Shown here in pieces: positions 1-64,000 of a stretch of 64,000 bases of DNA (position 1 is the first letter of the stretch; every line of letters begins with the position of its first letter). This DNA is from Croceicoccus sp. YJ47. Lineage in GTDB: Bacteria > Pseudomonadota > Alphaproteobacteria > Sphingomonadales > Sphingomonadaceae. The notes beneath the pieces were generated by a model. The model searched no databases and had not been told where the DNA came from. It saw nothing but the letters and a program-made list of their open reading frames with translations. Both the position numbers and the translations under genes were made by a program. The DNA lies in assembly GCF_016745095.1 (NCBI RefSeq), contig NZ_CP067087.1, positions 2,716,501-2,780,500 on the forward strand. Direction: 5' to 3'.

Positions 1-504
1 AAGGTCAGGGCGCGCGTCCCCGCGTCGCCGGGCGAACGGCGCAGCCATCTCGCCATCACCGCACAGCCGGCGGACGATGCCGGCTTCTCTCCCGCAGAGA
101 TCGCCCGCGTCAACCCGAGCTCCATTTCCGTCCGGGTGTCCAGCCTGTTCAGTGTCAGCATCCCGATCATCCTGCGCACCGGGGTCGACGCGGCGGGAGT
201 GACGATTGAATCGCTGCACATGGTTCGCGCCCGGCCGGAGGAGCGGCCGGTGCTTGCCTTCGATCTGGTGCGACAGGGGGATGGTTCGGTGTACGGCGAT
301 GTCGAGATCGTTGCCGGTTCCGGCAAGAACCGCGAGGTGCTTGAATCCATTCGCGGCATCGCCGTCTATCCGGAAATCGCCCGCCGCTCGGTTCGCGTTT
401 CACTTCCCGAAGATTCCGTGGGTCGCACCGTGCGCGTCGTCTATCGAAACCGGGAAAACGTCGCCGGCAACGAACTGGCCGCAACCGCGCTCAGCGTCCC
501 GTGA
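1..504 (+). CDS. PapD-like periplasmic pilus chaperone, 3' part (5' end outside window)
   Basis: The reading frame is open from the first base of the window and stops at 504, giving about 167 C-terminal residues. The segment SIPIILR, followed by a beta-rich region, fits the C-terminal part of the first Ig domain and the second Ig domain of PapD-type fimbrial chaperones, which cap and deliver pilus subunits to the usher in the periplasm. The main support is context: the stop overlaps the GTG start of an outer-membrane usher by four bases, and a DUF4402 subunit-like gene follows. The N-terminus with any signal peptide and the conserved Arg/Lys subunit-anchoring residues lies outside the window. 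Family assignment is moderately sure. The pilus type is inferred and has no single-letter class assigned. Confidence 0.7.
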   Translation, partial: KVRARVPASPGERRSHLAITAQPADDAGFSPAEIARVNPSSISVRVSSLFSVSIPIILRTGVDAAGVTIESLHMVRARPEERPVLAFDLVRQGDGSVYGDVEIVAGSGKNREVLESIRGIAVYPEIARRSVRVSLPEDSVGRTVRVVYRNRENVAGNELAATALSVP

Positions 505-3197
505 GACGGGCGTGGATGGCGGGTGGCGGCATGGTCCTCGCCCTCGCCGGAACGCCGGTTCTGGCTCAGCCGGTGTCCGCCACGCCCTTGCCGGCGCAGG
601 CGCCATGCCTTTCGGATGACAGCCTGCTCTGGCTCGAAGTGCGGGTCGGGACCGAATTGCTGGCCGATACGATGGACGCCTATCGCGCAGGCGACGAAAT
701 CTTCATCCCGCTCGGCCAACTCGCGCGTTTGCTCGATCTCTCGGTCCGGGTTTCGCCGGACGGGCTTTCGGCCGTGGGTGATCTGAAATCGCCCGCGGCA
801 CCCTTTGCCATCGATCTTGCCGCGATGACGGCGACCATCGGCACAAATCGACATCACCTCGATCGTGGGAGCGTGTGCGCCTTTTCCGGCGATCTGTATC
901 TTGCGACCGAGATCATCGAACGCGTGTTGCCCGTGCGTCTCCGTCTGCGCCCCGATGCGCAGCTGATGGAGATCGACCCGACCGCGCCGCTTCCCGTCAT
1001 GTTGCGCCGCGCGGTCGAGGATCGCCGCCGCCATCTGGATCAGAACGAGGCGAAGGGCGTCTCTCGCCGGATCGAGGATCCCTATCGCGCGATCACCGCG
1101 CCCACGCTCGCCTTTGCCGCTGGCATGCAAACCGCGCGCGGCTTTGCCGACGCGATGCAATGGGTCAATGTGCAGGCGGCGAGCGACCTTGCCTTTGCCG
1201 GGTTTCGCGGGGCTTTCGCGGCGAATTCGCGGGGTATGCGGACGGCGCGCCTGTTCCTCGAACGGGTGGATGCCGACAATCGCGCACTCGGTCCGCTCGG
1301 GGGGAGGCGCGTCGCGGTGGGCGATGTGAACACGCCCGATGCCCGGCTCGGCGCGCGGAGCGTTCCGGGGCGCGGGCTGTTCTACTCCACAAGCCCGTTG
1401 TCGCGCTTCGATTTTTCCGCGCCCGTCGTGCTGGAGGGGGATCTGCCCGCTGGTGAGGATGTCGAACTTTACGTCAATGGCGTCCTCCGGGCGAGCCAGG
1501 CCGATGAGGGGATCGGACGCTATCGCTTCGACGGGCTGACCCTGCCGATGGGCGACAATCTGGTGCGCCTCGTATTCTACGGCCCGCAGGGACAGATGCG
1601 CGAGGAAATCCGCCACGTCCCCCTCGGCGCGGGTCAGTTGCAGCAGGGCGAGAGCGTGTTCCAGGTCGGCATCGCGGAGGCGTTCAAGCCGGTCTATGGC
1701 TTCGCGCTTGCCAATTTCATGCAGGCCGAGGAAGGACCGCGCGTCACGGTCGGCCTGGATTACGGGCTGACGTCGGGTTTGACGGTCCATGCCGATGTGA
1801 TGCGGTATGACCCGTGGGGGGTGGGCACGCGGATCGCCGCGGCCGCCGGGGTCAAGACCATCGTCGCAAGGACCGGCGTGGATGCGATCGTCGCGTATGA
1901 TACGCGCGGCGGCCGGGCGGCGAGCCTGCTTGCCGCGACACGCCGGGGCAGCTTCGACTTGCGCGCGAGCCATTCGGAATATGCCGGCGGTTTCATCGAC
2001 GAAACGCGCGGACCCATCGGCTTTGCCCTTGGTGCGATCCGCCGGTCGAGCGAATTGCGGATGGGCGTCGCCGCGCCATTGCCGGGCGGAATGCTGCTGC
2101 CGCTGTCGTTCGATCTTCGCTATGCCGATTACGACGCCGACGGTGCGCGTCTCGATGCCAATATACGCGCGGGCGTGACGCTGGGCCGGGCCTATGTCAA
2201 TCTCCTGCTCAGCCGGCAACGCCGTGGAGGGCTGGTGGCGATCGACCGGAACGTCGCCGCGGCGGAGGCGATCGTTCCGCTGGCCGCGGCGGTGACGCTG
2301 CGGACGGGGCTCACCTATCGCCTGACCGACGGGGCGGGCGTCGAGCGCGCATTCATCGCCTCGCAATTCCGGAACCGGTTCGGCGAGTTCCAGATCGGCG
2401 CATCGCGCTACGACCGCGGGGTCGCCAGCACGCTTGTGGATTTCTCCCATCGTTACCGGATCGCGGGGGTGGATATCACCAGCTCTGGCGGGATGGAGCT
2501 TGGGAGTGGCGACTGGCGCGCGTCGCTGCAACTGTCCTTCGTGCTCGCGCCCGGCGGAACGCGGGGCGGTTATCGCCTTTCCTCGGCGAACGGCGCGATC
2601 GGCGGGCGGGGGGCGATCGACGCGTTCATCGACGCGAATGGCGATGGACGGCGACAGGATGGCGAGGTCGGCGTCAGTTCGCTTCGCGTTCATACGCCCG
2701 GGGGGATCGTTACCACCGATGCGGCCGGTTACGCCATTGCGGAGGCGCTTGGCGATTCGTCGCCCGCCCGCCTGCGCATCGACGCATCGCAGACCGACCA
2801 GCTTTATCTCGGCGGTGTGCCCGATGCGCTGATGCTGACCCCGCGGCAGGGGCGCACCGTCCCGATACGCATCGCGATGAGCTTCGCCTCCGAGATCGAG
2901 ATTCCGGTGTTTTTCGCAACCTCGGATGGCTTTCGCCCGATTGCCGCGATCCTGCTCGGACTTGTGCCGGAAGGTTCGGAGGGTTCGGGCCCGGTCATTG
3001 CGGCGCGCACGGGGCATGACGGCATTGCCATTTTCGGGGCCGTGCCGCCGGGGCGATACACATTGCGCATCGATCCCGAACAGGCCGCCCGGTTCGGCCT
3101 TCGCATGGATGAGGTGCCGGTGGTCGAGGTGCCAGCGTCGGGCGGCTACATGCTGCTCGACCGTGCCATTCTTCATGTTCAGGAAGGAACGGTCTGA
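501..3197 (+). CDS. Fimbrial outer-membrane usher protein
   Basis: An 898-residue protein with an N-terminal signal peptide (residues 1-22, ending VLAQP). The mature N-terminal part (LWLEVRVGTELL) resembles the usher N-terminal domain that receives chaperone-subunit complexes. The long middle part consists of alternating beta strands expected for the 24-stranded barrel, including a plug-like segment with YVNGVLRASQ. Near residues 709-722 lies DANGDGRRQDGE, a calcium-loop-like sequence of the kind found in SdrD/carboxypeptidase-regulatory beta domains, here in the C-terminal region. The start is GTG at 501, overlapping the chaperone stop as GTGA. The gene ends in an ATGT overlap with the DUF4402 gene, so all three genes are probably translated together. 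The length is normal for ushers (800-900). Function as assembly pore is inferred from family and context. Confidence 0.85.
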   Translation: MRRAWMAGGGMVLALAGTPVLAQPVSATPLPAQAPCLSDDSLLWLEVRVGTELLADTMDAYRAGDEIFIPLGQLARLLDLSVRVSPDGLSAVGDLKSPAAPFAIDLAAMTATIGTNRHHLDRGSVCAFSGDLYLATEIIERVLPVRLRLRPDAQLMEIDPTAPLPVMLRRAVEDRRRHLDQNEAKGVSRRIEDPYRAITAPTLAFAAGMQTARGFADAMQWVNVQAASDLAFAGFRGAFAANSRGMRTARLFLERVDADNRALGPLGGRRVAVGDVNTPDARLGARSVPGRGLFYSTSPLSRFDFSAPVVLEGDLPAGEDVELYVNGVLRASQADEGIGRYRFDGLTLPMGDNLVRLVFYGPQGQMREEIRHVPLGAGQLQQGESVFQVGIAEAFKPVYGFALANFMQAEEGPRVTVGLDYGLTSGLTVHADVMRYDPWGVGTRIAAAAGVKTIVARTGVDAIVAYDTRGGRAASLLAATRRGSFDLRASHSEYAGGFIDETRGPIGFALGAIRRSSELRMGVAAPLPGGMLLPLSFDLRYADYDADGARLDANIRAGVTLGRAYVNLLLSRQRRGGLVAIDRNVAAAEAIVPLAAAVTLRTGLTYRLTDGAGVERAFIASQFRNRFGEFQIGASRYDRGVASTLVDFSHRYRIAGVDITSSGGMELGSGDWRASLQLSFVLAPGGTRGGYRLSSANGAIGGRGAIDAFIDANGDGRRQDGEVGVSSLRVHTPGGIVTTDAAGYAIAEALGDSSPARLRIDASQTDQLYLGGVPDALMLTPRQGRTVPIRIAMSFASEIEIPVFFATSDGFRPIAAILLGLVPEGSEGSGPVIAARTGHDGIAIFGAVPPGRYTLRIDPEQAARFGLRMDEVPVVEVPASGGYMLLDRAILHVQEGTV

Positions 3198-3728
3198 TGT
3201 CCCGGTTTGTGATGTGGCTTCTGCTGCCCGCGGCGATGGTGCTCGGCTGCGTCTCGCCCGCGAAGGCGCAGATTTCGGTGGTGTTTCAGACCGGCGTCGC
3301 GCCGCAGCTTGGCGAGATCATTGCCGGTACCGTGCCCACGACGTTCCGCATCGCGCCATCGGGACAGGTGACGCGCGTGTCGGGCGACGCCATCCGGCTC
3401 AGCACGGCGCCGGTGGCTGTGCCCCGCATGATGATATCGTGCCGCGCGCTCAACCTCTCGAACCTGTGTCTTATCCGCTATGTCCGCATTACCATCGTGC
3501 CGCAGACGCAGCATGCCGCATCGCGCATCACCATGTTCTATCCGGGGCAACTTGCGGGGGCGAGCTTTCGCAACGGTCCGCCGCCGGCCGGAAGCTCGCT
3601 CGATTTTCAGCTCAATCCGATGGGGCGTGGGCGACACGACGCTGAGCCTCGCGATGGATGTGGTGGTGGAGCCGGGCTATACCGGCCCCGCGACCTTCGC
3701 GTACAACGTGGGCGTCGCCTTCGATTAA
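3197..3728 (+). pseudogene. DUF4402-type pilus subunit, broken by a +1 frameshift
   Basis: The gene starts at an ATG overlapping the usher stop and encodes a signal peptide (MSRFVMWLLLPAAMVLGCV, ending near AKAQ) and a beta-rich domain. After the residues SLDFQLNPMG the frame runs into unrelated residues, while the next frame continues with VGDTTLSLAMDVVVEPGY and ends FAYNVGVAFD, a normal DUF4402 C-terminus. Removing one G from the GGGG run at 3622-3625 restores a single 176-residue protein. DUF4402 proteins occur with chaperone-usher genes and probably form the fibre or its adhesin; that role is inferred. The break may be a sequencing error, a recent mutation or a phase-variable tract. The tract is short for phase variation. 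Confidence 0.75.
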
Positions 3729-3735
3729 GACAGGA

Positions 3736-4386
3736 TCAGACGGGGAGCCGGGTGCCGGGCGTATCGCCGGATGCGCGGATGTCGCCGGTATCGCCGGAAA
3801 GCCGCCGCCGGAACAGCGACTTTACCAACCAGCTTTCCAGTATGCGGCCCACGACATAGAGCGCCGCGAAGATGCCGGCAAAGATATAGGCGGCCGTCGG
3901 CTTGGGCCCCTTGTCCTCTTCCGCGTCGTCGGCGCTCGGCTTTTCGGGCACCGGGGCACCGAGTGCGGCGTCGATGAAATGCTGCGGCAGATCTTCGTCC
4001 TCGGCCTTTTCCTTTTTATCGCTCTCCTCGGCCTTTGCGGCGTTCGCCTCGTACTGACCGATGAGCACGGTCACCTGTGCGATGGCGAGGAAGAGCAGCG
4101 GCGCGAGGAAGCAATAGAGCAAAGCCCGGCTCTTCATGTTGTAGCGCAGCGCGCGTCCGCCCGGACCCGCCTCGACACGCAGGGTTCCGCCATCGAAGAT
4201 CGAAAGCTTGTCCTGCGCTTCCTGATCCTTTTTGTGAAAGGTCAGCGTGTCGCCGTCGCGCCGATGCGTGGTGCCCCGCGTCGCGAACAGAGGGTCGAGC
4301 CGCGTGAAGGCCTCTTCGGCGTCCTGGCCGGGGCGGAGCGGCACGCTGCCCCGGATGTGCCAGATGCTGTCGATCATGGATTTCAT
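3736..4386 (-). CDS. Uncharacterised two-segment membrane protein
   Basis: A 216-residue protein I do not recognise. The first roughly 90 residues are soluble and beta-rich, with an amphipathic stretch rich in charged residues. A hydrophobic segment follows (YCFLAPLLFLAIAQVTVLI, about residues 90-108), then a highly charged acidic/lysine-rich linker (AKAEESDKKEKAEDEDLP). A second hydrophobic segment (AAYIFAGIFAALYVVGRIL) lies near residue 175, with a basic tail. This gives two membrane spans separated by about 60 hydrophilic residues. A second ATG lies 9 bases downstream and is an equally good start. It lies 53 bases downstream of the sterol desaturase-like gene on the same strand and may be co-transcribed. 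No function is proposed. Confidence 0.6.
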   Translation of the reverse strand: MKSMIDSIWHIRGSVPLRPGQDAEEAFTRLDPLFATRGTTHRRDGDTLTFHKKDQEAQDKLSIFDGGTLRVEAGPGGRALRYNMKSRALLYCFLAPLLFLAIAQVTVLIGQYEANAAKAEESDKKEKAEDEDLPQHFIDAALGAPVPEKPSADDAEEDKGPKPTAAYIFAGIFAALYVVGRILESWLVKSLFRRRLSGDTGDIRASGDTPGTRLPV

Positions 4387-4439
4387 GGGCGTTTATCCTT
4401 TTGCGCGCAAACGTCGGCGGGACGGGGCGGCGATCGCCC

Positions 4440-5453
4440 TCATTCGGCGGGAACGGCGGTTTCGCGCTGACCGGGGAAGCGCTCGCGAAATGCCTTCCAC
4501 CCTTCGGTAAAGGGATAGACCATGGTTTCGCGGATCGACATCGGGCGGCCGCCTTCCATGCCGAGCAGTTCCGCCTCGCCGTCGATGGCCGTGCCGAACA
4601 TGCGGTCGATGATGATCCAGGTGGCCGAGTAATTGCTCCGGCTCGCTTCGTAATCCTGCGAGTGGTGGACGCTGTGATGCTCCGTCGTGTTGAAGAGGAA
4701 GCGCCACCAATTGGGCGTGTTGAAGCGCACGTTGACATGCTGATAGATCGAGACGGCGATGCCGAGCGACCCGGCCAGCAGCGCGGCGCGCGGCAGGAAG
4801 TTGAAGAACCCCCCAATGCCGAGGCCGATCAGAAACAGTTCGATCGGGTTGCCGACCGCGCCCTTGTTGATGTTGAGCTGCGTGATGTAGTGATGCGGCG
4901 CATGGGTCAGCCAAAGCGGGAACCAGTTGTGCATGCCGCGATGCATCCAGTACTGCCCGAAATCGAAGATGAACGAGATCAGGAACGCCTGAAGCAGGAG
5001 GGGCAGGCCCATGAACCACAGGAACTTGTCCCATTCGAACACGCCTTGCACCGCTTCGGTCATGAAGCCGGAGCCGAAATAGCTGCCCGCAAGGCTGACG
5101 ACCGTATAGCCGATGCCGACATAGAACAGGTCGGTCGCCGCTTCCTTCCACGTCAGCCGCCAGCTTGTGAACCGCGGGCTCACCCATTCGAGCGCGAGCA
5201 GCAGCGCCTTGAACCCGATGCCGAGGTAGATCGCCGTTTCCGCCGTCGCGAGCGAATTGGGCGCGTAATACCAGAACGCGATGAGCGCGAACAGCATGAC
5301 CGGCTGAAACCAGGTGAAGACGAATTGCTTGATCGGTCCGCCCTCGACCCGAGGGAGGTTTTCCCAGCCGATGGTAACCGGCGCCTCGGTGCCGATCATC
5401 CTGTTTCCTACGCGCGTTCCGTTCATGTCATCTACCTTGGTGACTGCATTCAT
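4440..5453 (-). CDS. Sterol desaturase / fatty acid hydroxylase family membrane di-iron enzyme
   Basis: A 337-residue integral membrane protein with several hydrophobic segments and all three histidine clusters of the fatty acid hydroxylase superfamily in order: WMHRGMHN, HAPHHYITQ and EHHSVHH. These histidines bind the di-iron centre that oxidises lipid or sterol C-H bonds with O2. The final motif is followed by SNYSATWIIIDRMFGT, typical of sphingomonad members annotated as sterol desaturase. The start was placed at ATG 5453 (MNAVTK) because the upstream in-frame extension shows no conserved features; the ribosome site there is weak. Substrate cannot be told from sequence: carotenoid, sterol or lipid hydroxylation are all possible. 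It lies downstream of the response regulator with a 107-base gap. Confidence 0.85.
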   Translation of the reverse strand: MNAVTKVDDMNGTRVGNRMIGTEAPVTIGWENLPRVEGGPIKQFVFTWFQPVMLFALIAFWYYAPNSLATAETAIYLGIGFKALLLALEWVSPRFTSWRLTWKEAATDLFYVGIGYTVVSLAGSYFGSGFMTEAVQGVFEWDKFLWFMGLPLLLQAFLISFIFDFGQYWMHRGMHNWFPLWLTHAPHHYITQLNINKGAVGNPIELFLIGLGIGGFFNFLPRAALLAGSLGIAVSIYQHVNVRFNTPNWWRFLFNTTEHHSVHHSQDYEASRSNYSATWIIIDRMFGTAIDGEAELLGMEGGRPMSIRETMVYPFTEGWKAFRERFPGQRETAVPAE

Positions 5454-5560
5454 GGTGCCATTTTCGCGTCCGGGGACAGCGATGCGGCACTGCACAAATG
5501 GTAAAGGGAACAAGAGGGTGCGCGTAAGTGTTCAAATGACGTATGCCCCTGTTGCGCCCG

Positions 5561-6499
5561 CTATCCGGCGAGGATGCGCATGGCATGGGCGGTCGCTGCC
5601 GCGCGGGTTTCGACGCCCAGTTTCGTGAACACCTGTTGCAGATGCTTGTTCACCGTGCGGGGGCTGATTTCGAGGATTTCGCTGATGGTGCGGTTCGATT
5701 TTCCGCGCGTCACCCAGAGCAATACTTCCGCCTCGCGCGGGGTGAGGGCGGCCTGTTTCTGCAGGAGAGCGGCCTCCGCGCCTTCGCGAATCTCGGTCAG
5801 GCGGACGAGGATTTCGCCGCTCTCGCCGCGTTCGCTGCCGCGGGTGCCCTCCATCGTGGCGAGTTCGATCTCGAACGTGTCGAAGGGCGCGCGGATCGAA
5901 CGGCCCGGCCCCGCAGGGTCGTGGAGCAAGCGTGCGGCCGCGGCCCGCAATCCATCGGGCAGGCGCGATTGCGCACTGCTCCAGGCCGGATCGACGAGGA
6001 GAAGGAGGCTCTCGGCCTGCGGCGTGCACCACAGCAATGTGGCCTCGCTGTCGAGCGCGAGGACATGGCGCCCCGCCACGTCGAGCGCGCGCTGCGACCG
6101 ATGCGACATGCGCGCATTGGCGAGATGGACGCGGATGCGCGCCATCAATTCGTCCAGCACGACGGGCTTGCGCACATAATCGACGCCGCCACATTCCAGC
6201 GCCATGATCGCATGTTGCGGTTCGCTCAACCCCGTCATGAAGATGACGGGCAGGTGGGCGAGCGCGGGATCGCGCTTGATCCGGGCCGTCGTCTCGAACC
6301 CGTCGAGCCCCGGCATCACCGCGTCCATCAACACGAGATCGGGCACCGTATGGCACAGCAGGTCGAGCGCGGCCTCGCCGCTTGTCGCGACGAGCGGCGT
6401 CATCCCCTCCTGATCCAGCATGTCGACCAGAAACCGCAGCGAGTCCGGCGTATCGTCCACGACCAGGATCCGGTCCCGCCGGGAAATGTATTCCGTCAT
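5561..6499 (-). CDS. Response regulator: REC domain, degenerate middle region, LuxR-type HTH
   Basis: A 312-residue protein. Residues 10-125 form a receiver domain (ILVVDDTPDS; phosphoacceptor Asp59 in LVLMDAVMPG; Lys in VRKPV). The middle section (about 130-235) contains AGRHVLALDSEATLLWCTP and looks like a small PAS-like domain. Residues 245-305 form a LuxR/FixJ helix-turn-helix (LTPREAEVLLWVTRGKSNRTI, ISPRTVNKHL). The ATG at 6499 overlaps the stop of the hybrid kinase gene by four bases, so the two form one two-component system. Kinase/regulator pairs like this are known beside urea carboxylase clusters; here the pair follows allophanate hydrolase on the same strand. That it controls the nitrogen genes is inference. 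Confidence 0.88.
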   Translation of the reverse strand: MTEYISRRDRILVVDDTPDSLRFLVDMLDQEGMTPLVATSGEAALDLLCHTVPDLVLMDAVMPGLDGFETTARIKRDPALAHLPVIFMTGLSEPQHAIMALECGGVDYVRKPVVLDELMARIRVHLANARMSHRSQRALDVAGRHVLALDSEATLLWCTPQAESLLLLVDPAWSSAQSRLPDGLRAAAARLLHDPAGPGRSIRAPFDTFEIELATMEGTRGSERGESGEILVRLTEIREGAEAALLQKQAALTPREAEVLLWVTRGKSNRTISEILEISPRTVNKHLQQVFTKLGVETRAAATAHAMRILAG

Positions 6500-8010
6500 C
6501 GCGATGCCCCTTCGGCAGCGATGCGAGCCAGCGCGGCAAGATCGAACGCATCCAGTGCATCGCGCATCCGGTCGGTCCGCGTCGCGGCATCGGGGGCCAG
6601 CGCGGCGAAATCGGCGATCCGCTGTTCGAGCGCGCGGACATCGCCGCTGCGTGCAAGATGCGCGATCCGGGACAGGCAGGCCGCGGCATCGCCGACCGCC
6701 GGCGCCCCGTCCGCTTCCGGTATCGGGGCGGGCGCTGGCGGTGTCCCATCCGCATCGGTCCATTCGATGCCGAGCTGCTGCGCCACGAGATCGAGCAGGC
6801 TGGCAAAGTCGAAGGGTTTCAAAAGGAAACCGTCATTCGCGGCCCGGCCATCGCCGCCGCCGTCCCGTTCATGCGCGTTGGCCGATACCATCACGATGCG
6901 CATCGCGTCCCCGTGCTGCGCGCGCAAGATTTCCGCCGTGTCCCATCCGGTGCGGCCCGGCATCGATATGTCGAGCAGGACGAGCGCCGGCGGGCGGCGT
7001 CCGGCCATCGCGATCGCATCCTCGCCATGGGCCGCGACGGCAATGTCGAAGCCCAGCGGTTCGAGCAGCCCCTCGACCATTTCCGCCTGCTCCGCGTCGT
7101 CGTCGACGATGAGAATGCGGCGGCGGCCTTCGCCCGGTCCCGCGTCGCTATAGCCGGCGATGCGGGCGGTCGGCGCCGGGCCCGCCGGCGGGGAGGGCGG
7201 CTGCGACAGCATCATGCGCACCGTGAACCGGCTTCCCGCGCCGGGCGTGCTTTCCACCGCGATGTCGCCGCCCATCATGTGCACCAGCGCGCGGGTGATC
7301 GACAGGCCGAGCCCCGCCCCCGGCGCGAGGGCGGCGCGCGTTTCGTCGCCACGCTCGAACGGATCGAAAATGCGGGCGCAATCCGCGGGCGCAATGCCGA
7401 TGCCGGTATCGCGCACCTCGAAGGTTGCGACATCGCTGCGGTACTGCACCGCCAGCGTCACGGAGCCATCTTTCGTGAATTTGATCGCGTTGGACAACAG
7501 GTTGATGAGCACCTGACGCAGCCGTTTCGCATCGCCGCGCACGAATTCGGGCAGGGTATCGGGCCGTTCGAGATTGAGCGAAAGCCCCCGGGCGCGGGCC
7601 TGCGGCTCGAACATGGCGATCATCTGGTCGAGCAGGGCGGGAAAGCGGATCGCCTCACGCTGAAGCCGAAGGACACCGTTCTCCACCTGCGAAAGGTCGA
7701 GCAGACCCTCGACCAGATTGGTCAGATGCTCGCATGATCGCCGGATGATCTGCGCCGCGCGCATCGCATCGCGCCCCTCCTTGCGCTCCAGCAATTGCGC
7801 ATGGCCATATATCGCATTGAGGGGCGAGCGGATTTCATGGCTGAGGCTGGCGAGGAAGCGGCTCTTCGCCTCGTTCGCGGACTGGGCGCGGCGGGCCTCC
7901 TGCGACAGCCGGGCGTTTTCCGCCTCGAGCGCGGCAATGCGGCGCGATGGTGCATCATCGCCCACGTGCCCCGCCGGGTCCGTCTCCCTGGAATGGCCTG
8001 TCACCGTCAT
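6496..8010 (-). CDS. Cytoplasmic hybrid sensor histidine kinase with C-terminal receiver
   Basis: A 504-residue protein without a transmembrane segment. Residues 22-50 form a coiled coil (IAALEAENARLSQEARR). The HisKA domain has phosphoacceptor His58 in SHEIRSPLNAI, the ATP-binding domain has an N box near 170-180 (NLLSNAIKFT) and G boxes at DTGIGI (201-206) and GAGLGLS (231-237). A receiver domain starts at 298 (RILIVDDD) with Asp347 in LLDISMPG. A helical tail of about 90 residues follows. There is no recognisable input domain, so the coiled coil or a partner must bring the signal. It overlaps the response regulator by four bases. It lies 113 bases behind allophanate hydrolase, separated from it by a GC-rich hairpin. 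Confidence 0.88.
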   Translation of the reverse strand: MTVTGHSRETDPAGHVGDDAPSRRIAALEAENARLSQEARRAQSANEAKSRFLASLSHEIRSPLNAIYGHAQLLERKEGRDAMRAAQIIRRSCEHLTNLVEGLLDLSQVENGVLRLQREAIRFPALLDQMIAMFEPQARARGLSLNLERPDTLPEFVRGDAKRLRQVLINLLSNAIKFTKDGSVTLAVQYRSDVATFEVRDTGIGIAPADCARIFDPFERGDETRAALAPGAGLGLSITRALVHMMGGDIAVESTPGAGSRFTVRMMLSQPPSPPAGPAPTARIAGYSDAGPGEGRRRILIVDDDAEQAEMVEGLLEPLGFDIAVAAHGEDAIAMAGRRPPALVLLDISMPGRTGWDTAEILRAQHGDAMRIVMVSANAHERDGGGDGRAANDGFLLKPFDFASLLDLVAQQLGIEWTDADGTPPAPAPIPEADGAPAVGDAAACLSRIAHLARSGDVRALEQRIADFAALAPDAATRTDRMRDALDAFDLAALARIAAEGASR

Positions 8011-8068
8011 CCCGCCAGCCTTAGCGCCCGCCGGGCAGGAGGCAATCGCGGGTTAGGCCGCAATGCCG

Positions 8069-8097
8069 GGGCCGCTTGCACGGCGCCGGTGCGGCCC
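8069..8097. terminator. GC-rich hairpin between allophanate hydrolase and the kinase gene
   Basis: GGGCCGC (8069-8075) pairs with GCGGCCC (8091-8097) around a 15-base loop that is itself partly self-complementary. It lies between the allophanate hydrolase stop and the kinase start. There is no T tract, so it could be a weak terminator, an mRNA-stabilising end or a chance feature of GC-rich DNA. Confidence 0.3.
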
Positions 8098-8123
8098 GCG
8101 TGGCTGAATGACGCCGGCGCCAT

Positions 8124-9890
8124 TCAACCTTGCGCGATAAAGGCGCGCCACCCGCCCAGATGCGTAATATCCTCCGCCCCGTCGAGCGCGCGCGGTTCCG
8201 CGACAAAGCCCTTGACGCTGCTGCCGTCGGAAAGCGTGACGGTGCCGATGGCGAGCGGGGCGGGCACCTCGGCGGTGAAGCTGCCGAAATGGGCGACGTC
8301 CAGCTCGTAAATCTCGACCGGTATTTCGGCGCCGTCCGCGCTATATGCCAGGGCGGGCTTGGGGGGCGTGCTGTCGGCCATGGCATAGAGGCGATAGCTC
8401 GGCGCGGTGGTCGTCTCCGCGATGAATTGCGCATCGCGCGAGGTCAGCTGCCAGTGTAGCGGCATGTCCTTCAGATGGGCGCCGACGACGGCCAGTTTCA
8501 CACGTTCCACGATAGTCTCCTCGGCAAGGGGCGGGGGCGGCGGCAATTCGGCCGCATCGAGATAGTTCTGCGCCGCGTCGATCAACGCGGCATCCGTATC
8601 CGCCGGCCCGATCAGCGTGATGCCGAAGCCGGTGCGATTGGAGCGCGCACCCGCCGGCACGGCGATCGCCGCCATGTCGAGCAGGTTCACGAAATTGGTA
8701 TAGAAGCCCAGATTGCTGTTGAGCGCGACCGGCGCCGCCTCAAGCTCGCGGACGCGGTAAATGGTGCCCGTGGTCGGGAAGGCGAGCATGTCGACATCGT
8801 CCCAAAGCGTGTCGGCATGGCGTTTCAGTTCGGCCAGACGATAGATGCCGTTCCACAATTCGACCGCGCTCATGCCGGTGCCCGCACTCACCACCTCGCG
8901 CACGGTGGGATCGATGGCGTCGGGGTTGTCGCGTAACAGATCCGCGATGGCGGCGGTGCGCTCCGCCACCCACGGCCCGCCGTAAAGCAGGCGCGCCGCC
9001 TCCAGCAATGGCGCGATGTCCAGCTCGACAATCTCGGCATCCCGGCCCAGCGTTGCGAGCGCCCGGTCATAAAGCGTCTCGGACTGTGTATCGCCGAAAA
9101 AGGCGCGCTGATCCTTGCGCGGGACGCCGATGCGCGACGCCGCGATGCCCCGATGCGCCAGCGGTTTCGACCAGGGATCGCGCGGATCGAAGCCTGCGAC
9201 CACCGCATCGGCGAGCCGCGCATCGACGGAATCATGGGCGAACACGGTGATGCAATCGATGCTGCGGCAGGCGGGGACCAGCCCGTCGGTGCTCCACCGC
9301 CCCTTCGTCGGCTTGAAGCCGATCAGGTGATTGAAGGCGGCAGGCACGCGCCCCGATCCCGCCGTATCCGTGCCGAGTGCGATCGGGACCAGCCCCGCCG
9401 CCACGCAGATGGAGGAGCCGGAACTCGATCCGCCGCTGACATAGTCGGGATTATAGGCATTGCGCGGAATGCCATACGGGCTGCGCACGCCGACGAGGCC
9501 GGTCGCGAACTGATCGAGATTGGTCTTCCCCACGCAGATCGCACCGGCCTGTTCGAGCCGGGCCACGACCGTCGCGGATCGTTCGGGACGATAGGCGAAG
9601 GCGGGACACGCCGCCGTCGTTTCGAAGCCGGCGACGTCGATATTGTCCTTCACCGCAAAGGGCACCCCGGCAAGCGGCAGGCTCTCCCCATCCGCGATGC
9701 GGGCGTCGATCCTTCGCGCTGCTTCACGCAGAATATCGGGTGACGCGCGCGAGATCCAGATGGCCGGCTGCACCGCATCGTAGCGTTCGATGCGGGCGAT
9801 CGCCTCCTCCATGATCGCGGCGGCGCTGCTCCTGCCGGTGGCGACGGCGTCGGCGATTTCGGTGGCGCTGCGCAGATCCGTCATGCTCAT
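8124..9890 (-). CDS. atzF: Allophanate hydrolase (amidase-signature)
   Basis: A 588-residue enzyme that hydrolyses allophanate to ammonia and CO2, the last step of the carboxylase route. Residues 20-460 form an amidase-signature domain with the Ser-cisSer-Lys triad: Lys81 in FAVKDNIDV, the cis-Ser in SGGSSSGSS (152-160) and nucleophile Ser179 in GTDTAGSGR. The C-terminal part (about 475-588, VERVKLAVVGAHLKDMPL onward) matches the extra domain of AtzF/DUR1-type enzymes. The ATG at 9890 overlaps the carboxylase stop (ATGA). A second ATG two codons later is also possible. Position directly after the carboxylase shows it completes the pathway. Confidence 0.95.
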   Translation of the reverse strand: MSMTDLRSATEIADAVATGRSSAAAIMEEAIARIERYDAVQPAIWISRASPDILREAARRIDARIADGESLPLAGVPFAVKDNIDVAGFETTAACPAFAYRPERSATVVARLEQAGAICVGKTNLDQFATGLVGVRSPYGIPRNAYNPDYVSGGSSSGSSICVAAGLVPIALGTDTAGSGRVPAAFNHLIGFKPTKGRWSTDGLVPACRSIDCITVFAHDSVDARLADAVVAGFDPRDPWSKPLAHRGIAASRIGVPRKDQRAFFGDTQSETLYDRALATLGRDAEIVELDIAPLLEAARLLYGGPWVAERTAAIADLLRDNPDAIDPTVREVVSAGTGMSAVELWNGIYRLAELKRHADTLWDDVDMLAFPTTGTIYRVRELEAAPVALNSNLGFYTNFVNLLDMAAIAVPAGARSNRTGFGITLIGPADTDAALIDAAQNYLDAAELPPPPPLAEETIVERVKLAVVGAHLKDMPLHWQLTSRDAQFIAETTTAPSYRLYAMADSTPPKPALAYSADGAEIPVEIYELDVAHFGSFTAEVPAPLAIGTVTLSDGSSVKGFVAEPRALDGAEDITHLGGWRAFIAQG

Positions 9891-12800
9891 GCCTCCCGCC
9901 GCAGGGCGACCATCGGCGCGCCGGGGGTGAGCGCCTGGCGCTCCTCGGCATAGATGGCCGCGATGGTGCCGCTCGCCGGGCTTTCGAACGGGCATTCCAT
10001 CTTCATGGATTCGATGATGGCGATGACCTGCCCCTCGGTCACGCTGTCTCCCGGCGACACATTCATCTTCCACACGCTCCCGCCAAAGGGCGCCTCGATC
10101 AGCTCGGCCCCGTCGGGAACCTCGATGGCCGGGGCCGCCGCGCCGAGCCCGGCCTCATCCTCGATGAGATCGCTGACCCGGTCGAATTCGCCGGAGCGTT
10201 CCCATTCGGCGCGCTCTGTATCGAAGGCGGCCTGTCGGGTTTTTTCGAACGCGGCGATGGATTCGGCATGTTCGGCAAGAAAAGCGCGATAATCGGCGAG
10301 GCGGAACTCCGAATGCTCGACCTCGATCGCGCGGCGTCCGTTGGGAAAATCGCGGCGCCATTCGGCCAGCTCGTCGGCATCCACCTTGAAAAAGCGGATC
10401 TGATCGAAAAAGCGCAGCAGCCACGGCTTTCCATCGACGAAGGCGTCGGTCTGCCGGTGGGTATTCCAAACCTGGATCGTGCGGCTGAAAAGCTGGTATC
10501 CGCCCGGTCCCTCCATGCCGTAGATGCACATGTAGGCCCCGCCGATCCCGACGACATTGGGCGGGGTCCACGTGCGCGCCGGATTATATTTCGTCGTGAC
10601 CAGCCTTTGCCGCGGGTCGACCGGCGTCGCGACTGGCGCGCCAAGGTACACATCGCCCAGCCCCATGACGAGATAGCTCGCATCGAAGATCAGCTTCTCC
10701 ACCGCGTCGGCATCGGGCAGGCCATTGATGCGGCGGATGAACTCGATGTTGTCGGGGCACCACGGCGCATCCTCGCGGACCGCGCCCATGTATTTCTCGA
10801 TCGTTTCCTCGATCGCCGGGTCGCGCCAGCTCAGCGGGAGATGCACGATGCGCGAGGGCACAGTGAAATCCTCAAGATCGCCGAGCGCTTCTTCCGCCGC
10901 GATGAGCGCGTCGAGCGCGCCCTTCTGATCCAGCGAACGCCCGTCGAAATGCAGTTGCAGCGAGCGGATGCCGGGCACGATGTCGATCACGCCGGGCAGG
11001 GCGCGCCGTTCGAGTTCCTCCATCAAGGCGTGCACGCGAATGCGCAATTCGATGTCGAGCACGATGTCCCCGTATTCGACGAGGATATTGCGGTCACCCT
11101 GCTGTCGATAGACGGTGCGCGGGCGGTGGCCCTGCGGCTCGATCGTGCCGAGAATGGGGGAGAGCACGGCGACGTCGGCGCCAGCGTCCGGCGTATCGTC
11201 GTGCGACAGGGGCATGCGGTCGGCCTCTGCCGCATCCTCCACGGTGACGGGGACGAAGCGCACGGTATCGTCGGGGGAAAGCTGTCCGATCTTCCACCTG
11301 TCCGCCGCGATTACCGTAAAGGGACAGACGAACCCGCCGAGCGAGGGGCCGTCCGGTCCCAGGATGATCGGCATGTCGCCGGTGAAATCGACCGCGCCGA
11401 TGGCATAGGGATTGTCGTGAATGTTCGACGGGTGGAGCCCGGCCTCGCCGCCGTCCTTGCGCGCCCATTCAGGTTTCGGCCCGACGAGCCGCACCCCGGT
11501 CCGGTTGCTGTTGTAATGCACCTGCCAGCGGGCATCGGCGATCTGCGCGATATCGGCCTCGGTAAAGAAATCCGGCGCGCCGTGCGGCCCGTAAAGCACG
11601 CGCAGCCCCCATTGCGTGCCGAACGCGGGTTCGCCCGTCGGCGGACAGGGCGCGGCGGTTTCGCCACGTTCGAGATGCAGCGTATCACCCGCCAGCAACT
11701 GCCGCGCGGCATGCCCGCCGAACTGTCCCAGCGCGAAGGTGCTGCGGCTGCCGAGATAGGACGCAATGTCGAGCCCGCCGGCGAACAGGACATAGCCGCG
11801 CACGCCGCCGCCGCTCACCCGGCCAAGCGCGAGCGTCTGCCCGGCCGCGATGTCGAGAACGGTGCCCCTCGGCGCCGGTTCGCCATCCAGCGTGGCGCCG
11901 AAATCCGCGCCCATGAGACAGATGCGCGCATCCGCATTGAAGAGCAGCGTCGGCCCGCTCGCCGTCATTTCGAGGCCCGCCGTACCCTCCGCATTGCCGA
12001 GCATCAGATTGCCGAGCCGGAACGAACGGTCGTCCATCGGGCCGGAGGGCGGCACCCCGACGGACCAGTACCCCTCGCGGCCAGGCCAGTCCTGTACCGT
12101 GGTGGCGGTGCCGCCGCTGATCACGCGGATGCTCGCCGGGTGATAGTCGATCGTCTCAAGCAGCTTGGTCGAAACCGTCCCGCGGCCAAAATCGTCGTTG
12201 CGCACAACGTCGCGCAGCCATCGCAAATTCGTCTCGATCCCGTCGATGCGCGTGTCGTCGAGCGCGTCCTGCATGGCACCGATCGCGGCCTCGCGCGTGT
12301 CGGCGTGGACGATCATCTTGGCCAGCATGGGATCGTACCATGCGCTGATCTCGCTCCCCGCCATGCACCAGCGTTCGACGCGCACGTCGTCCGGAAATTC
12401 CACGGCGGTCAGCGTGCCGACCGTGGGCCGGTAATCCATCGCGGGATCCTCGGCATAGAGGCGCACCTGTATCGCGTGGCCGTTCGCCACCGGGGCTTCG
12501 CCGTCCATGAACGCGAAATCGCCCTGCGCGCCCCGGATCATCCATTCGACGATGTCAATGCCCATCACCTCTTCGGTGACGCCATGCTCCACCTGAAGCC
12601 GGGTGTTCATTTCGAGGAAGAAGAACTCCTCCCGCTCCGCATCGAACAGGAATTCCACGGTGCCGGCCGAAAGATAGCCCGCCGCCTCACCCAGCCGGAC
12701 CGCCGCACCGATCAGCTCCGCACGCTTGGCATCCGATAGGCACGGGGCGGGCGCTTCCTCCACCACTTTCTGATTGCGGCGCTGGAGCGAGCAGTCCCGT

Positions 12801-13477
12801 TCGCCCAATGGCACGATGCGGCCGGCGCCATCGCCGAAGATCTGCACCTCGATATGGCGCGCACGCCCGATATACCGTTCGAGGAACACGCCCGCGTCGC
12901 CGAAATTGCCCTGGCCGAGCCGTGCCACCGCGTCGAACCCGTCGCGCACCGCGGCCTCGTCCTCGCAAATGCGCATGCCGATGCCGCCGCCGCCCGCCGT
13001 GGCCTTCACGATCACGGGAAAGCCAATGTCGCGCGCGGCCCCTGCCGCTTCCTCGCGGTCGGTGAGCAGGCCGGTGCCGGGGGCGAGCGGGACGCCGTGG
13101 CGCGCGGCGAGATCGCGGGCGCTGTGCTTCAGGCCGAAGGTGCGGATGTCGTCCGCCGTCGGCCCGATGAAGACGATCCCCGCCTCCTTGCACGCCTCGG
13201 CGAATTCGGTGCTCTCGGCGAGAAAGCCGTAGCCGGGGTGGATAGCGCCCGCGCCGCTTTCGCGCGCGGCATCGAGAATCGCGGGAATGGAAAGATAGCT
13301 TTGCGATGCGGTCGCCGGACCGATGCAGATGGCATGGTCGGCCTGCGAGACATGGAGCGAACCTGCATCCGCCTCGGAATAGACCGCGACCGAGCGCAGG
13401 CCCATGCGGCGGAGCGTGCGGATGATCCGCGTTGCGATGGCACCCCTGTTGGCGACGAGGACCGTATCGAAGCTCAT
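9887..13477 (-). CDS. Biotin-dependent urea/guanidine carboxylase
   Basis: A 1196-residue single-chain enzyme. Residues 1-450 form a biotin carboxylase (VLVANRGAIATRIIRTLR; ATP-grasp glycine loop ATAGGGGIGMRI; EMNTRLQVEHGVTEE). Residues about 470-780 match the KipA-like and about 790-1010 the KipI-like carboxyltransferase parts. A linker follows, then a biotinyl domain ending in ESMKME with biotinylated Lys near residue 1159. Such proteins were long called urea carboxylase, but those beside two DUF1989 proteins have been shown to prefer guanidine, making carboxyguanidine. The DUF1989 pair lies directly upstream here, so guanidine is the likelier substrate, though the active-site specificity was not checked. 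The start is ATG 13477, overlapping the upstream stop; a longer upstream extension (to 13543) lies inside the neighbour gene and was not used. Confidence 0.93.
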   Translation of the reverse strand: MSFDTVLVANRGAIATRIIRTLRRMGLRSVAVYSEADAGSLHVSQADHAICIGPATASQSYLSIPAILDAARESGAGAIHPGYGFLAESTEFAEACKEAGIVFIGPTADDIRTFGLKHSARDLAARHGVPLAPGTGLLTDREEAAGAARDIGFPVIVKATAGGGGIGMRICEDEAAVRDGFDAVARLGQGNFGDAGVFLERYIGRARHIEVQIFGDGAGRIVPLGERDCSLQRRNQKVVEEAPAPCLSDAKRAELIGAAVRLGEAAGYLSAGTVEFLFDAEREEFFFLEMNTRLQVEHGVTEEVMGIDIVEWMIRGAQGDFAFMDGEAPVANGHAIQVRLYAEDPAMDYRPTVGTLTAVEFPDDVRVERWCMAGSEISAWYDPMLAKMIVHADTREAAIGAMQDALDDTRIDGIETNLRWLRDVVRNDDFGRGTVSTKLLETIDYHPASIRVISGGTATTVQDWPGREGYWSVGVPPSGPMDDRSFRLGNLMLGNAEGTAGLEMTASGPTLLFNADARICLMGADFGATLDGEPAPRGTVLDIAAGQTLALGRVSGGGVRGYVLFAGGLDIASYLGSRSTFALGQFGGHAARQLLAGDTLHLERGETAAPCPPTGEPAFGTQWGLRVLYGPHGAPDFFTEADIAQIADARWQVHYNSNRTGVRLVGPKPEWARKDGGEAGLHPSNIHDNPYAIGAVDFTGDMPIILGPDGPSLGGFVCPFTVIAADRWKIGQLSPDDTVRFVPVTVEDAAEADRMPLSHDDTPDAGADVAVLSPILGTIEPQGHRPRTVYRQQGDRNILVEYGDIVLDIELRIRVHALMEELERRALPGVIDIVPGIRSLQLHFDGRSLDQKGALDALIAAEEALGDLEDFTVPSRIVHLPLSWRDPAIEETIEKYMGAVREDAPWCPDNIEFIRRINGLPDADAVEKLIFDASYLVMGLGDVYLGAPVATPVDPRQRLVTTKYNPARTWTPPNVVGIGGAYMCIYGMEGPGGYQLFSRTIQVWNTHRQTDAFVDGKPWLLRFFDQIRFFKVDADELAEWRRDFPNGRRAIEVEHSEFRLADYRAFLAEHAESIAAFEKTRQAAFDTERAEWERSGEFDRVSDLIEDEAGLGAAAPAIEVPDGAELIEAPFGGSVWKMNVSPGDSVTEGQVIAIIESMKMECPFESPASGTIAAIYAEERQALTPGAPMVALRREA

Positions 13478-14109
13478 GCCGAAACGATCATGCGGACGGG
13501 GGTGGGGTTGAACGCGTTGCACGGATTGTTGATCTGCGGACAATTGGACACCACCACGATCACGTCCATTTCGGCACGGAGGTCGACCGTGAGGCCGGGC
13601 GCGGAAATGCCATCCACGATGCCGAGCGAACCGTCATCCTCCACCGGCACATTCATGAAGAAATTGATGTTCGAGACCATGTCGCGCTTCCCCCGCCGTT
13701 CGGTCAGGTTCGCCTCCAGGAAATTCTCGACGCAGGCGTGTTGCGACTTCGTATGATGACCGTATCGCAACGTATTGGATTCGCACGAACATGCGCCGCC
13801 AATGGTATCGTGATATTCGACCGAGGTATCGGCGATCGTCATCATCGGGCGCCCTTCGTTCGAGCGCAGCACGGTGCCCTTGCGCAGGAACAGATTGCCC
13901 TGCGCGGCGAGGGTGTCCTGCGCGCTGTAACGTTCGGCGTCGTCCGCTTCGCTATAGAGCAGGAAATCGACGGCCTGGTTGCCCTCCACATCGACGATGC
14001 GCAGCGTCTGCCCGGCCTTCACATGATGGAGCCAGGGTGCGCGGGCGGCGACGATTTCGTCATGCACGATCGGGCCGGGGAGGCCGGCAACATTCGGGTC
14101 GTTGCTCAT
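13474..14109 (-). CDS. DUF1989 urea-carboxylase-associated protein 2 (carboxyguanidine deiminase subunit)
   Basis: A 211-residue DUF1989 protein. Visible family features are RIVDVEGNQAVDFLLY, the cysteine segment GGACSCESN, SQHACVENF and the C-terminal AEMDVIVVVSNCPQINNPCN. Paired DUF1989 proteins next to a carboxylase and allophanate hydrolase have been shown to form carboxyguanidine deiminase (CgdAB), which turns carboxyguanidine into allophanate. The partner lies 30 bases upstream and the carboxylase overlaps its stop by four bases, so all are probably made from one mRNA. I do not assign A or B. Function is from family knowledge plus context; specificity is inferred. Confidence 0.88.
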   Translation of the reverse strand: MSNDPNVAGLPGPIVHDEIVAARAPWLHHVKAGQTLRIVDVEGNQAVDFLLYSEADDAERYSAQDTLAAQGNLFLRKGTVLRSNEGRPMMTIADTSVEYHDTIGGACSCESNTLRYGHHTKSQHACVENFLEANLTERRGKRDMVSNINFFMNVPVEDDGSLGIVDGISAPGLTVDLRAEMDVIVVVSNCPQINNPCNAFNPTPVRMIVSA

Positions 14110-14139
14110 GTCGGCAAGTCCTTCTATCAGCAGCGCCGT

Positions 14140-14964
14140 TCAGCGGCGGTAGTAGTCTTCGACGTTCTGAAACGCGCGCAATCCTTCGGGCGTGGCGTTG
14201 CGCACCGGGTCGTCGGCGGGGGCGGGGGCACCGCGCCACGCCGTCGCGCGCAGCGGGGTCACGCTCCATTCCGCGCGCGGGTCGAGCACGTGGGCGCAAT
14301 TGGCCAGCACGACGATCACGTCCATCTCGGCGCGCATCACGATTTCGCGGCCTTTCTCGAACGGGCCGACCTGCGGGGTGATGGTCCCGTCCTTCCCGAT
14401 CCGCGTGCCCTTGAACAGGTTCACGCACGGGTGCACGTCCCGCCGCGTCAGCCCGTGCTTGGCCGAGCCGAGGATGAGCCGGTCGCGCCCGTTGGGGGTG
14501 GGGCCGCTGTTGCGCCCCTCGCCATATTTCGCCGCGTTGGTGGCCGCGTTCGACGTGCCGCAAAACGTGTCATGCGTGCCGGCGCCATCCTCGATCACGC
14601 TCATCAGCACGCGGCCCATGTCGGACAGGAGCAGCCGCCCGGAGGCGAGATAGGCGTTCCACTGCACCTTTACCGTATCGGCAACGTTCAGCCGCTCCGT
14701 CGGCATGTCCGCATTGTAGAGCAGCAGCGAGGCGCAGGCATCGCCGCCAATATCGACCAGCCGCAGCCGCGTCCCGCGTTTCAGCACGCGGGTCGCATAG
14801 CCGCCCGCCGCGATCGTTTCCTCCCACACCAGGTCGCCCGCATCGACGCCATCGGGCAGGTCGTCGGCGACGGGCGGGATGATCGGCATGGCCTCCGCAA
14901 CGGTTCCGGCCATGGCGCGCGCATGGTCGCGCGCGGCCATCGGGTTGGCGAGATTGGTTGTCAT
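14140..14964 (-). CDS. DUF1989 urea-carboxylase-associated protein 1 (carboxyguanidine deiminase subunit)
   Basis: A 274-residue DUF1989 protein, longer than its partner. It shares the family pattern with it: RLRLVDIGGDACASLLLYN, the cysteine segment THDTFCGTSN, DVHPCVNLF and AEMDVIVVLANCAHVLDP. The conserved Cys residues are candidates for zinc binding or catalysis in the deiminase. ATG 14964 overlaps the stop of the NikR-like regulator (ATGA). An upstream in-frame extension to 15132 overlaps that gene entirely and was rejected. Together with the next gene it should convert carboxyguanidine to allophanate. Confidence 0.88.
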   Translation of the reverse strand: MTTNLANPMAARDHARAMAGTVAEAMPIIPPVADDLPDGVDAGDLVWEETIAAGGYATRVLKRGTRLRLVDIGGDACASLLLYNADMPTERLNVADTVKVQWNAYLASGRLLLSDMGRVLMSVIEDGAGTHDTFCGTSNAATNAAKYGEGRNSGPTPNGRDRLILGSAKHGLTRRDVHPCVNLFKGTRIGKDGTITPQVGPFEKGREIVMRAEMDVIVVLANCAHVLDPRAEWSVTPLRATAWRGAPAPADDPVRNATPEGLRAFQNVEDYYRR

Positions 14965-15488
14965 ACCTTCGCGTCCTTGTTTTTTGCCTTGCGTCCTTTC
15001 GCGGCGGGCTCCGGCGCATCGGCGGATGCGGCCCATTCCGGCGTGTCCAGTTCGTGCAGGGGCGGGAGCAGCGCGGTCGTGGTGACGAGCTGAAGCTGAT
15101 TGATGCCGCGAATGCTGCGCAAGGCATCGCACAACTCCTCGAGCCGCATCGCCGGCCCCTGCACGAGCAACACCTCCAGCGACTGGTCATCTTCGAGGAA
15201 GACATGCTGCGAGGAGATGACTTCCTTCAGATAATCCGCCTGCGTTTCGGCGAGTTGTTGCCGCACGCGCCCGCGATTGCCGCGGTAAACAAGGGTGATC
15301 GTGCCCGCGAGCATGTCGTCCGGGCGGAACTGCGCCTCATGCTCCGCGAGGGCGTGGCGGATCAGTTCGGCGATGAGCTGCGAGCGCGACGGCAGCCCGC
15401 GCTCCTCCACCATCATGTCGAGCTGACGGAACAATTCGGCGGGCAGGCTCATGCTCAGACGCGCCAGATTGTTGGAATCGGAACTCAT
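14961..15488 (-). CDS. NikR-like ribbon-helix-helix regulator with altered metal site
   Basis: A 175-residue protein. Residues 8-50 are a ribbon-helix-helix DNA-binding domain (LARLSMSLPAELFRQL, LPSRSQLIAELIRHAL). Residues 58-140 are a NikR-type ACT-like domain (GTITLVYRG, SLEVLLVQGP, LRSIRGINQLQLV). A lysine-rich tail of about 30 residues is extra. An ungapped comparison with E. coli NikR from TQ to LE puts Ala84, His95, Phe97 and Ser103 at the positions of nickel ligands His76, His87, His89 and Cys95, so three of four ligands are missing. It is probably autoregulated: a perfect inverted repeat lies 18-43 bases upstream of the ATG. It is the first gene after the ABC importer and overlaps the next gene by four bases. 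Confidence 0.88.
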   Translation of the reverse strand: MSSDSNNLARLSMSLPAELFRQLDMMVEERGLPSRSQLIAELIRHALAEHEAQFRPDDMLAGTITLVYRGNRGRVRQQLAETQADYLKEVISSQHVFLEDDQSLEVLLVQGPAMRLEELCDALRSIRGINQLQLVTTTALLPPLHELDTPEWAASADAPEPAAKGRKAKNKDAKV

Positions 15489-15500
15489 GCGACCTCTTTC

Positions 15501-16319
15501 TCAATTATTACGTTTATTGTCAATCGTAATACTGCTGGTTTCGTTCACCGGCAGCTCCGCCCGGTCCTCGCTGCGATCTTCCAGCGCCGCCGGATCCTTC
15601 TTCGACAGCGCCAGATCGTAGACCGCCGTGGCGCCGAAACGGTGCGGCGCGTGCGGATCGTGGCGGCGCTTGTCGAGCGTGAGAACCCGCGTGCCGAGCG
15701 TGAACGCTTCCTTCAGGTCATGGGTGACCATGATCACGGTCAGCGCATATTCGTTCCACAGCCGGGTGATGAGCGCATGCATGTCCGCGCGGATACCGGG
15801 GTCGAGCGCGCCGAACGGTTCGTCCAGCAACAGGATCCGCGGCCGTTTGATGAGCGCCTGCGCAATGGCGAGCCGCTGCTGCATCCCGCCCGACATTTCG
15901 GCAGGGTAAAGTTGCATCGCATCCTTCAGCCCCACCGCGTCGAGCATCTCCTCCGCCTGCTCACGCGCGGCCCGCTTGCCCGCACCGAACAGACGGGCGG
16001 CAAAGGGGGCCTGCGCGCATTCGAGGCCGAACATCACATTGCCCAGCGCGGAGAGATGCGCGAACACCGAATAGCGTTGAAACACGACCCCGCGATCCGG
16101 CCCGCATTCGGGGGCAAGCGCCTCTCCATCGAGGAGGATGGAGCCGCGCGTCGGTGCCTCCTGTCCCAGTATCACGCGCAGCAGGCTGCTCTTGCCCGCG
16201 CCCGAGGGGCCGATGATCGACACGAAGGACCGGTGCGCAATGTCGAGCGAGACATTCTCCAGCACGATCTTGTCGCCATATTCGACCCAGATATTGCGGA
16301 GGCTCAGCAGCGCGCTCAA
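15501..16319 (-). CDS. ABC transporter ATP-binding protein (NitT/TauT family)
   Basis: A 272-residue ATPase with Walker A GPSGAGKSS, Q-loop in GVVFQRYSV, signature MSGGMQQRLAIAQAL, Walker B ILLLDEPFGALD and the switch His in VMVTHDLKEAF. It powers import through the permease encoded just upstream. The start chosen is TTG at 16319, which overlaps the permease stop as TTGA; no in-frame ATG fits near the conserved LLSLRNIWVEYG beginning. The last codons carry operator candidate A, so this gene's end doubles as the regulator's promoter region. A C-terminal extension of about 35 residues beyond the usual family end is charged and of unknown use. Confidence 0.9.
   Translation of the reverse strand: MSALLSLRNIWVEYGDKIVLENVSLDIAHRSFVSIIGPSGAGKSSLLRVILGQEAPTRGSILLDGEALAPECGPDRGVVFQRYSVFAHLSALGNVMFGLECAQAPFAARLFGAGKRAAREQAEEMLDAVGLKDAMQLYPAEMSGGMQQRLAIAQALIKRPRILLLDEPFGALDPGIRADMHALITRLWNEYALTVIMVTHDLKEAFTLGTRVLTLDKRRHDPHAPHRFGATAVYDLALSKKDPAALEDRSEDRAELPVNETSSITIDNKRNN
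15506..15531. promoter_or_regulatory. Operator candidate A for the NikR-like regulator
   Basis: TATTACG at 15506-15512 and CGTAATA at 15525-15531 form a perfect 7-base inverted repeat with a 12-base spacer. It lies directly upstream of the NikR-like start (15488) and inside the last codons of the ABC ATPase gene. The same arrangement recurs at 18304, 21664 and 27169, which makes chance unlikely. Half-site symmetry and wide spacing fit NikR-class tetramers. Confidence 0.7.
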
Positions 16320-17131
16320 TGTCCTGCTCCATGGGCCCAGGGGAACATGCGGCGGCTCGCCTGCGTGAGCAGCAGGTCCATCGTCACGGCGAGCAGCGCG
16401 ATCCACGCCACGTAAGGCAGGATGATGTCCATCGACAGATAGCGCCGCACCAGAAAGATGCGATAGCCAAGCCCCACGTCCGCCGCGATCGCCTCTGCGG
16501 AAATCAGGAACACCCATGCCGGGCCGAGCGAAAGCCGCACCGCATGGATGAGCCGGGGCATCGCCTGCGGGAGAGCGACGCGGATCATCACCTGCCAGCT
16601 ATTGGCGCCCAGTGTCTGTGCCTTGATGATCTGTTCGCGGGGCAGGGCGGCGATATGGGCGGCGATGTCGCGGATCATGAACGGCGCGATGCCGATGACG
16701 ATGAGCGCGACCTTCGCCGTTTCGCCCAGCCCGAACGCGATGAACAACACCGGCAGCAGCGCGATCGGCGGAATGACGGCAATGCCCGTCACCAGCGGAC
16801 CGAATGTCGCGCGCACCGTCGGCAATATGCCCAGCACCAGCCCGGCCAGAAGCGCCGAAGCGGTCGAAATCAAAAGCCCGATGGCAAGCCGCGTCAGGCT
16901 GGCGAAGGTATCGTCCCAGAACAGGCGCCCGCCCGAAAGCGGATCGCGTTCGAGGATCAGCGCCGCCATCGCATCGACCATCTGCCCCGGCAGCGGTAGG
17001 ATCTTGTCCGCCGGGTTGATCGCGTGCCGGTCGGCGGCGAGGAGCAGGTAGAGCAGCAACAGCAGCGCGATCGGCAATGCGCCCATCATGATGGCGTGCC
17101 CCCGCCCGAGCCTGCGGTTGACCCATCGCAT
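16316..17131 (-). CDS. ABC transporter permease (NitT/TauT, SsuC-like)
   Basis: A 271-residue inner-membrane protein with about six hydrophobic segments. The BPD_transp_1 coupling loop is visible around residues 165-195 (AQTLGANSWQVMIRVALPQAMPRL reads as the EAA loop). It is typical of permeases for nitrate, taurine, sulfonate or urea-like solutes. It is the second gene of the importer, 30 bases after the binding protein and overlapping the ATPase. In guanidine/urea carboxylase clusters such importers are often annotated as urea transporters. The true substrate is not shown by sequence. Confidence 0.9.
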   Translation of the reverse strand: MRWVNRRLGRGHAIMMGALPIALLLLLYLLLAADRHAINPADKILPLPGQMVDAMAALILERDPLSGGRLFWDDTFASLTRLAIGLLISTASALLAGLVLGILPTVRATFGPLVTGIAVIPPIALLPVLFIAFGLGETAKVALIVIGIAPFMIRDIAAHIAALPREQIIKAQTLGANSWQVMIRVALPQAMPRLIHAVRLSLGPAWVFLISAEAIAADVGLGYRIFLVRRYLSMDIILPYVAWIALLAVTMDLLLTQASRRMFPWAHGAGH

Positions 17132-17161
17132 CAGCGGCGGCCCCCCGTCATGCCCGCGCGA

Positions 17162-18244
17162 TCACAGCGCATTGTCGGCCGCCATCTGCATGAAGCTGTC
17201 GTCGAAACGCAGCGTCACGTTCTGCGCATTGCCGAGCGTCTTGCCGCCGGGGAATGCCATGCCGACCGCATCGGCGGAACGTGCGCCCTGACCGAACAGC
17301 CCCTGGGAAAAGCTGAAATCGCGCACCCGCTGCATCGTCTTGACCAGCGCGGGCCAACGCGCCGCGGCGACGCCGGCCTGCGGCGTGTCGTAGAGGAACG
17401 TCGTGGCGAGCTGTCCCTCGAACACCTCCGGCGTGGTGCCCGCCATCTTGGCCATGGCATCGCGGGCGGCCTTGCCCTCGGCGTCCTGCCGCTTCATCAG
17501 GGCCATCGTCTCGTACCAGATTCCGGCCAGCGCCTTGCCGAGGTTCGGATTGGATTTCAGCGTGGTCGTATCGACCACCAGCAGGTCGAGAATCTCGCCC
17601 GGAATATCGGACGAGCTGAACACCATGTTGGTGCCGGGCGTGTCCTTCATCGTGGAAAGCTGCGGGTTCCAGGCCACGGCGGCCTTGATCTCGGGCGCGG
17701 TGAAGGCACCGGCGATGTCCGCATCCGCCGTGTTGATCGTGTTGACCGCCGTCATCGGCAGGCCCGCCGTTTCCAGCCCGCGCGCCAGCAGGTAATGCGA
17801 CACCGACAATTCGACGAGATGCACGTCCTTGCCCCGGATCGCGCCGAGCCGGTCATTACCCTTGAGCAATATGCCGTCGTTGCCGTTCGAATAATCGCCG
17901 ATGATGACGGCGGTGGTATCCTTGCCCCCCGCGGCGGGAATGGTGAGCGCGTCCATGTTCGCGACCGTCACGCCGTCGAGCTTGCCGGCGGTGTACTGGT
18001 TCACCGATTCCACGTAATCGTTCACCTGCACGAATTCGATGTCGAGGCCGTATTTGTCGGCCCATTTGTCGACGATCCCGGCCTGCTGTGCATAGGGCCA
18101 AGGCATCCACCCGGCATAGATCGACCAGCCAATGTCGAAATCGGTGCGCGGACCGGCGGGCTCCTCCGGCGACGAACACGAGGCCAGCACGAGGGCACCG
18201 GCAATTGCGACGATGTTCCCCGCGGTACGGATACGGTTGATCAT
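17162..18244 (-). CDS. ABC substrate-binding lipoprotein ('putative urea' NMT1-like)
   Basis: A 360-residue NMT1/SsuA-type periplasmic binding protein. The signal peptide ends in the lipobox LASC (Cys near residue 23), so it should be anchored in a membrane. The mature part begins FDIGWSIYAGWMPWPYAQQAG and contains KYGLDIEFVQVNDYVESVNQY, typical of family members in urea/guanidine carboxylase loci. The start ATG 18244 has an AAGGAG ribosome site 8 bases upstream; the longer upstream frame has none. It is the first gene of the minus-strand nitrogen operon, and operator candidate B lies 59-86 bases upstream. The ligand is inferred to be a small guanidino or urea compound. Confidence 0.9.
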   Translation of the reverse strand: MINRIRTAGNIVAIAGALVLASCSSPEEPAGPRTDFDIGWSIYAGWMPWPYAQQAGIVDKWADKYGLDIEFVQVNDYVESVNQYTAGKLDGVTVANMDALTIPAAGGKDTTAVIIGDYSNGNDGILLKGNDRLGAIRGKDVHLVELSVSHYLLARGLETAGLPMTAVNTINTADADIAGAFTAPEIKAAVAWNPQLSTMKDTPGTNMVFSSSDIPGEILDLLVVDTTTLKSNPNLGKALAGIWYETMALMKRQDAEGKAARDAMAKMAGTTPEVFEGQLATTFLYDTPQAGVAAARWPALVKTMQRVRDFSFSQGLFGQGARSADAVGMAFPGGKTLGNAQNVTLRFDDSFMQMAADNAL

Positions 18245-18302
18245 GATTCGTCTCCTTTCGCGCTTGCAGCATTGCGCGATCGCGCGGGCTTGTCCATGCC
18301 AA

Positions 18303-18330
18303 ATATTACTGTTGATCGTATTCGTAATAT
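18303..18330. promoter_or_regulatory. Operator candidate B between divergent ABC and MBL operons
   Basis: TATTACT (18304-18310) and CGTAATA (18323-18329) with a 12-base spacer; outer A/T bases extend the symmetry. It lies 59 bases upstream of the binding-protein start (minus strand) and 124 bases upstream of the MBL protein start (plus strand), so it could control both operons. It has one mismatch from site A. Confidence 0.65.
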
Positions 18331-18453
18331 CGGTATAGTCCTCGTCACATGCGGCGCTTTGGCAAGAGAGCGCCGCGTGCGATGTCCGGGGAGGGGGCGT
18401 CTTGAAACGGCATGCGTTCAACGCCGCCCGCGCGGCGGTTCGAAAGGATGACG

Positions 18454-19542
18454 ATGCCCCAGACCGATACGGCAAAGCCGATCACGACGACCATCGTGGA
18501 ATCGACCGCGACACGCGCCTATCCCAATGGCAATCCCGATCTTCCCTACAACCGCGCGGCGGTGCGCAACACCGACAGCGCCGTCCCGCGCCCGCCCCGC
18601 GCGCCGGTCATGCACGATTACGCTTGCGACGGGCCGGCCCCGGGACAGATCGCGTTTCGCTGGATCCACGGCTCCAACATTGCGGCGAAGAATCAGGATC
18701 CGCGCGTTCATGTCCTGCAATATAACGAGGACAGCTTCATCCTGCGGCAGAATGTCTGCGTCCATTGGGAGGCGCCGTTCACCTATCTGCTGTTCGGCAA
18801 TGCCGGCGCGCTGCTCATCGATACCGGGGCGACCGCCAACGCCGCGCATTATCCGCTGCGCAAGACCGTCGATGCCGTGATCGAACGCTGGGCGCAGGCG
18901 CGTGGGCGGCGGCGGGTGCCGCTCACCATCGCGCTGACCTCTGGTGAGGATGTCGCGCAGAACCAGGGCCTGAAACAATTCGCCGGGCGCGCCGATACGA
19001 CGATCGTCCCGCCGCCCTTCGCCGCGATGAAGGGGCATTACGGACTCGCCGAAAACTGGCCCGGCGGGTCGGCGGCCATCGACCTCGGCGACCGGGTCAT
19101 CACCGTCCTGCCGACGCCCGGCGCGCATCGCGACGGGGTCAGCTTTTACGATCCCTATACCGATTTCCTGTTTACCGGCGACCTCCTCTATCCCGGCAAG
19201 ATCAACATCGGCAACGATCGCGATTTTGTCGCCTCGCTCGAACGTCTGTCCGCGTTTGCCGGCAGTCAGCCGGTGAAATGGGTGATGGGCGGCCATGTCG
19301 AGATGATGTTCGTGCCGGGCCGCTATTACCCGCGCTTCGCCACGTTCAAGCCGTATGAGCGGGTTTTGCAGATGGAGCCCGCGCTCATTGACGAGGCGCT
19401 GACCCACGCGCGGGCGGTGCAGGGGCGGGACACGATGCTGATCCGGCCCGATTTCGTGCTGATGAACGGGGTCAGCCCGGATCAGCGCACGTCCAACTGG
19501 CCCGAGGGCGTGCCGAAGATCAATCCGCCGCACCCGTTCTGA
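18454..19542 (+). CDS. Metallo-beta-lactamase-fold protein lacking the HxHxDH motif
   Basis: A 362-residue protein without a signal peptide. It is clearly related to the next gene product: both share YNE-x3-ILRQN, EAPF, LxFGN and LL(I/L)D followed by G. At the place of the zinc-binding SHLHADH of its neighbour it has TSGEDVAQN (162-170), so the first metal site is absent, while later MBL elements persist (TPGAHRDG, FTGDLLYPGK, MGGHVEMM). It may be a non-catalytic partner of its paralogue, or bind metal differently. The start at 18454 has GAAAGG 7-8 bases upstream; the ATG two codons earlier is too close to that site. It heads the plus-strand operon, 30 bases before the next gene. Confidence 0.8.
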   Translation: MPQTDTAKPITTTIVESTATRAYPNGNPDLPYNRAAVRNTDSAVPRPPRAPVMHDYACDGPAPGQIAFRWIHGSNIAAKNQDPRVHVLQYNEDSFILRQNVCVHWEAPFTYLLFGNAGALLIDTGATANAAHYPLRKTVDAVIERWAQARGRRRVPLTIALTSGEDVAQNQGLKQFAGRADTTIVPPPFAAMKGHYGLAENWPGGSAAIDLGDRVITVLPTPGAHRDGVSFYDPYTDFLFTGDLLYPGKINIGNDRDFVASLERLSAFAGSQPVKWVMGGHVEMMFVPGRYYPRFATFKPYERVLQMEPALIDEALTHARAVQGRDTMLIRPDFVLMNGVSPDQRTSNWPEGVPKINPPHPF

Positions 19543-19572
19543 ACGCCATTGCCCGCACGAAAGGATCCGCCG

Positions 19573-20574
19573 ATGGATCGTCGCACCTTCCTTGCCTATA
19601 ACGCCGCCGCGGCCGTGCCGCTCACCATTGCCGGAAAGGCGTATGGCGCGAGTGTTTCGCATGACGGCCCGCCGGTGAATTTCACCGTCGACGGCCCCGC
19701 ACCGGGGGCATTTCCCGACCGCTGGATCTGCGGATCGCCGTCCGCGATGGACAACACCGATCCCCCGATTCAGGTACACTGGTATAACGAGCACACCGCG
19801 ATCCTGCGGCAGAACAAGGCCTATAGCTACGAAGCGCCGTTCGCCCCGCTCTATTTCGGGAACGACAGGGTGCTGCTGCTCGACGAGGGCTACGTCCAGC
19901 TTCGCAACGATTGCGATTACCGCGCCGTCGTCGACGATTGCATCGAACAATGGTGCCGCCGCAACCGCCGCAATCCGGCCGCGATGGAACTGCTCGTCGC
20001 GTTCAGCCATCTGCACGCCGACCATTACGCCGCGGTCAATCAGTTCGCCGACCGCCCGAATACGCGATACATGGGCCTCACCCACGAAGAAATGCTGGGT
20101 TTCTGGGGGATGACGAATTTTCCCGAAGAGCGCGTGACGCTCGACCTCGGCGGGCGGGAGATCCTTATCTGGGGCTCGCCCGGCCACGTGATTTCGGAAT
20201 TCGCCTATTACGACAGCTATACGCAGATCCTCTATACCGGCGACATGTTCTATCGCGGGCGCTGCTACATCAGCTTCTGGGAGCCGTGGTTCGACAGCAT
20301 GAAGCGGCTGATCGATTTTTGCGACACGCACCCGGTCGCGCATGTGATGGGCTGCCATGTCGAAATGAGCGAGACGGGCGAGGATTACCCCTACGGTCTC
20401 ACCTATCAACCGGATGAGGCGCCGGTGCAGATGACCGTCGCACAGCTTCGCGAAACCTACGAATATGCGAAGGGGATTACCGAGCCCGGCATCTATTTCA
20501 CCGGCACGGTGTACCTGTGCAACCAGTCGCGCAGCACGACGACCATCGACCGCTACCCCTATCGCTACGAATGA
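19573..20574 (+). CDS. Metallo-beta-lactamase-fold hydrolase, Tat-type leader
   Basis: A 333-residue protein with an N-terminus MDRRTFLAYNAAAAVPLTIAG, a twin-arginine (RRTFL) leader suggesting folded export to the periplasm. The metal motif SHLHADH is at 145-151 (His146, His148, Asp150, His151). Further ligands are probably in SPGHVIS, YTGDMFYRG and MGCHVEMSE. It is the catalytically complete partner of the upstream paralogue. The start ATG 19573 has AAAGG 9 bases upstream; the earlier ATG (19549) was rejected because it would bury the Tat leader. The substrate is unknown. Its place in the island suggests a step on the imported compound before the inner-membrane transporter, which is speculative. 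Confidence 0.82.
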   Translation: MDRRTFLAYNAAAAVPLTIAGKAYGASVSHDGPPVNFTVDGPAPGAFPDRWICGSPSAMDNTDPPIQVHWYNEHTAILRQNKAYSYEAPFAPLYFGNDRVLLLDEGYVQLRNDCDYRAVVDDCIEQWCRRNRRNPAAMELLVAFSHLHADHYAAVNQFADRPNTRYMGLTHEEMLGFWGMTNFPEERVTLDLGGREILIWGSPGHVISEFAYYDSYTQILYTGDMFYRGRCYISFWEPWFDSMKRLIDFCDTHPVAHVMGCHVEMSETGEDYPYGLTYQPDEAPVQMTVAQLRETYEYAKGITEPGIYFTGTVYLCNQSRSTTTIDRYPYRYE

Positions 20575-20604
20575 TGCGCGCTGGCGCGAAGACAGGAGAT
20601 TTGC

Positions 20605-21540
20605 ATGAAACGCACCATGGTGACCGCCGCCCTGTTCGCCGCGACGACAGGATGCGTAACGACAGGCGCGCCCGGCCCGGACGCCGCACCAGCTTTGGTC
20701 GAACGGGAATTGAGCGTGCCCGGCTTTGCCGATTTCCTCGCCGTCGATGGCGATACGGTCTGGGTCACGAATGACGGGCGGGTCGAGCAATGGTCGCGCA
20801 CGGAAAAGCTTGCCAGCGTGACCGTGCCGCGCCCGTGCGGGACGATGGCGGTGGCGGCGGGATCGCTCTGGGTCGCGAATTGCCCCGATGCCAATCTCTA
20901 CCGCATCGACACCGCGACCGCGACGGTGGAGCAGATGATCGCGACCGGCATCGCCAATCCCAAGGGCGAAACGAATGTCGTTGCCGGCGCAGGATCCGTC
21001 TGGGTGCCGAGCGCGGCGAGCGGCGAAATCGCGCGGCTCGATCCCGAAACGGGCGCGATCGTCGCACGCATTCCGGTCAATCCCGGCACGTTCTTCCTCG
21101 CCTACGGGCATGACGCGCTCTGGGCGGTGAGCAGCGATGCCCGCACGTTGCAGAAGATCGACCCCGACAGCAATGCGGTCGTCGGCACCGTCGCGCTCGG
21201 GCTGCAGCCCGGCTTCCTCGCCGCGGGGGAGGGGGCCGTCTGGGTGCAGGAACAGGGCGACGGCACGGTCGCGCGCGTCGACCCCGCAACGCTCGCCATC
21301 ACCGACAGGGTGAAGGTCGGCGAGACGCTGGCCTATGGCGATATCGACGTGGGCGGCGGGCTGGTCTGGCTCCGCACGACGGAGGACCAGGTGTTCGCCG
21401 TCATCGATCCGGTGACCATGAACGTGACTGCTCGCCTCGGCGAACCGGCGGGCAGCGGGGCGATCCGCTACACCCCCGATGGCGTATGGACCAGCGCCCA
21501 CGACAATCAGACGCTTTCCTGGTGGAGCAGGCCGGACTGA
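20605..21540 (+). CDS. Vgb/YncE-like beta-propeller lipoprotein
   Basis: A 311-residue protein with a short signal peptide ending TTGC (a weak lipobox with Cys at 17). At least six repeats of about 42 residues follow, each with a VWV(T/A/P) strand and an (A/L)xID(P/T) strand, for example DTVWVTN, SLWVANCP, SVWVPSA, ALWAVSS, AVWVQEQ and LVWLRTT. This is the pattern of streptogramin-lyase/YncE-type propellers. Catalytic residues cannot be assigned; it could bind a ligand or partner in the periplasm. A good ribosome site (AGGAG) precedes ATG 20605. It is the third gene of the MBL operon, with a 30-base gap. Confidence 0.82.
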   Translation: MKRTMVTAALFAATTGCVTTGAPGPDAAPALVERELSVPGFADFLAVDGDTVWVTNDGRVEQWSRTEKLASVTVPRPCGTMAVAAGSLWVANCPDANLYRIDTATATVEQMIATGIANPKGETNVVAGAGSVWVPSAASGEIARLDPETGAIVARIPVNPGTFFLAYGHDALWAVSSDARTLQKIDPDSNAVVGTVALGLQPGFLAAGEGAVWVQEQGDGTVARVDPATLAITDRVKVGETLAYGDIDVGGGLVWLRTTEDQVFAVIDPVTMNVTARLGEPAGSGAIRYTPDGVWTSAHDNQTLSWWSRPD

Positions 21541-21663
21541 ACCCCCGGAAATTCCGGTTCGCGGCGCGATGCACTTTGCAATTCTGTCGGGTAACCCCCG
21601 GTTTTGCATCGGTTAATGTCGCGCCCGGTCATCGAGGCATTCGTTACCGTGCATTTCACAAAT

Positions 21664-21689
21664 TAATACGCTTGACGCATTTCGTAATA
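21664..21689. promoter_or_regulatory. Operator candidate C upstream of the TonB receptor
   Basis: TAATACG (21664-21670) and CGTAATA (21683-21689) with the same 12-base spacer as sites A and B; one mismatch in the left arm. The region is locally AT-rich, in contrast to flanking DNA. It would bring the small ORF and the TonB receptor under the NikR-like regulator. Confidence 0.6.
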
Positions 21690-21749
21690 TCTGTAGCGTA
21701 TCGAGAGACGCCGCAAGAGCGTCTGACCGAGAGCGAGAGGATCCACCCG

Positions 21750-21767
21750 GCCGGGCATATGCCCGGC
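21750..21767. repeat. 18-base perfect palindrome in the TonB leader
   Basis: GCCGGGCAT followed by ATGCCCGGC, with no spacer. It lies 60 bases after operator C and 8 bases before the ribosome site of the small ORF. As RNA the arms could form a 7-bp stem with a 4-base loop in the 5' leader; as DNA it could be a dimeric protein site. No T tract follows, so it is not a classical terminator. Confidence 0.5.
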
Positions 21768-21785
21768 TTGATACGGAGGTTTCTC

Positions 21786-21992
21786 GTGCATCTGCCCGAT
21801 CAGAAAAATTCCGCATCCCTTGCCCATCCCCGCGCCGCCGGGCTGTTCGCGCCCGCCGCGCGGCAGGCGGACCGGCGCGGCCATCGTCCGCCGTCTGCGT
21901 CCGCTCCACCGCGGTCTGCCGCCGGGCTGATGCGGGCGGCGCGAACGGCGGCACGTGCCCTGTTCCGGGCGCGCGTTGCGGCACGCGGATGA
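21786..21992 (+). CDS. Possible small basic protein (68 aa) ahead of the TonB receptor
   Basis: A GTG-started ORF with GGAGG six bases upstream, encoding 68 residues rich in Ala and Arg (begins with HLPDQKNSASLAH, ends in ALFRARVAARG). It has no signal peptide or known domain. The composition is close to what random GC-rich frames give, so the ribosome site and its place between operator C and the receptor are the only support. It could be a leader peptide or a false ORF. Confidence 0.3.
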   Translation: MHLPDQKNSASLAHPRAAGLFAPAARQADRRGHRPPSASAPPRSAAGLMRAARTAARALFRARVAARG

Positions 21993-22095
21993 CGACCGGC
22001 TGCCCTGCCATGACGGAACGCGGGGCGGTCCCTTTCTACACCAATCATCGACGCGCGATCGCGCGCGGGATCTTACACCTGACAGGGGGAAAACC

Positions 22096-24528
22096 ATGAC
22101 CAAACGCCAGACCTTCAGATCCGCCCTTCTTTCGGCGACCGTGCTCGCCATGGCGGGCCACGCCGCCCACGCCTCGGCACAGGATGCAAACGCGGGCACG
22201 ATGATCAACGAACCGGCGGGCGATACCTATGCCGATACGATCGACGGCGCGATCGTCGTGACCGGCACCCGGCGCAGCACCACGATTCAGGACACGCCGA
22301 TCAATATTTCCGCCATCGATGCAGAGGAGCTCGCCAGCAAGCAGATCGAGGATGTCCGCGACATCGCCGATTTCACGCCCGGCATGACCATTTCGGACAC
22401 CGGGCCGGGATCGACGGGTTCGATCGTGCTGCGCGGGCTGAATGCGTCGGGGGTCGACGATTTCGGTGCGGGCTATGACGATTCGCTGGGCATTTATCTC
22501 GGCGAAGTGCCGCTGTTCTACGATTTCAAGCTGATCGATATCGACCGCGTCGAAACCCTGCTCGGCCCGCAGGGCACGTTGTACGGTCTGGGCACGCTGG
22601 CCGGTGCGATCCGCTATATCCCCAACCGCCCCGATGTCACCGGATTCGAGGGTGAGTTCCACGGCCGCGCCTATGCCAAGAGCCACAGCGATGATTTTGG
22701 CTACCAGGCCGACGGCATGGTCAACATTCCCATCGTGCGCGATCACGTCGCGTTTCGTTCGGCGACCGGTTACTATTTCGATCCCGGTTTCATCGATTAT
22801 CCGCTGCTGGTGCAGGAACCGGGCGTGTCATTGCCGCAGCCGGACGGGCCCAATGGCGTCACGCAGGAAGGCTTTGCCGAAAACCTGCGCCGTGCAGAAG
22901 ATCTGAACTTCGAGCGGACGTTCACCACGCGCAACCAGCTTCTGTTCCAGACGACTGAGGATCTGAAACTCATCCTCACCTACGCCTATCAGAAGACGGA
23001 TACCGACGGCGCACAGGCGAACAGCTTTGGCGTGCTGGGCACCGGGCGCTATGAAAACGCGAGCCGCTTTATCGAGCCGATCTCCCGCAATGCGCATCTG
23101 GCGAGTGCGGAGGTCAATGCGAATATCGGCGATTTCGTCGATATCGTCGCGACCGGCGCCTATACCGAGGTGAATTTCGAAGGGCAGGCCGATGTGACCG
23201 ATCTGCTGCTCGATCTCGACTACGATTACGAGCTCTTTCCCGCGTTCGCCGGCTACACCGAATCGATCAACGAGCGAAAGCAGAAGAACGCCGAGATCCG
23301 CTTCGTCTCCAGCCACGGCGGCCCCTTGAGCTGGGTGCTCGGCGGGTTCTTCAACGAGAACAAGTATCAGAGCGATTATGCCGAACGCGTTCCCAACCAC
23401 CCCTGGGTCGGGCCGGACAATCCCGAGGCGCTCGAATATGTGAGCTACATCACCTCCGAGGTTACGGAAAAGGCGGTCTTCGGCGAAGCGACGCTCGAAA
23501 TCACGCCGGAATTTCAGGTTACGGCCGGCACGCGATATTTCGACTACGAGTCGGAGATTTCGGGTGCGGCCGCGCTCCCGCTGCTCGGCGATCCGCTCAG
23601 CCCTTACGACCTGCTTACCAATGGCGGGCAGGCCGGGCAGGATGGCTGGGTCTGGAAATTCAACAGCAGCTACGAATTCACGCCCGACCTCATGGTCTAC
23701 GGCACGTATAGCAAGGGCTATCGCATTGGCGGGCCGAACCGCGTCGCGCCGTGCCCCGCCGATATTCAGCCCGGACAGCAGATCATCTGCGCGCTTCCGG
23801 ACGAGCTGCAATACGGCCCGGACACGACGAAGAACCTGGAACTGGGCGTTCGCACGCAATTGTTCGACCGGATGCTGTCGCTCAATTTGAACGTGTTCCA
23901 GATCAAGTGGGATGGCATCCAGGTGGATTCCGCCACGCTCTATGGCGCGACCGGCATCACGGTGAACGGCGGCAAAGCCAAGTCCGAAGGGTTCGAAGCC
24001 TCGTTTCAGCTTCGCCCGGTGCGCGGCCTGTCGATCCAGGGGAATTACTCCTACACCGATGCGCGGCTGACCGAGGATATTCCCGGCATCCTGACCATTC
24101 GCGAGACGCCGGGCGATTATTCGAACCGTTTCGTACAGCTCGATGCGATGGACGGCGACCGGCTGCCCGGATCGGCGAAGAATGCGGGCAGCATCGGCGC
24201 CACCTACGTACAGCCTTTGGTGAGCGGCGATCTCATCGCGAACTGGACCACGGTGTATCGCGGCGACGTGGTGTCGCGGCTGGGATGGGAGCGGGCCTAT
24301 GGCGAGCTGATCCCGAGCTATGTCACGCATCGCGCCCGGCTCACCTACGATACCGACAGGTTCAGCATCGGCCTGTTCGCGAACAACATCTTCGATGAAT
24401 ATGCCATCGTGTCGGTCGCGAACGACCGGTCGCGCATCGGTATCAACGATGGCGTCGCCGTGCGCTATTACCGCCAGGTCGTGCTCAATCCCCGGACCGT
24501 CGGGATCGAGGGCCGGGTGAAGTTCTGA
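22096..24528 (+). CDS. TonB-dependent outer-membrane receptor
   Basis: An 810-residue receptor with a signal peptide (residues 1-31, ending in HASAQ). A TonB-box-like DGAIVVTGTRR starts near 52 and is followed by a plug domain (DTPINISAIDAEELASKQI, LRGLNASG, VETLLGPQGTLYG). A 22-strand barrel ends in the typical C-terminal Phe (GRVKF). Energy comes from TonB-ExbBD at the inner membrane. The start at 22096 has AGGGGGAA upstream; the longer frame has no signal peptide at its end. The operator upstream suggests it serves uptake of the compound handled by the ABC importer and carboxylase. Helicobacter NikR also controls TonB receptors. The substrate is unknown. Confidence 0.92.
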   Translation: MTKRQTFRSALLSATVLAMAGHAAHASAQDANAGTMINEPAGDTYADTIDGAIVVTGTRRSTTIQDTPINISAIDAEELASKQIEDVRDIADFTPGMTISDTGPGSTGSIVLRGLNASGVDDFGAGYDDSLGIYLGEVPLFYDFKLIDIDRVETLLGPQGTLYGLGTLAGAIRYIPNRPDVTGFEGEFHGRAYAKSHSDDFGYQADGMVNIPIVRDHVAFRSATGYYFDPGFIDYPLLVQEPGVSLPQPDGPNGVTQEGFAENLRRAEDLNFERTFTTRNQLLFQTTEDLKLILTYAYQKTDTDGAQANSFGVLGTGRYENASRFIEPISRNAHLASAEVNANIGDFVDIVATGAYTEVNFEGQADVTDLLLDLDYDYELFPAFAGYTESINERKQKNAEIRFVSSHGGPLSWVLGGFFNENKYQSDYAERVPNHPWVGPDNPEALEYVSYITSEVTEKAVFGEATLEITPEFQVTAGTRYFDYESEISGAAALPLLGDPLSPYDLLTNGGQAGQDGWVWKFNSSYEFTPDLMVYGTYSKGYRIGGPNRVAPCPADIQPGQQIICALPDELQYGPDTTKNLELGVRTQLFDRMLSLNLNVFQIKWDGIQVDSATLYGATGITVNGGKAKSEGFEASFQLRPVRGLSIQGNYSYTDARLTEDIPGILTIRETPGDYSNRFVQLDAMDGDRLPGSAKNAGSIGATYVQPLVSGDLIANWTTVYRGDVVSRLGWERAYGELIPSYVTHRARLTYDTDRFSIGLFANNIFDEYAIVSVANDRSRIGINDGVAVRYYRQVVLNPRTVGIEGRVKF

Positions 24529-24535
24529 TCCGGAT

Positions 24536-24569
24536 GGGCGGGGCGGCGCGTCGGGCGCCGGTCCCGCCC
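24536..24569. terminator. Hairpin between convergent TonB receptor and sulfotransferase genes
   Basis: GGGCGGG (24536-24542) pairs with CCCGCCC (24563-24569), and inside it GGCGC (24545-24549) pairs with GCGCC (24555-24559) around a 5-base loop. It fills the 42-base gap between convergent stops. There is no T tract, but a strong two-part stem at such a junction is likely a two-way transcription stop. Confidence 0.5.
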
Positions 24570-24570
24570 G

Positions 24571-26133
24571 TTAACCGGTTTCGATCCCCTGGTCCTCGAA
24601 CCAGCGGCGGACCGGTTCCAGGGCGGCGGCATGGGTTCGCCATTTGCCCATGCCGTCGCTATTGATCGGGCGGCGGACCTGCGCCGCGCTGGGCGTCGCG
24701 ACGGCGGCCTTGTTCTCGTGAAAGGACAGGCACGCCGCGTCCCACTCCAGCCCGCAAAACGACAGCAGCTCCCGCGTGCTGGCTTCCTGCGCCGTCACGA
24801 GCGCCTCATACGACAATTGCAGGATACGGCCGGGAAAGACGCGATCCCAAAACCGCATGAGCCGGTCGAACCGCGCATAATATCGCGCCGTCGCCATCAG
24901 GTCGTAGGAATAGGCGTAATAGGGCGAGCGGCTGGCGAACAGATTCTTGAAATTGCTCCACACCGTGTCCATCGGATTGCGGCGGAGGCACACGATCGGT
25001 GCGTCGGGGAAACTGCGCGCGATATGCCCGATATACAGGAAATTGGCGGGCAGCTTGTCGACGAAACGCCGCGTGTCGTCCATCCGGTGATGCTGCGCCT
25101 GTGCCATGTAACGGCTGGCGAGTTGCGCGGGGTCGATATGCCGTCTCGCGCGGATGGTGTCGGGGTCGATGATGACGCGCGACGCCGTCTGGCTCAACCG
25201 TTTTACGCCGAGCGGCATCGCCTGTAACTCCCCGGCGGAGACGACGTCGGGATGCGACGACAGGATCCGGTCGACCAAAGTCGTGCCGGTCCGAGGCATG
25301 CCCACGACGAAGAGGGGGGCGCGGCTCCCCATCGGCTGTCCCGCACCATGGCCGCCGCCATCGGCAAAGCATTCTTCGATCGCGTCGAAGATCGCGGCGT
25401 CCTGCGCGAAATCGTAACGGATGTTGCGCGCGTGCCGGGCATTGGCATCGGCGAGATGGCGAAACGCTTCGACCTCGCCGAGATCCTCCAGTTCCTTTGC
25501 CAAAGCGTAGCGGATGCGCAGGGCGTCGTCCTCGCTCCGCGCCGCGCCCAATGCGATTTTCAGCCGATCGACATGGTTGTCGCTGCGCGTCTGCCGCGAC
25601 AGAATGGCGAGCGCGTAATGCGTGCGGCCATTTTCAGGATCGATTTCGAGGACGTGCTCGTAATGGACGCGCGCATCCTCGACCGCGCCTGTAAAGCCGA
25701 GCGCGGCGGCCAGGTTGTAGCGATAGTCGAGATTGTCGGGTTCGGCCTCCACCGCGGCGGTGAAGGGCGCGATGGCGCGCGCATGATCGCTCAGCCTGAC
25801 CAGCACGCAACCGATCGTGTCGAAGGTGCGCGCATCGCGTGGGTTGAGGTCAAGCGCGCGCCGGGCCATGGCCGCGGCATCGCCATCGCGGCGCATCAGG
25901 ATAAGCAGGCGGGCAAGCTGCGCGCAATGTTCGGGATCGTCACCGCGTGCGATGGCGGATTCGAGCAGGGGCACCGCCTTCGCGATCCGGCCTGCTTCTG
26001 CTGCGGCAATCCCGAGCAGGAAATAGCCGTCCGCATCGTCCGGCCTGTCGGCGATCAACGCATCGGCGGCGCGCGACGCCGCCGCAAGATCGCCCCGCGC
26101 AAGCGCGTTCCGCGCCTCCGACGCCAGAGTCAC
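24571..26133 (-). CDS. TPR-repeat sulfotransferase family protein
   Basis: A 520-residue protein. Residues 1-235 are tetratricopeptide repeats (ADGYFLLGIAAAEAGR, DARTFDTIGCVLVRL, RYNLAAALGFTGAVEDA, RTHYALAILSRQ). Residues 255-500 are a sulfotransferase domain with the PAPS 5'-phosphosulfate loop VVGMPRTGTTLVDRIL, and IVCLRRNPMDTVWSN near the 3'-phosphate site. Sphingomonad genomes often carry such a gene beside a TonB receptor, but the acceptor is unknown. It is transcribed towards the receptor, after UrcA and a secreted unknown with gaps of 79 and 110 bases, perhaps as one unit. Confidence 0.9.
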   Translation of the reverse strand: MTLASEARNALARGDLAAASRAADALIADRPDDADGYFLLGIAAAEAGRIAKAVPLLESAIARGDDPEHCAQLARLLILMRRDGDAAAMARRALDLNPRDARTFDTIGCVLVRLSDHARAIAPFTAAVEAEPDNLDYRYNLAAALGFTGAVEDARVHYEHVLEIDPENGRTHYALAILSRQTRSDNHVDRLKIALGAARSEDDALRIRYALAKELEDLGEVEAFRHLADANARHARNIRYDFAQDAAIFDAIEECFADGGGHGAGQPMGSRAPLFVVGMPRTGTTLVDRILSSHPDVVSAGELQAMPLGVKRLSQTASRVIIDPDTIRARRHIDPAQLASRYMAQAQHHRMDDTRRFVDKLPANFLYIGHIARSFPDAPIVCLRRNPMDTVWSNFKNLFASRSPYYAYSYDLMATARYYARFDRLMRFWDRVFPGRILQLSYEALVTAQEASTRELLSFCGLEWDAACLSFHENKAAVATPSAAQVRRPINSDGMGKWRTHAAALEPVRRWFEDQGIETG

Positions 26134-26212
26134 GAGGCGCGCCGCCCTTGCCTGCGACTGATCAATGCCACGCCGCGCATCGGGATCATGCGCCCCGACG
26201 CGCGGCCATGGA

Positions 26213-26539
26213 TCAGTCGCGCAGAGCCAGAACGGTGGACGTCGCGCGTGCGGCCATGCGCTGCTCGATCTGATTGCGAATGTCCTGCTTTACCGCGACC
26301 CGGCATTCCTCGGCCTGTGCGTGAAGCTTCAGGTGCACACGGTCCAGCCCCTCTCCGCAAACGGCATTGGCGGCCGCGTCCATGCGGATCGCGAGGCTGC
26401 GCTGTCCCTCTACGGTCGACAGGTTGATCCCGTCGAGCTGCAGGGTCGCGCTTTCCTGAACGAACGGATCGGCCATTGCCGTCGATGCGGTACCGGCCAG
26501 CGCGCACGCGGCCATGACCATAAGGCCTTTTTTCATCAT
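26213..26539 (-). CDS. UrcA family secreted small protein
   Basis: A 108-residue protein with a signal peptide (ending TAMAD) and two Cys in the mature part (AVCGEG and AEECRVAVKQDI), spaced as in UrcA family proteins of Sphingomonadales. The family function is unknown. A second ATG follows the first directly; ACAGGAGAG-like bases lie upstream (AGGAG). It lies between the secreted unknown and the sulfotransferase on the same strand. Confidence 0.82.
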   Translation of the reverse strand: MMKKGLMVMAACALAGTASTAMADPFVQESATLQLDGINLSTVEGQRSLAIRMDAAANAVCGEGLDRVHLKLHAQAEECRVAVKQDIRNQIEQRMAARATSTVLALRD

Positions 26540-26649
26540 ACTCTCCTGCGAACATCAAAACGCCGCTCTTCGGCGGATGGCAGGAATATAGGGTGCCGCG
26601 CCGCCATTGGCAACACGCAGCCCGCGGCCATGAAACGCAAGGGGCATGG

Positions 26650-27075
26650 TTATCGTACGCGAACCCTCAACGTGTCGAGGTCGGTCGTGTCGCCGAGCAC
26701 GCCGATGGGCAGGTCGACGATGGCCACGTCCTTCGTGCCGCGATCCGGGGCGTGGAGCGATACCGCGATGGTGCGCGCGGGCCCGTCCGACCATTCGCGC
26801 AGCGTGTCGAGCGACAGACGCAGTTTCCATCCCTTGCCGCCCTCGACGAACACGGGGCGCCCGTTCACCTTCACGATTGCGGCAGGATCGTCGCGGCGCC
26901 CGGACACCATGAGGCAGCTCGCCTCACCGCAGCGGACGAGCCGCGTGACCGGATCGTCATCGCCGAAAGCCTGCGTCGGCGCGGCGCCGGCCGCGGCCAT
27001 CGCGAACAGCCCGGCGGCGATGCGGCCATGCCGGGGCGCGATGCGGAGGAGGGGGCGTGACAGGATGCGATCCAT
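26650..27075 (-). CDS. Secreted protein of unknown function
   Basis: A 141-residue protein with a signal peptide (about residues 1-37, ending in TQAFG) and two Cys close together (VRCGEASCLMV). The rest is a beta-rich domain with VKVNGRPVFVEGGKGWKLRLS and TLRVRVR at the end. I do not recognise the family. A clear ribosome site (AAGGAG) lies 8 bases before the ATG. Operator candidate D lies about 95 bases upstream, which makes it a possible member of the NikR-like regulon and the head of the UrcA/sulfotransferase unit. Confidence 0.7.
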   Translation of the reverse strand: MDRILSRPLLRIAPRHGRIAAGLFAMAAAGAAPTQAFGDDDPVTRLVRCGEASCLMVSGRRDDPAAIVKVNGRPVFVEGGKGWKLRLSLDTLREWSDGPARTIAVSLHAPDRGTKDVAIVDLPIGVLGDTTDLDTLRVRVR

Positions 27076-27168
27076 GAAGATATCTCCTTCCGCCGCGCCG
27101 TATCGGGCTGCGGCGGCGATTGAATCTCTCCCACGCGCTTGTCGTTCTTATGGGCGACAGCTTACCTG

Positions 27169-27194
27169 TATTACGACCCTCGTCAATGGTATTA
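27169..27194. promoter_or_regulatory. Operator candidate D upstream of the secreted unknown
   Basis: TATTACG (27169-27175) is a perfect left arm. The right arm GGTATTA (27188-27194) matches CGTAATA at five of seven bases, again after exactly 12 bases. It lies between the pirin stop (27226) and the secreted protein start (27075). It is the weakest of the four sites. Confidence 0.5.
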
Positions 27195-27225
27195 TCCGAA
27201 TGGCGGGCGGGGCGTCCCGCGCGCG

Positions 27226-28059
27226 TTACCGGATGACGCCGGTCTGATAATCGCGGATCGCCTGCGATATTTCCTCGCGCGTGTTCATCACGAAGGGGCC
27301 ATGTGCGACGACCGGCTCGCCGATCGGATCGGCATGGCCATACAGGATCAGGCACCCGTCGGTGCTTTCGACCTCGACCGTGTCCCCGTCGCTCATCCGG
27401 GCGAGGGTGTATTCGGGAACCACCTCGCCGCCGACGGTCGCCGCGCCGCGCACGGTATAGAACAGCACGTTGCGGCCGGCAGGCGCGGGGAGAGTGGCAC
27501 GCGTGCCCGGCTCCATCTCCACCGTGCCGACCACCACCCCGGTCAGCGATTGAACCGGCGCACCGTCCGGCCCCGAGACGGGCCGCCATGTCACCCCCGG
27601 CGCCATCGCGATGTCGGGAATATCCGCCGCGTCCGCCCCGATGTAGCCCGGCTCCGTCATTTTCAGCCGGGCGGGCAGGTTGACCCACAATTGCAGGAAT
27701 TCGACCGGGCCGCCGCTCTTCTTGAAGCTTTCGGGCGAAAGCTCGGCATGAACGAGACCGCGCCCGGCGGTCATCCATTGCGTGCCGCCGGCCTCGACGA
27801 TGCTTTCCCCGGTCGCGCTGTCGCTGTGGGCGAGGCTGCCGGTGATGATGAAGGTCACCGTTTCGAATCCGCGATGGGGATGCGGGCCGAAGGGCAGGCC
27901 ATCGCTGTTCGGCGGGTAGGTTTGCGGGCCGTGGTGGTTGAGGAACAGGAACGGATCGACCTGCGGCAGGCCGGGGCCGGGCACCGGGCGGCGCGTGACG
28001 AGATCGCCAATATCATCCTGCATCGCGGTGTGGAGCGAGAGGAGGCGCCGCGCGGTCAT
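27226..28059 (-). CDS. Pirin family protein
   Basis: A 277-residue bicupin of the pirin family. The N-terminal cupin has the metal-binding set GPHPHRGFETVTFIITG and later MTAGRGLVHAE, giving three His and one Glu, as in human pirin and E. coli YhhW (quercetinase activity known for some). The C-terminal cupin begins near residue 170. The start ATG 28059 (MTARRLLSLH) was chosen because family members begin at this point and GCGAGG lies upstream; the much longer upstream frame overlaps glycerol kinase antisense. It is divergent from glpK. The natural substrate is unknown. Confidence 0.9.
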   Translation of the reverse strand: MTARRLLSLHTAMQDDIGDLVTRRPVPGPGLPQVDPFLFLNHHGPQTYPPNSDGLPFGPHPHRGFETVTFIITGSLAHSDSATGESIVEAGGTQWMTAGRGLVHAELSPESFKKSGGPVEFLQLWVNLPARLKMTEPGYIGADAADIPDIAMAPGVTWRPVSGPDGAPVQSLTGVVVGTVEMEPGTRATLPAPAGRNVLFYTVRGAATVGGEVVPEYTLARMSDGDTVEVESTDGCLILYGHADPIGEPVVAHGPFVMNTREEISQAIRDYQTGVIR

Positions 28060-28131
28060 GTGTGCCTCGCGGGGATGGGGCTTGCGAAAATGGCGGTGCG
28101 CTGCATCGTGGATCTCGGCTGTTTGCAAAGT

Positions 28132-28177
28132 TTGGAAAAGGGACGCTCCATCTGGTCGCTCGCCCATGGTTTTCCAA
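28132..28177. promoter_or_regulatory. Inverted repeat in the pirin-glpK intergenic region
   Basis: TTGGAAAA (28132-28139) and TTTTCCAA (28170-28177) form an 8-base inverted repeat 30 bases apart. A self-complementary TTTGCAAA (28122-28129) lies just before. These stand out in a 198-base non-coding region between divergent genes. They may be regulator sites for either gene. They do not look like the E. coli GlpR site. Confidence 0.35.
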
Positions 28178-28257
28178 GGTGGGGTGCGAACAAATGGCGA
28201 CGAACCGCTTGCCCGCATGCGCGCGCGCCGCCATCCTGCGGCAAGGGAGACGGCACA

Positions 28258-29757
28258 ATCGCAAACGATCATATCCTGGCCATCGATCAGGGCACGACAT
28301 CCACCCGCAGCATCGTGTTCGACGCACGCGGCCATGCGCTCGCATCGGCGCAGGTGGAACATATTCAGCATTACCCCGGCCGCGACAGGGTCGAGCACGA
28401 TGCGATGGAAATCTGGAAAAACGCGCTGGACACCGCGCGTCAGGCGTTGGCGGCGAGCGGGCTTTGCGCCGAGGACATCGCCGCGATCGGCATCGCCAAT
28501 CAACGCGAGACGAGCGTGGTGTGGGACCGCGACACGGGCGAACCGATCCACAACGCCATCGTATGGCAGGACCGGCGCAGCGCCGCCGCCTGCGCACAGA
28601 TGGTCGAGGACGGACATGGCGCGGGCGTCACCGCGCGCACCGGCCTGCTCATCCACCCTTATTTCAGTGCGACGAAGATCGCCTGGATCCTCGACAATGT
28701 GCCCGGCGCACGGGAGAGGGCCGAGCGCGGCGACCTGTGCGCAGGCACGATGGACAGTTTCATCCTGTGGCACCTCACCGGCGGGCAGGTGCACAAGACC
28801 GACATCACCAATGCATCGCGCACGATGCTGTTCGACATTCATCGCCAATGCTGGGACGCGGAGCTTTGCCAGCTTTTCGGGATACCGATGGCGATATTGC
28901 CGGCGGTCCACGACAATGACCATGCATTCGGCACCACCGCGCCCGGCCTGTTCGAGCGGCCGGTTCCCATTGCCGGCATGGCGGGGGATCAGCAGGCCGC
29001 GCTCATCGGGCAGACCTGTTTCGAGGTGGGTTCGGTCAAGGCGACATACGGCACCGGGTGCTTCATGTTGCTGCACACGGGCGATAGGCCGGTGACGTCG
29101 GGCCATCGCCTGCTGACCACGCCGGCCTATCGCATTGCGGGGCGGACCGCCTATGCGCTGGAGGGGTCGATCTTTGCGGCGGGGGCGGCGGTGAAATGGC
29201 TGCGTGACGGGGTCGGGCTGATCGAGCGGGCCGGCGATACGCAGGCATTGGCGCAAAGCGTGCCCGACAGTCACGGGGTCTACATGGTTCCGGCCTTTGC
29301 CGGGCTGGGCGCGCCGCATTGGGACGCGGGTGCGCGGGGGGCGATCTATGGCCTCACGCTCGACACGCGGCCCGCGCATCTGGCGCGTGCCACGCTGGAG
29401 GCCGTGGCGTATCAGACGCTCGATCTCATCACCGCGATGCGCGACGATGGCGGCGCCATGCCGCGCGTGCTGCGCATCGACGGGGGGATGGCGGCGAACG
29501 ACTGGCTGTGTCAGTTCATCGCCGACGTTGCGGATGTTCCCGTGGACCGGCCGGACGATCTGGAAACGACGGCGCTGGGCGCGGCGTTTCTGGCCGGGCT
29601 GGGCGTGGGACTATGGCCCGATCTTGCCTCGCTCGCCCATGTGCGGCGGCGCGAGCGTGCGTTTCAGCCGAACATGAAGGCCGACCTCCGCGCCGCCCGC
29701 ATCGAGGGCTGGCACGATGCGGTGGCACGCACGCGATCGCGGCAGGCCGGAACGTAA
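28258..29757 (+). CDS. glpK: Glycerol kinase, apparently with an ATC start codon
   Basis: A 499-residue FGGY kinase that phosphorylates glycerol to sn-glycerol 3-phosphate. Visible motifs: ILAIDQGTTSTRSIVFD near the N-terminus, GIANQRETSVVWDR, AIVWQDRR, GTMDSFILWHLTGG, GMAGDQQAALIGQ, YGTGCFML, FAGLGAPHWD, RIDGGMAANDW. E. coli GlpK has 502 residues, so the expected start is right where ATC (28258) stands, 8 bases after AAGGGAGA. No in-frame ATG, GTG or TTG lies closer than 28132, and the frame upstream of 28258 is not protein-like. Either ATC is used or a base is wrong. No glpD or glpF is adjacent. Confidence 0.9.
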   Translation: MANDHILAIDQGTTSTRSIVFDARGHALASAQVEHIQHYPGRDRVEHDAMEIWKNALDTARQALAASGLCAEDIAAIGIANQRETSVVWDRDTGEPIHNAIVWQDRRSAAACAQMVEDGHGAGVTARTGLLIHPYFSATKIAWILDNVPGARERAERGDLCAGTMDSFILWHLTGGQVHKTDITNASRTMLFDIHRQCWDAELCQLFGIPMAILPAVHDNDHAFGTTAPGLFERPVPIAGMAGDQQAALIGQTCFEVGSVKATYGTGCFMLLHTGDRPVTSGHRLLTTPAYRIAGRTAYALEGSIFAAGAAVKWLRDGVGLIERAGDTQALAQSVPDSHGVYMVPAFAGLGAPHWDAGARGAIYGLTLDTRPAHLARATLEAVAYQTLDLITAMRDDGGAMPRVLRIDGGMAANDWLCQFIADVADVPVDRPDDLETTALGAAFLAGLGVGLWPDLASLAHVRRRERAFQPNMKADLRAARIEGWHDAVARTRSRQAGT

Positions 29758-29773
29758 GGCCGAGACGTAACAA

Positions 29774-29804
29774 GGGCGCGCGGAGCGAATGGCTCCGCGC
29801 GCCC
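29774..29804. terminator. Strong hairpin between convergent glpK and acyl-CoA dehydrogenase
   Basis: A perfect 13-bp stem (GGGCGCGCGGAGC and its complement) with the five-base loop GAATG, in the gap between convergent genes. There is no T tract, so termination is inferred from stem strength and location. It should act on both strands. Confidence 0.65.
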
Positions 29805-29862
29805 GCGACGCGAGGGTCAGGGGCCCCCGCGCCGAATGACAGGCAGCGTCAGACAGCCGCGT

Positions 29863-31659
29863 TCAGAACGCGTCGGCCTGCATCGCCATCATGGAATCCT
29901 TGCCGCTCTTGATGGCGAGGAATTTCGCCGTCACCTCGGGCAGGACGCGATCCATGAAGAAGCGCGCGCTATTGAGCTTGTTCTTGTAGAACTCCGCATC
30001 GCCCGTTCCCTCGGCAAGCCGTTCGCTCGCGATCTTCGCCGATTTGAGGAAGCAATAGCCCATGCCTACAAGGCCCAGCATGCGAAGGTAATCGGTCGCC
30101 GCGGCGCCCGCTTCCTCCGGATCCTTCATGCCCTTTTGCGCAATGGTGCCGGTGGTGAGCTGCAACGCGCCGAACGCCTGCTGCATCCCGCCGACCATCC
30201 CGGCCAGAAGCTTGTCATCCGTGCCGGCCATATCCTCCAGCAGGTTGGACACCGCATGGAAGAACGGGCGCATGTTGCGGCCCATCCGGTCCGGCATCTT
30301 GCGCCCGACGAGGTCGAGAGCCTGAATGCCGTTGGTGCCTTCGTAGATCTGCGCAATGCGGGCATCGCGCACGAATTGCTCCACACCCGATTCCACGATG
30401 TAACCATGCCCGCCATAGGTCTGAATACCCATGTTGGCCGCATCGAAGGCGAGGTCGGTGAACAAGGCCTTCACCACCGGCGTCATCAGCGCGACGAAAT
30501 CAGTCGCGCGGGCCTTCACCTCCGGATCGTCGGCATGTTCGCTCGCGTCGAGCGCACGCGACGTCCACTGACCCAGCGCGCGGCACCCTTCGGCATAGAC
30601 GCGCATCGTCATCAGCATGCGGCGCACGTCGGGGTGCACGATGATGGGATCGGCGGCCTGATCGGGGTTCTTCGCACCCGACAGGCTGCGGCCCTGAATG
30701 CGGTCCTTGGCATAATAAACCGCGGACTGATACGCGATTTCATTGATGCCGAGCCCCTGGATACCGACCGAAAGCCGTTCCTGGTTCATCATGGTGAACA
30801 TCGCGGCCAGCCCCTTGTTCGGCTTGCCCACGAGCCAGCCCTTCGACCCGTCGAAATTGAGCTGACAGGTGGCCGACGCCTTGAGGCCCATCTTGTGCTC
30901 GATCGCGGAGACGGACACGCCATTGGACGGTCCGATGCGGTTTTCCTCGTCGACCTGGTATTTGGGCACGAGGAACAGGCTGATGCCCTTCACGCCCTTG
31001 GGCGCATCGGGCAGGCGGGCCAGCACGAGGTGGATGATATTGTCGGTAAGGTCGTGATCGCCGGACGAGATGAAGATCTTCGCCCCGGTGACGTTGTAGC
31101 TGCCATCCTCGTTCGGTTCCGCCTTCGTGCGCAGCATGCCGAGATCGGTACCGCAATGCGATTCCGTCAGACACATCGTGCCCGACCATTCGCCGCTCAC
31201 CATCTTGGGCAGATATTTCTGCTTCAGCGTGTCGGAGCCATGCGCCTCCAGCGCGGTGGTCGCGCCGTGGGTGAGGCCGGGATACAGGCTGAACGACAGG
31301 TTGGTCGCGCAGATCATCTCCTCGACCAGCTTGTTGATCCGTTCGGGAAGGCCCTGTCCGCCCCATTCGGGATCGGAGGCGAGCGCGGCCCATCCGGCCT
31401 CGACGAACTGATCGTAGGCGTCCTTGAACCCCTTGGGCGTGCGGACCACCCCGTTTTCGAGCGTGCAGCCTTCGTGGTCGCCGCTGGCGTTGAGGGGGAG
31501 GAGAATGTCGCGCGTCGTCTTGGCCGCCTCGTCGAGGATGGCGTTCAGCAGGTCGTCGTCGAAATCGGCATGCTTGGCGATCCCGCCGAAACCGTCATCG
31601 GTGAACAATTCGTGCAACACGAAACGCATGTCGCGAAGGGGTGCTTCATAAGTCTGCAT
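29863..31659 (-). CDS. Acyl-CoA dehydrogenase (long-chain type with C-terminal extension)
   Basis: A 598-residue FAD enzyme for the first oxidation step of beta-oxidation. Visible elements are MCLTESHCGTDLGML (FAD-binding CLTE-type motif, near residue 165), ITGAKIFIS-like VTGAKIFISSGDHD, RLSVGIQGLGINEIAYQ, and YGGHGYIVESGVEQFVRDARI, IYEGTNGIQALDLVGRK near 430-470. A final domain of about 120 residues, as in ~600-residue family members, follows. It is the last gene of a thiolase-HAD/ECH-ACAD operon, with a 10-base gap. Chain-length preference cannot be read. Confidence 0.93.
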   Translation of the reverse strand: MQTYEAPLRDMRFVLHELFTDDGFGGIAKHADFDDDLLNAILDEAAKTTRDILLPLNASGDHEGCTLENGVVRTPKGFKDAYDQFVEAGWAALASDPEWGGQGLPERINKLVEEMICATNLSFSLYPGLTHGATTALEAHGSDTLKQKYLPKMVSGEWSGTMCLTESHCGTDLGMLRTKAEPNEDGSYNVTGAKIFISSGDHDLTDNIIHLVLARLPDAPKGVKGISLFLVPKYQVDEENRIGPSNGVSVSAIEHKMGLKASATCQLNFDGSKGWLVGKPNKGLAAMFTMMNQERLSVGIQGLGINEIAYQSAVYYAKDRIQGRSLSGAKNPDQAADPIIVHPDVRRMLMTMRVYAEGCRALGQWTSRALDASEHADDPEVKARATDFVALMTPVVKALFTDLAFDAANMGIQTYGGHGYIVESGVEQFVRDARIAQIYEGTNGIQALDLVGRKMPDRMGRNMRPFFHAVSNLLEDMAGTDDKLLAGMVGGMQQAFGALQLTTGTIAQKGMKDPEEAGAAATDYLRMLGLVGMGYCFLKSAKIASERLAEGTGDAEFYKNKLNSARFFMDRVLPEVTAKFLAIKSGKDSMMAMQADAF

Positions 31660-31669
31660 GGTCGTTTCC

Positions 31670-33993
31670 TTAGTTGCGCAGGGGCTTGCCGGTTTCGAGC
31701 ATATGCTCGACCCGGGCCTGCGTGCGGGGGTCGCGCACGCATTCCATGAATGCCTCGCGCTCCAGCTTGAGCAGCTGGTCTTCGCTGACCTCGTCCTGCA
31801 TGTCGGTGTCGCCCCCGGTCAGCACGTGGGCGAGCCGTTTGGCCACGACCGTATCGTAATCGGTCGCAACGCCTTTCTTGTGAAAATCGCTGACGGCGAG
31901 ATCCACCGCCGCCCGGCCCGTATCGCCCGGCAGGCGATAGACCGGCTTTTCCGGCGGGGTGTAGCCATCGACCAGCGACAAGGCCTTCGCCTTCGCATCG
32001 GCGAGCAGGCGGTCCCGGTTCATGGTGATGCCGTCGTCGGGCCGCAGGAACGCCATTTCCTTCGCCTGCGCCGCCGATTTGGCGACCTGCGCGGTGGAGA
32101 TGGTCTCGAAGGCCTTGGACAGGGCGGGCATCGGGCCGCGCGGCATTTTCGGGCTGTTCATCAGGCGGGAGAGATATTCGCCATTGCCGCCCCATCCGGG
32201 GACCAGCCCGACGCCGCATTCGACAAGCCCGGTATAGGTTTCGGCATGGGCCTGCACCGCGTCGGAATGCATCAGGATCTCGCACCCGCCGCCAAGCGCC
32301 AGCCCGGCCGGCGCCGACACCACGGGGAAGGGCGCGTATTTCAATGCCTTGTACGCATCCTGTCCGGCCCGGATCAGCTTGTCGATCTCGCTCCACGCCG
32401 CGATATTCACCGCGAACATGGCAAGGCCGAGATTGGCGCCGGCGGAAAAATTGCTGCCCTCGTTATAGATGACGAGCGCCTTGCGCCCATCGCGGACCAT
32501 GCCGATGGCCTTGCCGATCATCTTCATGACCTGCTCGTCCAGCGCGTTCATCTTCGCCGTGAATTCGAGCGCGAGAACACCGTCGCCAATGTCCCAGATC
32601 GCCGCCGAGCCGTTCTTCGCCAGCGGTTTGGAGGCAAGCTTGATATCTTCGAGCAGGAGCACGCCCTCGGGCCGCACGATGTCGCGATATTCGCCCTCGG
32701 CCGTCAGATATTGCCGCTTGCCATCCTCGATCCGGTAGAACGGACGGTCGCCCGCCACATCGAGGATTTCGGGCACGTCGCGCCCTTCCTCGCGCAGGCG
32801 TTTCGCAAGATAGCCGGGGCCGAGCCGGTCGATCAGTTCGAACGGACCGTGCTTCCAGTTATATCCGAGCTTCATCGCATCGTCGATCGCGACGACATTG
32901 TCCGCGGCCTCGCCCACCAGCATGGCGGAATAGGACAAGACGTTGCCCAGCAATTCCCAGGCATAGCGCCCGATCTTCCCGTCGAGCGAGACGAGCGCGG
33001 TGAGGTCCTTTTGCGCATGCTTGGGCACGCTGGCGGGACGCGCGGCGCGATATTCGCCGCTCTCGAGATCGATGGCGTATTTCTCACGCCCGCCACCCGT
33101 CGCCTTTTTCAGCGTGTAGAAACCGCCCTTGCCCTTGCGGCCGGTAAAGCCGTCGGCGATCATCTTCTCGATCAGCGGCATGTCGCGCACCGTGTCGAAA
33201 TAGGGGTCGCCTTGCGGAAGCGTGCTCGACAGGCTCTGCGACAACAGCGGCATCAGGTCGATGCCGATGAGGTCGAGCAGGCCGAAAATGCCGGTCTTGG
33301 GCACGCCCATCGGGCGGCCGCCGATGGCGTCGGCTTCCTCCACCGTGATGCCCTGATCCATCGCGGCATTCACGGCGAGCGCGAGCCAGTAGGTGCCGAT
33401 GCGATTGGCAATGAAGCCGGGCGTGTCCTTTGCCGCAACGACGGTCTTGCCCATCTTGCGGTCGAGGAAATCGGACACCTTGTCGGCGGTGGCGGCGTCG
33501 GTCGCCTTGCCGCGCACGACCTCCACCAGCCGCATGTAGCGCGGCGGGTTGAAGAAATGGGTGATGAGGAAATCGCGGCGGAACTGCTCGTCCATGCCAT
33601 CGACCAGGTTTTCCAGCGGAATGGTCGAGGTGTTGGACGACACCGCGGTCCCGGCCTTCTTCACCTCGGCGATCCTGGCGTAGAGCTTCTGCTTGATGTC
33701 GAGCCGCTCGACGATTGCCTCCACGATCCAGTCGCACTCGGCGATGCGGTCGAGGTGGTCGTCGATATTGCCGGTCTCGACCAGCTTTGCCGCCGATTTC
33801 GTCATGAACGGAGCGGGGTCGGCCTTCAGCATCTTTGCCACCGCACCCTCGGCAATGGCGTTGCGATTGGCCTCGCCGTCCTTCACGATGTCGAGCAGCA
33901 GCACCGGCACGCCCGCATTGGCGATTTGCGCCGCGATCCCCGCACCCATGGTGCCCGCGCCGATGACACAGACCTTGTTGATATGTTCAGCCA

Positions 33994-33997
<4 letters not shown>
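31670..33997 (-). CDS. 3-hydroxyacyl-CoA dehydrogenase / enoyl-CoA hydratase fusion
   Basis: A 775-residue bifunctional beta-oxidation protein in the alphaproteobacterial order: NAD-binding 3-hydroxyacyl-CoA dehydrogenase first (VCVIGAGTMGAGIAAQIANAG at residues 8-28; SSNTSTIPL; THFFNPPRYMRLVEVV; DTPGFIANRIGTY). The enoyl-CoA hydratase domain comes last (VLALEFTAKMNALDEQV, NFSAGANLG, ALGGGCEILMHSDAV, ECGVGLVPGWGG). In E. coli FadB the order is reversed. ATG 33997 overlaps the thiolase stop by four bases; a second ATG follows at once. It works with the thiolase and acyl-CoA dehydrogenase of the operon. Confidence 0.94.
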
Positions 33998-35129
<1,132 letters not shown>

Positions 35130-35209
35130 TGCATTTCCTCTCTTTGATCCGAACTCGTGGCACACGGGTCGGCGGGGTTTCTCCGCTTGCTAACCAATGC
35201 GTCGTATGC

Positions 35210-35224
35210 TTACCCTATAGGTAA
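35210..35224. promoter_or_regulatory. MerR-type operator candidate between thiolase and merR
   Basis: TTACC-CTATA-GGTAA, a 5-base inverted repeat with a 5-base centre, 81 bases upstream of the thiolase start and 148 upstream of the merR start. The arms resemble the TTTACG-type sites of LiuR-like MerR regulators of acyl-CoA genes. It is the only clear dyad in this 242-base region. Confidence 0.45.
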
Positions 35225-35371
35225 ACCATCAGGGCAGGGTTTTTCAACCCCCCACTTTTGCGGAGAATGGCCATCGTAAAACACGCCTTCCCAAACGGCT
35301 CGCGACCCTGCAACAAGGCAACGGACGGGATCGGACGCGGGTTCCGGTATGCGGGAGAGGGGAACGAAAGC

Positions 35372-35758
35372 TTGGCCGACACCAATCCATTGCGCGGCAT
35401 TCAGGATGTCGCCGACAGTCTGGGCGTGACGACGCGCACGCTGCGCTTTTACGAGGACAAGGGGCTGGTGCAGCCGGTCCGCGTCGGGGGCACGCGCGTG
35501 TATGCCCGCCGCGATGTCGCGCGCCTGCAACTGATCCTGCGAGGCAAGCGGCTGGGTTTCTCGCTCCGGGAGATCGAGGAATTTCTCGACCTGTATGACG
35601 CCGATCCGCAGCATGTCGAACAGATGCGCCGCCTCTCCGAACGCTGCGCCGAAAGGATCGAGGAGCTTGAGGCGCAGCGTGTCGCACTCGATCAGACGCT
35701 GCGCGAACTGAAGGAAATGGAGAAGCAGGCCCGCGCCCGCATTCCCGAGGGGCAGTGA
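35372..35758 (+). CDS. MerR family regulator of the beta-oxidation operon
   Basis: A 128-residue MerR protein: helix-turn-helix and wing at 8-75 (IQDVADSLGVTTRTLRFYEDKGLVQPVR, written here as its parts IQDVADSLGV and RTLRFYEDKGL), then ARLQLILRGKRLGFSLREI and a coiled coil from about 85 to the end. There are no clustered Cys, so it is not a heavy-metal sensor. Family members next to fatty-acid genes respond to acyl-CoA. The start was placed at TTG 35372 (GAGAGGGGAA upstream) because the upstream in-frame part to ATG 35258 is not MerR-like. It is divergent from the thiolase operon and convergent with the RDD gene. Confidence 0.85.
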   Translation: MADTNPLRGIQDVADSLGVTTRTLRFYEDKGLVQPVRVGGTRVYARRDVARLQLILRGKRLGFSLREIEEFLDLYDADPQHVEQMRRLSERCAERIEELEAQRVALDQTLRELKEMEKQARARIPEGQ

Positions 35759-35768
35759 CGCCCGCGGT

Positions 35769-36635
35769 TCACGTTGCCCGCCGCCCATGCTTCGTATCGG
35801 TGGGGCGGCCCATCACCAGCTCGCTCTCCAGATAGGCGACGAGCGCGGCATAATAATCGTTGAGGAAAGCGGCGTCGTCCTCGCCATCGTCGGGGATTTC
35901 CGCCTTGGCCCGAATGGTGGCGGCGACGCGCGAAATGCTGTCCTCCCGCCCCTGGCGCAGCACTTTTTCAAGCGTCTGCAATTCATAGATCCCGTAAAGC
36001 CGGAGCGCGCGTTCGTCGAAACGACGCCGTGGCCCCGCATCCTGTGTCGCGGCGAGATCGGGCAGCAGTCGGGCCTCGGGCACATGCACCACCCATGTCC
36101 CGGCGAGCAGGTCGCCGATCCGCATCCGGTCGCGATTGAGCAGCGGAAAAAACAGGAAAAGCCCGCTCCACGCGAGGCCAAGCAGGCCGATCAGCGCGTC
36201 GAGATCGCTCGTCGCGGCCTCCACCGCCAGGAATTGCAGGGGGAGGAACACCTCGATCTCGCGCATGGCATTGCGCACGACGACCGCCCCGCCGGTGAGC
36301 CGGGCGCCGTCGCGCGCCACCACGCGCAGTTTCATCAGCCGTTTGCCCGGCGTCGCGCCGCGCTGACCGCTCTCGAACCCGATGAACCAGAAATTGCGGA
36401 GCAGGAAGAACCCGATCAGCCAGATGATCGCCGCCGCCTCGCCGCCGCCGCCCGACAACACCGCCGAGGCCAGGATCGTCAGGGTAATGAGCGCTACGAC
36501 GATGATCGCGGCATCGATGGCAAAGGCGATGGCCCGCTCCGATCCGCCCGCCAGCCGCAGGCGCAGGTTCACCCCCTCCGGCGTGACGAAGTCGCGGGTG
36601 CGCGAGCGATGGCGAGGGGGGCGGGCCACGTTCAT
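35769..36635 (-). CDS. RDD family membrane protein
   Basis: A 288-residue protein with an RDD domain at about 25-170: LRLAGGSERAIAFAIDAAIIV, RGATPGKRLMKLRVV and NRDRMRIGDLLAGTWVV, with three membrane segments. The C-terminal 110 residues are soluble and charged. RDD proteins are often linked to the SpoIIM/DUF58/MoxR chain; transport roles have been proposed for some. It is the last of six genes linked by 4-base overlaps, ATG 36635 overlapping the SpoIIM stop. Confidence 0.88.
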   Translation of the reverse strand: MNVARPPRHRSRTRDFVTPEGVNLRLRLAGGSERAIAFAIDAAIIVVALITLTILASAVLSGGGGEAAAIIWLIGFFLLRNFWFIGFESGQRGATPGKRLMKLRVVARDGARLTGGAVVVRNAMREIEVFLPLQFLAVEAATSDLDALIGLLGLAWSGLFLFFPLLNRDRMRIGDLLAGTWVVHVPEARLLPDLAATQDAGPRRRFDERALRLYGIYELQTLEKVLRQGREDSISRVAATIRAKAEIPDDGEDDAAFLNDYYAALVAYLESELVMGRPTDTKHGRRAT

Positions 36636-37655
36636 CGCCGTTCGGCGTCCCCACGCCGCCAGAGGTAGAAATATCCCGTCCAGAGCAGCAGCATCCCCGC
36701 CGCAATGGCATAGCGCGCGCCATCTGCGGTCACGAGCTGCCGCCCGATTCCTTCGAGCGCGCCGGCCACGATGAGCATGATGACCACCCCGCCCATGACC
36801 GGCCCGGCGGTGCGTCCCGCCACAACCGCGGCGTCCATCCGCCGCATCCCGCCGGGAAAGGCGATCGCGCGCCCGATGCGGAACCCCGCTGCCCCTGCAA
36901 GCAGGATCGCGAACAGCTCGGTCGTGCCATGGATCATCAGCCAGCCGGTCAGCTCGAACGCCAGCCCCGCCTTTGCATAGACGGCATAGAACGCGCCGAG
37001 GATCATCCCGTTGTAAAGCAGCAGCAAGGTCGTCGGCGCACCGAACGCGAAGCCAAGCGCGAAGCAGAACAGCGCGACCTGCGAATTATGGGTGAGGAGA
37101 TAGGCGGCAAACACGCTCAATCCATCCTGCTGCCGGGTATAAAGCGCGGCGCGCAGCACCTCGGCCGAGGCGCCGGGATCGCCCCCCGGCAAGCCCTTCG
37201 GGGATGAGCGCGTAGAACCATGCCGGATCGCCTGTCACCATCGCAAAACCGATGATCGCGCCCATCACGCTCAACACCAGCGCGGCGAGCGTTTCGGGGA
37301 CGATCGCGCGCACCGCACGCGGCCAGCCCGCCGCGAAAAAGCGGCGCAATTGCGCCCGGCCCGTCTCCGGCACGCCATAGACATGGAAATAGGCCCGCGT
37401 GCAAAGCTGTTCGAGAAAGGCGACAAGCGCCGTGTCGAGCGCCGTTTCACGCGCGATGGAGAGCGAGGACAGCGCCGCGCGATACAGCACGGGAAGCGCC
37501 ATCAGCTCCTCGTCCGAAAGGCTGCGGATGGAGCGTTTCTCGATCCGTTGGAGCAGCGCGTCGAGCCGCATCCACTCCGCCTCGCGCGCCTCGCGGAAGA
37601 GGGTGGAATGCGCGCGCGCCGGGCTGGAGGCGGGGGCGGGGAGGGATACGCTCAC
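36632..37655 (-). pseudogene. Stage II sporulation M (SpoIIM/DUF95) family membrane protein, frameshifted
   Basis: The first part (ATG 37655; [31 protein letters not shown], to FYALIPEGLAGG) and the second part (DPGASAEVLRAALYTRQQDG, LTHNSQVALFCFALGFAFG, to the C-terminus) lie in different frames. Removing one base from the CCCCCC run at 37182-37187 (plus strand) joins them into a 340-residue membrane protein of the SpoIIM-like family. Its neighbours on both sides overlap by four bases and are intact. It is a candidate for a sequencing error. The family's role in non-sporulating bacteria is unknown. Confidence 0.82.
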
Positions 37656-38965
37656 AACCGGTTCTCCCGCTTCATGACGAGATACGCCTCGACCAGCCGC
37701 TCGGCCACATTTTCATGCCCGGCCTCGACCACCTCGACGCCGAGCTGGCGCAGCTGCGTGAGGACCAGCAACCGTTCGCGCAGCAGCGCATCGGCGGTGA
37801 CCGCCCGCGCAATATCGTCCGCCGTATCGGGCCGCGCGCCGGCCATGCTCTCCAGCTCCTCATCCCGCAATACGACGACCATCAACACGTGCCTGCGCAT
37901 GATCTGCGCGGCGGAGCGCAGCAGAAAGCCTGCCGCTATGGCGTCGGTAAACTCCGTCATCAACACGATGAGCGAACGCCGGTGCACCCGCCCGGACAAT
38001 TCGGATAGCGCCAGCGTGTAATTGGTCTCCTGTCCCGAATAGTCGATGCGGGCGGCGACCTGCTGCAACTGTGCGAAGGCGGACGGGTCGCCGACGAAAC
38101 CGCTCGTCACCCGGGGCCGTGCGTCAAAGCCGAAGAACGCAACCCGGTCGCCCAGCCGAAGCGCGAGCCAGGCATTCAGCAATGCCGCCGAAACCGCCCG
38201 GTCGATGCGCGGCATGCCGGCGACGGGGTCGGTCATCTGCCGCCCCGCATCGATGGCAAAGACGATCTGATTGTTGCGTTCGGTGCGATATTCGCGGGCA
38301 TGCAGCGCGTGGTGCCGGGCCGAGTGTTTCCAGTCGATCGCGCGCCGGTCCATGCCGGGCCGGAATTCGACGAGGCTGTCGAAATCGGACCCTTCGCCGC
38401 GCAGCATCTGCGTGACCATGCCGTTATGCTGAACCCGGTCGAACATGCGCGGTCCGTTGCGCCGGGCGGTTTCGATGTCGGGCAGAACGGCGGTTTCGCC
38501 ATCGGCGTCATGCACCATCTGTTTCCAGCACAGCCCCATCGGCCCGGTCCAGCGCAGCCACACCCGGCGCCCCGCGATCAATCCGCGCCTCTGCGGCCGC
38601 AACGCAAGCGCAGCGCTCGCCTCGCTTACCGAAGGGGTGAGCGTGCGGGAAGCTCCGTCCACCGCTTCCGCATGCTGGGGAAGCCCGAGTGAAAGCTCCA
38701 CCGTATCGGGCGCCTTGCCGGCAAAGCGCAAGGTGACCACCGCGTCGAAAGCATGTCCGACCGACACGGTTTCCGGCATGGCGACATCGACGGACAGCGT
38801 GCGGCGCGACGGCGTTATAATCGCATCTATCGCCATCAACGCCGCCACCGCCACCGGCAACAACAGCCCCGCCGCCCATGCCCCCGGCCACAGCACCGCA
38901 ATACACAGCGCCAGCGGAAGCCCCGCCGCCGCCGCAATCAACGCGCGCCGGGTGGGGTAGATCAA
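37652..38965 (-). CDS. DUF58 domain protein
   Basis: A 437-residue protein with two N-terminal membrane segments ([35 protein letters not shown]), a beta-rich middle part and the DUF58 motif [18 protein letters not shown] followed by [13 protein letters not shown] von Willebrand A-like fold follows, with the degenerate metal site [14 protein letters not shown]58 proteins accompany MoxR ATPases and may be chaperone clients or adaptors. Both ends overlap neighbours by four bases. Confidence 0.9.
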
Positions 38966-39918
38966 CGCGGCGCCTCGATTGCATCGATGATGGAACGGAC
39001 CACGTCCTCGACCGCGCGGCCCTCGATCTGTGCCGACGGCGACAGTTGCAGGCGGTGCCGCAGCAGCGCGGGGGCGAGCGCCTTCACATCGTCGGGAATG
39101 ACGAAATCGCGCCCGTCAATCGCGGCATGCGCCCGCGCTGCCCCGGCCAGCATCGCGCCCGCACGCGGGGACGCCCCGCCGTCGAGATCGGCGGAATCGC
39201 GCGATCCGCGGATCAGCCGCGCAATATAATCCACCACCTCTTCCGCCAGGCGCACCTCGCGCACCGCGGCGACGGCGGCGCCGATGGCATCCCCGTCCGC
39301 GACGCGTTCGACCCCCCATGCCTGCGGCGACATGTTGGCATCGCGTGCGCCATGCCCGGCGATGATGCGCAATTCTTCGTCGTAGTCGGGATAGCCGACG
39401 ACCTGCTTGAACAGGAAACGGTCGTTCTGCGCCTCCGGCAGCGGATAGACGCCCTGCTGCTCAATCGGGTTCTGCGTCGCGATCACGGTAAAGCGCGGGC
39501 CGAGATCCATCGTTTCGCCGTCGATGGTGACGTGCCGTTCCTGCATTGCCTCCAGCAAGGCGGCCTGCGTCTTGGGCGGGGTGCGGTTGATTTCGTCGGC
39601 GAGCAGGAGATCGGTAAAGATCGGACCGCGCGTGAGGGTAAAGCTGCTCGTCTGGAAATTGAACAGGTTGGCGCCGATGATATCCGCCGGCATCAGGTCG
39701 GGCGTGAATTGTATGCGCCCGAAATCCATCCCGCTGGCCCGCGCAAAGCTGTGGGCGAGCAGGGTCTTGGCCGTGCCGGGCGGCCCTTCGAGCAGGATGT
39801 GCCCCCGCGAAAACAGCGCGATCAGCATGAGACGAACCGTCTCGTCCTGACCGACGACGGCCTTGCCGACCTCGGCCCTTATCGCGCCGGACAGTGCCTG
39901 CAATTCGTCAATGGTCAA
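38962..39918 (-). CDS. MoxR family AAA+ ATPase
   Basis: A 318-residue AAA+ ATPase: Walker A GPPGTAKT (about 44-51), Walker [10 protein letters not shown], sensor-1 region [22 protein letters not shown] (shown as [10 protein letters not shown] and PLPEAQ), and the lid domain with [18 protein letters not shown]. MoxR proteins act as chaperones that insert cofactors or mature complexes, usually with vWA-domain partners. Here the DUF58 protein is the likely partner. The chain is DUF4129-DUF4350-MoxR-DUF58-SpoIIM-RDD. Confidence 0.94.
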
Positions 39919-41231
39919 GACGTCTTCTCCCGTTTCCAGTCATCGAGGGCGCGCGCCGCGGACAGCAGCTCCGCATCGTTGTCCGCCGCCGCGGCACGTG
40001 CGGCAAGGGCGGTGAAATCGTCCCGGCGGTTCATCCGGTCGAGCCGGGCGTCGAGCGCCTCGCCCCGGACATGCGCGGGTATGGCGAACATCCGCCGCGC
40101 CTGTAACCGGATCGCATCGGCATAGCGCGTGCCGAGCCGGTGCGTGCGGTTCGCCTTGCGCATCATGGCGGCGCTGCTGTCGGCGAGCGCGGCCTTGCCG
40201 AAGGGCAGCGCGCGGGCACGTGCCACAGGCTCGCCAAACGGGGCGAGGGCGCGCAGGCCGACCATCGCCATCAGCACGAGCAGGCCCAGCGTCATGGCCA
40301 GCAGCGGCGGTTCGAACAGCAGGCGCAGGGGGCTGGCCGTGACGGCAAAGCCATTGCGCGTGACGTCGAACATCAACATGCCGGTCGCATCGTCGGGGTC
40401 GCGCGAACCATCCGCCTGCAAGATGTCGAGCAGGGCGAGGGCGGCCCGTGCATTGGCCGCGTCGCGCATGCCGATATTGTTGATGAGATCCGGGTCCGAA
40501 AGCACGAAAAGATGCCCGACCCGGCCCAGCACGATCCCGCCGCGCCCATCGGTGATGAGCGGTTCGAACACGCGGTCGCGCGCATCGGTAAGGGCACCCG
40601 GGCGGTCCCCATCGGCGTTCTCGTCCCCATCGGGATCCTTTTCACCGGTCTCCTCGTCGCTCGCGAAACGATCGTTCACCAAAACCTGGAGCATGCGCGG
40701 CGCATCGAAGCGGACCTCTTGCGAAAGCCCCGATACCGCCAGCGGTTCGCCATTCATGGAGCGGCGTTCGATCTCGTAGCGTATCGCCGGGGCGAGCACG
40801 GTTTCCGGATCTTCGGTATCGAGGGGGCCGGGCGTGCTGGTCCAGCCGTCACGCTCTTGCAAGGGTTCGATCTGCCATTTGGGAAACACGACGAGCGTGG
40901 GCCGGCCCCGGTTCGTGCTTTCGCCAAGATTGGTATAGCCGCTTTCGGGGGTGAGGATGAGCAGGCCGTCGCCATCCCATTGCCGGTCGTTGCGGACCAG
41001 CACGGGCGCCCGCCCCGTCGCCTCCGCCAACAGGAACAGCCCGCGAAACCCCACCGCGCTATTGGAAAGCGCATTGGCCCGCCCGTTATCCAGTCCCCGC
41101 CGTTCGGGCGCATAGGCCGCCAGCAGCAGGAGCAGCACGAAGCCCAGCACCCCCGCCCCGACGAGAAGGACGACGGCCCCCCGGCGAAAAGGGCTGCGTT
41201 GCGCGGCATGGCCGATCGCGATGTCGCTCAT
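39915..41231 (-). CDS. DUF4350 domain membrane protein
   Basis: A 438-residue protein with a membrane segment near residues 18-40 ([22 protein letters not shown] region) and a second near 320-340 ([20 protein letters not shown]). The DUF4350 domain lies between ([45 protein letters not shown]). An acidic stretch ([18 protein letters not shown]) is inserted at about 190. The family is regularly found with MoxR/DUF58 genes. Its role is unknown. Confidence 0.85.
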
Positions 41232-41929
41232 CGCGCGTCATCCGAGGGAAGGGCGAAGCCGGCATAGGCATCCCGCGCCCGGCTCCAGTCCGACAGCGAC
41301 AGCGCCCGCCCGCCGAACAGGCTGCGTTCGACGAGGCCCGCGATCTGTGCGAACGCGCCGCGCGCCGCGGGGGGAAGGGCAGGCGCCCCGGCGAGATCGC
41401 GGCTGGTCGAGGACGGGCGCACCGCGCCGGGCCGCCACCGGGCCATATCCTCCACGCTGCGCAGGAGCAGCCGGTGTACCGCCTCGCCATAGCGGCCATC
41501 GGCGGCGAGCCGATCCGCCTCGTTCAGCCAGGCGCGGGCCGGCTCCTCCGCCGGGATCCAGCCCTCGTCATCCTCCGTGCCCGCATCGCGGCCCGCGCGC
41601 CGGGGCCAACGCCACGCCCCCGACCGAATGCGCGCCGCCACGATCCACACGGCGAGGATCGCGAGCGCCGCGAGCAGCACGGCAAGCAGCACCCGTGCAT
41701 AGGGCGCCTCCGGAAGCCATGAAAACAGCCACATGATCGCGGTGCCGATCGTTTCCAGCGCATCGGCAATGGCGCGCCCCACTGCGCGAAGCCATTCGGG
41801 CGTGGTGGGCGGCTCGGTCGCCGGGCCGAAGGAGAATTGAACCTCGCCCCCGTTCACGAGTTCGCGATGCGCTTCGCGAAACGTCGCGTCGCCCATCGAC
41901 GGGTCGGGCGCCCCTGATGCTGATGCCAT
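41228..41929 (-). CDS. DUF4129 domain membrane protein
   Basis: A 233-residue protein with one strong membrane segment (VLLAVLLAALAILAVWIVAA, about 78-98) and a C-terminal DUF4129 domain (AWLNEADRLAADGRYGEAVHRLLLRS, shown in part; ending DWSRARDAYAGFALP). It heads the six-gene chain. The start was placed at ATG 41929 (ASASGAPDPS); two further in-frame ATGs upstream (41965, 41977) are possible but would extend into the divergent promoter region. Confidence 0.83.
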   Translation of the reverse strand: MASASGAPDPSMGDATFREAHRELVNGGEVQFSFGPATEPPTTPEWLRAVGRAIADALETIGTAIMWLFSWLPEAPYARVLLAVLLAALAILAVWIVAARIRSGAWRWPRRAGRDAGTEDDEGWIPAEEPARAWLNEADRLAADGRYGEAVHRLLLRSVEDMARWRPGAVRPSSTSRDLAGAPALPPAARGAFAQIAGLVERSLFGGRALSLSDWSRARDAYAGFALPSDDAR

Positions 41930-42101
41930 GAAAAACGCGCCCCGATGGTCTGTGGTCCGGCCCATGCACCTCGCCATCGGCGCAGAGTAGCCGATGCCGC
42001 GCCGGGTTCAAGTGCGGGCATCCGATGCCCCACCGCAATTATCGCTGGACAGCCGGCGGCCTGCTTGGCACCCGATGGGGATTATCTTGGGGGAGCAGCG
42101 C

Positions 42102-42899
42102 GTGACGGACGAAATGGCGGTCGGGGACTATCGGGCGCAGGGGCATCTTTCCATTGGTGACGCGCTGAAATCCGTGCCGCGTGCGTTGCGCCGCGATGGC
42201 GCGACCCTGCTTGCTCTCACACTCGTTTTCGGGGCGGTGCCTCTTTTCGTGTGGAGCCTGTTCGAGGCGCGCATTGCGGGCGGTGTCGGCGATGATGACG
42301 GGTACGGGGTCATCGGCGCGGTGGCGATCGCCTATCTCGTGAACCTCGCCTCCTATCTCCTGGTGCAGGCCGCGCTGGTGCAGGCGAGCTACCGGTCGCT
42401 GCGCGGGGAGCGTGCGGCGTTCGGGCAGAGCATCGCCGGTGCCGCCTCGGTCGTGCTGCCGCTGCTCGGTTTCCTGATCCTCTACATCTTGGGCATTTTC
42501 GGCGGGTTCATGCTGTTCATCGTGCCGGGGATCGTGCTCATGGTCATGTGGTCGGTCGCGGTGCCCGCCCTCGTGCTCGAACGCAGCGGCGTGATCGGGG
42601 CGTTCGGCCGCAGCCGCCGACTGACGAAGGGGCATCGCTGGTCGATTTTCGGACTGTTCCTGCTGTTGTTCGTGGCGTCGATGGTCGGGGGCGGCATTCT
42701 GGGCGCCGCGATCCTGATGTTCATGGGGGCACCGGACGCGGTGTCGGGATCGGGTTTGTGGGTGGCCGCCGCGATCAATGGCCTGATTACCGGCCTCGTC
42801 AACATGGTCGGCGCGATCCTCGTGACCGCACTCTTCATACAATTGCGCGAGTTGGAGGAAGGGCCGGATGTGGCGGAGCTGGAGGATATCTTTTCCTGA
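42102..42899 (+). CDS. Multi-span membrane protein of unknown function
   Basis: A 265-residue protein with about six membrane segments: LLALTLVFGAVPLFVWSLF, VIGAVAIAYLVNLASYLLV, VVLPLLGFLILYILGIFGG, FMLFIVPGIVLMVMWSVAV, WSIFGLFLLLFVASMVGG and a final one near 235. VPALVLERSGVIGAFGRSRRLTKGH after the fourth resembles the conserved loop of glycerophosphodiesterase-membrane-domain/YciC-like proteins. GTG 42102 has GGGGGAG upstream and the preceding frame looks non-coding. It is divergent from the DUF4129 chain. Confidence 0.75.
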   Translation: MTDEMAVGDYRAQGHLSIGDALKSVPRALRRDGATLLALTLVFGAVPLFVWSLFEARIAGGVGDDDGYGVIGAVAIAYLVNLASYLLVQAALVQASYRSLRGERAAFGQSIAGAASVVLPLLGFLILYILGIFGGFMLFIVPGIVLMVMWSVAVPALVLERSGVIGAFGRSRRLTKGHRWSIFGLFLLLFVASMVGGGILGAAILMFMGAPDAVSGSGLWVAAAINGLITGLVNMVGAILVTALFIQLRELEEGPDVAELEDIFS

Positions 42900-42960
42900 G
42901 GTTCGGTGTTTTTACCCAAACTGCGGGCTTTCCGGATGATCGCGCCTGCATCGCCAATGT

Positions 42961-42998
42961 GAAAAGCGCCGCGCCCCCATCGGGACGCGGCGCTTTTC
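42961..42998. terminator. Bidirectional intrinsic terminator between membrane protein and putA
   Basis: A 13-bp perfect stem: GAAAAGCGCCGCG (42961-42973) with CGCGGCGCTTTTC (42986-42998), around a 12-base loop. The T run on one side and the A run on the other make it a classical Rho-independent terminator in both directions, between convergent genes. Confidence 0.9.
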
Positions 42999-43018
42999 GT
43001 AGGCTCCGGTTGGCGCGA

Positions 43019-46000
43019 TCAGCCCAGCATCATCAGGCTGGCATTGCCGCCCGCCGCGGTGGTGTCGATGGAGGTGGATACCTCCTCCAGCATCCAGTCC
43101 ACGTGCCATGCCCCCCCTTCGAGACATTCGCGCGGGGTCGCCGCCTGCGTAAGCAGGATCGGCCCGTCCATCTTCGCGATTTCGCGCTGAAGCTCCTTGA
43201 CCCTGTCGGCGTCGCCTTCGATGAGCGCGCCGGCAAAGCCCAGGCCAAGATCCTGCGACACGTGCCGCTGCACGCTTTGCGGCAGGTCGGCGGGTAGCTC
43301 CACCTCGCTGTCGAAGACGGCCACGCCGCCCGCCGCGATCACGGCGGCAAGTTGCCCCAGCATGCCACGCCGCGTTTCGGGCAGGCAGAGGATGCGGCCG
43401 CGGCTATGGAGGGCATAGAGGTTCTGCTCGCCCACCGGGCCGGGCAGTTCCAGTTCCACGCCTAGCGCCGATTGCCAGCCATAGGTCTTGGCCCGGCGCG
43501 CGGTGCCCTGCTCGCCATTTTCATGGAGCCATTTGCCGTAATCGAGCAGCGCCGTATCCCCGCGCACGGCAAAGGGATGCTCCATCACCGGCGGATTCTT
43601 GACCAGCCGGCGAAGGTAGAGCGGCCCGCCCGCCTTCGGCCCGGTGCCCGAAAGCCCGCGCGCGCCGAACGGCTGCACGCCGACGATGGCGCCGATCTGG
43701 TTGCGATTGACGTAGACATTGCCGACCTTGATCCGCTTCACCACGTGGGCGACGCGCTCGTCCATCCGCGTGTGCAGGCCGAAGGTCAGGCCATAGCCTG
43801 TATCGTTGATCGCATCGATCATCGCGTCGAGCTGATGCGCCTTGAACCGCACGACGTGCAGGACCGGGCCGAACACCTCGCGGGTCAGCATCGCCATATT
43901 GTCGATCTCGATGATCGTGGGCGCGACGAACGTGCCGTGGGCGGTATCGTCCGGCATGGAAAGGCGGTGCACCCGGCATCCCTTGGCTTCCATCTCGGCG
44001 ATGTGCTTTTCGATGCCGTCCTTCGCCTCGGCGCTGATGACCGGGCCGATGTCGTTCGACAACCGGTCGGTCGAGCCGATGCGCAATTCCTGCAACGCAC
44101 CCTTCAACATGTCGAGCGTGTTGTCCGCGATCGAATCCTGGAGGCACAGCACGCGAAGCGCCGAACACCGCTGTCCCGCGCTGTCGAAGGCGGAACCGAT
44201 GACATCGCCAACGACCTGCTCCGGAAGCGCGGTGGAATCGACGATCATCGCGTTCTGCCCGCCGGTTTCCGCGATGAGCGGGATCGGCTTGCCCTCGGGC
44301 GAAAGCCGGTCGGCGAGCTGTTTCTGAATGATGCGCGCGACTTCGGTGGAGCCTGTGAACATCACGCCCGCCACCTCCGGCGACCCGATGAGCGCGGCGC
44401 CCGTTTCGCCAAACCCCGGCATCAGTTGCAGCGCATCGCGCGGGATGCCCGCCTCGTGCAGCATGCGCACCGCTTCGGCAGCGATGAGCGGCGTTTCCTC
44501 CGCCGGTTTCGCCACGACCGTGTTCCCGCCGATCAACGCCGCGGCAACCTGCCCGGTGAAGATCGCCATGGGGAAGTTCCACGGGCTGATGCAGACCACA
44601 GGGCCGAGCGGCTTCTGCCCCTCGTCGAAAATCTCGCGCGCCTGCATCGCGTAATAGCGCAGGAAGTCGATCGCCTCGCGCACCTCGGCAATGCCGTTCA
44701 GCACGGATTTGCCCGCCTCCCGGACCAGCAGGCCGAGCAGTTCGGGCATGCGTTCCTGCATCGCGTCCGCCGCCCGTTCGAGCATGTCGGCACGATGCGA
44801 AAGCGGCACCTCGTTCCATTTCGACGCCGCCGCACGCGCCATCGCGGCGGTAGCGACTTCGGGGGAGGCGACCCGCATGTGGCCCACAACGTCGCGGTGG
44901 TCGGCAGGGTTGAGCACCTCGACCGGATCGCTCGTGTCGCCGTCGGCAAATGCGGTCCATGTCCGCTTCGCGCTGGCGATCATCGCGTCGGTCATGGCGG
45001 CAAGGTCACGCTCGTCCGAGATGTCCATCCCGTCGGAATTGCGCCGCTCGCCATAAATGTCCTTGGGCAGCGAAATACGATCGTGCAGCCGGCCCGGCAT
45101 GGGCATGTCGCGCACGATCTTCACCGGATCGACGACCAGCTCGGACGCCGGCACCGCAGGATCGGAAATGCGATTGACGAAGGACGAATTCGCCCCGTTT
45201 TCGAGCAGGCGCCGCACCAGATAGGCGAGCAGCGTTTCATGCGTGCCGACGGGTGCGTAAATGCGGCAGGGCCGGTTCAGCTTGTCCGCGCCGACGACCT
45301 GTTCATAGAGCGGTTCGCCCATGCCGTGCAGGCACTGAAACTCGTAATCGCCGAATTCGAAATCGTCCGGCCCCGCCATGTGGTAAATCGCGGCCAGCGA
45401 TTGCGCATTATGCGTCGCGAATTGCGGGAACACGACATCCTTGTGCTCCAGCAGTTTTTTCGCGCACGCGAGGAAGGACACGTCGGTGTGCAGCTTGCGC
45501 GTGAAGACGGGAAAATCGTCCAGCCCTTCGACCTGGCTCTGCTTGATCTCCGCGTCCCAGTAGGCGCCCTTGACCAGCCGGATCATGATGCGGCGGTCGG
45601 ACCGTTTGGCAAGGTCGACGATCCAGTCGAGGACGTAGAACGCCCGCTTCCCGAACGCCTGCACCACGAAACCCAGCCCGTTCCACCCGGCCAGATCCGG
45701 ATGCACGGCCAGCGATTCCAGAATGTCGAGCGAGAGTTCGAGCCGGTCCGCTTCCTCCGCATCGATGTTGAGACCGATGTCGTAATGTTTCGCTAGGCGC
45801 GCGAGTTCGATCACCTTGGGCAGCATCTCGTCCATGACGCGATCGGCCTGCGCGCGTTCGTAGCGCGGGTGGAGCGCCGAAAGCTTGATCGAAATGCCCG
45901 CGCCTTCGTAGATGCCGCGCCCGTTCGCCGCCTTGCCGATGGCGTGGATGGCGGTTTCGTAATCGCGGAAATAGCCTTCCGCGCCCTTCATCGTGGCGGC

Positions 46001-46819
46001 GGCCTCGCCCAGCATGTCGAAGCTGTAGGAAAATCCTTTCTTCTCCATGTGGCGCGCACGTTTGAGCGCCTCGTCAATATCCTCGCCCGTGACGAACTGT
46101 TCGCCCATCATGCGCATCGCGATGTCGACCGATTTGCGGATGACCGGCTCGCCGACGCGCGCCACCACGCGGGTCAGCGCATTGGCCAGCCCCTTTTCGG
46201 TCATGCCCTTGGGCCCGACGCTCCCGGTGAGATGGCCGGTGAACATGAGGCCCCAGCTCGCCGCGTTGATGAAGAGCGCCTTTTCCTCGCCCACGTGGGA
46301 GCGCCAGTTGCCGCCCGAAATCTTGTCCCGGATCAGCGCGTCGCGCGTCGCCGCATCCGGCACGCGCAGCAATGCCTCTGCAAGGCACATCAGGGCGACG
46401 CCCTCCTGCGTGGACAGGGAGAATTCCTGCACCAGCCCCTCGACCCCCGAAGGCTTGCGCGCCTTGCGCAGCCCCATGACAAGGTCATAGGCGGTGTCCT
46501 GCGCGGCCTGACGCTGCACCTTGGGCCGGCGCGCATATTCGAGCAGCGGTTGCAGGCAATCGGGCTCGGCACAGCGATAATGATCGGTGATGCGGCGGCG
46601 AAGTTCGGATTGCTCGCGGACGGGCGGGGCGAAATGGGTGAACGCTTTTTCCCCTGCGATCACGGCATGGTCGGGCGCCTGACCGGACGCCTGACCCGAC
46701 TGGGCCTCATCGGCGGGTTTGTCCGTCCGGTTGGCGGCGGGCGCGTCGGTATCGCGCATCGCGTCATGGGCGTCGTGGTTCAGGCGGTCGATGGATTCGG
46801 GTGTGTGCATGTAGGTCAT
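43019..46819 (-). CDS. putA: Bifunctional proline dehydrogenase / glutamate-semialdehyde dehydrogenase
   Basis: A 1266-residue PutA that oxidises proline to glutamate at the membrane surface. The FAD-dependent proline dehydrogenase barrel covers about 150-470 (YEGAGISIKLSALHPRYER, RLVKGAYWDAEIK, FATHNAQSLAAI). The NAD-dependent aldehyde dehydrogenase follows at about 550-1030 (ISPWNFPMAIFTGQ, FTGSTEVARIIQ, AETGGQNAMIVD, catalytic Cys in SAGQRCSALRVL). A C-terminal vestigial domain ends the chain. There is no ribbon-helix-helix domain at the N-terminus, unlike E. coli PutA, so control should come from the divergent Lrp protein. ATGs at 46819 and 46810 are both possible. A longer frame up to 48085 runs antisense through sdaA and is artefact. 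Confidence 0.96.
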   Translation of the reverse strand: MTYMHTPESIDRLNHDAHDAMRDTDAPAANRTDKPADEAQSGQASGQAPDHAVIAGEKAFTHFAPPVREQSELRRRITDHYRCAEPDCLQPLLEYARRPKVQRQAAQDTAYDLVMGLRKARKPSGVEGLVQEFSLSTQEGVALMCLAEALLRVPDAATRDALIRDKISGGNWRSHVGEEKALFINAASWGLMFTGHLTGSVGPKGMTEKGLANALTRVVARVGEPVIRKSVDIAMRMMGEQFVTGEDIDEALKRARHMEKKGFSYSFDMLGEAAATMKGAEGYFRDYETAIHAIGKAANGRGIYEGAGISIKLSALHPRYERAQADRVMDEMLPKVIELARLAKHYDIGLNIDAEEADRLELSLDILESLAVHPDLAGWNGLGFVVQAFGKRAFYVLDWIVDLAKRSDRRIMIRLVKGAYWDAEIKQSQVEGLDDFPVFTRKLHTDVSFLACAKKLLEHKDVVFPQFATHNAQSLAAIYHMAGPDDFEFGDYEFQCLHGMGEPLYEQVVGADKLNRPCRIYAPVGTHETLLAYLVRRLLENGANSSFVNRISDPAVPASELVVDPVKIVRDMPMPGRLHDRISLPKDIYGERRNSDGMDISDERDLAAMTDAMIASAKRTWTAFADGDTSDPVEVLNPADHRDVVGHMRVASPEVATAAMARAAASKWNEVPLSHRADMLERAADAMQERMPELLGLLVREAGKSVLNGIAEVREAIDFLRYYAMQAREIFDEGQKPLGPVVCISPWNFPMAIFTGQVAAALIGGNTVVAKPAEETPLIAAEAVRMLHEAGIPRDALQLMPGFGETGAALIGSPEVAGVMFTGSTEVARIIQKQLADRLSPEGKPIPLIAETGGQNAMIVDSTALPEQVVGDVIGSAFDSAGQRCSALRVLCLQDSIADNTLDMLKGALQELRIGSTDRLSNDIGPVISAEAKDGIEKHIAEMEAKGCRVHRLSMPDDTAHGTFVAPTIIEIDNMAMLTREVFGPVLHVVRFKAHQLDAMIDAINDTGYGLTFGLHTRMDERVAHVVKRIKVGNVYVNRNQIGAIVGVQPFGARGLSGTGPKAGGPLYLRRLVKNPPVMEHPFAVRGDTALLDYGKWLHENGEQGTARRAKTYGWQSALGVELELPGPVGEQNLYALHSRGRILCLPETRRGMLGQLAAVIAAGGVAVFDSEVELPADLPQSVQRHVSQDLGLGFAGALIEGDADRVKELQREIAKMDGPILLTQAATPRECLEGGAWHVDWMLEEVSTSIDTTAAGGNASLMMLG

Positions 46820-46891
46820 AATAGCCAATTCAACGCACGGGGTATGGCTTATTTCCTTCCCCCCCGGACAGTTAAGCCCTATCTGGCCATA

Positions 46892-47389
46892 ATGAGCCCA
46901 CCTGCTAGACCAAATGGCACACGCCTTGCGGACGACACAGTCGATCTGGACGCGTTCGACCACAAGATACTGGCCGCATTGACCGCCGACGGGCGCATGT
47001 CGGTAAGCGAGCTGGCCCGGCAGATCGGCCTTTCGAAAACGCCGTGCCAGATCCGGTTGAAGCGGTTGCAGGATCTGGGCGTCATTACCGGCTTTCGCGC
47101 GATCGTGGACCTCGCCCGGCTGGGCCGCGACCATGTGACCTTCGTCGAATTGAAGCTGTCCGACACGCGGGAGGCGGCGATGGCCGCCTTCAAGACCGCG
47201 GTGCGGCAGCTCCCCGAGGTGGAGGAATGCCACATGATCGCCAGCACGTTCGATTTCCTGCTCAAGATCCGCACCCGCGACATTCAGGAATATCGCAAGG
47301 TGCTCTCCGAACGCATCTCCGCGCTGCCCCATGTGTCCAGCACCTCGACATTCGTTGCGATGGAAACGATTTGCGACTTCTCCCGATAG
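46892..47389 (+). CDS. Lrp/AsnC family regulator, probably of putA
   Basis: A 165-residue Lrp-type protein: winged helix at about 18-70 (DLDAFDHKILAALTADGR, shown in part; VSELARQIGLSKTPCQIRLKRL) and an effector-binding RAM domain (HVTFVELKLSDTREAAM, EVEECHMIASTFDFLLKIRT). Divergent Lrp regulators beside putA (PutR) sense proline and activate putA in alphaproteobacteria. The start ATG 46892 leaves 72 bases to putA; another in-frame ATG lies at 46844. No strong ribosome site is visible for either. Confidence 0.88.
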   Translation: MSPPARPNGTRLADDTVDLDAFDHKILAALTADGRMSVSELARQIGLSKTPCQIRLKRLQDLGVITGFRAIVDLARLGRDHVTFVELKLSDTREAAMAAFKTAVRQLPEVEECHMIASTFDFLLKIRTRDIQEYRKVLSERISALPHVSSTSTFVAMETICDFSR

Positions 47390-47413
47390 GGGGCGATGGG
47401 CTATGCACGGCCC

Positions 47414-48781
47414 ATGTTCATCAGCACATTCGATTTGTTCAAGATCGGCGTCGGCCCGTCCAGCTCCCACACCATGGGGCCGATGTCGGCCGCCGCTGCC
47501 TTTGCCGCCGCGGCCCCGCCCGGCACCGCGCGGGTGGAAACGCGGCTGTTCGGCTCGCTCGCGCTCACGGGGAAGGGGCATGCCACCGATCGCGCGGTGC
47601 TGCTCGGCCTTTCGGGGCAGACGCCGGCGGAAATCGACCCGGACGAGGCGGAGCGCATCGTCGCTCGCGTACGGGAAACAGGGCGCCTGCCGCTCGACAA
47701 TAATCGTCAGATCGCGTTCGATGAGGATGCGGACCTGCTGTTCCTCCAAAAGGAGCGGCTGACCTTTCATTCCAACGCCATGCGCTTCACGGCTTTCGAC
47801 GAGGACGGCGCCGAATTGCGCAGCGACGTGTATTATTCCATCGGCGGCGGCGCGATCCTTCACGAGGACGAGGTGGGCCGGAATGCGCCGATCGACCTTG
47901 CCGGCGACGTGCCGAATGCGTTTTCCTCCGCGCGCGAATTGCTGGCGCTGGCCCGCGACAATCGCACCAGCATCGCCGATCTCGTGCGCGAGAACGAGGA
48001 AAGCCTGCGTTCGCCCGACGAAATCGGGCGGCGGCTCGCCGAGATTGCCGATGCCATGACGGCATGCATCGAGCGCGGCATGCACACCGACCTGCGCGAA
48101 CTGCCCGGCGGGTTGAAGGTAAAGCGCCGCGCGCCCTGCATCCGCGAATCGCTGATGCAGCGGCAGGAGCGGGCGCTGGCCGATCCGCTCACCGTGATCG
48201 ACTGGATCAACCTGTGGGCGCTCGCCGTGAACGAGGAGAACGCCGCCGGCGGCAAGGTGGTCACCGCGCCGACCAATGGTGCGGCGGGCATCGTGCCGGC
48301 GGTGCTGCGCTATTACGAACGTTTTGCGCCCAATTCGAGCCGGCGCGGGGTGGAGGATTTCCTCCTCACCGCCGCCGCGATCGGCTCGCTGTTCAAGGAA
48401 AACGCCAGCATTTCAGGCGCCGAGGTCGGGTGCCAGGGCGAGGTCGGCGTCGCCTGCTCGATGGCGGCGGCGGGGCTTGCCGCCGCGCTGGGCGGCACGC
48501 CGATGCAGGTGGAGAACGCCGCCGAAATCGGGATGGAGCACAATCTCGGCCTCACCTGCGATCCGGTCGCGGGTCTGGTGCAGGTGCCGTGTATCGAGCG
48601 CAATGCCGTCGGCTCGATCAAGGCGGTGGAGGCGGCGCGGCTCGCGCTGCTCGGCGATGGGACGCACCGCGTCAGCCTCGACGAGGTGATCGAGACCATG
48701 CGCAAGACCGGGCAGGACATGATGGAAATCTACAAGGAAACCTCGCTCGGCGGGCTGGCGGTGAACGTCGTCGAATGCTGA
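47414..48781 (+). CDS. sdaA: L-serine dehydratase (iron-sulfur, single chain)
   Basis: A 455-residue enzyme that converts L-serine to pyruvate and ammonia. The N-terminus [22 protein letters not shown] is diagnostic. The [4Fe-4S] Cys are seen in [28 protein letters not shown]. The start was set at ATG 47414 because family members begin with this motif; the ATG at 47396, nearer to an AGGGGG run, is the alternative. It starts 24 bases after the Lrp stop and may be co-transcribed with it. Confidence 0.93.
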
Positions 48782-48899
48782 CACGCAGGGCATGGCGCAA
48801 ACAGGTTTCAGGTGATACTATAGGACGGTAAACGCACAGGAGCGCCGTGGAAGCCGGGGAAACCTTTCGCCACAGGCGCGTTGGGCAAGGAGGATCACG

Positions 48900-49448
48900 A
48901 TGACCACGCCATTCCAACTCAGCCGCATTCACCACGTCGCCTATCGCTGCAAGGACGCGAAGGAGACGGTCGAGTGGTACGAGCGCATGCTCGGCATGAC
49001 GTTCAAGAGCGCGTTCAGCGAGGACAAGGTCCCCTCCACCGGCGAAGACGACCCCTACATGCATGTCTTCCTCGATTGCGGGGGCGGCAATGTGCTGGCC
49101 TTCTTCGAACTGCCCGGACAGCCCGAGATGGGCCGCGATGAAAACACGCCCATGTGGGTGCAGCATCTCGCGTTCGAGGTGCCGGACATGGACGCGCTGC
49201 TCGCGGCGAAGGACCATCTGGAGGCGGAGGGCGTCGACGTGCTCGGCCCGACGTTCCACGGCGTGTTCAGATCGATCTATTTCTTCGACCCCAACGGGCA
49301 CCGCGTCGAACTGGCCTGCAATATCGGCACTGACGAACAATATGCGGAGCTCGAACGGGTCGCCCCACTCATGCTGGACGAATGGTCGCGTACGAAGCGT
49401 GCACCGCGCCATGCCGCATGGCTACACGAGGAACCTGAAAAGCAATGA
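48900..49448 (+). CDS. VOC (glyoxalase-fold) protein of the tyrosine-end operon
   Basis: A 182-residue VOC protein: IHHVAYRCKDAKETVEWYERML near the N-terminus, and WVQHLAFEVPDMD and SIYFFDPNGHRVELA in the second half, giving the His/His/Glu metal positions. It is too short and single-module to be 4-hydroxyphenylpyruvate dioxygenase. A gene like it is often found with fahA and maiA in alphaproteobacterial homogentisate clusters; its reaction there is not established. AAGGAGG precedes the ATG and its stop overlaps fahA by four bases. Confidence 0.85.
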   Translation: MTTPFQLSRIHHVAYRCKDAKETVEWYERMLGMTFKSAFSEDKVPSTGEDDPYMHVFLDCGGGNVLAFFELPGQPEMGRDENTPMWVQHLAFEVPDMDALLAAKDHLEAEGVDVLGPTFHGVFRSIYFFDPNGHRVELACNIGTDEQYAELERVAPLMLDEWSRTKRAPRHAAWLHEEPEKQ

Positions 49449-50758
49449 CCGATACGGATTTCACCCATGACCCCGCCGCGAAAAGCTGGGTCGAGAGCGC
49501 CAATGGCCACCCCGATTTTCCGGTGCAGAACCTACCGCTCGGCATTTTTGCGCCCGGCGGAAAGGGGAAGCGTGGCGGCGCCGCGATCGGGGATGAAATC
49601 CTGGACATCGCGGCGGTTGCCGATCTGCTCGACGGCGATGCGGTAGAGGCCGCAAAGCTTGCGGGGCAGGATACGCTGAATGCGCTGCTCGGCTGCGGTC
49701 CGGCATCGGCGCGCGCGCTGCGCCGCGGGTTGTTCGGCCTGCTGACCGATGAAAGCAGGGCCGGCAAGGTGCGCCCGCATCTTTACGCGGCGGCCGATTG
49801 CGCGATGCACGTGCCGGTCTTGGTCGGCGATTACACCGATTTCTACACCGGCATCCACCACGCCATGAACATCGGGAAGCAGTTCCGCCCCGACAATCCC
49901 CTGCTGCCCAATTACAAGCACGTGCCGATCGGCTATCACGGGCGTTCGTCCTCGATCCGCGTGTCGGGCGCGGAGGTCACGCGTCCGGTCGGCCAGAAAA
50001 AGCCGGCGGAAGAGGGCGGCAACCCCGGCTTCGGCCCGGCGGCGCGGCTCGACTATGAAATGGAAATGGCAATCTGGATCGGGAAGGGCAACGATCTGGG
50101 GCAGCCGATCCCGATCGCGCAGGCAGGCGACCATATCGCCGGCATGTCGATCCTCAACGACTGGTCCGCGCGCGATCTTCAGGCGTGGGAGTATCAGCCG
50201 CTCGGCCCCTTCCTCGCGAAGAATTTCCATAGCTCGATCTCGCCCTGGATCGTGACCGGCGATGCGCTCGCCCCGTTCCGCACGGCACAGCCCGCCCGGC
50301 CCGATGGCGACCCGCAGCCATTGCCCTATCTCACCGACGCGGCGGATCAGAAATCGGGCGCGTTCGCCATCACGATGGAGGTCCTGCTCACCACGCCGAC
50401 CATGCGCAGTGCCGGCGCCGAACCGCACCGGCTCAGCAAGGGGCCGATGACGGCGATGTACTGGACCGCGGCGCAGCTTGTCGCGCATCACGCGGTCAAT
50501 GGCTGTAACCTGCGGCCCGGCGACCTTCTGGGCACCGGGACATTGTCGGGCGCCGATGACGACACGATGGGCAGCCTCATGGAAATCAGCCGCGGCGGGA
50601 AGCAGCCGCTCGAACTGCCCAATGGCGAGACGCGCGCGTTTCTTGAGGATGGGGACGAGATCATCATGCGCGCCTATGGCGATGCGGATGGCGCCGTCCG
50701 CATCGGGTTTGGCGAATGCCGCGCGGTCATCCGCGCCGCGCCGGAGATCCGGTCGTGA
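49445..50758 (+). CDS. fahA: Fumarylacetoacetase
   Basis: A 437-residue hydrolase that splits fumarylacetoacetate to fumarate and acetoacetate, the final step of tyrosine/homogentisate breakdown. Motifs: DYTDFYTGIHHAMNIGKQFRP, YKHVPIGYHGRSSS, LDYEMEMAIWIGKGN (metal Glu), LNDWSARDLQAWEYQPLGP (metal Asp), HHAVNGCNLRPGDLLGTGT. The length fits eukaryote-like FAH. It overlaps both neighbours by four bases. Homogentisate dioxygenase and HPPD genes are not in the window. Confidence 0.95.
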   Translation: MTDTDFTHDPAAKSWVESANGHPDFPVQNLPLGIFAPGGKGKRGGAAIGDEILDIAAVADLLDGDAVEAAKLAGQDTLNALLGCGPASARALRRGLFGLLTDESRAGKVRPHLYAAADCAMHVPVLVGDYTDFYTGIHHAMNIGKQFRPDNPLLPNYKHVPIGYHGRSSSIRVSGAEVTRPVGQKKPAEEGGNPGFGPAARLDYEMEMAIWIGKGNDLGQPIPIAQAGDHIAGMSILNDWSARDLQAWEYQPLGPFLAKNFHSSISPWIVTGDALAPFRTAQPARPDGDPQPLPYLTDAADQKSGAFAITMEVLLTTPTMRSAGAEPHRLSKGPMTAMYWTAAQLVAHHAVNGCNLRPGDLLGTGTLSGADDDTMGSLMEISRGGKQPLELPNGETRAFLEDGDEIIMRAYGDADGAVRIGFGECRAVIRAAPEIRS

Positions 50759-51402
50759 CGCCGCCCGAACTGATCCTCCACGGATACTGGCGGTCCGGGA
50801 CGAGCTATCGCACGCGGATCGCGCTGGAGCTGAAGCGGCTGGAATACGGGCAGGTCACGCATGATCTGCGCACCGGGGCGCACAGGCTGGAAACCTATCG
50901 CTCGATGGCGCCGCAAGGGTTGGTGCCCGTGCTCGAGGAGGGGGGCTATTACCTCCCGCAGAGCCCGGCGATCCTCGAATTTCTTGAGGAACGCTATCCC
51001 GAGCCGCCGCTGCTGCCGACCAACCATTACGAGCGGGCGACGGTGCGCGCGATGTGCGCGGTCATCGGGTGCGACATTCATCCGCTCAACAATCTGCGCG
51101 TGCTCAATGCCATTCGCGACGATTTCAGGGCGAATGACGACGCGGTGAAGGCATGGGCGGCGAAATGGATCGCGAGCGGTTTCGAGGCGCTCGAGGAAAT
51201 GATCATCAAGCATGGCAACAAATACGCATTCGGCAATTCGCCGACGATGGTCGAATGCTATCTCGTGCCGCAGGTCTATTCCGCGGAGCGTTTCGGCGTC
51301 GACATGGCGCCTTATGCCAAGCTCATGCGCGTGGTCGAACATGCCCGCAACAATGCGCAGATCGCCGCGGCCCATCCCGACCGTCAGCCCGACGCCGACT
51401 GA
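50755..51402 (+). CDS. maiA: Maleylacetoacetate isomerase (zeta-class GST)
   Basis: A 215-residue zeta-class glutathione transferase. The catalytic motif is present in the bacterial form near the N-terminus (YWRSGTSYRTRIALELK, where SSCx(W/H)RVR is usual). QGLVPVLEEGG and PQSPAILEFLEERYP form the glutathione site. The C-terminal helical part includes CDIHPLNNLRVL. GTG 50755 overlaps the fahA stop. Context with fahA fixes the role: maleylacetoacetate to fumarylacetoacetate. The Cys of the SSC motif is replaced (SGT), as in some bacterial members. Confidence 0.9.
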   Translation: MTPPELILHGYWRSGTSYRTRIALELKRLEYGQVTHDLRTGAHRLETYRSMAPQGLVPVLEEGGYYLPQSPAILEFLEERYPEPPLLPTNHYERATVRAMCAVIGCDIHPLNNLRVLNAIRDDFRANDDAVKAWAAKWIASGFEALEEMIIKHGNKYAFGNSPTMVECYLVPQVYSAERFGVDMAPYAKLMRVVEHARNNAQIAAAHPDRQPDAD

Positions 51403-51409
51403 CCGGTAG

Positions 51410-51445
51410 GGCGCCGGTCCGCCGCATGCATGGCAAACCGGCGCC
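51410..51445. terminator. Hairpin between convergent maiA and glcB
   Basis: GGCGCCGGT (51410-51418) pairs with ACCGGCGCC (51437-51445) around an 18-base loop, in the gap between convergent genes. There is no T tract. It is likely a weak bidirectional stop. Confidence 0.5.
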
Positions 51446-51454
51446 TGTCCTGCC

Positions 51455-53596
51455 TCAGGCCGCCTCCGCCTTCTTGCGCAGGCGCCATGCATGCAGCAGC
51501 GGTTCGGTATAGCCCGAAGGCTGCGCCGCCCCTTCGAAGATCAGCGCGCGTGCGGCCCGGTATGCGTGGCTGCTGTCCCAATGGCCTACCATCGGTTCGT
51601 AAAACGGATCGCCGGCGTTCTGCGCATCGACCTTTGCCGCCATGCGGCGCAAGGCGGCGTCGACATCGGCCTCGCTACACACACCATGCATGAGCCAGTT
51701 TGCCAGCGCCTGCGATGAAATGCGCAAGGTCGCGCGGTCTTCCATCAGGCCGATGTCGTGAATGTCGGGCACCTTGGAACACCCGACCCCCTGATCGATC
51801 CAGCGCACGACATAGCCCAGGATTCCCTGCGCATTATTGTCGAGTTCGCGCGCGATTTCATCCTCGGTCCAGTTGCGCCCGTCGGCCAGCGGCACGCGCA
51901 GCAGGGTTTCGAGCGGCGGGATGCCTTCGCTCGCGATATGCTCCCGCCGTTCGAACACGTCGACGCGGTGGTAATGGATGGCGTGCAAGGTCGCGGCGGT
52001 CGGGGAGGGGACCCATGCCGTGTTCGCACCCGTCATGGGATGGGCGATCTTCGCCTCCAGCATGTCGGCCATCCGGTCGGGCATCGCCCACATGCCCTTG
52101 CCGATCTGCGCCTTTCCGTCGAGCCCGCAGGCAAGCCCGATCGCGACATTGCGTTTTTCGTAGGCGTCGATCCATTCCGATGCTTTCATCTCGCCCTTGG
52201 GCACCATGGGGCCGGCGCGCATCGCGGTGTGGATTTCATCGCCCGTGCGGTCGAGGAAGCCTGTATTGATGAACACGATCCGGTGGCGCACCGCCGCGAT
52301 GCAGGCGGCGAGATTGGCGCTCGTCCGGCGTTCCTCGTCCATGACGCCGACCTTCATCGTGTGGCGCGGCAGGTTCAGCATGTTCTCCACCGCGTCGAAC
52401 AGCCGGTTCGTAAAGGCGGCTTCCTCCGGCCCGTGCATCTTCGGCTTCACGATATAGATGCTGCCCGTGCGGCTGTTCGCGATGGCCGGATTGCCGAGCC
52501 GCTTCAGATCGTGCAGCGAACACAAGCCGGTGATCGCGGCGTCCATCAACCCTTCGGGCACGTCCGACCCGTCGGGCAGGCGAATGGCCGGATTGGTCAT
52601 GAGATGGCCGACATTGCGGACGAAGAGCACACTGCGCCCCGGCAGGGTGAACGCGCCATCGGGTCCGGTATAGTCGCGGTCGGCGGCGAGCGTGCGGCGC
52701 GCATCCTTCCCGCCTTTGCGGAAATGCGCGGTCAGCTCGCCCCGCATCAACCCGAGCCAGTTGGCATAGGCGGCAACCTTGTCCTCCGCATCGACGGCAG
52801 CGATCAGATCCTCCATGTCGACGATGGTGGTGATGGCCGCCTCCATCACGATGTCGGCAATGCCCGCCCTGTCGGTCCGGTAGATGGGATGGTCGCGGTC
52901 GACGACGATCTCGATATGGAGCCCATTGTGCCGCAGGAGCCAGCCATCGCCCCGCCGCCCGCGCAATTCGCCTTCGCGCAAGAGCGGTTCGCGCCCGTCC
53001 CAATCCGCCCACGACCCTTCGCGCAGCGGCACGGTCTCATCGAGGAACGCGCGCCCCGCCGCGATCACCTTCGCGCCGCGCGCCTCGTCATAACCGCCCG
53101 GCTCCGGCGTGCCGGGGAGCGCATCGGTGCCATAGAACGCATCATACAGGCTGCCCCAGCGCGCATTGGCGGCATTGAGCACGAACCGTTCGTTGAGCAC
53201 CGGCACGACGAGCTGCGGCCCGGCCATTGTCGCGATTTCCGGATCGACGTTCTCGGTATCGACGGCAAATGGCGCCGGCTCCTCCACGAGATAGCCGATC
53301 TCGCGAAGGAATTGCATGTACTCCTGCGTGTCGATCGGCTTTCCGCTGCGGGCCGCGTGCCATTCGTCGATCGCCTGCTGCAGCGTGTCTCGCCGGTCGA
53401 GCAGGCGGCGATTGACGGGCGCAAGTTCGCCGAGCATCGCGGCAAACCGTTGCCAGAACGCGTCCGCGTCGATCCCTGTCCCCGCAAGGGCGCGGGTTTC
53501 GACGAACTCGGCAAGCCCCGCCGCCACGTCGAGCCCGGCCCGCGATACCCGCTCGCCGTTCGTGCCGGTCCTCTCGATTGTGTCCTGCTGCGTCAT
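51455..53596 (-). CDS. glcB: Malate synthase G
   Basis: A 713-residue malate synthase G that condenses glyoxylate and acetyl-CoA (glyoxylate shunt). Motifs: [119 protein letters not shown]. coli GlcB has 723 residues. The start ATG 53596 has AGGAG seven bases upstream; an ATG two codons earlier sits on the ribosome site. It would use acetyl-CoA from the beta-oxidation and tyrosine genes here. Confidence 0.95.
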
Positions 53597-53778
53597 CGCC
53601 ATTCTCCTGGTGCCTGTTGTCGACCGGGGTAGGGGGTCGGCGGCGTCGGCGAAACCGCCGACCTTGTGCTTTTGCGTAAAGGCGCCGCGCCGCGCTTGTA
53701 AGTTTTGCACTTTGCCGCGACCCGGCGCCCGCCCGATGCCGCTTGCCAAGACGGTCGGCGGCGCGGCATGGTGGATTC

Positions 53779-54630
53779 ATGGCAATTCCCGAACAGGTCG
53801 AAACCCCCGGCGATCCTGCGGGCGGGCACGTGGTGCGGCGGCACCGGCTGTCCACCCGGCTGTGGCACTGGACCAATGTGGCCGCGGTGTTCACGCTTTT
53901 GATGAGCGGGCTGATGATCTTCAACGCGCATCCCCGGCTTTACTGGGGCCATTACGGCGCGAATTTCGATACCGCCTGGCTCCAGATCGGCGCCCGCGAC
54001 ACCGATACGGGGGCGGAGGGATATGTGCGCGTCGGCGACGCCGCGATCCGGACGACCGGCGTGCTCGGCGTGTGGGAGAAGGAGGGCCGCACGATGACGC
54101 GGGCCTTTCCGCACTGGATGACCCTGCCCAATTATTACAGCCTCGCCGACGCGCGGCGCTATCATTTCTTTGGCGCATGGATTTTCGGTGTGGCCGGGTT
54201 GCTCTACATGCTGTGGAGCATCGCCAACCGCCATGTCGCGCGCGATCTCCTCCCCGCGAAACGCGAATTGCGCGCCCGGCATATCTGGCGCGACATCCGC
54301 GATCATGCGCGGCTGCGCTTTCCCACCGGCGCGGCGGCGGCGCGTTACAACATCCTTCAGAAACTGAGCTATCTTGCCGTGCTGTTCGTCATCCTGCCGA
54401 CGATCGTGCTGACCGGCCTTGGCATGAGCCCGTTTATGAATGCGTCGTGGGGATGGATCCTCGACCTGTTCGGCGGGCGGCAATCGGCCCGCTCGGTGCA
54501 TTTCATCGCGGCGTTCGCTTTGGTCCTCTTCATCATCGTGCATATCGCGATGGTCCTTTTGGCCGGGCCGGTGAACGAGATGCGCAGCATGATAAGCGGG
54601 CGCTTCCGCCTGCCGGAGGACATGCGATGA
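53779..54630 (+). CDS. Di-haem cytochrome b (b561-type) membrane subunit
   Basis: A 283-residue membrane protein with four spans, each near a candidate haem His: RLWHWTNVAAVFTLLMSGLM, YHFFGAWIFGVAGLLYMLW, SYLAVLFVILPTIVLTGLG and VHFIAAFALVLFIIVHIAMV. A hydrophilic segment of about 80 residues separates the first two. Its stop overlaps the next gene (ATGA), which encodes a molybdenum enzyme, so it should pass electrons between quinone and that enzyme. The upstream ATG (53743) is a weaker start. Confidence 0.88.
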   Translation: MAIPEQVETPGDPAGGHVVRRHRLSTRLWHWTNVAAVFTLLMSGLMIFNAHPRLYWGHYGANFDTAWLQIGARDTDTGAEGYVRVGDAAIRTTGVLGVWEKEGRTMTRAFPHWMTLPNYYSLADARRYHFFGAWIFGVAGLLYMLWSIANRHVARDLLPAKRELRARHIWRDIRDHARLRFPTGAAAARYNILQKLSYLAVLFVILPTIVLTGLGMSPFMNASWGWILDLFGGRQSARSVHFIAAFALVLFIIVHIAMVLLAGPVNEMRSMISGRFRLPEDMR

Positions 54631-55391
54631 GCGTTTCACGGCGCGGGATGATCGCGCGCGGCGCGGCGCTGCTCGGCACGGGCGCGGCGCTCGGCGGGTG
54701 TCAGCGGATCCTGGAAACCGGGCCGGTGTCGGACGTGGTCTATTCGCTCGACGGGTTTACGCGCGATGCGCAGCGGCTCGTGACCGACCGGCGTGCGCTG
54801 GCCCCCGAATATGCATTGTCGCAGCGCAGCCCGGTGTTTCGCGCCAATGGTTCGCGCACGGTCGATACGCCCGAATATCGCCGGATGCTGGCCAATGGCT
54901 TTGCCGATTACCGGCTCCGCATCGGCGGGCTGGTGCGGCGGCCGGTCGAACTGTCGCTGCGCGATCTGATGAACCTGCCCGCCCGGACGCAGGTGACGAA
55001 ACACGATTGCGTGGAGGGGTGGAGCGCCATCGGCGCGTGGACCGGAACGCCGCTCAAGCTGCTGCTCGACATGGCGGGGCTGGACCGGACGCGGGCGCGT
55101 TATCTGCTGTTCCGCTGTGCCGACAATTATGGCGATACGCCCTATTACGAGACGATCGACCTGATCGAGGCGTTCCATCCGCAGACGATCATGGCCTGGC
55201 GCATGAACGGCGAAATGCTGCCCGAACGGCATGGCGCGCCCCTGCGTCTCCGGGTGGAGCGGCAATTGGGCTACAAGCACGCGAAATTCGTGACCGGGAT
55301 CGAGGCGATCGCCGATTTCGCGAATGTAGCCGGGGGGAAGGGCGGTTACTGGGAGGACAGCGCCCGCTACGCGTGGTGGGCCGGGATCTGA
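54627..55391 (+). CDS. Molybdopterin-dependent oxidoreductase (sulfite oxidase/YedY family), Tat leader
   Basis: A 254-residue protein. The leader SRRGMIARGAALLGTGAALGGC combines a twin-arginine motif with a lipobox (LGGC, Cys25), so it may be a Tat-exported lipoprotein. The catalytic domain has the Mo-ligand Cys128 in VTKHDCVEGWSAIGAWTGTP, and YYETIDLIEAFHPQTIMAW and LPERHGAPLRLRVERQLGYKHAKFV, as in bacterial members of the family. The donor or acceptor is unknown. It pairs with the cytochrome b gene just upstream and ends three bases before the convergent MurF-like gene. Confidence 0.9.
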   Translation: MSVSRRGMIARGAALLGTGAALGGCQRILETGPVSDVVYSLDGFTRDAQRLVTDRRALAPEYALSQRSPVFRANGSRTVDTPEYRRMLANGFADYRLRIGGLVRRPVELSLRDLMNLPARTQVTKHDCVEGWSAIGAWTGTPLKLLLDMAGLDRTRARYLLFRCADNYGDTPYYETIDLIEAFHPQTIMAWRMNGEMLPERHGAPLRLRVERQLGYKHAKFVTGIEAIADFANVAGGKGGYWEDSARYAWWAGI

Positions 55392-55394
55392 GGG

Positions 55395-56999
55395 TCAGAG
55401 CAGGCGCTTTTCCTCCAGCAGGTCGGGCAGGTCGTTTTCGTAGAGGATGACATCCTCCGCCGTCGCGATTTTTTCGAGCGCGGCGCGCGCCTCGGCAAAG
55501 CTGTCGACCTCGTGCGGTTCCTTGCCGGCCTTGCGCAAGCCGGCGGTAAAGCTGGCGATGCGCGACGGGTTCACGGCATAGACGATATCGGCATGGCGCG
55601 CCGTATATTCGCCCAGCGCCGCATGCACGCGATCGTGCTCCATCCCCAGCTCGGCAATGCCGGGCGTGACCAGGATCGCGCGTCCACCACGTTGCCGCGC
55701 CAGCTCGGCCAGCACGGAAACGGCATTGCGAAAGCCCTGCTCGTTCGCGTTATACGCATCGTCCAGGACCAGCGCCTCGCCCGGGCTTTCCCGCTTTTGC
55801 AGGCGGTGGGGCACCTGCTCGACATCGGGGGTGACGAGCGCGATGCGCCGCGCCACGGCCGGGTCGATCACCGCGGCGGCCGCCACGGCCAGCGCGGAAT
55901 TCATTACGTTGTGCTCGCCCAGCAGGGGCAGCTCGTAAGCGAGCGCGCCGAAGCCGCCCTCACGCCGGTCGTCGAGCACGATGTGCCAGTCCGCATCACG
56001 CAATTCCGCGCTCCCGATGCGGATGTCGGCGTCCTCTTCGGGGCCGACGGTCACGACCTGCGCCGGGTGGGCATCGCGCAGGATGCGGAACGGTTCGTAA
56101 TCCATCACCTGCGTCGAGACGAGCGAAATGCCGCCATTGGCACACACCGCCTCGACCAGTTCGCTCTTCGCCTTCGCGATGTTTTCGACAGAGCCGAAGC
56201 GTTCGGTATGGGCATCGCCGATTGCGGTCACGATGCCGAAATCGGGTTTTACGAACCGGCACAGGCGCGCGACCGAACCGATGCCATAGGCGCCCATCTC
56301 GGCAATGAAATAGCGGTGGCTGAATTGCAGGCGCTCGCGAATATGGCGGGTGAGGCCGAGCACGGTGTTGATCGACCCCTTGGAATAGAACACCGGCCCC
56401 GACACGGCGAGCACCTCGGCAAAGATATGCTTCGTCGTGGTCTTGCCGAAGCTGCCGGTGATGCCGATGCGGCGGGGGTTCAGCCGGGCAAGCTTCTCCC
56501 GCGCCTCGGCAATGTATCCCTCGTTCTCCCGCTCCTGCAGCGGGGCGAGGACGGCATTCCCCGCGATCAGCGCCAGCGGCAGCAATTGCAACGCGACCAG
56601 CGTCGCCAGCGGTCCCGAAAGCGCCGCCGCGATCACGAACAGCGCAAGGATCGCGGCAAGGTTGCGAATGCGCCGCGCCCGCCCCGTCATCACCAGCGGC
56701 TTTTTATAGCCATATCCGCGTTCCCGCCACGCGATCAGCGCGAGCAGCCCCGCATCCACGAAGATCAGCAGCGAAAGCGCAATCGCCCCCGTCCGGCTGG
56801 CGGGGAGAAACAGCGCGATCGCCGTGCTGATCGCGAGCACGACGCTGGCCTTCACGTCGAAAAGCCGCACGCGCATCACCGCGCCGATAAAGCGGCGCCC
56901 GTTATATTCCTCCTGCTGAAAATAGGTCAGCAGCGTGTGGATGCGCACCCATGCCAGCGCATAGGCCGCCACTGCGAAAAGGATCAGCGCGAAGGTCAT
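55395..56999 (-). CDS. Membrane-anchored MurF-like Mur ligase
   Basis: A 534-residue protein. The first 155 residues hold about five membrane segments (for example TFALILFAVAAYALAWV, VVLAISTAIALFL, AIALSLLIFVDAGLLALIA, AAILALFVIAAALSG, LVALQLLPLALIAGNAVL). A Mur ligase domain follows: P-loop TGSFGKTTTK at 181-190, SKGSINTVLGLTRHI, EMGAYGIGSVARLC, IGDAHTERFGSVENIAKAKSEL and the MurF-type DDAYNANEQGF. Housekeeping MurF is soluble and lies in the dcw cluster, so this is a paralogue with a different place and probably substrate. It overlaps the hydrolase gene (ATGA); a Ddl-like gene is divergent. A peptide-ligating envelope pathway is inferred. Confidence 0.85.
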   Translation of the reverse strand: MTFALILFAVAAYALAWVRIHTLLTYFQQEEYNGRRFIGAVMRVRLFDVKASVVLAISTAIALFLPASRTGAIALSLLIFVDAGLLALIAWRERGYGYKKPLVMTGRARRIRNLAAILALFVIAAALSGPLATLVALQLLPLALIAGNAVLAPLQERENEGYIAEAREKLARLNPRRIGITGSFGKTTTKHIFAEVLAVSGPVFYSKGSINTVLGLTRHIRERLQFSHRYFIAEMGAYGIGSVARLCRFVKPDFGIVTAIGDAHTERFGSVENIAKAKSELVEAVCANGGISLVSTQVMDYEPFRILRDAHPAQVVTVGPEEDADIRIGSAELRDADWHIVLDDRREGGFGALAYELPLLGEHNVMNSALAVAAAAVIDPAVARRIALVTPDVEQVPHRLQKRESPGEALVLDDAYNANEQGFRNAVSVLAELARQRGGRAILVTPGIAELGMEHDRVHAALGEYTARHADIVYAVNPSRIASFTAGLRKAGKEPHEVDSFAEARAALEKIATAEDVILYENDLPDLLEEKRLL

Positions 57000-57754
57000 G
57001 CCTCGCCTCCCTGCACCGCTTCCTTGATGGCGAGCGCGATCTGATGCCGCCCGCGATCAAGGATCGAGATATGGTCGAAATGCGGGCATTCGATATATTC
57101 GGATTGCGGAATGCCGGCGGCCAGTGCCCGGCCGATTCCGGGCGGCGTTTCGGTATCCGCCCCGCCATAGATCAGCGTCGTGGGCACGGCGACCTTGTGA
57201 AGCTGATCGCTCTGATCCTCCGAAATGGTGGCGACGAAAATGTCGCGCATGCCGGTTTCGCGCGCCGCGACGTAATCCGGGCTGCCATATTGTTTTTCGA
57301 GCGCGATGAGAGCGTCCTCATCCCGTGCGGCGGCTTTCAGCCGTCGGAACTTTGCCGCGCTACGTTTGCGCTTCATCCCCTCGCGCCAGCCGATGTCGCG
57401 CGGAACGCCCGCACCGGCGACGATCACCATATGCTGCAACAGCCCCGGCGAGCGGGCGCCGATGCGCAATCCGACGCGCCCGCCAAAACTGTGCCCGACC
57501 CACACGCACGAATCGATGCCGAGCGCGTCGATCAGATGCTCCGACATGAATTGCCCGTAATTGGCGGTGCCCCATGCCTCGCCGGGCCGTTCGGATTCGC
57601 CGAAACCCGGCATGTCGAACAGATACGCATCGATCGACGGGGCCAGCGCCTCCGCAACCGGGATGAAATCGCGGTGGGTGCGACCCCAACCATGGGCAAA
57701 GACGACGCGCGGCTTGCCCGGCGTGCCGATCCGAATATGATGGGGGGGCTGCAT
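56996..57754 (-). CDS. Alpha/beta hydrolase
   Basis: A 252-residue alpha/beta hydrolase with the oxyanion-hole region VFAHGWGRTHRDF, nucleophile Ser89 in VWVGHSFGGRVG, a likely Asp in YGGADTETPP and the His in CPHFDHISI. The start ATG 57754 has AGAAGGG upstream; the longer frame to 57898 runs across the divergent Ddl-like start. It overlaps the MurF-like gene by four bases. Its reaction is unknown. Placed between a Mur ligase and a Ddl-like ligase, it may cut an ester or amide of the same product. Confidence 0.88.
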   Translation of the reverse strand: MQPPHHIRIGTPGKPRVVFAHGWGRTHRDFIPVAEALAPSIDAYLFDMPGFGESERPGEAWGTANYGQFMSEHLIDALGIDSCVWVGHSFGGRVGLRIGARSPGLLQHMVIVAGAGVPRDIGWREGMKRKRSAAKFRRLKAAARDEDALIALEKQYGSPDYVAARETGMRDIFVATISEDQSDQLHKVAVPTTLIYGGADTETPPGIGRALAAGIPQSEYIECPHFDHISILDRGRHQIALAIKEAVQGGEA

Positions 57755-57849
57755 GACGCCCTTCTTACAGTGCTTGATTTGCGGCACAAGACGAAGCAAG
57801 CGCGCAAGCGGCGCATGACGGCGGAAAACTTCAGACCCAAGGATATGTT

Positions 57850-59007
57850 TTGACGGCTCACGACAGGAAACGCGTGGCGGTGATGTTCGGCGGTGCAAGC
57901 CAGGAGCATGACGTGTCCGTCGTGTCGGCGCATCAGCTGATGGATGCCGCCGATGTCCGCAATATCGAGGTGGTGCCGGTCTACACCGATTTCGAGAACC
58001 GCTTTTTCTCCGCGCCTTTCCTGCGCGATATCAGGCGGTTCAAGCCCAAACCTGCCGGCGCGCCCGAGGTATTCTTCCGCTGGTCCGAACGCGGCCCGGT
58101 GATGCAGGAACTGAAATCCGGGACGCAGACGCCGATCGATTGCGTGCTCCCGGTGTTTCACGGCCCGTTCGGCGAGGATGGCCGGCTTCAGGGGCATTTC
58201 GAACTGCTCGGCATTCCGGTCACCGGCTTTGCCGCGGGCAGTAGCGCCATGGCCATGCGCAAGGATGCGACGAAGGCGCTGGTGAAGCTGGCGGGGGTGA
58301 ACGTGCTCGACCATGTGACGGCCAACCGGGCGCGGCTCGCCCGGTCCGCCGATCTTGTCGCGGAGGTGGAGGCGAAGCTCGGCTTTCCAGCCATTGTGAA
58401 GCCTTCCAATCTCGGTTCGTCGATCGGGGTGGGGCTGGCGAAGACGGCGGCGGATCTGCCGTCGCTGGTCGCCTATGTGCTGGCGCAGGACAATCTCGCT
58501 TTGATCGAGCCGCAGGTGCAGAATCTCGTCGAATATAACATCGCCATGCGCTGGACCGGAGACGATGTCGCGCTTTCGGCTATAGAGCGTCCGAAGTCTG
58601 GCGCAGAACTCCTTGATTTCAAGGAAAAATACCTGTCATCAGGCGGCGGCACGAAGGGCGCTTTCCTGCCGAGCGAGGGGATGCTTTCGCTGACCCGCGA
58701 CATCAACCCGGACCTTCCCGCCGCGTTTCAGGACCGCATTCACGATTATGCGCGCCGGGTGTTCGTCGCGCTCGGCCATCGGGGTGCGCCGCGCATCGAT
58801 TTCATGGCGAATCGCGAAACCGGCGAATTGTGGTTTAATGAGATCAACGCCATTCCCGGCAGCTACGGCTTCTTCCTCTGGGAGGCGGCGGCGCGGCCCT
58901 TGCTGTTCCCGGAACTGATCGACCATCTGGTGGCCGAAGCTCTGGCCGATACGGTCAAGCGGTTCGACGATCCGGTGCCACAGGGCGCCTATCTCCTGCC
59001 CCGGTAA
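57850..59007 (+). CDS. D-alanine--D-alanine ligase-like ATP-grasp enzyme
   Basis: A 385-residue Ddl-type protein: VMFGGASQEHDVSVVSAHQL at the N-terminus, VFHGPFGEDGRLQGHFELLG, MRKDATKALVKLAGV, IVKPSNLGSSIGVGLA (ATP-grasp loop), APRIDFMANRETGELWFNEIN and AIPGSYGFFLW. The motif NEINAIPG is closer to DdlA/Van ligases than to DdlB. It is longer than standard Ddl (~310-360). The start is TTG 57850 with AAGGA seven bases upstream. It is divergent from the hydrolase/MurF-like pair with a 95-base shared region. It may join D-amino acids or hydroxy acids for the MurF-like enzyme; the second-substrate preference is unknown. Confidence 0.88.
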   Translation: MTAHDRKRVAVMFGGASQEHDVSVVSAHQLMDAADVRNIEVVPVYTDFENRFFSAPFLRDIRRFKPKPAGAPEVFFRWSERGPVMQELKSGTQTPIDCVLPVFHGPFGEDGRLQGHFELLGIPVTGFAAGSSAMAMRKDATKALVKLAGVNVLDHVTANRARLARSADLVAEVEAKLGFPAIVKPSNLGSSIGVGLAKTAADLPSLVAYVLAQDNLALIEPQVQNLVEYNIAMRWTGDDVALSAIERPKSGAELLDFKEKYLSSGGGTKGAFLPSEGMLSLTRDINPDLPAAFQDRIHDYARRVFVALGHRGAPRIDFMANRETGELWFNEINAIPGSYGFFLWEAAARPLLFPELIDHLVAEALADTVKRFDDPVPQGAYLLPR

Positions 59008-59063
59008 AAACAGGCGTGCAAATCCGCTTGTCCAGGCACCGCGCGAAAGCTAGCACGGTGGCG

Positions 59064-60074
59064 ATGGATAGCGAACCCGACGAGCCCGCCCACGACACCA
59101 CCCGCGTCATTGCCATCGACGTCGGGGGGACGAATGCCCGCTTTGCCCTGGCGGAGGTTGCCGATGGGCATGTCATCTCGCTGGGCACGCCGCACACCTT
59201 CGCGACGAGCAGCGTCGCCGGCCTTGGCGCGGCATGGGACCGGTTTGCCGACGCGGTGGATTACGAATTGCCCCGCGCGGCGGCCATCGCGGTCGCAGGG
59301 CCGGTCACGGGCGAGGAAATCCGCTTCACCAATTCGCACTGGGTCGTAAAACCTGCCGAAATCGCCGAAGAGCTGAAGGTCGACGACCACGTCATCATCA
59401 ACGATTTCGAGGCGGTCGGCCACGCCGTTGCCGCCGCGCATGAGGATCATTTCATCCATCTCGCCGGGCCGGACATTCCGTTGCCGCGCACCGGGGTCAC
59501 GACCGTCGCCGGGCCGGGCACCGGGCTCGGCGTGGCGCAATTGTTTCAGGGCGCGCGCGAAGAGGACAGCTATCGCGTGCAGCCGACCGAGGGCGGGCAT
59601 ATCGGTTTCGCGCCCGAGGACCGCATCGACGAGCGCATCCTGTCCCACGTGCGCGAGGTGCTCCCCCGCGTATCGGTCGAGCGGATGTGTTCCGGCCCCG
59701 CGATCATCCCGCTCGCCGAGGCGATTGCCGCGATCGAGGGGTTGCCGATGCCGTCGGGCGACGATCGCGAATTGTGGCTCTCCGCCATGACCGACAGCGA
59801 TCCCGTCGCGGTCAAGGCGTGTCAGCGTTTCTGCATGATCCTGGGCAGCGTGGCGGGCGACCTTGCGCTTGCCCACGGGGCCAATGCGGTGGTGATCGCG
59901 GGCGGGCTGGGGCTCAGGCTGAAGGACAAGCTGCTCGACAGCCGTTTCGACGAACGTTTCGTGGCAAAGGGACGGTTCCGCGCACTCATGGAGACGATCC
60001 CGGTCAAGCTGATTACCCATCCGCAGCCGGGTCTTTTCGGTGCCGCCGCCGCCTTTGCGCAGGCGTACGACTAA
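59064..60074 (+). CDS. glk: Glucokinase
   Basis: A 336-residue Glk-family sugar kinase: IAIDVGGTNARFALAEV (phosphate 1), ITGEEIRFTNSHWV-type VTGEEIRFTNSHW, NDFEAVGHAVAAA with catalytic Asp, AGPGTGLGVAQLF, PTEGGHIGFAP and VIAGGLGLRLKD. It phosphorylates glucose at entry to the Entner-Doudoroff route. Starts at ATG 59064 or GTG 59058 are close and neither has a strong ribosome site; the far upstream GTG 59016 is unlikely. It follows the Ddl-like gene by 56 bases. Confidence 0.93.
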   Translation: MDSEPDEPAHDTTRVIAIDVGGTNARFALAEVADGHVISLGTPHTFATSSVAGLGAAWDRFADAVDYELPRAAAIAVAGPVTGEEIRFTNSHWVVKPAEIAEELKVDDHVIINDFEAVGHAVAAAHEDHFIHLAGPDIPLPRTGVTTVAGPGTGLGVAQLFQGAREEDSYRVQPTEGGHIGFAPEDRIDERILSHVREVLPRVSVERMCSGPAIIPLAEAIAAIEGLPMPSGDDRELWLSAMTDSDPVAVKACQRFCMILGSVAGDLALAHGANAVVIAGGLGLRLKDKLLDSRFDERFVAKGRFRALMETIPVKLITHPQPGLFGAAAAFAQAYD

Positions 60075-60087
60075 AAGCCCGCCGGGG

Positions 60088-60732
60088 TCAGCGTTCCGCC
60101 GGCGCCACCCGGCGTATGTCGACGATCTCGACCGGCTCTGTGAGCATCTGCCCCTTCATCCATCCTTCGCCGGCCTCCGGGTCGAGCGGGCGGGCAAAGA
60201 TCGCGCGCACCACGTCCATGCCGTCCACTACCCGGCCGAACGCGGCGAACCCTGCGCGCAGGGACGGATCGTCCGACGAGGGATCGGCGTCCATGCTCGA
60301 CAGCGGGGCGAGCATGATCGTGAAATCGCCGGTCGCCGTGCCGGGGTCGAAGCGCGCCATCGAGATGGTGCCGGTGTCGTGGGTGAGCCCGGTCTCGCTC
60401 GTCGGTTCATGCGCGATCGGGTCGAGAATACGCTCCGGATCGTTGCGCGTTCCGCCCTGGAGCAAGCCATTGGGCTGCTCGCCCCAGTCGAGCCGCATCG
60501 CGCGGTAGAACACCGTCCCGTCGAACCGGTCCTCGTCCACATAGCGCAGGAAATTGCCGGCGGTCACCGGCGCGCGCCCGGTTTCGAGCGTGACGGTGAT
60601 GTCGCCCATGGTCGTTTCGATGACGACGTCCTGCGTGGCGGGCGGCGCGGCATCCTGCGCCGATGCGGGCATGGCCGCGGGCGATGACAGGGCGAGGGCG
60701 AAGGGGGCGGCAAAAGCGAATCGTTTGAGCAT
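60088..60732 (-). CDS. Periplasmic cyclophilin-type peptidylprolyl isomerase
   Basis: A 214-residue protein with a signal peptide (ending MPASAQ) and a cyclophilin domain: VVIETTMGDITVTLE, APVTAGNFLRYVDEDRFDGTVFYR, GLLQGGTRND, DTGTISMARFDPGTATGDFTI and FAAFGRVVDGMDVV. It helps proline isomerisation of exported proteins. ATG 60732 was chosen because the signal peptide starts there; the frame to 60798 extends it with non-signal residues. It is divergent from the BlaI gene. Confidence 0.92.
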   Translation of the reverse strand: MLKRFAFAAPFALALSSPAAMPASAQDAAPPATQDVVIETTMGDITVTLETGRAPVTAGNFLRYVDEDRFDGTVFYRAMRLDWGEQPNGLLQGGTRNDPERILDPIAHEPTSETGLTHDTGTISMARFDPGTATGDFTIMLAPLSSMDADPSSDDPSLRAGFAAFGRVVDGMDVVRAIFARPLDPEAGEGWMKGQMLTEPVEIVDIRRVAPAER

Positions 60733-60809
60733 GGCGCGATCATGCCAAATCCGTTCGACGAACGACATACCGGGATCGACGAGCGTCATGTCAGCCACGG
60801 CGCGAGCAT

Positions 60810-60821
60810 TTACAGATGTAA
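60810..60821. promoter_or_regulatory. BlaI-type operator 1
   Basis: TTACA-GA-TGTAA, a perfect inverted repeat matching the BlaI/MecI consensus TACA-NN-TGTA. It lies 43-54 bases upstream of the BlaI-like start. Its centre is 21 bases (two helical turns) from operator 2. Confidence 0.85.
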
Positions 60822-60830
60822 TCGGATCGC

Positions 60831-60842
60831 TTACACCTGTAA
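60831..60842. promoter_or_regulatory. BlaI-type operator 2
   Basis: TTACA-CC-TGTAA, a second copy of the same inverted repeat, 22-33 bases upstream of the BlaI-like start. Both are followed by TC. The tandem placement on one DNA face is what BlaI dimers use for autoregulation. Confidence 0.85.
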
Positions 60843-60863
60843 TCGCAATCCGTGGAGGAATCG

Positions 60864-61244
60864 ATGAACACCCCCCAGACCGAACGCATCAGCGAGGCCG
60901 AACACGCGGTGATGGAAGCCTTGTGGGCCGACGCGCCGCTCACCGCCGCGCAGGTCGCCGACCGCATCGGCGAAACGCGCGGGTGGAGCCTTGCCACGGT
61001 AAAGACGTTGCTCTCCCGGCTCAGCCAGAAGGGCGCGGTCGACACGGCGCCGGACGGGCGCCGCTTTCTCTATTCGCCTGTCGTGGCGCGCTCCGAATAT
61101 GTCGGCACGGAATCGCGCCGGCTTGTTGACCGGCTTTTCGGCGGGCGCGCATCGTCGTTGTTCGCGCATCTGGCGGAGGCCGAAGCGCTGGATGACAAGG
61201 ATCTGTCCGAGATCGAGGCTCTCTTGCAGGAGTTGCGCAAATGA
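60864..61244 (+). CDS. BlaI/MecI/CopY family repressor
   Basis: A 126-residue repressor with a winged helix: ISEAEHAVMEALWADAPLTA, LATVKTLLSRLSQKGAVDT and FLYSPVVARSEYV. A C-terminal dimer helix follows (LSEIEALLQELRK). GGAGG lies five bases before ATG 60864. The stop overlaps the M56 peptidase gene by four bases. It should bind the two TTACA-N2-TGTAA sites and be cut or released when the peptidase partner is activated. Confidence 0.94.
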   Translation: MNTPQTERISEAEHAVMEALWADAPLTAAQVADRIGETRGWSLATVKTLLSRLSQKGAVDTAPDGRRFLYSPVVARSEYVGTESRRLVDRLFGGRASSLFAHLAEAEALDDKDLSEIEALLQELRK

Positions 61245-62812
61245 CCGGGTTCGTTTTCGATACATGGCTCGCCACGGGGCTGCTGATTGCCGTGGTGCTG
61301 CTCATCCGCCGGCCGATGGCGCATCTGTTCGGCGCGCGGCTTGCCTATGCGCTGTGGCTGTTGCCGGCGTTGCGGTTCGTCATGCCGCCGATCGTGCTGC
61401 CCGCGTGGCTGGCGCCGGAGGCCGGCGTGCCGCTTTTTGCGCAAAAGGCGCCTCCGGTGCATCCCTCGGTGGTCGATGCCGAGTTCGGGACCGCATCGCT
61501 GACCGAGGCGGCGGTGCAGACCGGCGCGGGCGGCGATATTTTCGCAACGCTCGCCATTGCGATCTGGCTTGGCGGGGCGGCGGCGTTCTGTATCTGGCGC
61601 ATGCGCAATTATCGCGCAATGCGGGCACGGCTGCTCGACGGCGCGGTGCCGGTGGGCGAGGTCGGCGATATTCGCATGGTGGAAAGCCGGGAGGTCGCCG
61701 CGCCGCTGGCGTTCGGCATACGCGACAAGGTGATCGCCATGCCCGCGGGTTTCATGGCGCAGCCGAGCCGCGAGGCCCGCGATTTCGCCATCGCACATGA
61801 AATCGCGCACCATCGCCGCGGCGATCTGCTGGCCAATATCCTGGCGCAGCCGGTGCTGGCGCTACATTGGTTCAATCCCGTGGCCTGGCTGGGCTGGCGC
61901 GCGATGCGCCGGGATCAGGAGGCAGCCTGCGACGCGCATGTCATGGCGGGCAAGAGCCGTCCCGTGCGCGCCCGCTATGGCGAGGTGATCGTGCTCTTCG
62001 CCCGGGAACAGCACATGGCGCTCGCCGCGCCGATGGCGGGTTTTCGCGAAATCGGCCCGGCGCTCGGTGAAAAGGCGATCGTCCACCGTTTGCGCAGCCT
62101 CACGCAGGAGGAGGGCAGCACCCGCCGCCGCCGTGCCGGGCGCATGGCGATCGCGGGCGCCGTGCTGGTCGCTCTGCCCCTGTCCGCGACGATCAGCTTT
62201 GCCGAGGGGGAGCGGGCCGCGCGTCCTGCGCCCGCCGCGCCGCCGGTTCCCGCAGCCCCGCCGTCACCTATGCACCCACCCGCGCCGCCGTTCATGCCCG
62301 CGCCGCCGCCCATGCCCGCCAGCTTTGCGCAGGTGCTGGCTTCCGAGGACATCCCGGACACGTGGGCCGGTACCGACCGTCTCGCCTACGAAGACAGGAT
62401 CAAGGCCGAAGCATCGAGAGCCGAAGCCGAGGCCGACGCGTTCGAATCCGAAATGGACGCGTTCGAAAACGAGATGGAGCAGCTTGGCCCCATGATCGCG
62501 CAAAGCGTGCGCGCCGCGATGAAGTCCGTGCCCGACATCCAGCACACCGTGTCGAGCGACGGCGACGGGAAGCGCCATGTCATCCGGCTCTTCGGCGTGG
62601 ACGAGGACGGCAAGCGGCGCGTGGTGCAGACGCAGGTCGTCGATGAACGGGCGATCGAGCGAAAGGCGTATGCCAGCGCCATCTCCGCCGTGCGCACCGC
62701 CCGCCGCGCCATCGCGACGAGCCGCTCGATCCCTGCCGATGCCCGTGCCGAAGCCTTGCGCGATCTGGACCAGGAACTCGAGGACATGCAGGCAGAGCTC
62801 CGCGGCAACTGA
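61241..62812 (+). CDS. M56 family (BlaR1-like) membrane metallopeptidase
   Basis: A 523-residue protein with about four membrane segments (TWLATGLLIAVVLLI, LAYALWLLPALRFVM, FATLAIAIWLGGAAAFCIW and one near 305-320) and the zinc motif HEIAHH at 186-191, with DQEAACDAHV as the third-ligand region. Instead of the penicillin-binding sensor of BlaR1, the C-terminal part has a proline-rich linker (APAAPPVPAAPPSPMHPPAP region) and a charged helical domain of about 190 residues. The signal is therefore unlikely to be a beta-lactam bound in the usual way. It forms a sensor-repressor pair with the BlaI gene. Confidence 0.9.
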   Translation: MTGFVFDTWLATGLLIAVVLLIRRPMAHLFGARLAYALWLLPALRFVMPPIVLPAWLAPEAGVPLFAQKAPPVHPSVVDAEFGTASLTEAAVQTGAGGDIFATLAIAIWLGGAAAFCIWRMRNYRAMRARLLDGAVPVGEVGDIRMVESREVAAPLAFGIRDKVIAMPAGFMAQPSREARDFAIAHEIAHHRRGDLLANILAQPVLALHWFNPVAWLGWRAMRRDQEAACDAHVMAGKSRPVRARYGEVIVLFAREQHMALAAPMAGFREIGPALGEKAIVHRLRSLTQEEGSTRRRRAGRMAIAGAVLVALPLSATISFAEGERAARPAPAAPPVPAAPPSPMHPPAPPFMPAPPPMPASFAQVLASEDIPDTWAGTDRLAYEDRIKAEASRAEAEADAFESEMDAFENEMEQLGPMIAQSVRAAMKSVPDIQHTVSSDGDGKRHVIRLFGVDEDGKRRVVQTQVVDERAIERKAYASAISAVRTARRAIATSRSIPADARAEALRDLDQELEDMQAELRGN

Positions 62813-62869
62813 CCCCCCTTTGCGGGAAGTTCGGGAGCGCAACAGGCGGAAATGCAGCGGGACGCCGGG

Positions 62870-63484
62870 TTACGGCGTCTCGCTCACCGCCACCTGTTCC
62901 GCGGCTGCGGTGCTGCCTTGTTGCGGAAGGTCCATTTCCGCGGTCCGCCGCGCGACCGGATCGAACACGTCGCCTTCGCGGGCCGGGCGGGCGGGCCATT
63001 CGCATTCGCGCGCCTCGCCCAATCCCTTGAGAAAGCCGCGCCGGATCAGCGCCGCACCGACGATCCGTTCGAACCGGCGGCGTTCCTCGTTCGCGCCCGT
63101 CACCTCGCGCAGGACGCCGCGAAACGGGATGAGCCCGCCAATCAGCGACTTGGCGACATTGCCCGCCATGTTGGTGCCCTTCTGCATGTCGCTCTTTTCC
63201 GTCGCGGGCTGATCGATGTCGACGCCGAGATAGAGGTTGAGATCGGTCACCGCGCGCGCGATCTGCGCGCAATCGTGCAGCCCGCCGGTCGCATACGGAT
63301 CCGTCGCCACGTCGATGAGCAGGGGCGGAATATCGTCCCGGTGGAGATTGAGATCGCGCAGCGGCTGCGTCGCAAGATCCTCGGCCTCGAAATCGGGATC
63401 GCGCATGTCCTCCTGTGCCATGGCCGGCGCGCTGAACGCGGCGGCGATGGCCATCAGCGGCGCAAATCGGCAAAGGTGTCGCAT
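62870..63484 (-). CDS. Secreted protein of unknown function
   Basis: A 204-residue protein with a signal peptide (MRHLCRFAPLMAIAAAFSAP, ending PAMAQ). The mature part has two Cys (LHDCAQIARAV, ARECEWPARPA), NLYLGVDIDQP and a glycine-rich hydrophobic stretch NMAGNVAKSLIGGLIPFRGV that may touch a membrane. I do not recognise the family, although similar proteins are common in sphingomonads. ATG 63484 was chosen as the signal peptide start. Its first 31 bases overlap the end of the metalloprotease gene. Confidence 0.75.
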   Translation of the reverse strand: MRHLCRFAPLMAIAAAFSAPAMAQEDMRDPDFEAEDLATQPLRDLNLHRDDIPPLLIDVATDPYATGGLHDCAQIARAVTDLNLYLGVDIDQPATEKSDMQKGTNMAGNVAKSLIGGLIPFRGVLREVTGANEERRRFERIVGAALIRRGFLKGLGEARECEWPARPAREGDVFDPVARRTAEMDLPQQGSTAAAEQVAVSETP

Positions 63485-64000
63485 TGATCCTCGTCTCCTG
63501 TCTGAAGCCCGCGTTGCAGCCATTCCATACGCTGCGCGCTTGAACCGTGGGTGAAGCTTTCGGGCGATACGCGCCGCCCGGCATTGCGCATCAAGGTATC
63601 GTCGCCGATGGCACTGGCGGCGCGCAGGCCTTCCTGAATATCGCCGGGTTCGATGAGGTCGCGGTTCTTCGCCGCCCACACCCCGGCATAGCAATCGGCC
63701 TGCAACTCCATGCGCACCTGCAACGGGTTCGCGCCCGTGGGGTTCGACGATTGCGCGCTGCGCACCTGATCGGCGAGACCGGTCAGGTGCTGTACGTGGT
63801 GGCCATATTCGTGCGCCATGACATAGGCACGCGCGAAATCGCCGCCGGCGCCCATCTGACGCTCCATCTGATCATAGAAGCTGGTGTCGATATAGATACC
63901 CTCGTCCGCGGGGCAGTAGAACGGCCCCATTGCCGCCTGCGCGCTGCCGCAACCCGAACGCCCCTGTCCGTCGTAGAAATTGAGGGTGGGCCGCTGAAAC
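63454..64000 (-). CDS. ypfJ: YpfJ-type neutral zinc metallopeptidase, C-terminal part
   Basis: The gene runs off the window end, leaving about 181 C-terminal residues. Visible features are PTLNFYDGQGRSGCGSAQA, MGPFYCPADEGIYIDTSF, the zinc motif AHEYGHHVQHLTG and ELQADCYAGVWAAKN with the third ligand, then GSSAQRMEWLQRGLQTGD. This is diagnostic of the YpfJ/zinc metallopeptidase (DUF2342-like, putative neutral zinc metallopeptidase) family. Its biological role is not well known. The stop lies inside the start of the next secreted gene. Confidence 0.92.
   Translation of the reverse strand, partial: FQRPTLNFYDGQGRSGCGSAQAAMGPFYCPADEGIYIDTSFYDQMERQMGAGGDFARAYVMAHEYGHHVQHLTGLADQVRSAQSSNPTGANPLQVRMELQADCYAGVWAAKNRDLIEPGDIQEGLRAASAIGDDTLMRNAGRRVSPESFTHGSSAQRMEWLQRGLQTGDEDQCDTFADLRR

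Follow-up and report, generated by a model that had tools for sequence, protein, structure and literature searches.

A NikR-like protein with four candidate operators at a guanidine carboxylase locus of Croceicoccus sp. YJ47

Two described systems come closest to the locus analysed here. NikR of E. coli, P. horikoshii and H. pylori has the same domain order and fold as the protein encoded at 14961-15488 of our window (the whole 64-kb stretch of DNA analysed). NikR uses two half-sites about two turns of DNA apart, as in the TATTAC-N14-GTAATA core found here, and its operator reads TRTTA-N15-TAWTA in H. pylori and GTGTTAC-N13/14-GTAACAC in delta-proteobacteria; the initial annotation had likened the wide-spaced half-sites of this locus to the NikR type, and these operators support the likeness. 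The second system is the riboswitch-controlled guanidine carboxylase pathway, control that is common, not universal. The literature describes its importer, guanidine carboxylase, carboxyguanidine deiminase and allophanate hydrolase as an already known pathway. Searches of open-licence PMC papers listed no title or abstract dealing with the present regulator or its operator, and the parts of PMC12508155 and PMC2667541 available to us hold nothing on such a regulator.

The window shares enzymes and importer type with the riboswitch-controlled pathway (both signature Asp residues, UAAP1/UAAP2, allophanate hydrolase, TIGR03427), but has a candidate protein regulator with operators, extra envelope genes, and no Rfam match. 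Unlike NikR, the window regulator has guanidine genes, not nickel genes, as its candidate targets, lacks three of the four nickel ligands, and stays under all five NCBIfam NikR cut-offs. Where an undescribed uptake and degradation system had been proposed, the cytoplasmic core is the known pathway; new here are the predicted protein control, where others use riboswitches, and the linked envelope genes. The features are as follows.

8124-9890, minus strand: allophanate hydrolase (start by eye within ORF 8124-10073)
9887-13477, minus strand: guanidine carboxylase (TIGR02712) with D719, D964 signature (start by eye within ORF 9887-13543)
13474-14109, minus strand: UAAP2 (DUF1989), likely carboxyguanidine deiminase subunit
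14140-14964, minus strand: UAAP1 (DUF1989), a likely subunit of carboxyguanidine deiminase (start by eye within ORF 14140-15132)
14961-15488, minus strand: regulator with ribbon-helix-helix and NikR_C (ACT) domains; of the four nickel ligands, one is kept
15506-15531, no strand: candidate operator 1, free of mismatches, preceding the regulator operon; TTGACA inside
15501-16517, minus strand: ABC importer ATPase (coordinates of the longest ORF, within which the true start lies)
16316-17131, minus strand: ABC importer permease
17162-18244, minus strand: ABC importer substrate-binding protein (TIGR03427; start by eye)
18304-18329, no strand: candidate operator 2, between the divergent importer and MBL operons; TTGATC-N16-TATAGT inside, towards MBL
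18412-19542, plus strand: MBL-fold protein 1 (by eye, usual HxHxDH not visible, TSGEDV in its place)
19549-20574, plus strand: MBL-fold protein 2 (HLHADH motif present, by eye)
20605-21540, plus strand: beta-propeller-like secreted protein
21664-21689, no strand: candidate operator 3, before the TonB receptor; TTGACG-N16-TAGCGT inside
22096-24528, plus strand: TonB-dependent receptor (start by eye within ORF 21955-24528)
24571-26133, minus strand: TPR-sulfotransferase
26213-26539, minus strand: small ORF, probably secreted, initially annotated as UrcA (no Pfam family at E 0.001)
26650-27075, minus strand: small ORF for a probably secreted protein (Pfam gave no family)
27169-27194, no strand: candidate operator 4, before the secreted-protein/sulfotransferase genes; TTGACG-N16-TAAGCT inside; weakest member

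UAAP1 and UAAP2 (which we take to be carboxyguanidine deiminase), the allophanate hydrolase and the TIGR03427 binding protein all score above their NCBIfam cut-offs; against solved structures, the substrate-binding protein found no match and MBL-fold protein 2 two weak ones. D719 and D964 of the carboxylase correspond to K. lactis positions 1330 and 1584, at which Asp is the guanidine-carboxylase criterion in PMC11410670. Because the guanidine-specific Asp stands at the deciding position, urea was ruled out as the carboxylase substrate, and to judge from these signature residues the pathway of the controlled operon very probably acts on guanidine. The pathway marker is present in 18/18 genomes with the regulator and in 3/130 others (Fisher P = 2e-20, relatedness ignored). 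Rfam returned 0 matches in the window at gathering scores, hence no known riboswitch; among 148 relatives, the guanidine-I riboswitch model reached its cut-off in none and E 0.001 in two (stricter filters).

Inverted repeats of the form TATTACG-N12-CGTAATA occur at 15506-15531, 18304-18329, 21664-21689 and 27169-27194 with 0, 1, 1 and 2 mismatches, respectively, just as initially annotated. The 7+7 motif at ≤3 mismatches has five matches in the window, against a mean of 0.36 and a maximum of 3 in 100 dinucleotide shuffles; the fifth, at 35256-35281 with 3 mismatches, has the look of a random hit. In the 3.35-Mb genome, the core at ≤1 mismatch is found at four places, all of them the window sites, and the 7+7 pattern at ≤2 mismatches at five places, four being these same sites. 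A place at 1955199 (2 mismatches) was kept out of the regulon; by eye it is like a motif seen repeatedly among the relatives, including several that are regulator-free. That the four sites are chance matches of an AT-rich pattern could be argued from the resemblance of the half-sites to promoter sequence and from looser genome searches, which gave no excess over control (7+7 at ≤3 mismatches: 37 places vs. 77 for the reversed control; core at ≤2 mismatches: 17 vs. 43). We nevertheless rejected chance, as next to impossible, on the window shuffles, the genome core scan and the controls in relatives, since reversed and direct-repeat versions, other spacers and shuffled half-sites yielded close to nothing in the relatives' loci.

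In the loci of 80 relatives, the 7+7 motif at ≤2 mismatches occurs 199 times, compared with 0-4 times for 20 shuffled half-sites, and 12 alone stands out among the spacers tried. A second family has a site directly before the orthologous regulator in 16/17 loci, and 22 perfect core sites where every one of 18 shuffles had 0. The initial annotation had looked to conservation in orthologous loci, and it is this conservation that supports a regulon of the NikR-like gene. Gaps exist: no site at ≤3 mismatches lies within 140 bases upstream of a regulator copy in 19/80 loci, L046, L048 and L212 have none directly before the regulator, and L213, of a distant clade, has none at ≤2 core mismatches. Ten of the relatives' sites were scored as lying within ABC_S; the likely cause is a query ORF (P0007) that extends too far at its start. 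Across the 148 genomes, 44 hold some 7+7 match at ≤1 mismatch, and chance occurrence extends to regulator-free genomes. Of one set of twenty genomes, all but G899, G905 and G986 were covered, and from two of the searches the matches covered are those assigned a locus.

Operator 4 is the least secure of the four by comparison, kept in 5/7 same-genus relatives with the operon and missing in two; it does precede the group initially annotated as secreted protein/UrcA/sulfotransferase, of which the UrcA label was not confirmed. A co-variation of operator TGTTAC with a Ser12 to Gly change in G131 was dropped because operator 4 of L037 and L216, whose regulators have Ser12, also reads TGTTAC.

The sites could belong to another regulator, with the NikR-like gene a bystander. 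Against this, the sites track the regulator gene over two families and the distant clade, their geometry is that of NikR operators, and they are absent where a LysR gene replaces the regulator: three genomes (G041, G042 and G073) carry guanidine operons with the same enzymes and importer as the window but with a LysR gene beside the importer (called by Pfam in L148 and L150, by similarity in L149) and no site at ≤1 core mismatch. We consider a bystander highly improbable. Comparison shows that operator, regulator and guanidine carboxylase operon travel together in two alphaproteobacterial families, and the four sites very probably form a regulon bound by the NikR-like protein.

The initial placement of the sites in or at the edge of intergenic regions held with two qualifications: operator 1 falls within the final codons of the ORF for the ABC ATPase (end 15501), with the regulator ATG 17 bases on, and an intergenic position for operator 2 requires the binding protein to start at ATG 18244 (59 bases off), not at the longest-ORF TTG. 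Operator 3 lies 406 bases upstream of the likeliest TonB-receptor ATG (22096), and operator 4 lies 93 bases upstream of the small ORF at 26650-27075. Activation rather than repression might be suspected, since some NikR proteins, that of H. pylori among them, also activate, and a clear -10 is absent from the regulator's own promoter. We think it unlikely: at 3/4 of the window sites, as in the consensus drawn from relatives, the operator covers the -35 and spacer, so that the regulator probably acts as a repressor. A tetramer of the NikR type would bind with one ribbon-helix-helix dimer on each half-site and sit over the -35 element of its target promoters, and would therefore block the importer operon and the envelope genes as well as the operon that encodes it together with carboxyguanidine deiminase, guanidine carboxylase and allophanate hydrolase.

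The regulator matches Pfam NikR_C (1.3e-20) and RHH_1 (7.5e-6) and, in the PDB, NikR (6.9e-25); its predicted model (a monomer of middling confidence) also has NikR chains as best matches. Five NCBIfam NikR models match, every one under its cut-off (e.g., 97.7 vs. 105). Its nickel-ligand positions read A, H, F and S, compared with His, His, His and Cys in NikR (H78, H91 and C97 becoming A, F and S). The protein might still respond to a metal through a noncanonical site and tie guanidine use to metal status, as its fold and family and the His95 kept in 100/100 regulator sequences would allow. This is quite improbable, given that two of the four ligand positions (97 and 103) are replaced in 100/100 regulator sequences, whereas all four ligands are kept in 29/29 other NikR-family proteins examined, and that the genome has no second NikR_C protein and no urease alpha was found in it. 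To our knowledge, the pathway genes at the locus are not nickel enzymes either. Nickel itself is unlikely, in our estimate very unlikely, to be the signal.

We slightly favour a guanidine-type compound as the ligand. Guanidine or a close derivative may bind in the ACT domain, in a remodelled version of what was once the nickel pocket, where His, His and Cys are lost and Phe and Ser would stand beside the conserved His95, Glu99 and Asp101, and the DNA would then be released. A correct regulon with another signal is a less favoured but real possibility: a larger guanidino compound taken up through the TonB receptor, a pathway intermediate such as allophanate, or nitrogen status in general. The operators common to the TonB receptor, the MBL pair and the secreted proteins point that way, as does the distant clade, which adjoins glutamine synthetase or a creatininase-family gene. 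In the stretches analysed around the regulator, however, the receptor was seen in 57/80 loci and MBL1 in 38/80, as against UAAP1 in 80 and UAAP2 in 79.

Overall, the best explanation, which we hold as likely, is an autorepressor that covers the promoters of carboxylase, importer and envelope genes and may be released by guanidine or a close derivative. More tentatively, the regulator may be a guanidine-binding transcription factor, its nickel pocket turned guanidinium pocket, that runs envelope-to-cytoplasm guanidine scavenging in two alphaproteobacterial families, as part of a broader NikR-like clade whose members share one operator but govern guanidine and perhaps creatinine-type nitrogen sources.

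In the context of a 2025 review (PMC12186494), the locus offers a concrete candidate regulator with operators and target genes, suggests a metal-sensor fold that left metals, and has a possible use as a genetically encoded guanidine sensor. If the proposal is true, TonB receptor and hydrolase-like proteins would be linked to guanidine use, and the regulator would do as a protein what the guanidine riboswitches do as RNA.

All four inverted repeats were found where the initial annotation had placed them, and its pattern, TATTACG-N12-CGTAATA (the 7+7 pattern), occurs with at most two mismatches at five places in the 3.35 Mb genome, four of which are operators 1-4. These and the genes discussed are as follows:

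14961-15488, minus strand: NikR-like regulator
15501-18244, minus strand: ABC importer
15506-15531: operator 1
18304-18329: operator 2
18412-19542, plus strand: MBL1, MBL-fold protein
19549-20574, plus strand: MBL2, MBL-fold protein
20605-21540: propeller-like protein
21664-21689: operator 3
22096: start of the TonB receptor
27169-27194: operator 4

Across relatives the seventh half-site base is weak, and the operator core is TATTAC-N14-GTAATA. A genome scan with this core at one mismatch or fewer returned operators 1-4 only from the whole 3.35 Mb. Exactly two mismatches were found at 13 further places, which we regard as background because the reversed control matched more often at this threshold (43 vs. 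17 places at two mismatches or fewer). The original observation is right, and stronger than its author could have known.

A search of species genomes for relatives of the regulator gave 273 stretches that encode them; the best 80 of the 273 were kept as loci (79 sphingomonad and one Candidatus Poribacteria by title), the nearest being from Croceicoccus. In the contig titled Candidatus Poribacteria (L061), the regulator and its neighbors match those of a Croceicoccus locus (L060) at nearly equal identities, and the contig probably comes from a sphingomonad and was mis-binned. The 80 loci contain 19 perfect 7+7 sites, 103 at one mismatch or fewer and 199 at two or fewer, vs. 0-4 for 20 shuffled half-site controls, one for the reversed pattern and three for a direct repeat, all at two or fewer. 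Every locus (80/80) has at least one site, and among spacers of 4-22 bases only 12 stands out (199 sites; the second, spacer 5, has 17). In 61 of the 80 loci the 140 bases preceding the matched start of a regulator copy hold a site with at most three mismatches, and the remaining 19 have sites elsewhere in the locus. Among the 18 loci taken first (L035-L052, partly from organisms that recur in the 80), such a site directly precedes the regulator in 16, the exceptions being L046 and L048. Where gene order differs (L049, L050, L083), sites precede the moved genes. In 19 of the 80 loci (L062, L068-L071, L073, L079, L080, L082, L087, L089, L090, L097-L099, L101, L112, L116, L130) the regulator is present twice, ahead of the importer and ahead of the DUF1989 gene UAAP1, mostly with separate sites.

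The association extends to a second family of the same class, in which 20 of 119 genomes encode the regulator. Loci from 16 of these 20 genomes plus L177 (n = 17, 308 kb) contain 22 perfect core sites vs. none in each of 18 shuffles, and 28 sites vs. 0-7 at two core mismatches or fewer. A site directly precedes the regulator in 16 of the 17 loci; in L212 a site precedes a receptor-like gene, not the regulator. The operator is often kept in a more distant regulator clade (40-44% identical): it lies between regulator and importer in L176, L214 and L215, is perfect before the importer in L178, with a glutamine synthetase nearby, and reads TATGAC...GTCATA before a creatininase-family gene in L179; none was found in L213 at two core mismatches or fewer. 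Out of 148 relatives, 44 carry the 7+7 pattern at one mismatch or fewer, many of these lacking the regulator, and the reversed control likewise matches among the 148, so that the pattern alone is no proof beyond these loci.

Behind the regulator, UAAP1, UAAP2, the carboxylase and the allophanate hydrolase all score above their own NCBIfam cut-offs. By inspection, UAAP1, carboxylase and hydrolase probably each begin in a four-base overlap with the stop of the gene before, which gives the five genes from regulator to hydrolase the look of a single operon. According to a passage of PMC11410670, Asp at K. lactis position 1584 is required, and Asp at 1330 for guanidine over urea; the window's carboxylase has D964 and D719 there, respectively, and D719 is kept in 79/79, 18/18 and 15/15 readable loci of three partly overlapping sets. 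This Asp pair, the NCBIfam matches and the importer's substrate-binding protein, a TIGR03427 member, together indicate that the controlled pathway is the guanidine carboxylase pathway.

Here a protein regulator apparently takes the place of a riboswitch. No Rfam family matched in the window at gathering scores, and none of 148 relatives has a guanidine-I riboswitch match that reaches the cut-off. UAAP2 is above cut-off in 21 of the 148 genomes and the regulator in 18, all within the 21 (Fisher P = 2e-20, uncorrected for relatedness). In the three UAAP2 genomes without the regulator (L148, L149, L150), a LysR-type gene, in the position that the NikR-like gene occupies elsewhere, adjoins the importer of the guanidine operon (assigned by Pfam for L148 and L150, by similarity for L149), and no operator was found at one core mismatch or fewer.

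Operators 2-4 add to the NikR-like regulon the MBL pair, the propeller-like protein, the TonB receptor, and two small ORFs with a TPR-sulfotransferase. Because loci extend 10 kb or less from the regulator, counts among the 80 are lower bounds: receptor at least 57, propeller at least 56, MBL2 at least 44, MBL1 at least 38 and sulfotransferase at least 37, some receptor and MBL matches being only 35-50% identical. Of seven relatives in the genus that have the operon, five (G002, G005, G007, G009, G012) keep operator 4 at one core mismatch or fewer, and two (G006, G011) gave no match at two or fewer. Outside the genus, G027 and G045 gave no match ahead of the small ORF, and G081 and G034 have a site near it. 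In four loci (L037, L041, L043, L047) an ORF of ~330 residues separates operator 3 from the receptor; the one examined, in L047, is an FA_hydroxylase by Pfam. The window has no counterpart there, and the 406 bases from operator 3 to the receptor ATG (21690-22095) may be a gene remnant or a long leader. By eye, MBL2 has an HxHxDH motif and MBL1 does not; one of the pair may be active and the other inactive. The envelope genes might, for example, serve to take up and cleave a compound that carries guanidine.

The TATTAC-N14-GTAATA site matches the geometry of NikR operators, whose half-sites are separated by about two DNA turns. Examples are GTGTTAC-N13/14-GTAACAC from delta-proteobacteria (PMC545781), an operator with GTATGA half-sites from E. 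coli (PMC4486848) and TRTTA-N15-TAWTA from H. pylori (PMC5385501). By inspection, three window operators contain TTGA followed, 16 bases behind the -35 hexamer, by a TAnnnT hexamer (TATAGT, TAGCGT, TAAGCT). Relatives' sites, assigned to genes by distance, give the consensus TTGacg-N16-Taccgt for receptor and TTGc.a-N16-TAt.aT for MBL genes. The operator thus overlies the -35 element and spacer, as would be expected for a repressor. At the promoter of the regulator itself, 57 of 67 distinct sites contain TTGAC, but no -10 is clear. ACT domains commonly bind small ligands; since, in addition, uptake and breakdown genes are co-controlled and the metal site is gone, guanidine could be the inducer. 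Nickel is unlikely to be the signal. Comparative sequence evidence argues that the regulon is real, and what is new is a NikR-family regulator that would have been turned to guanidine assimilation.
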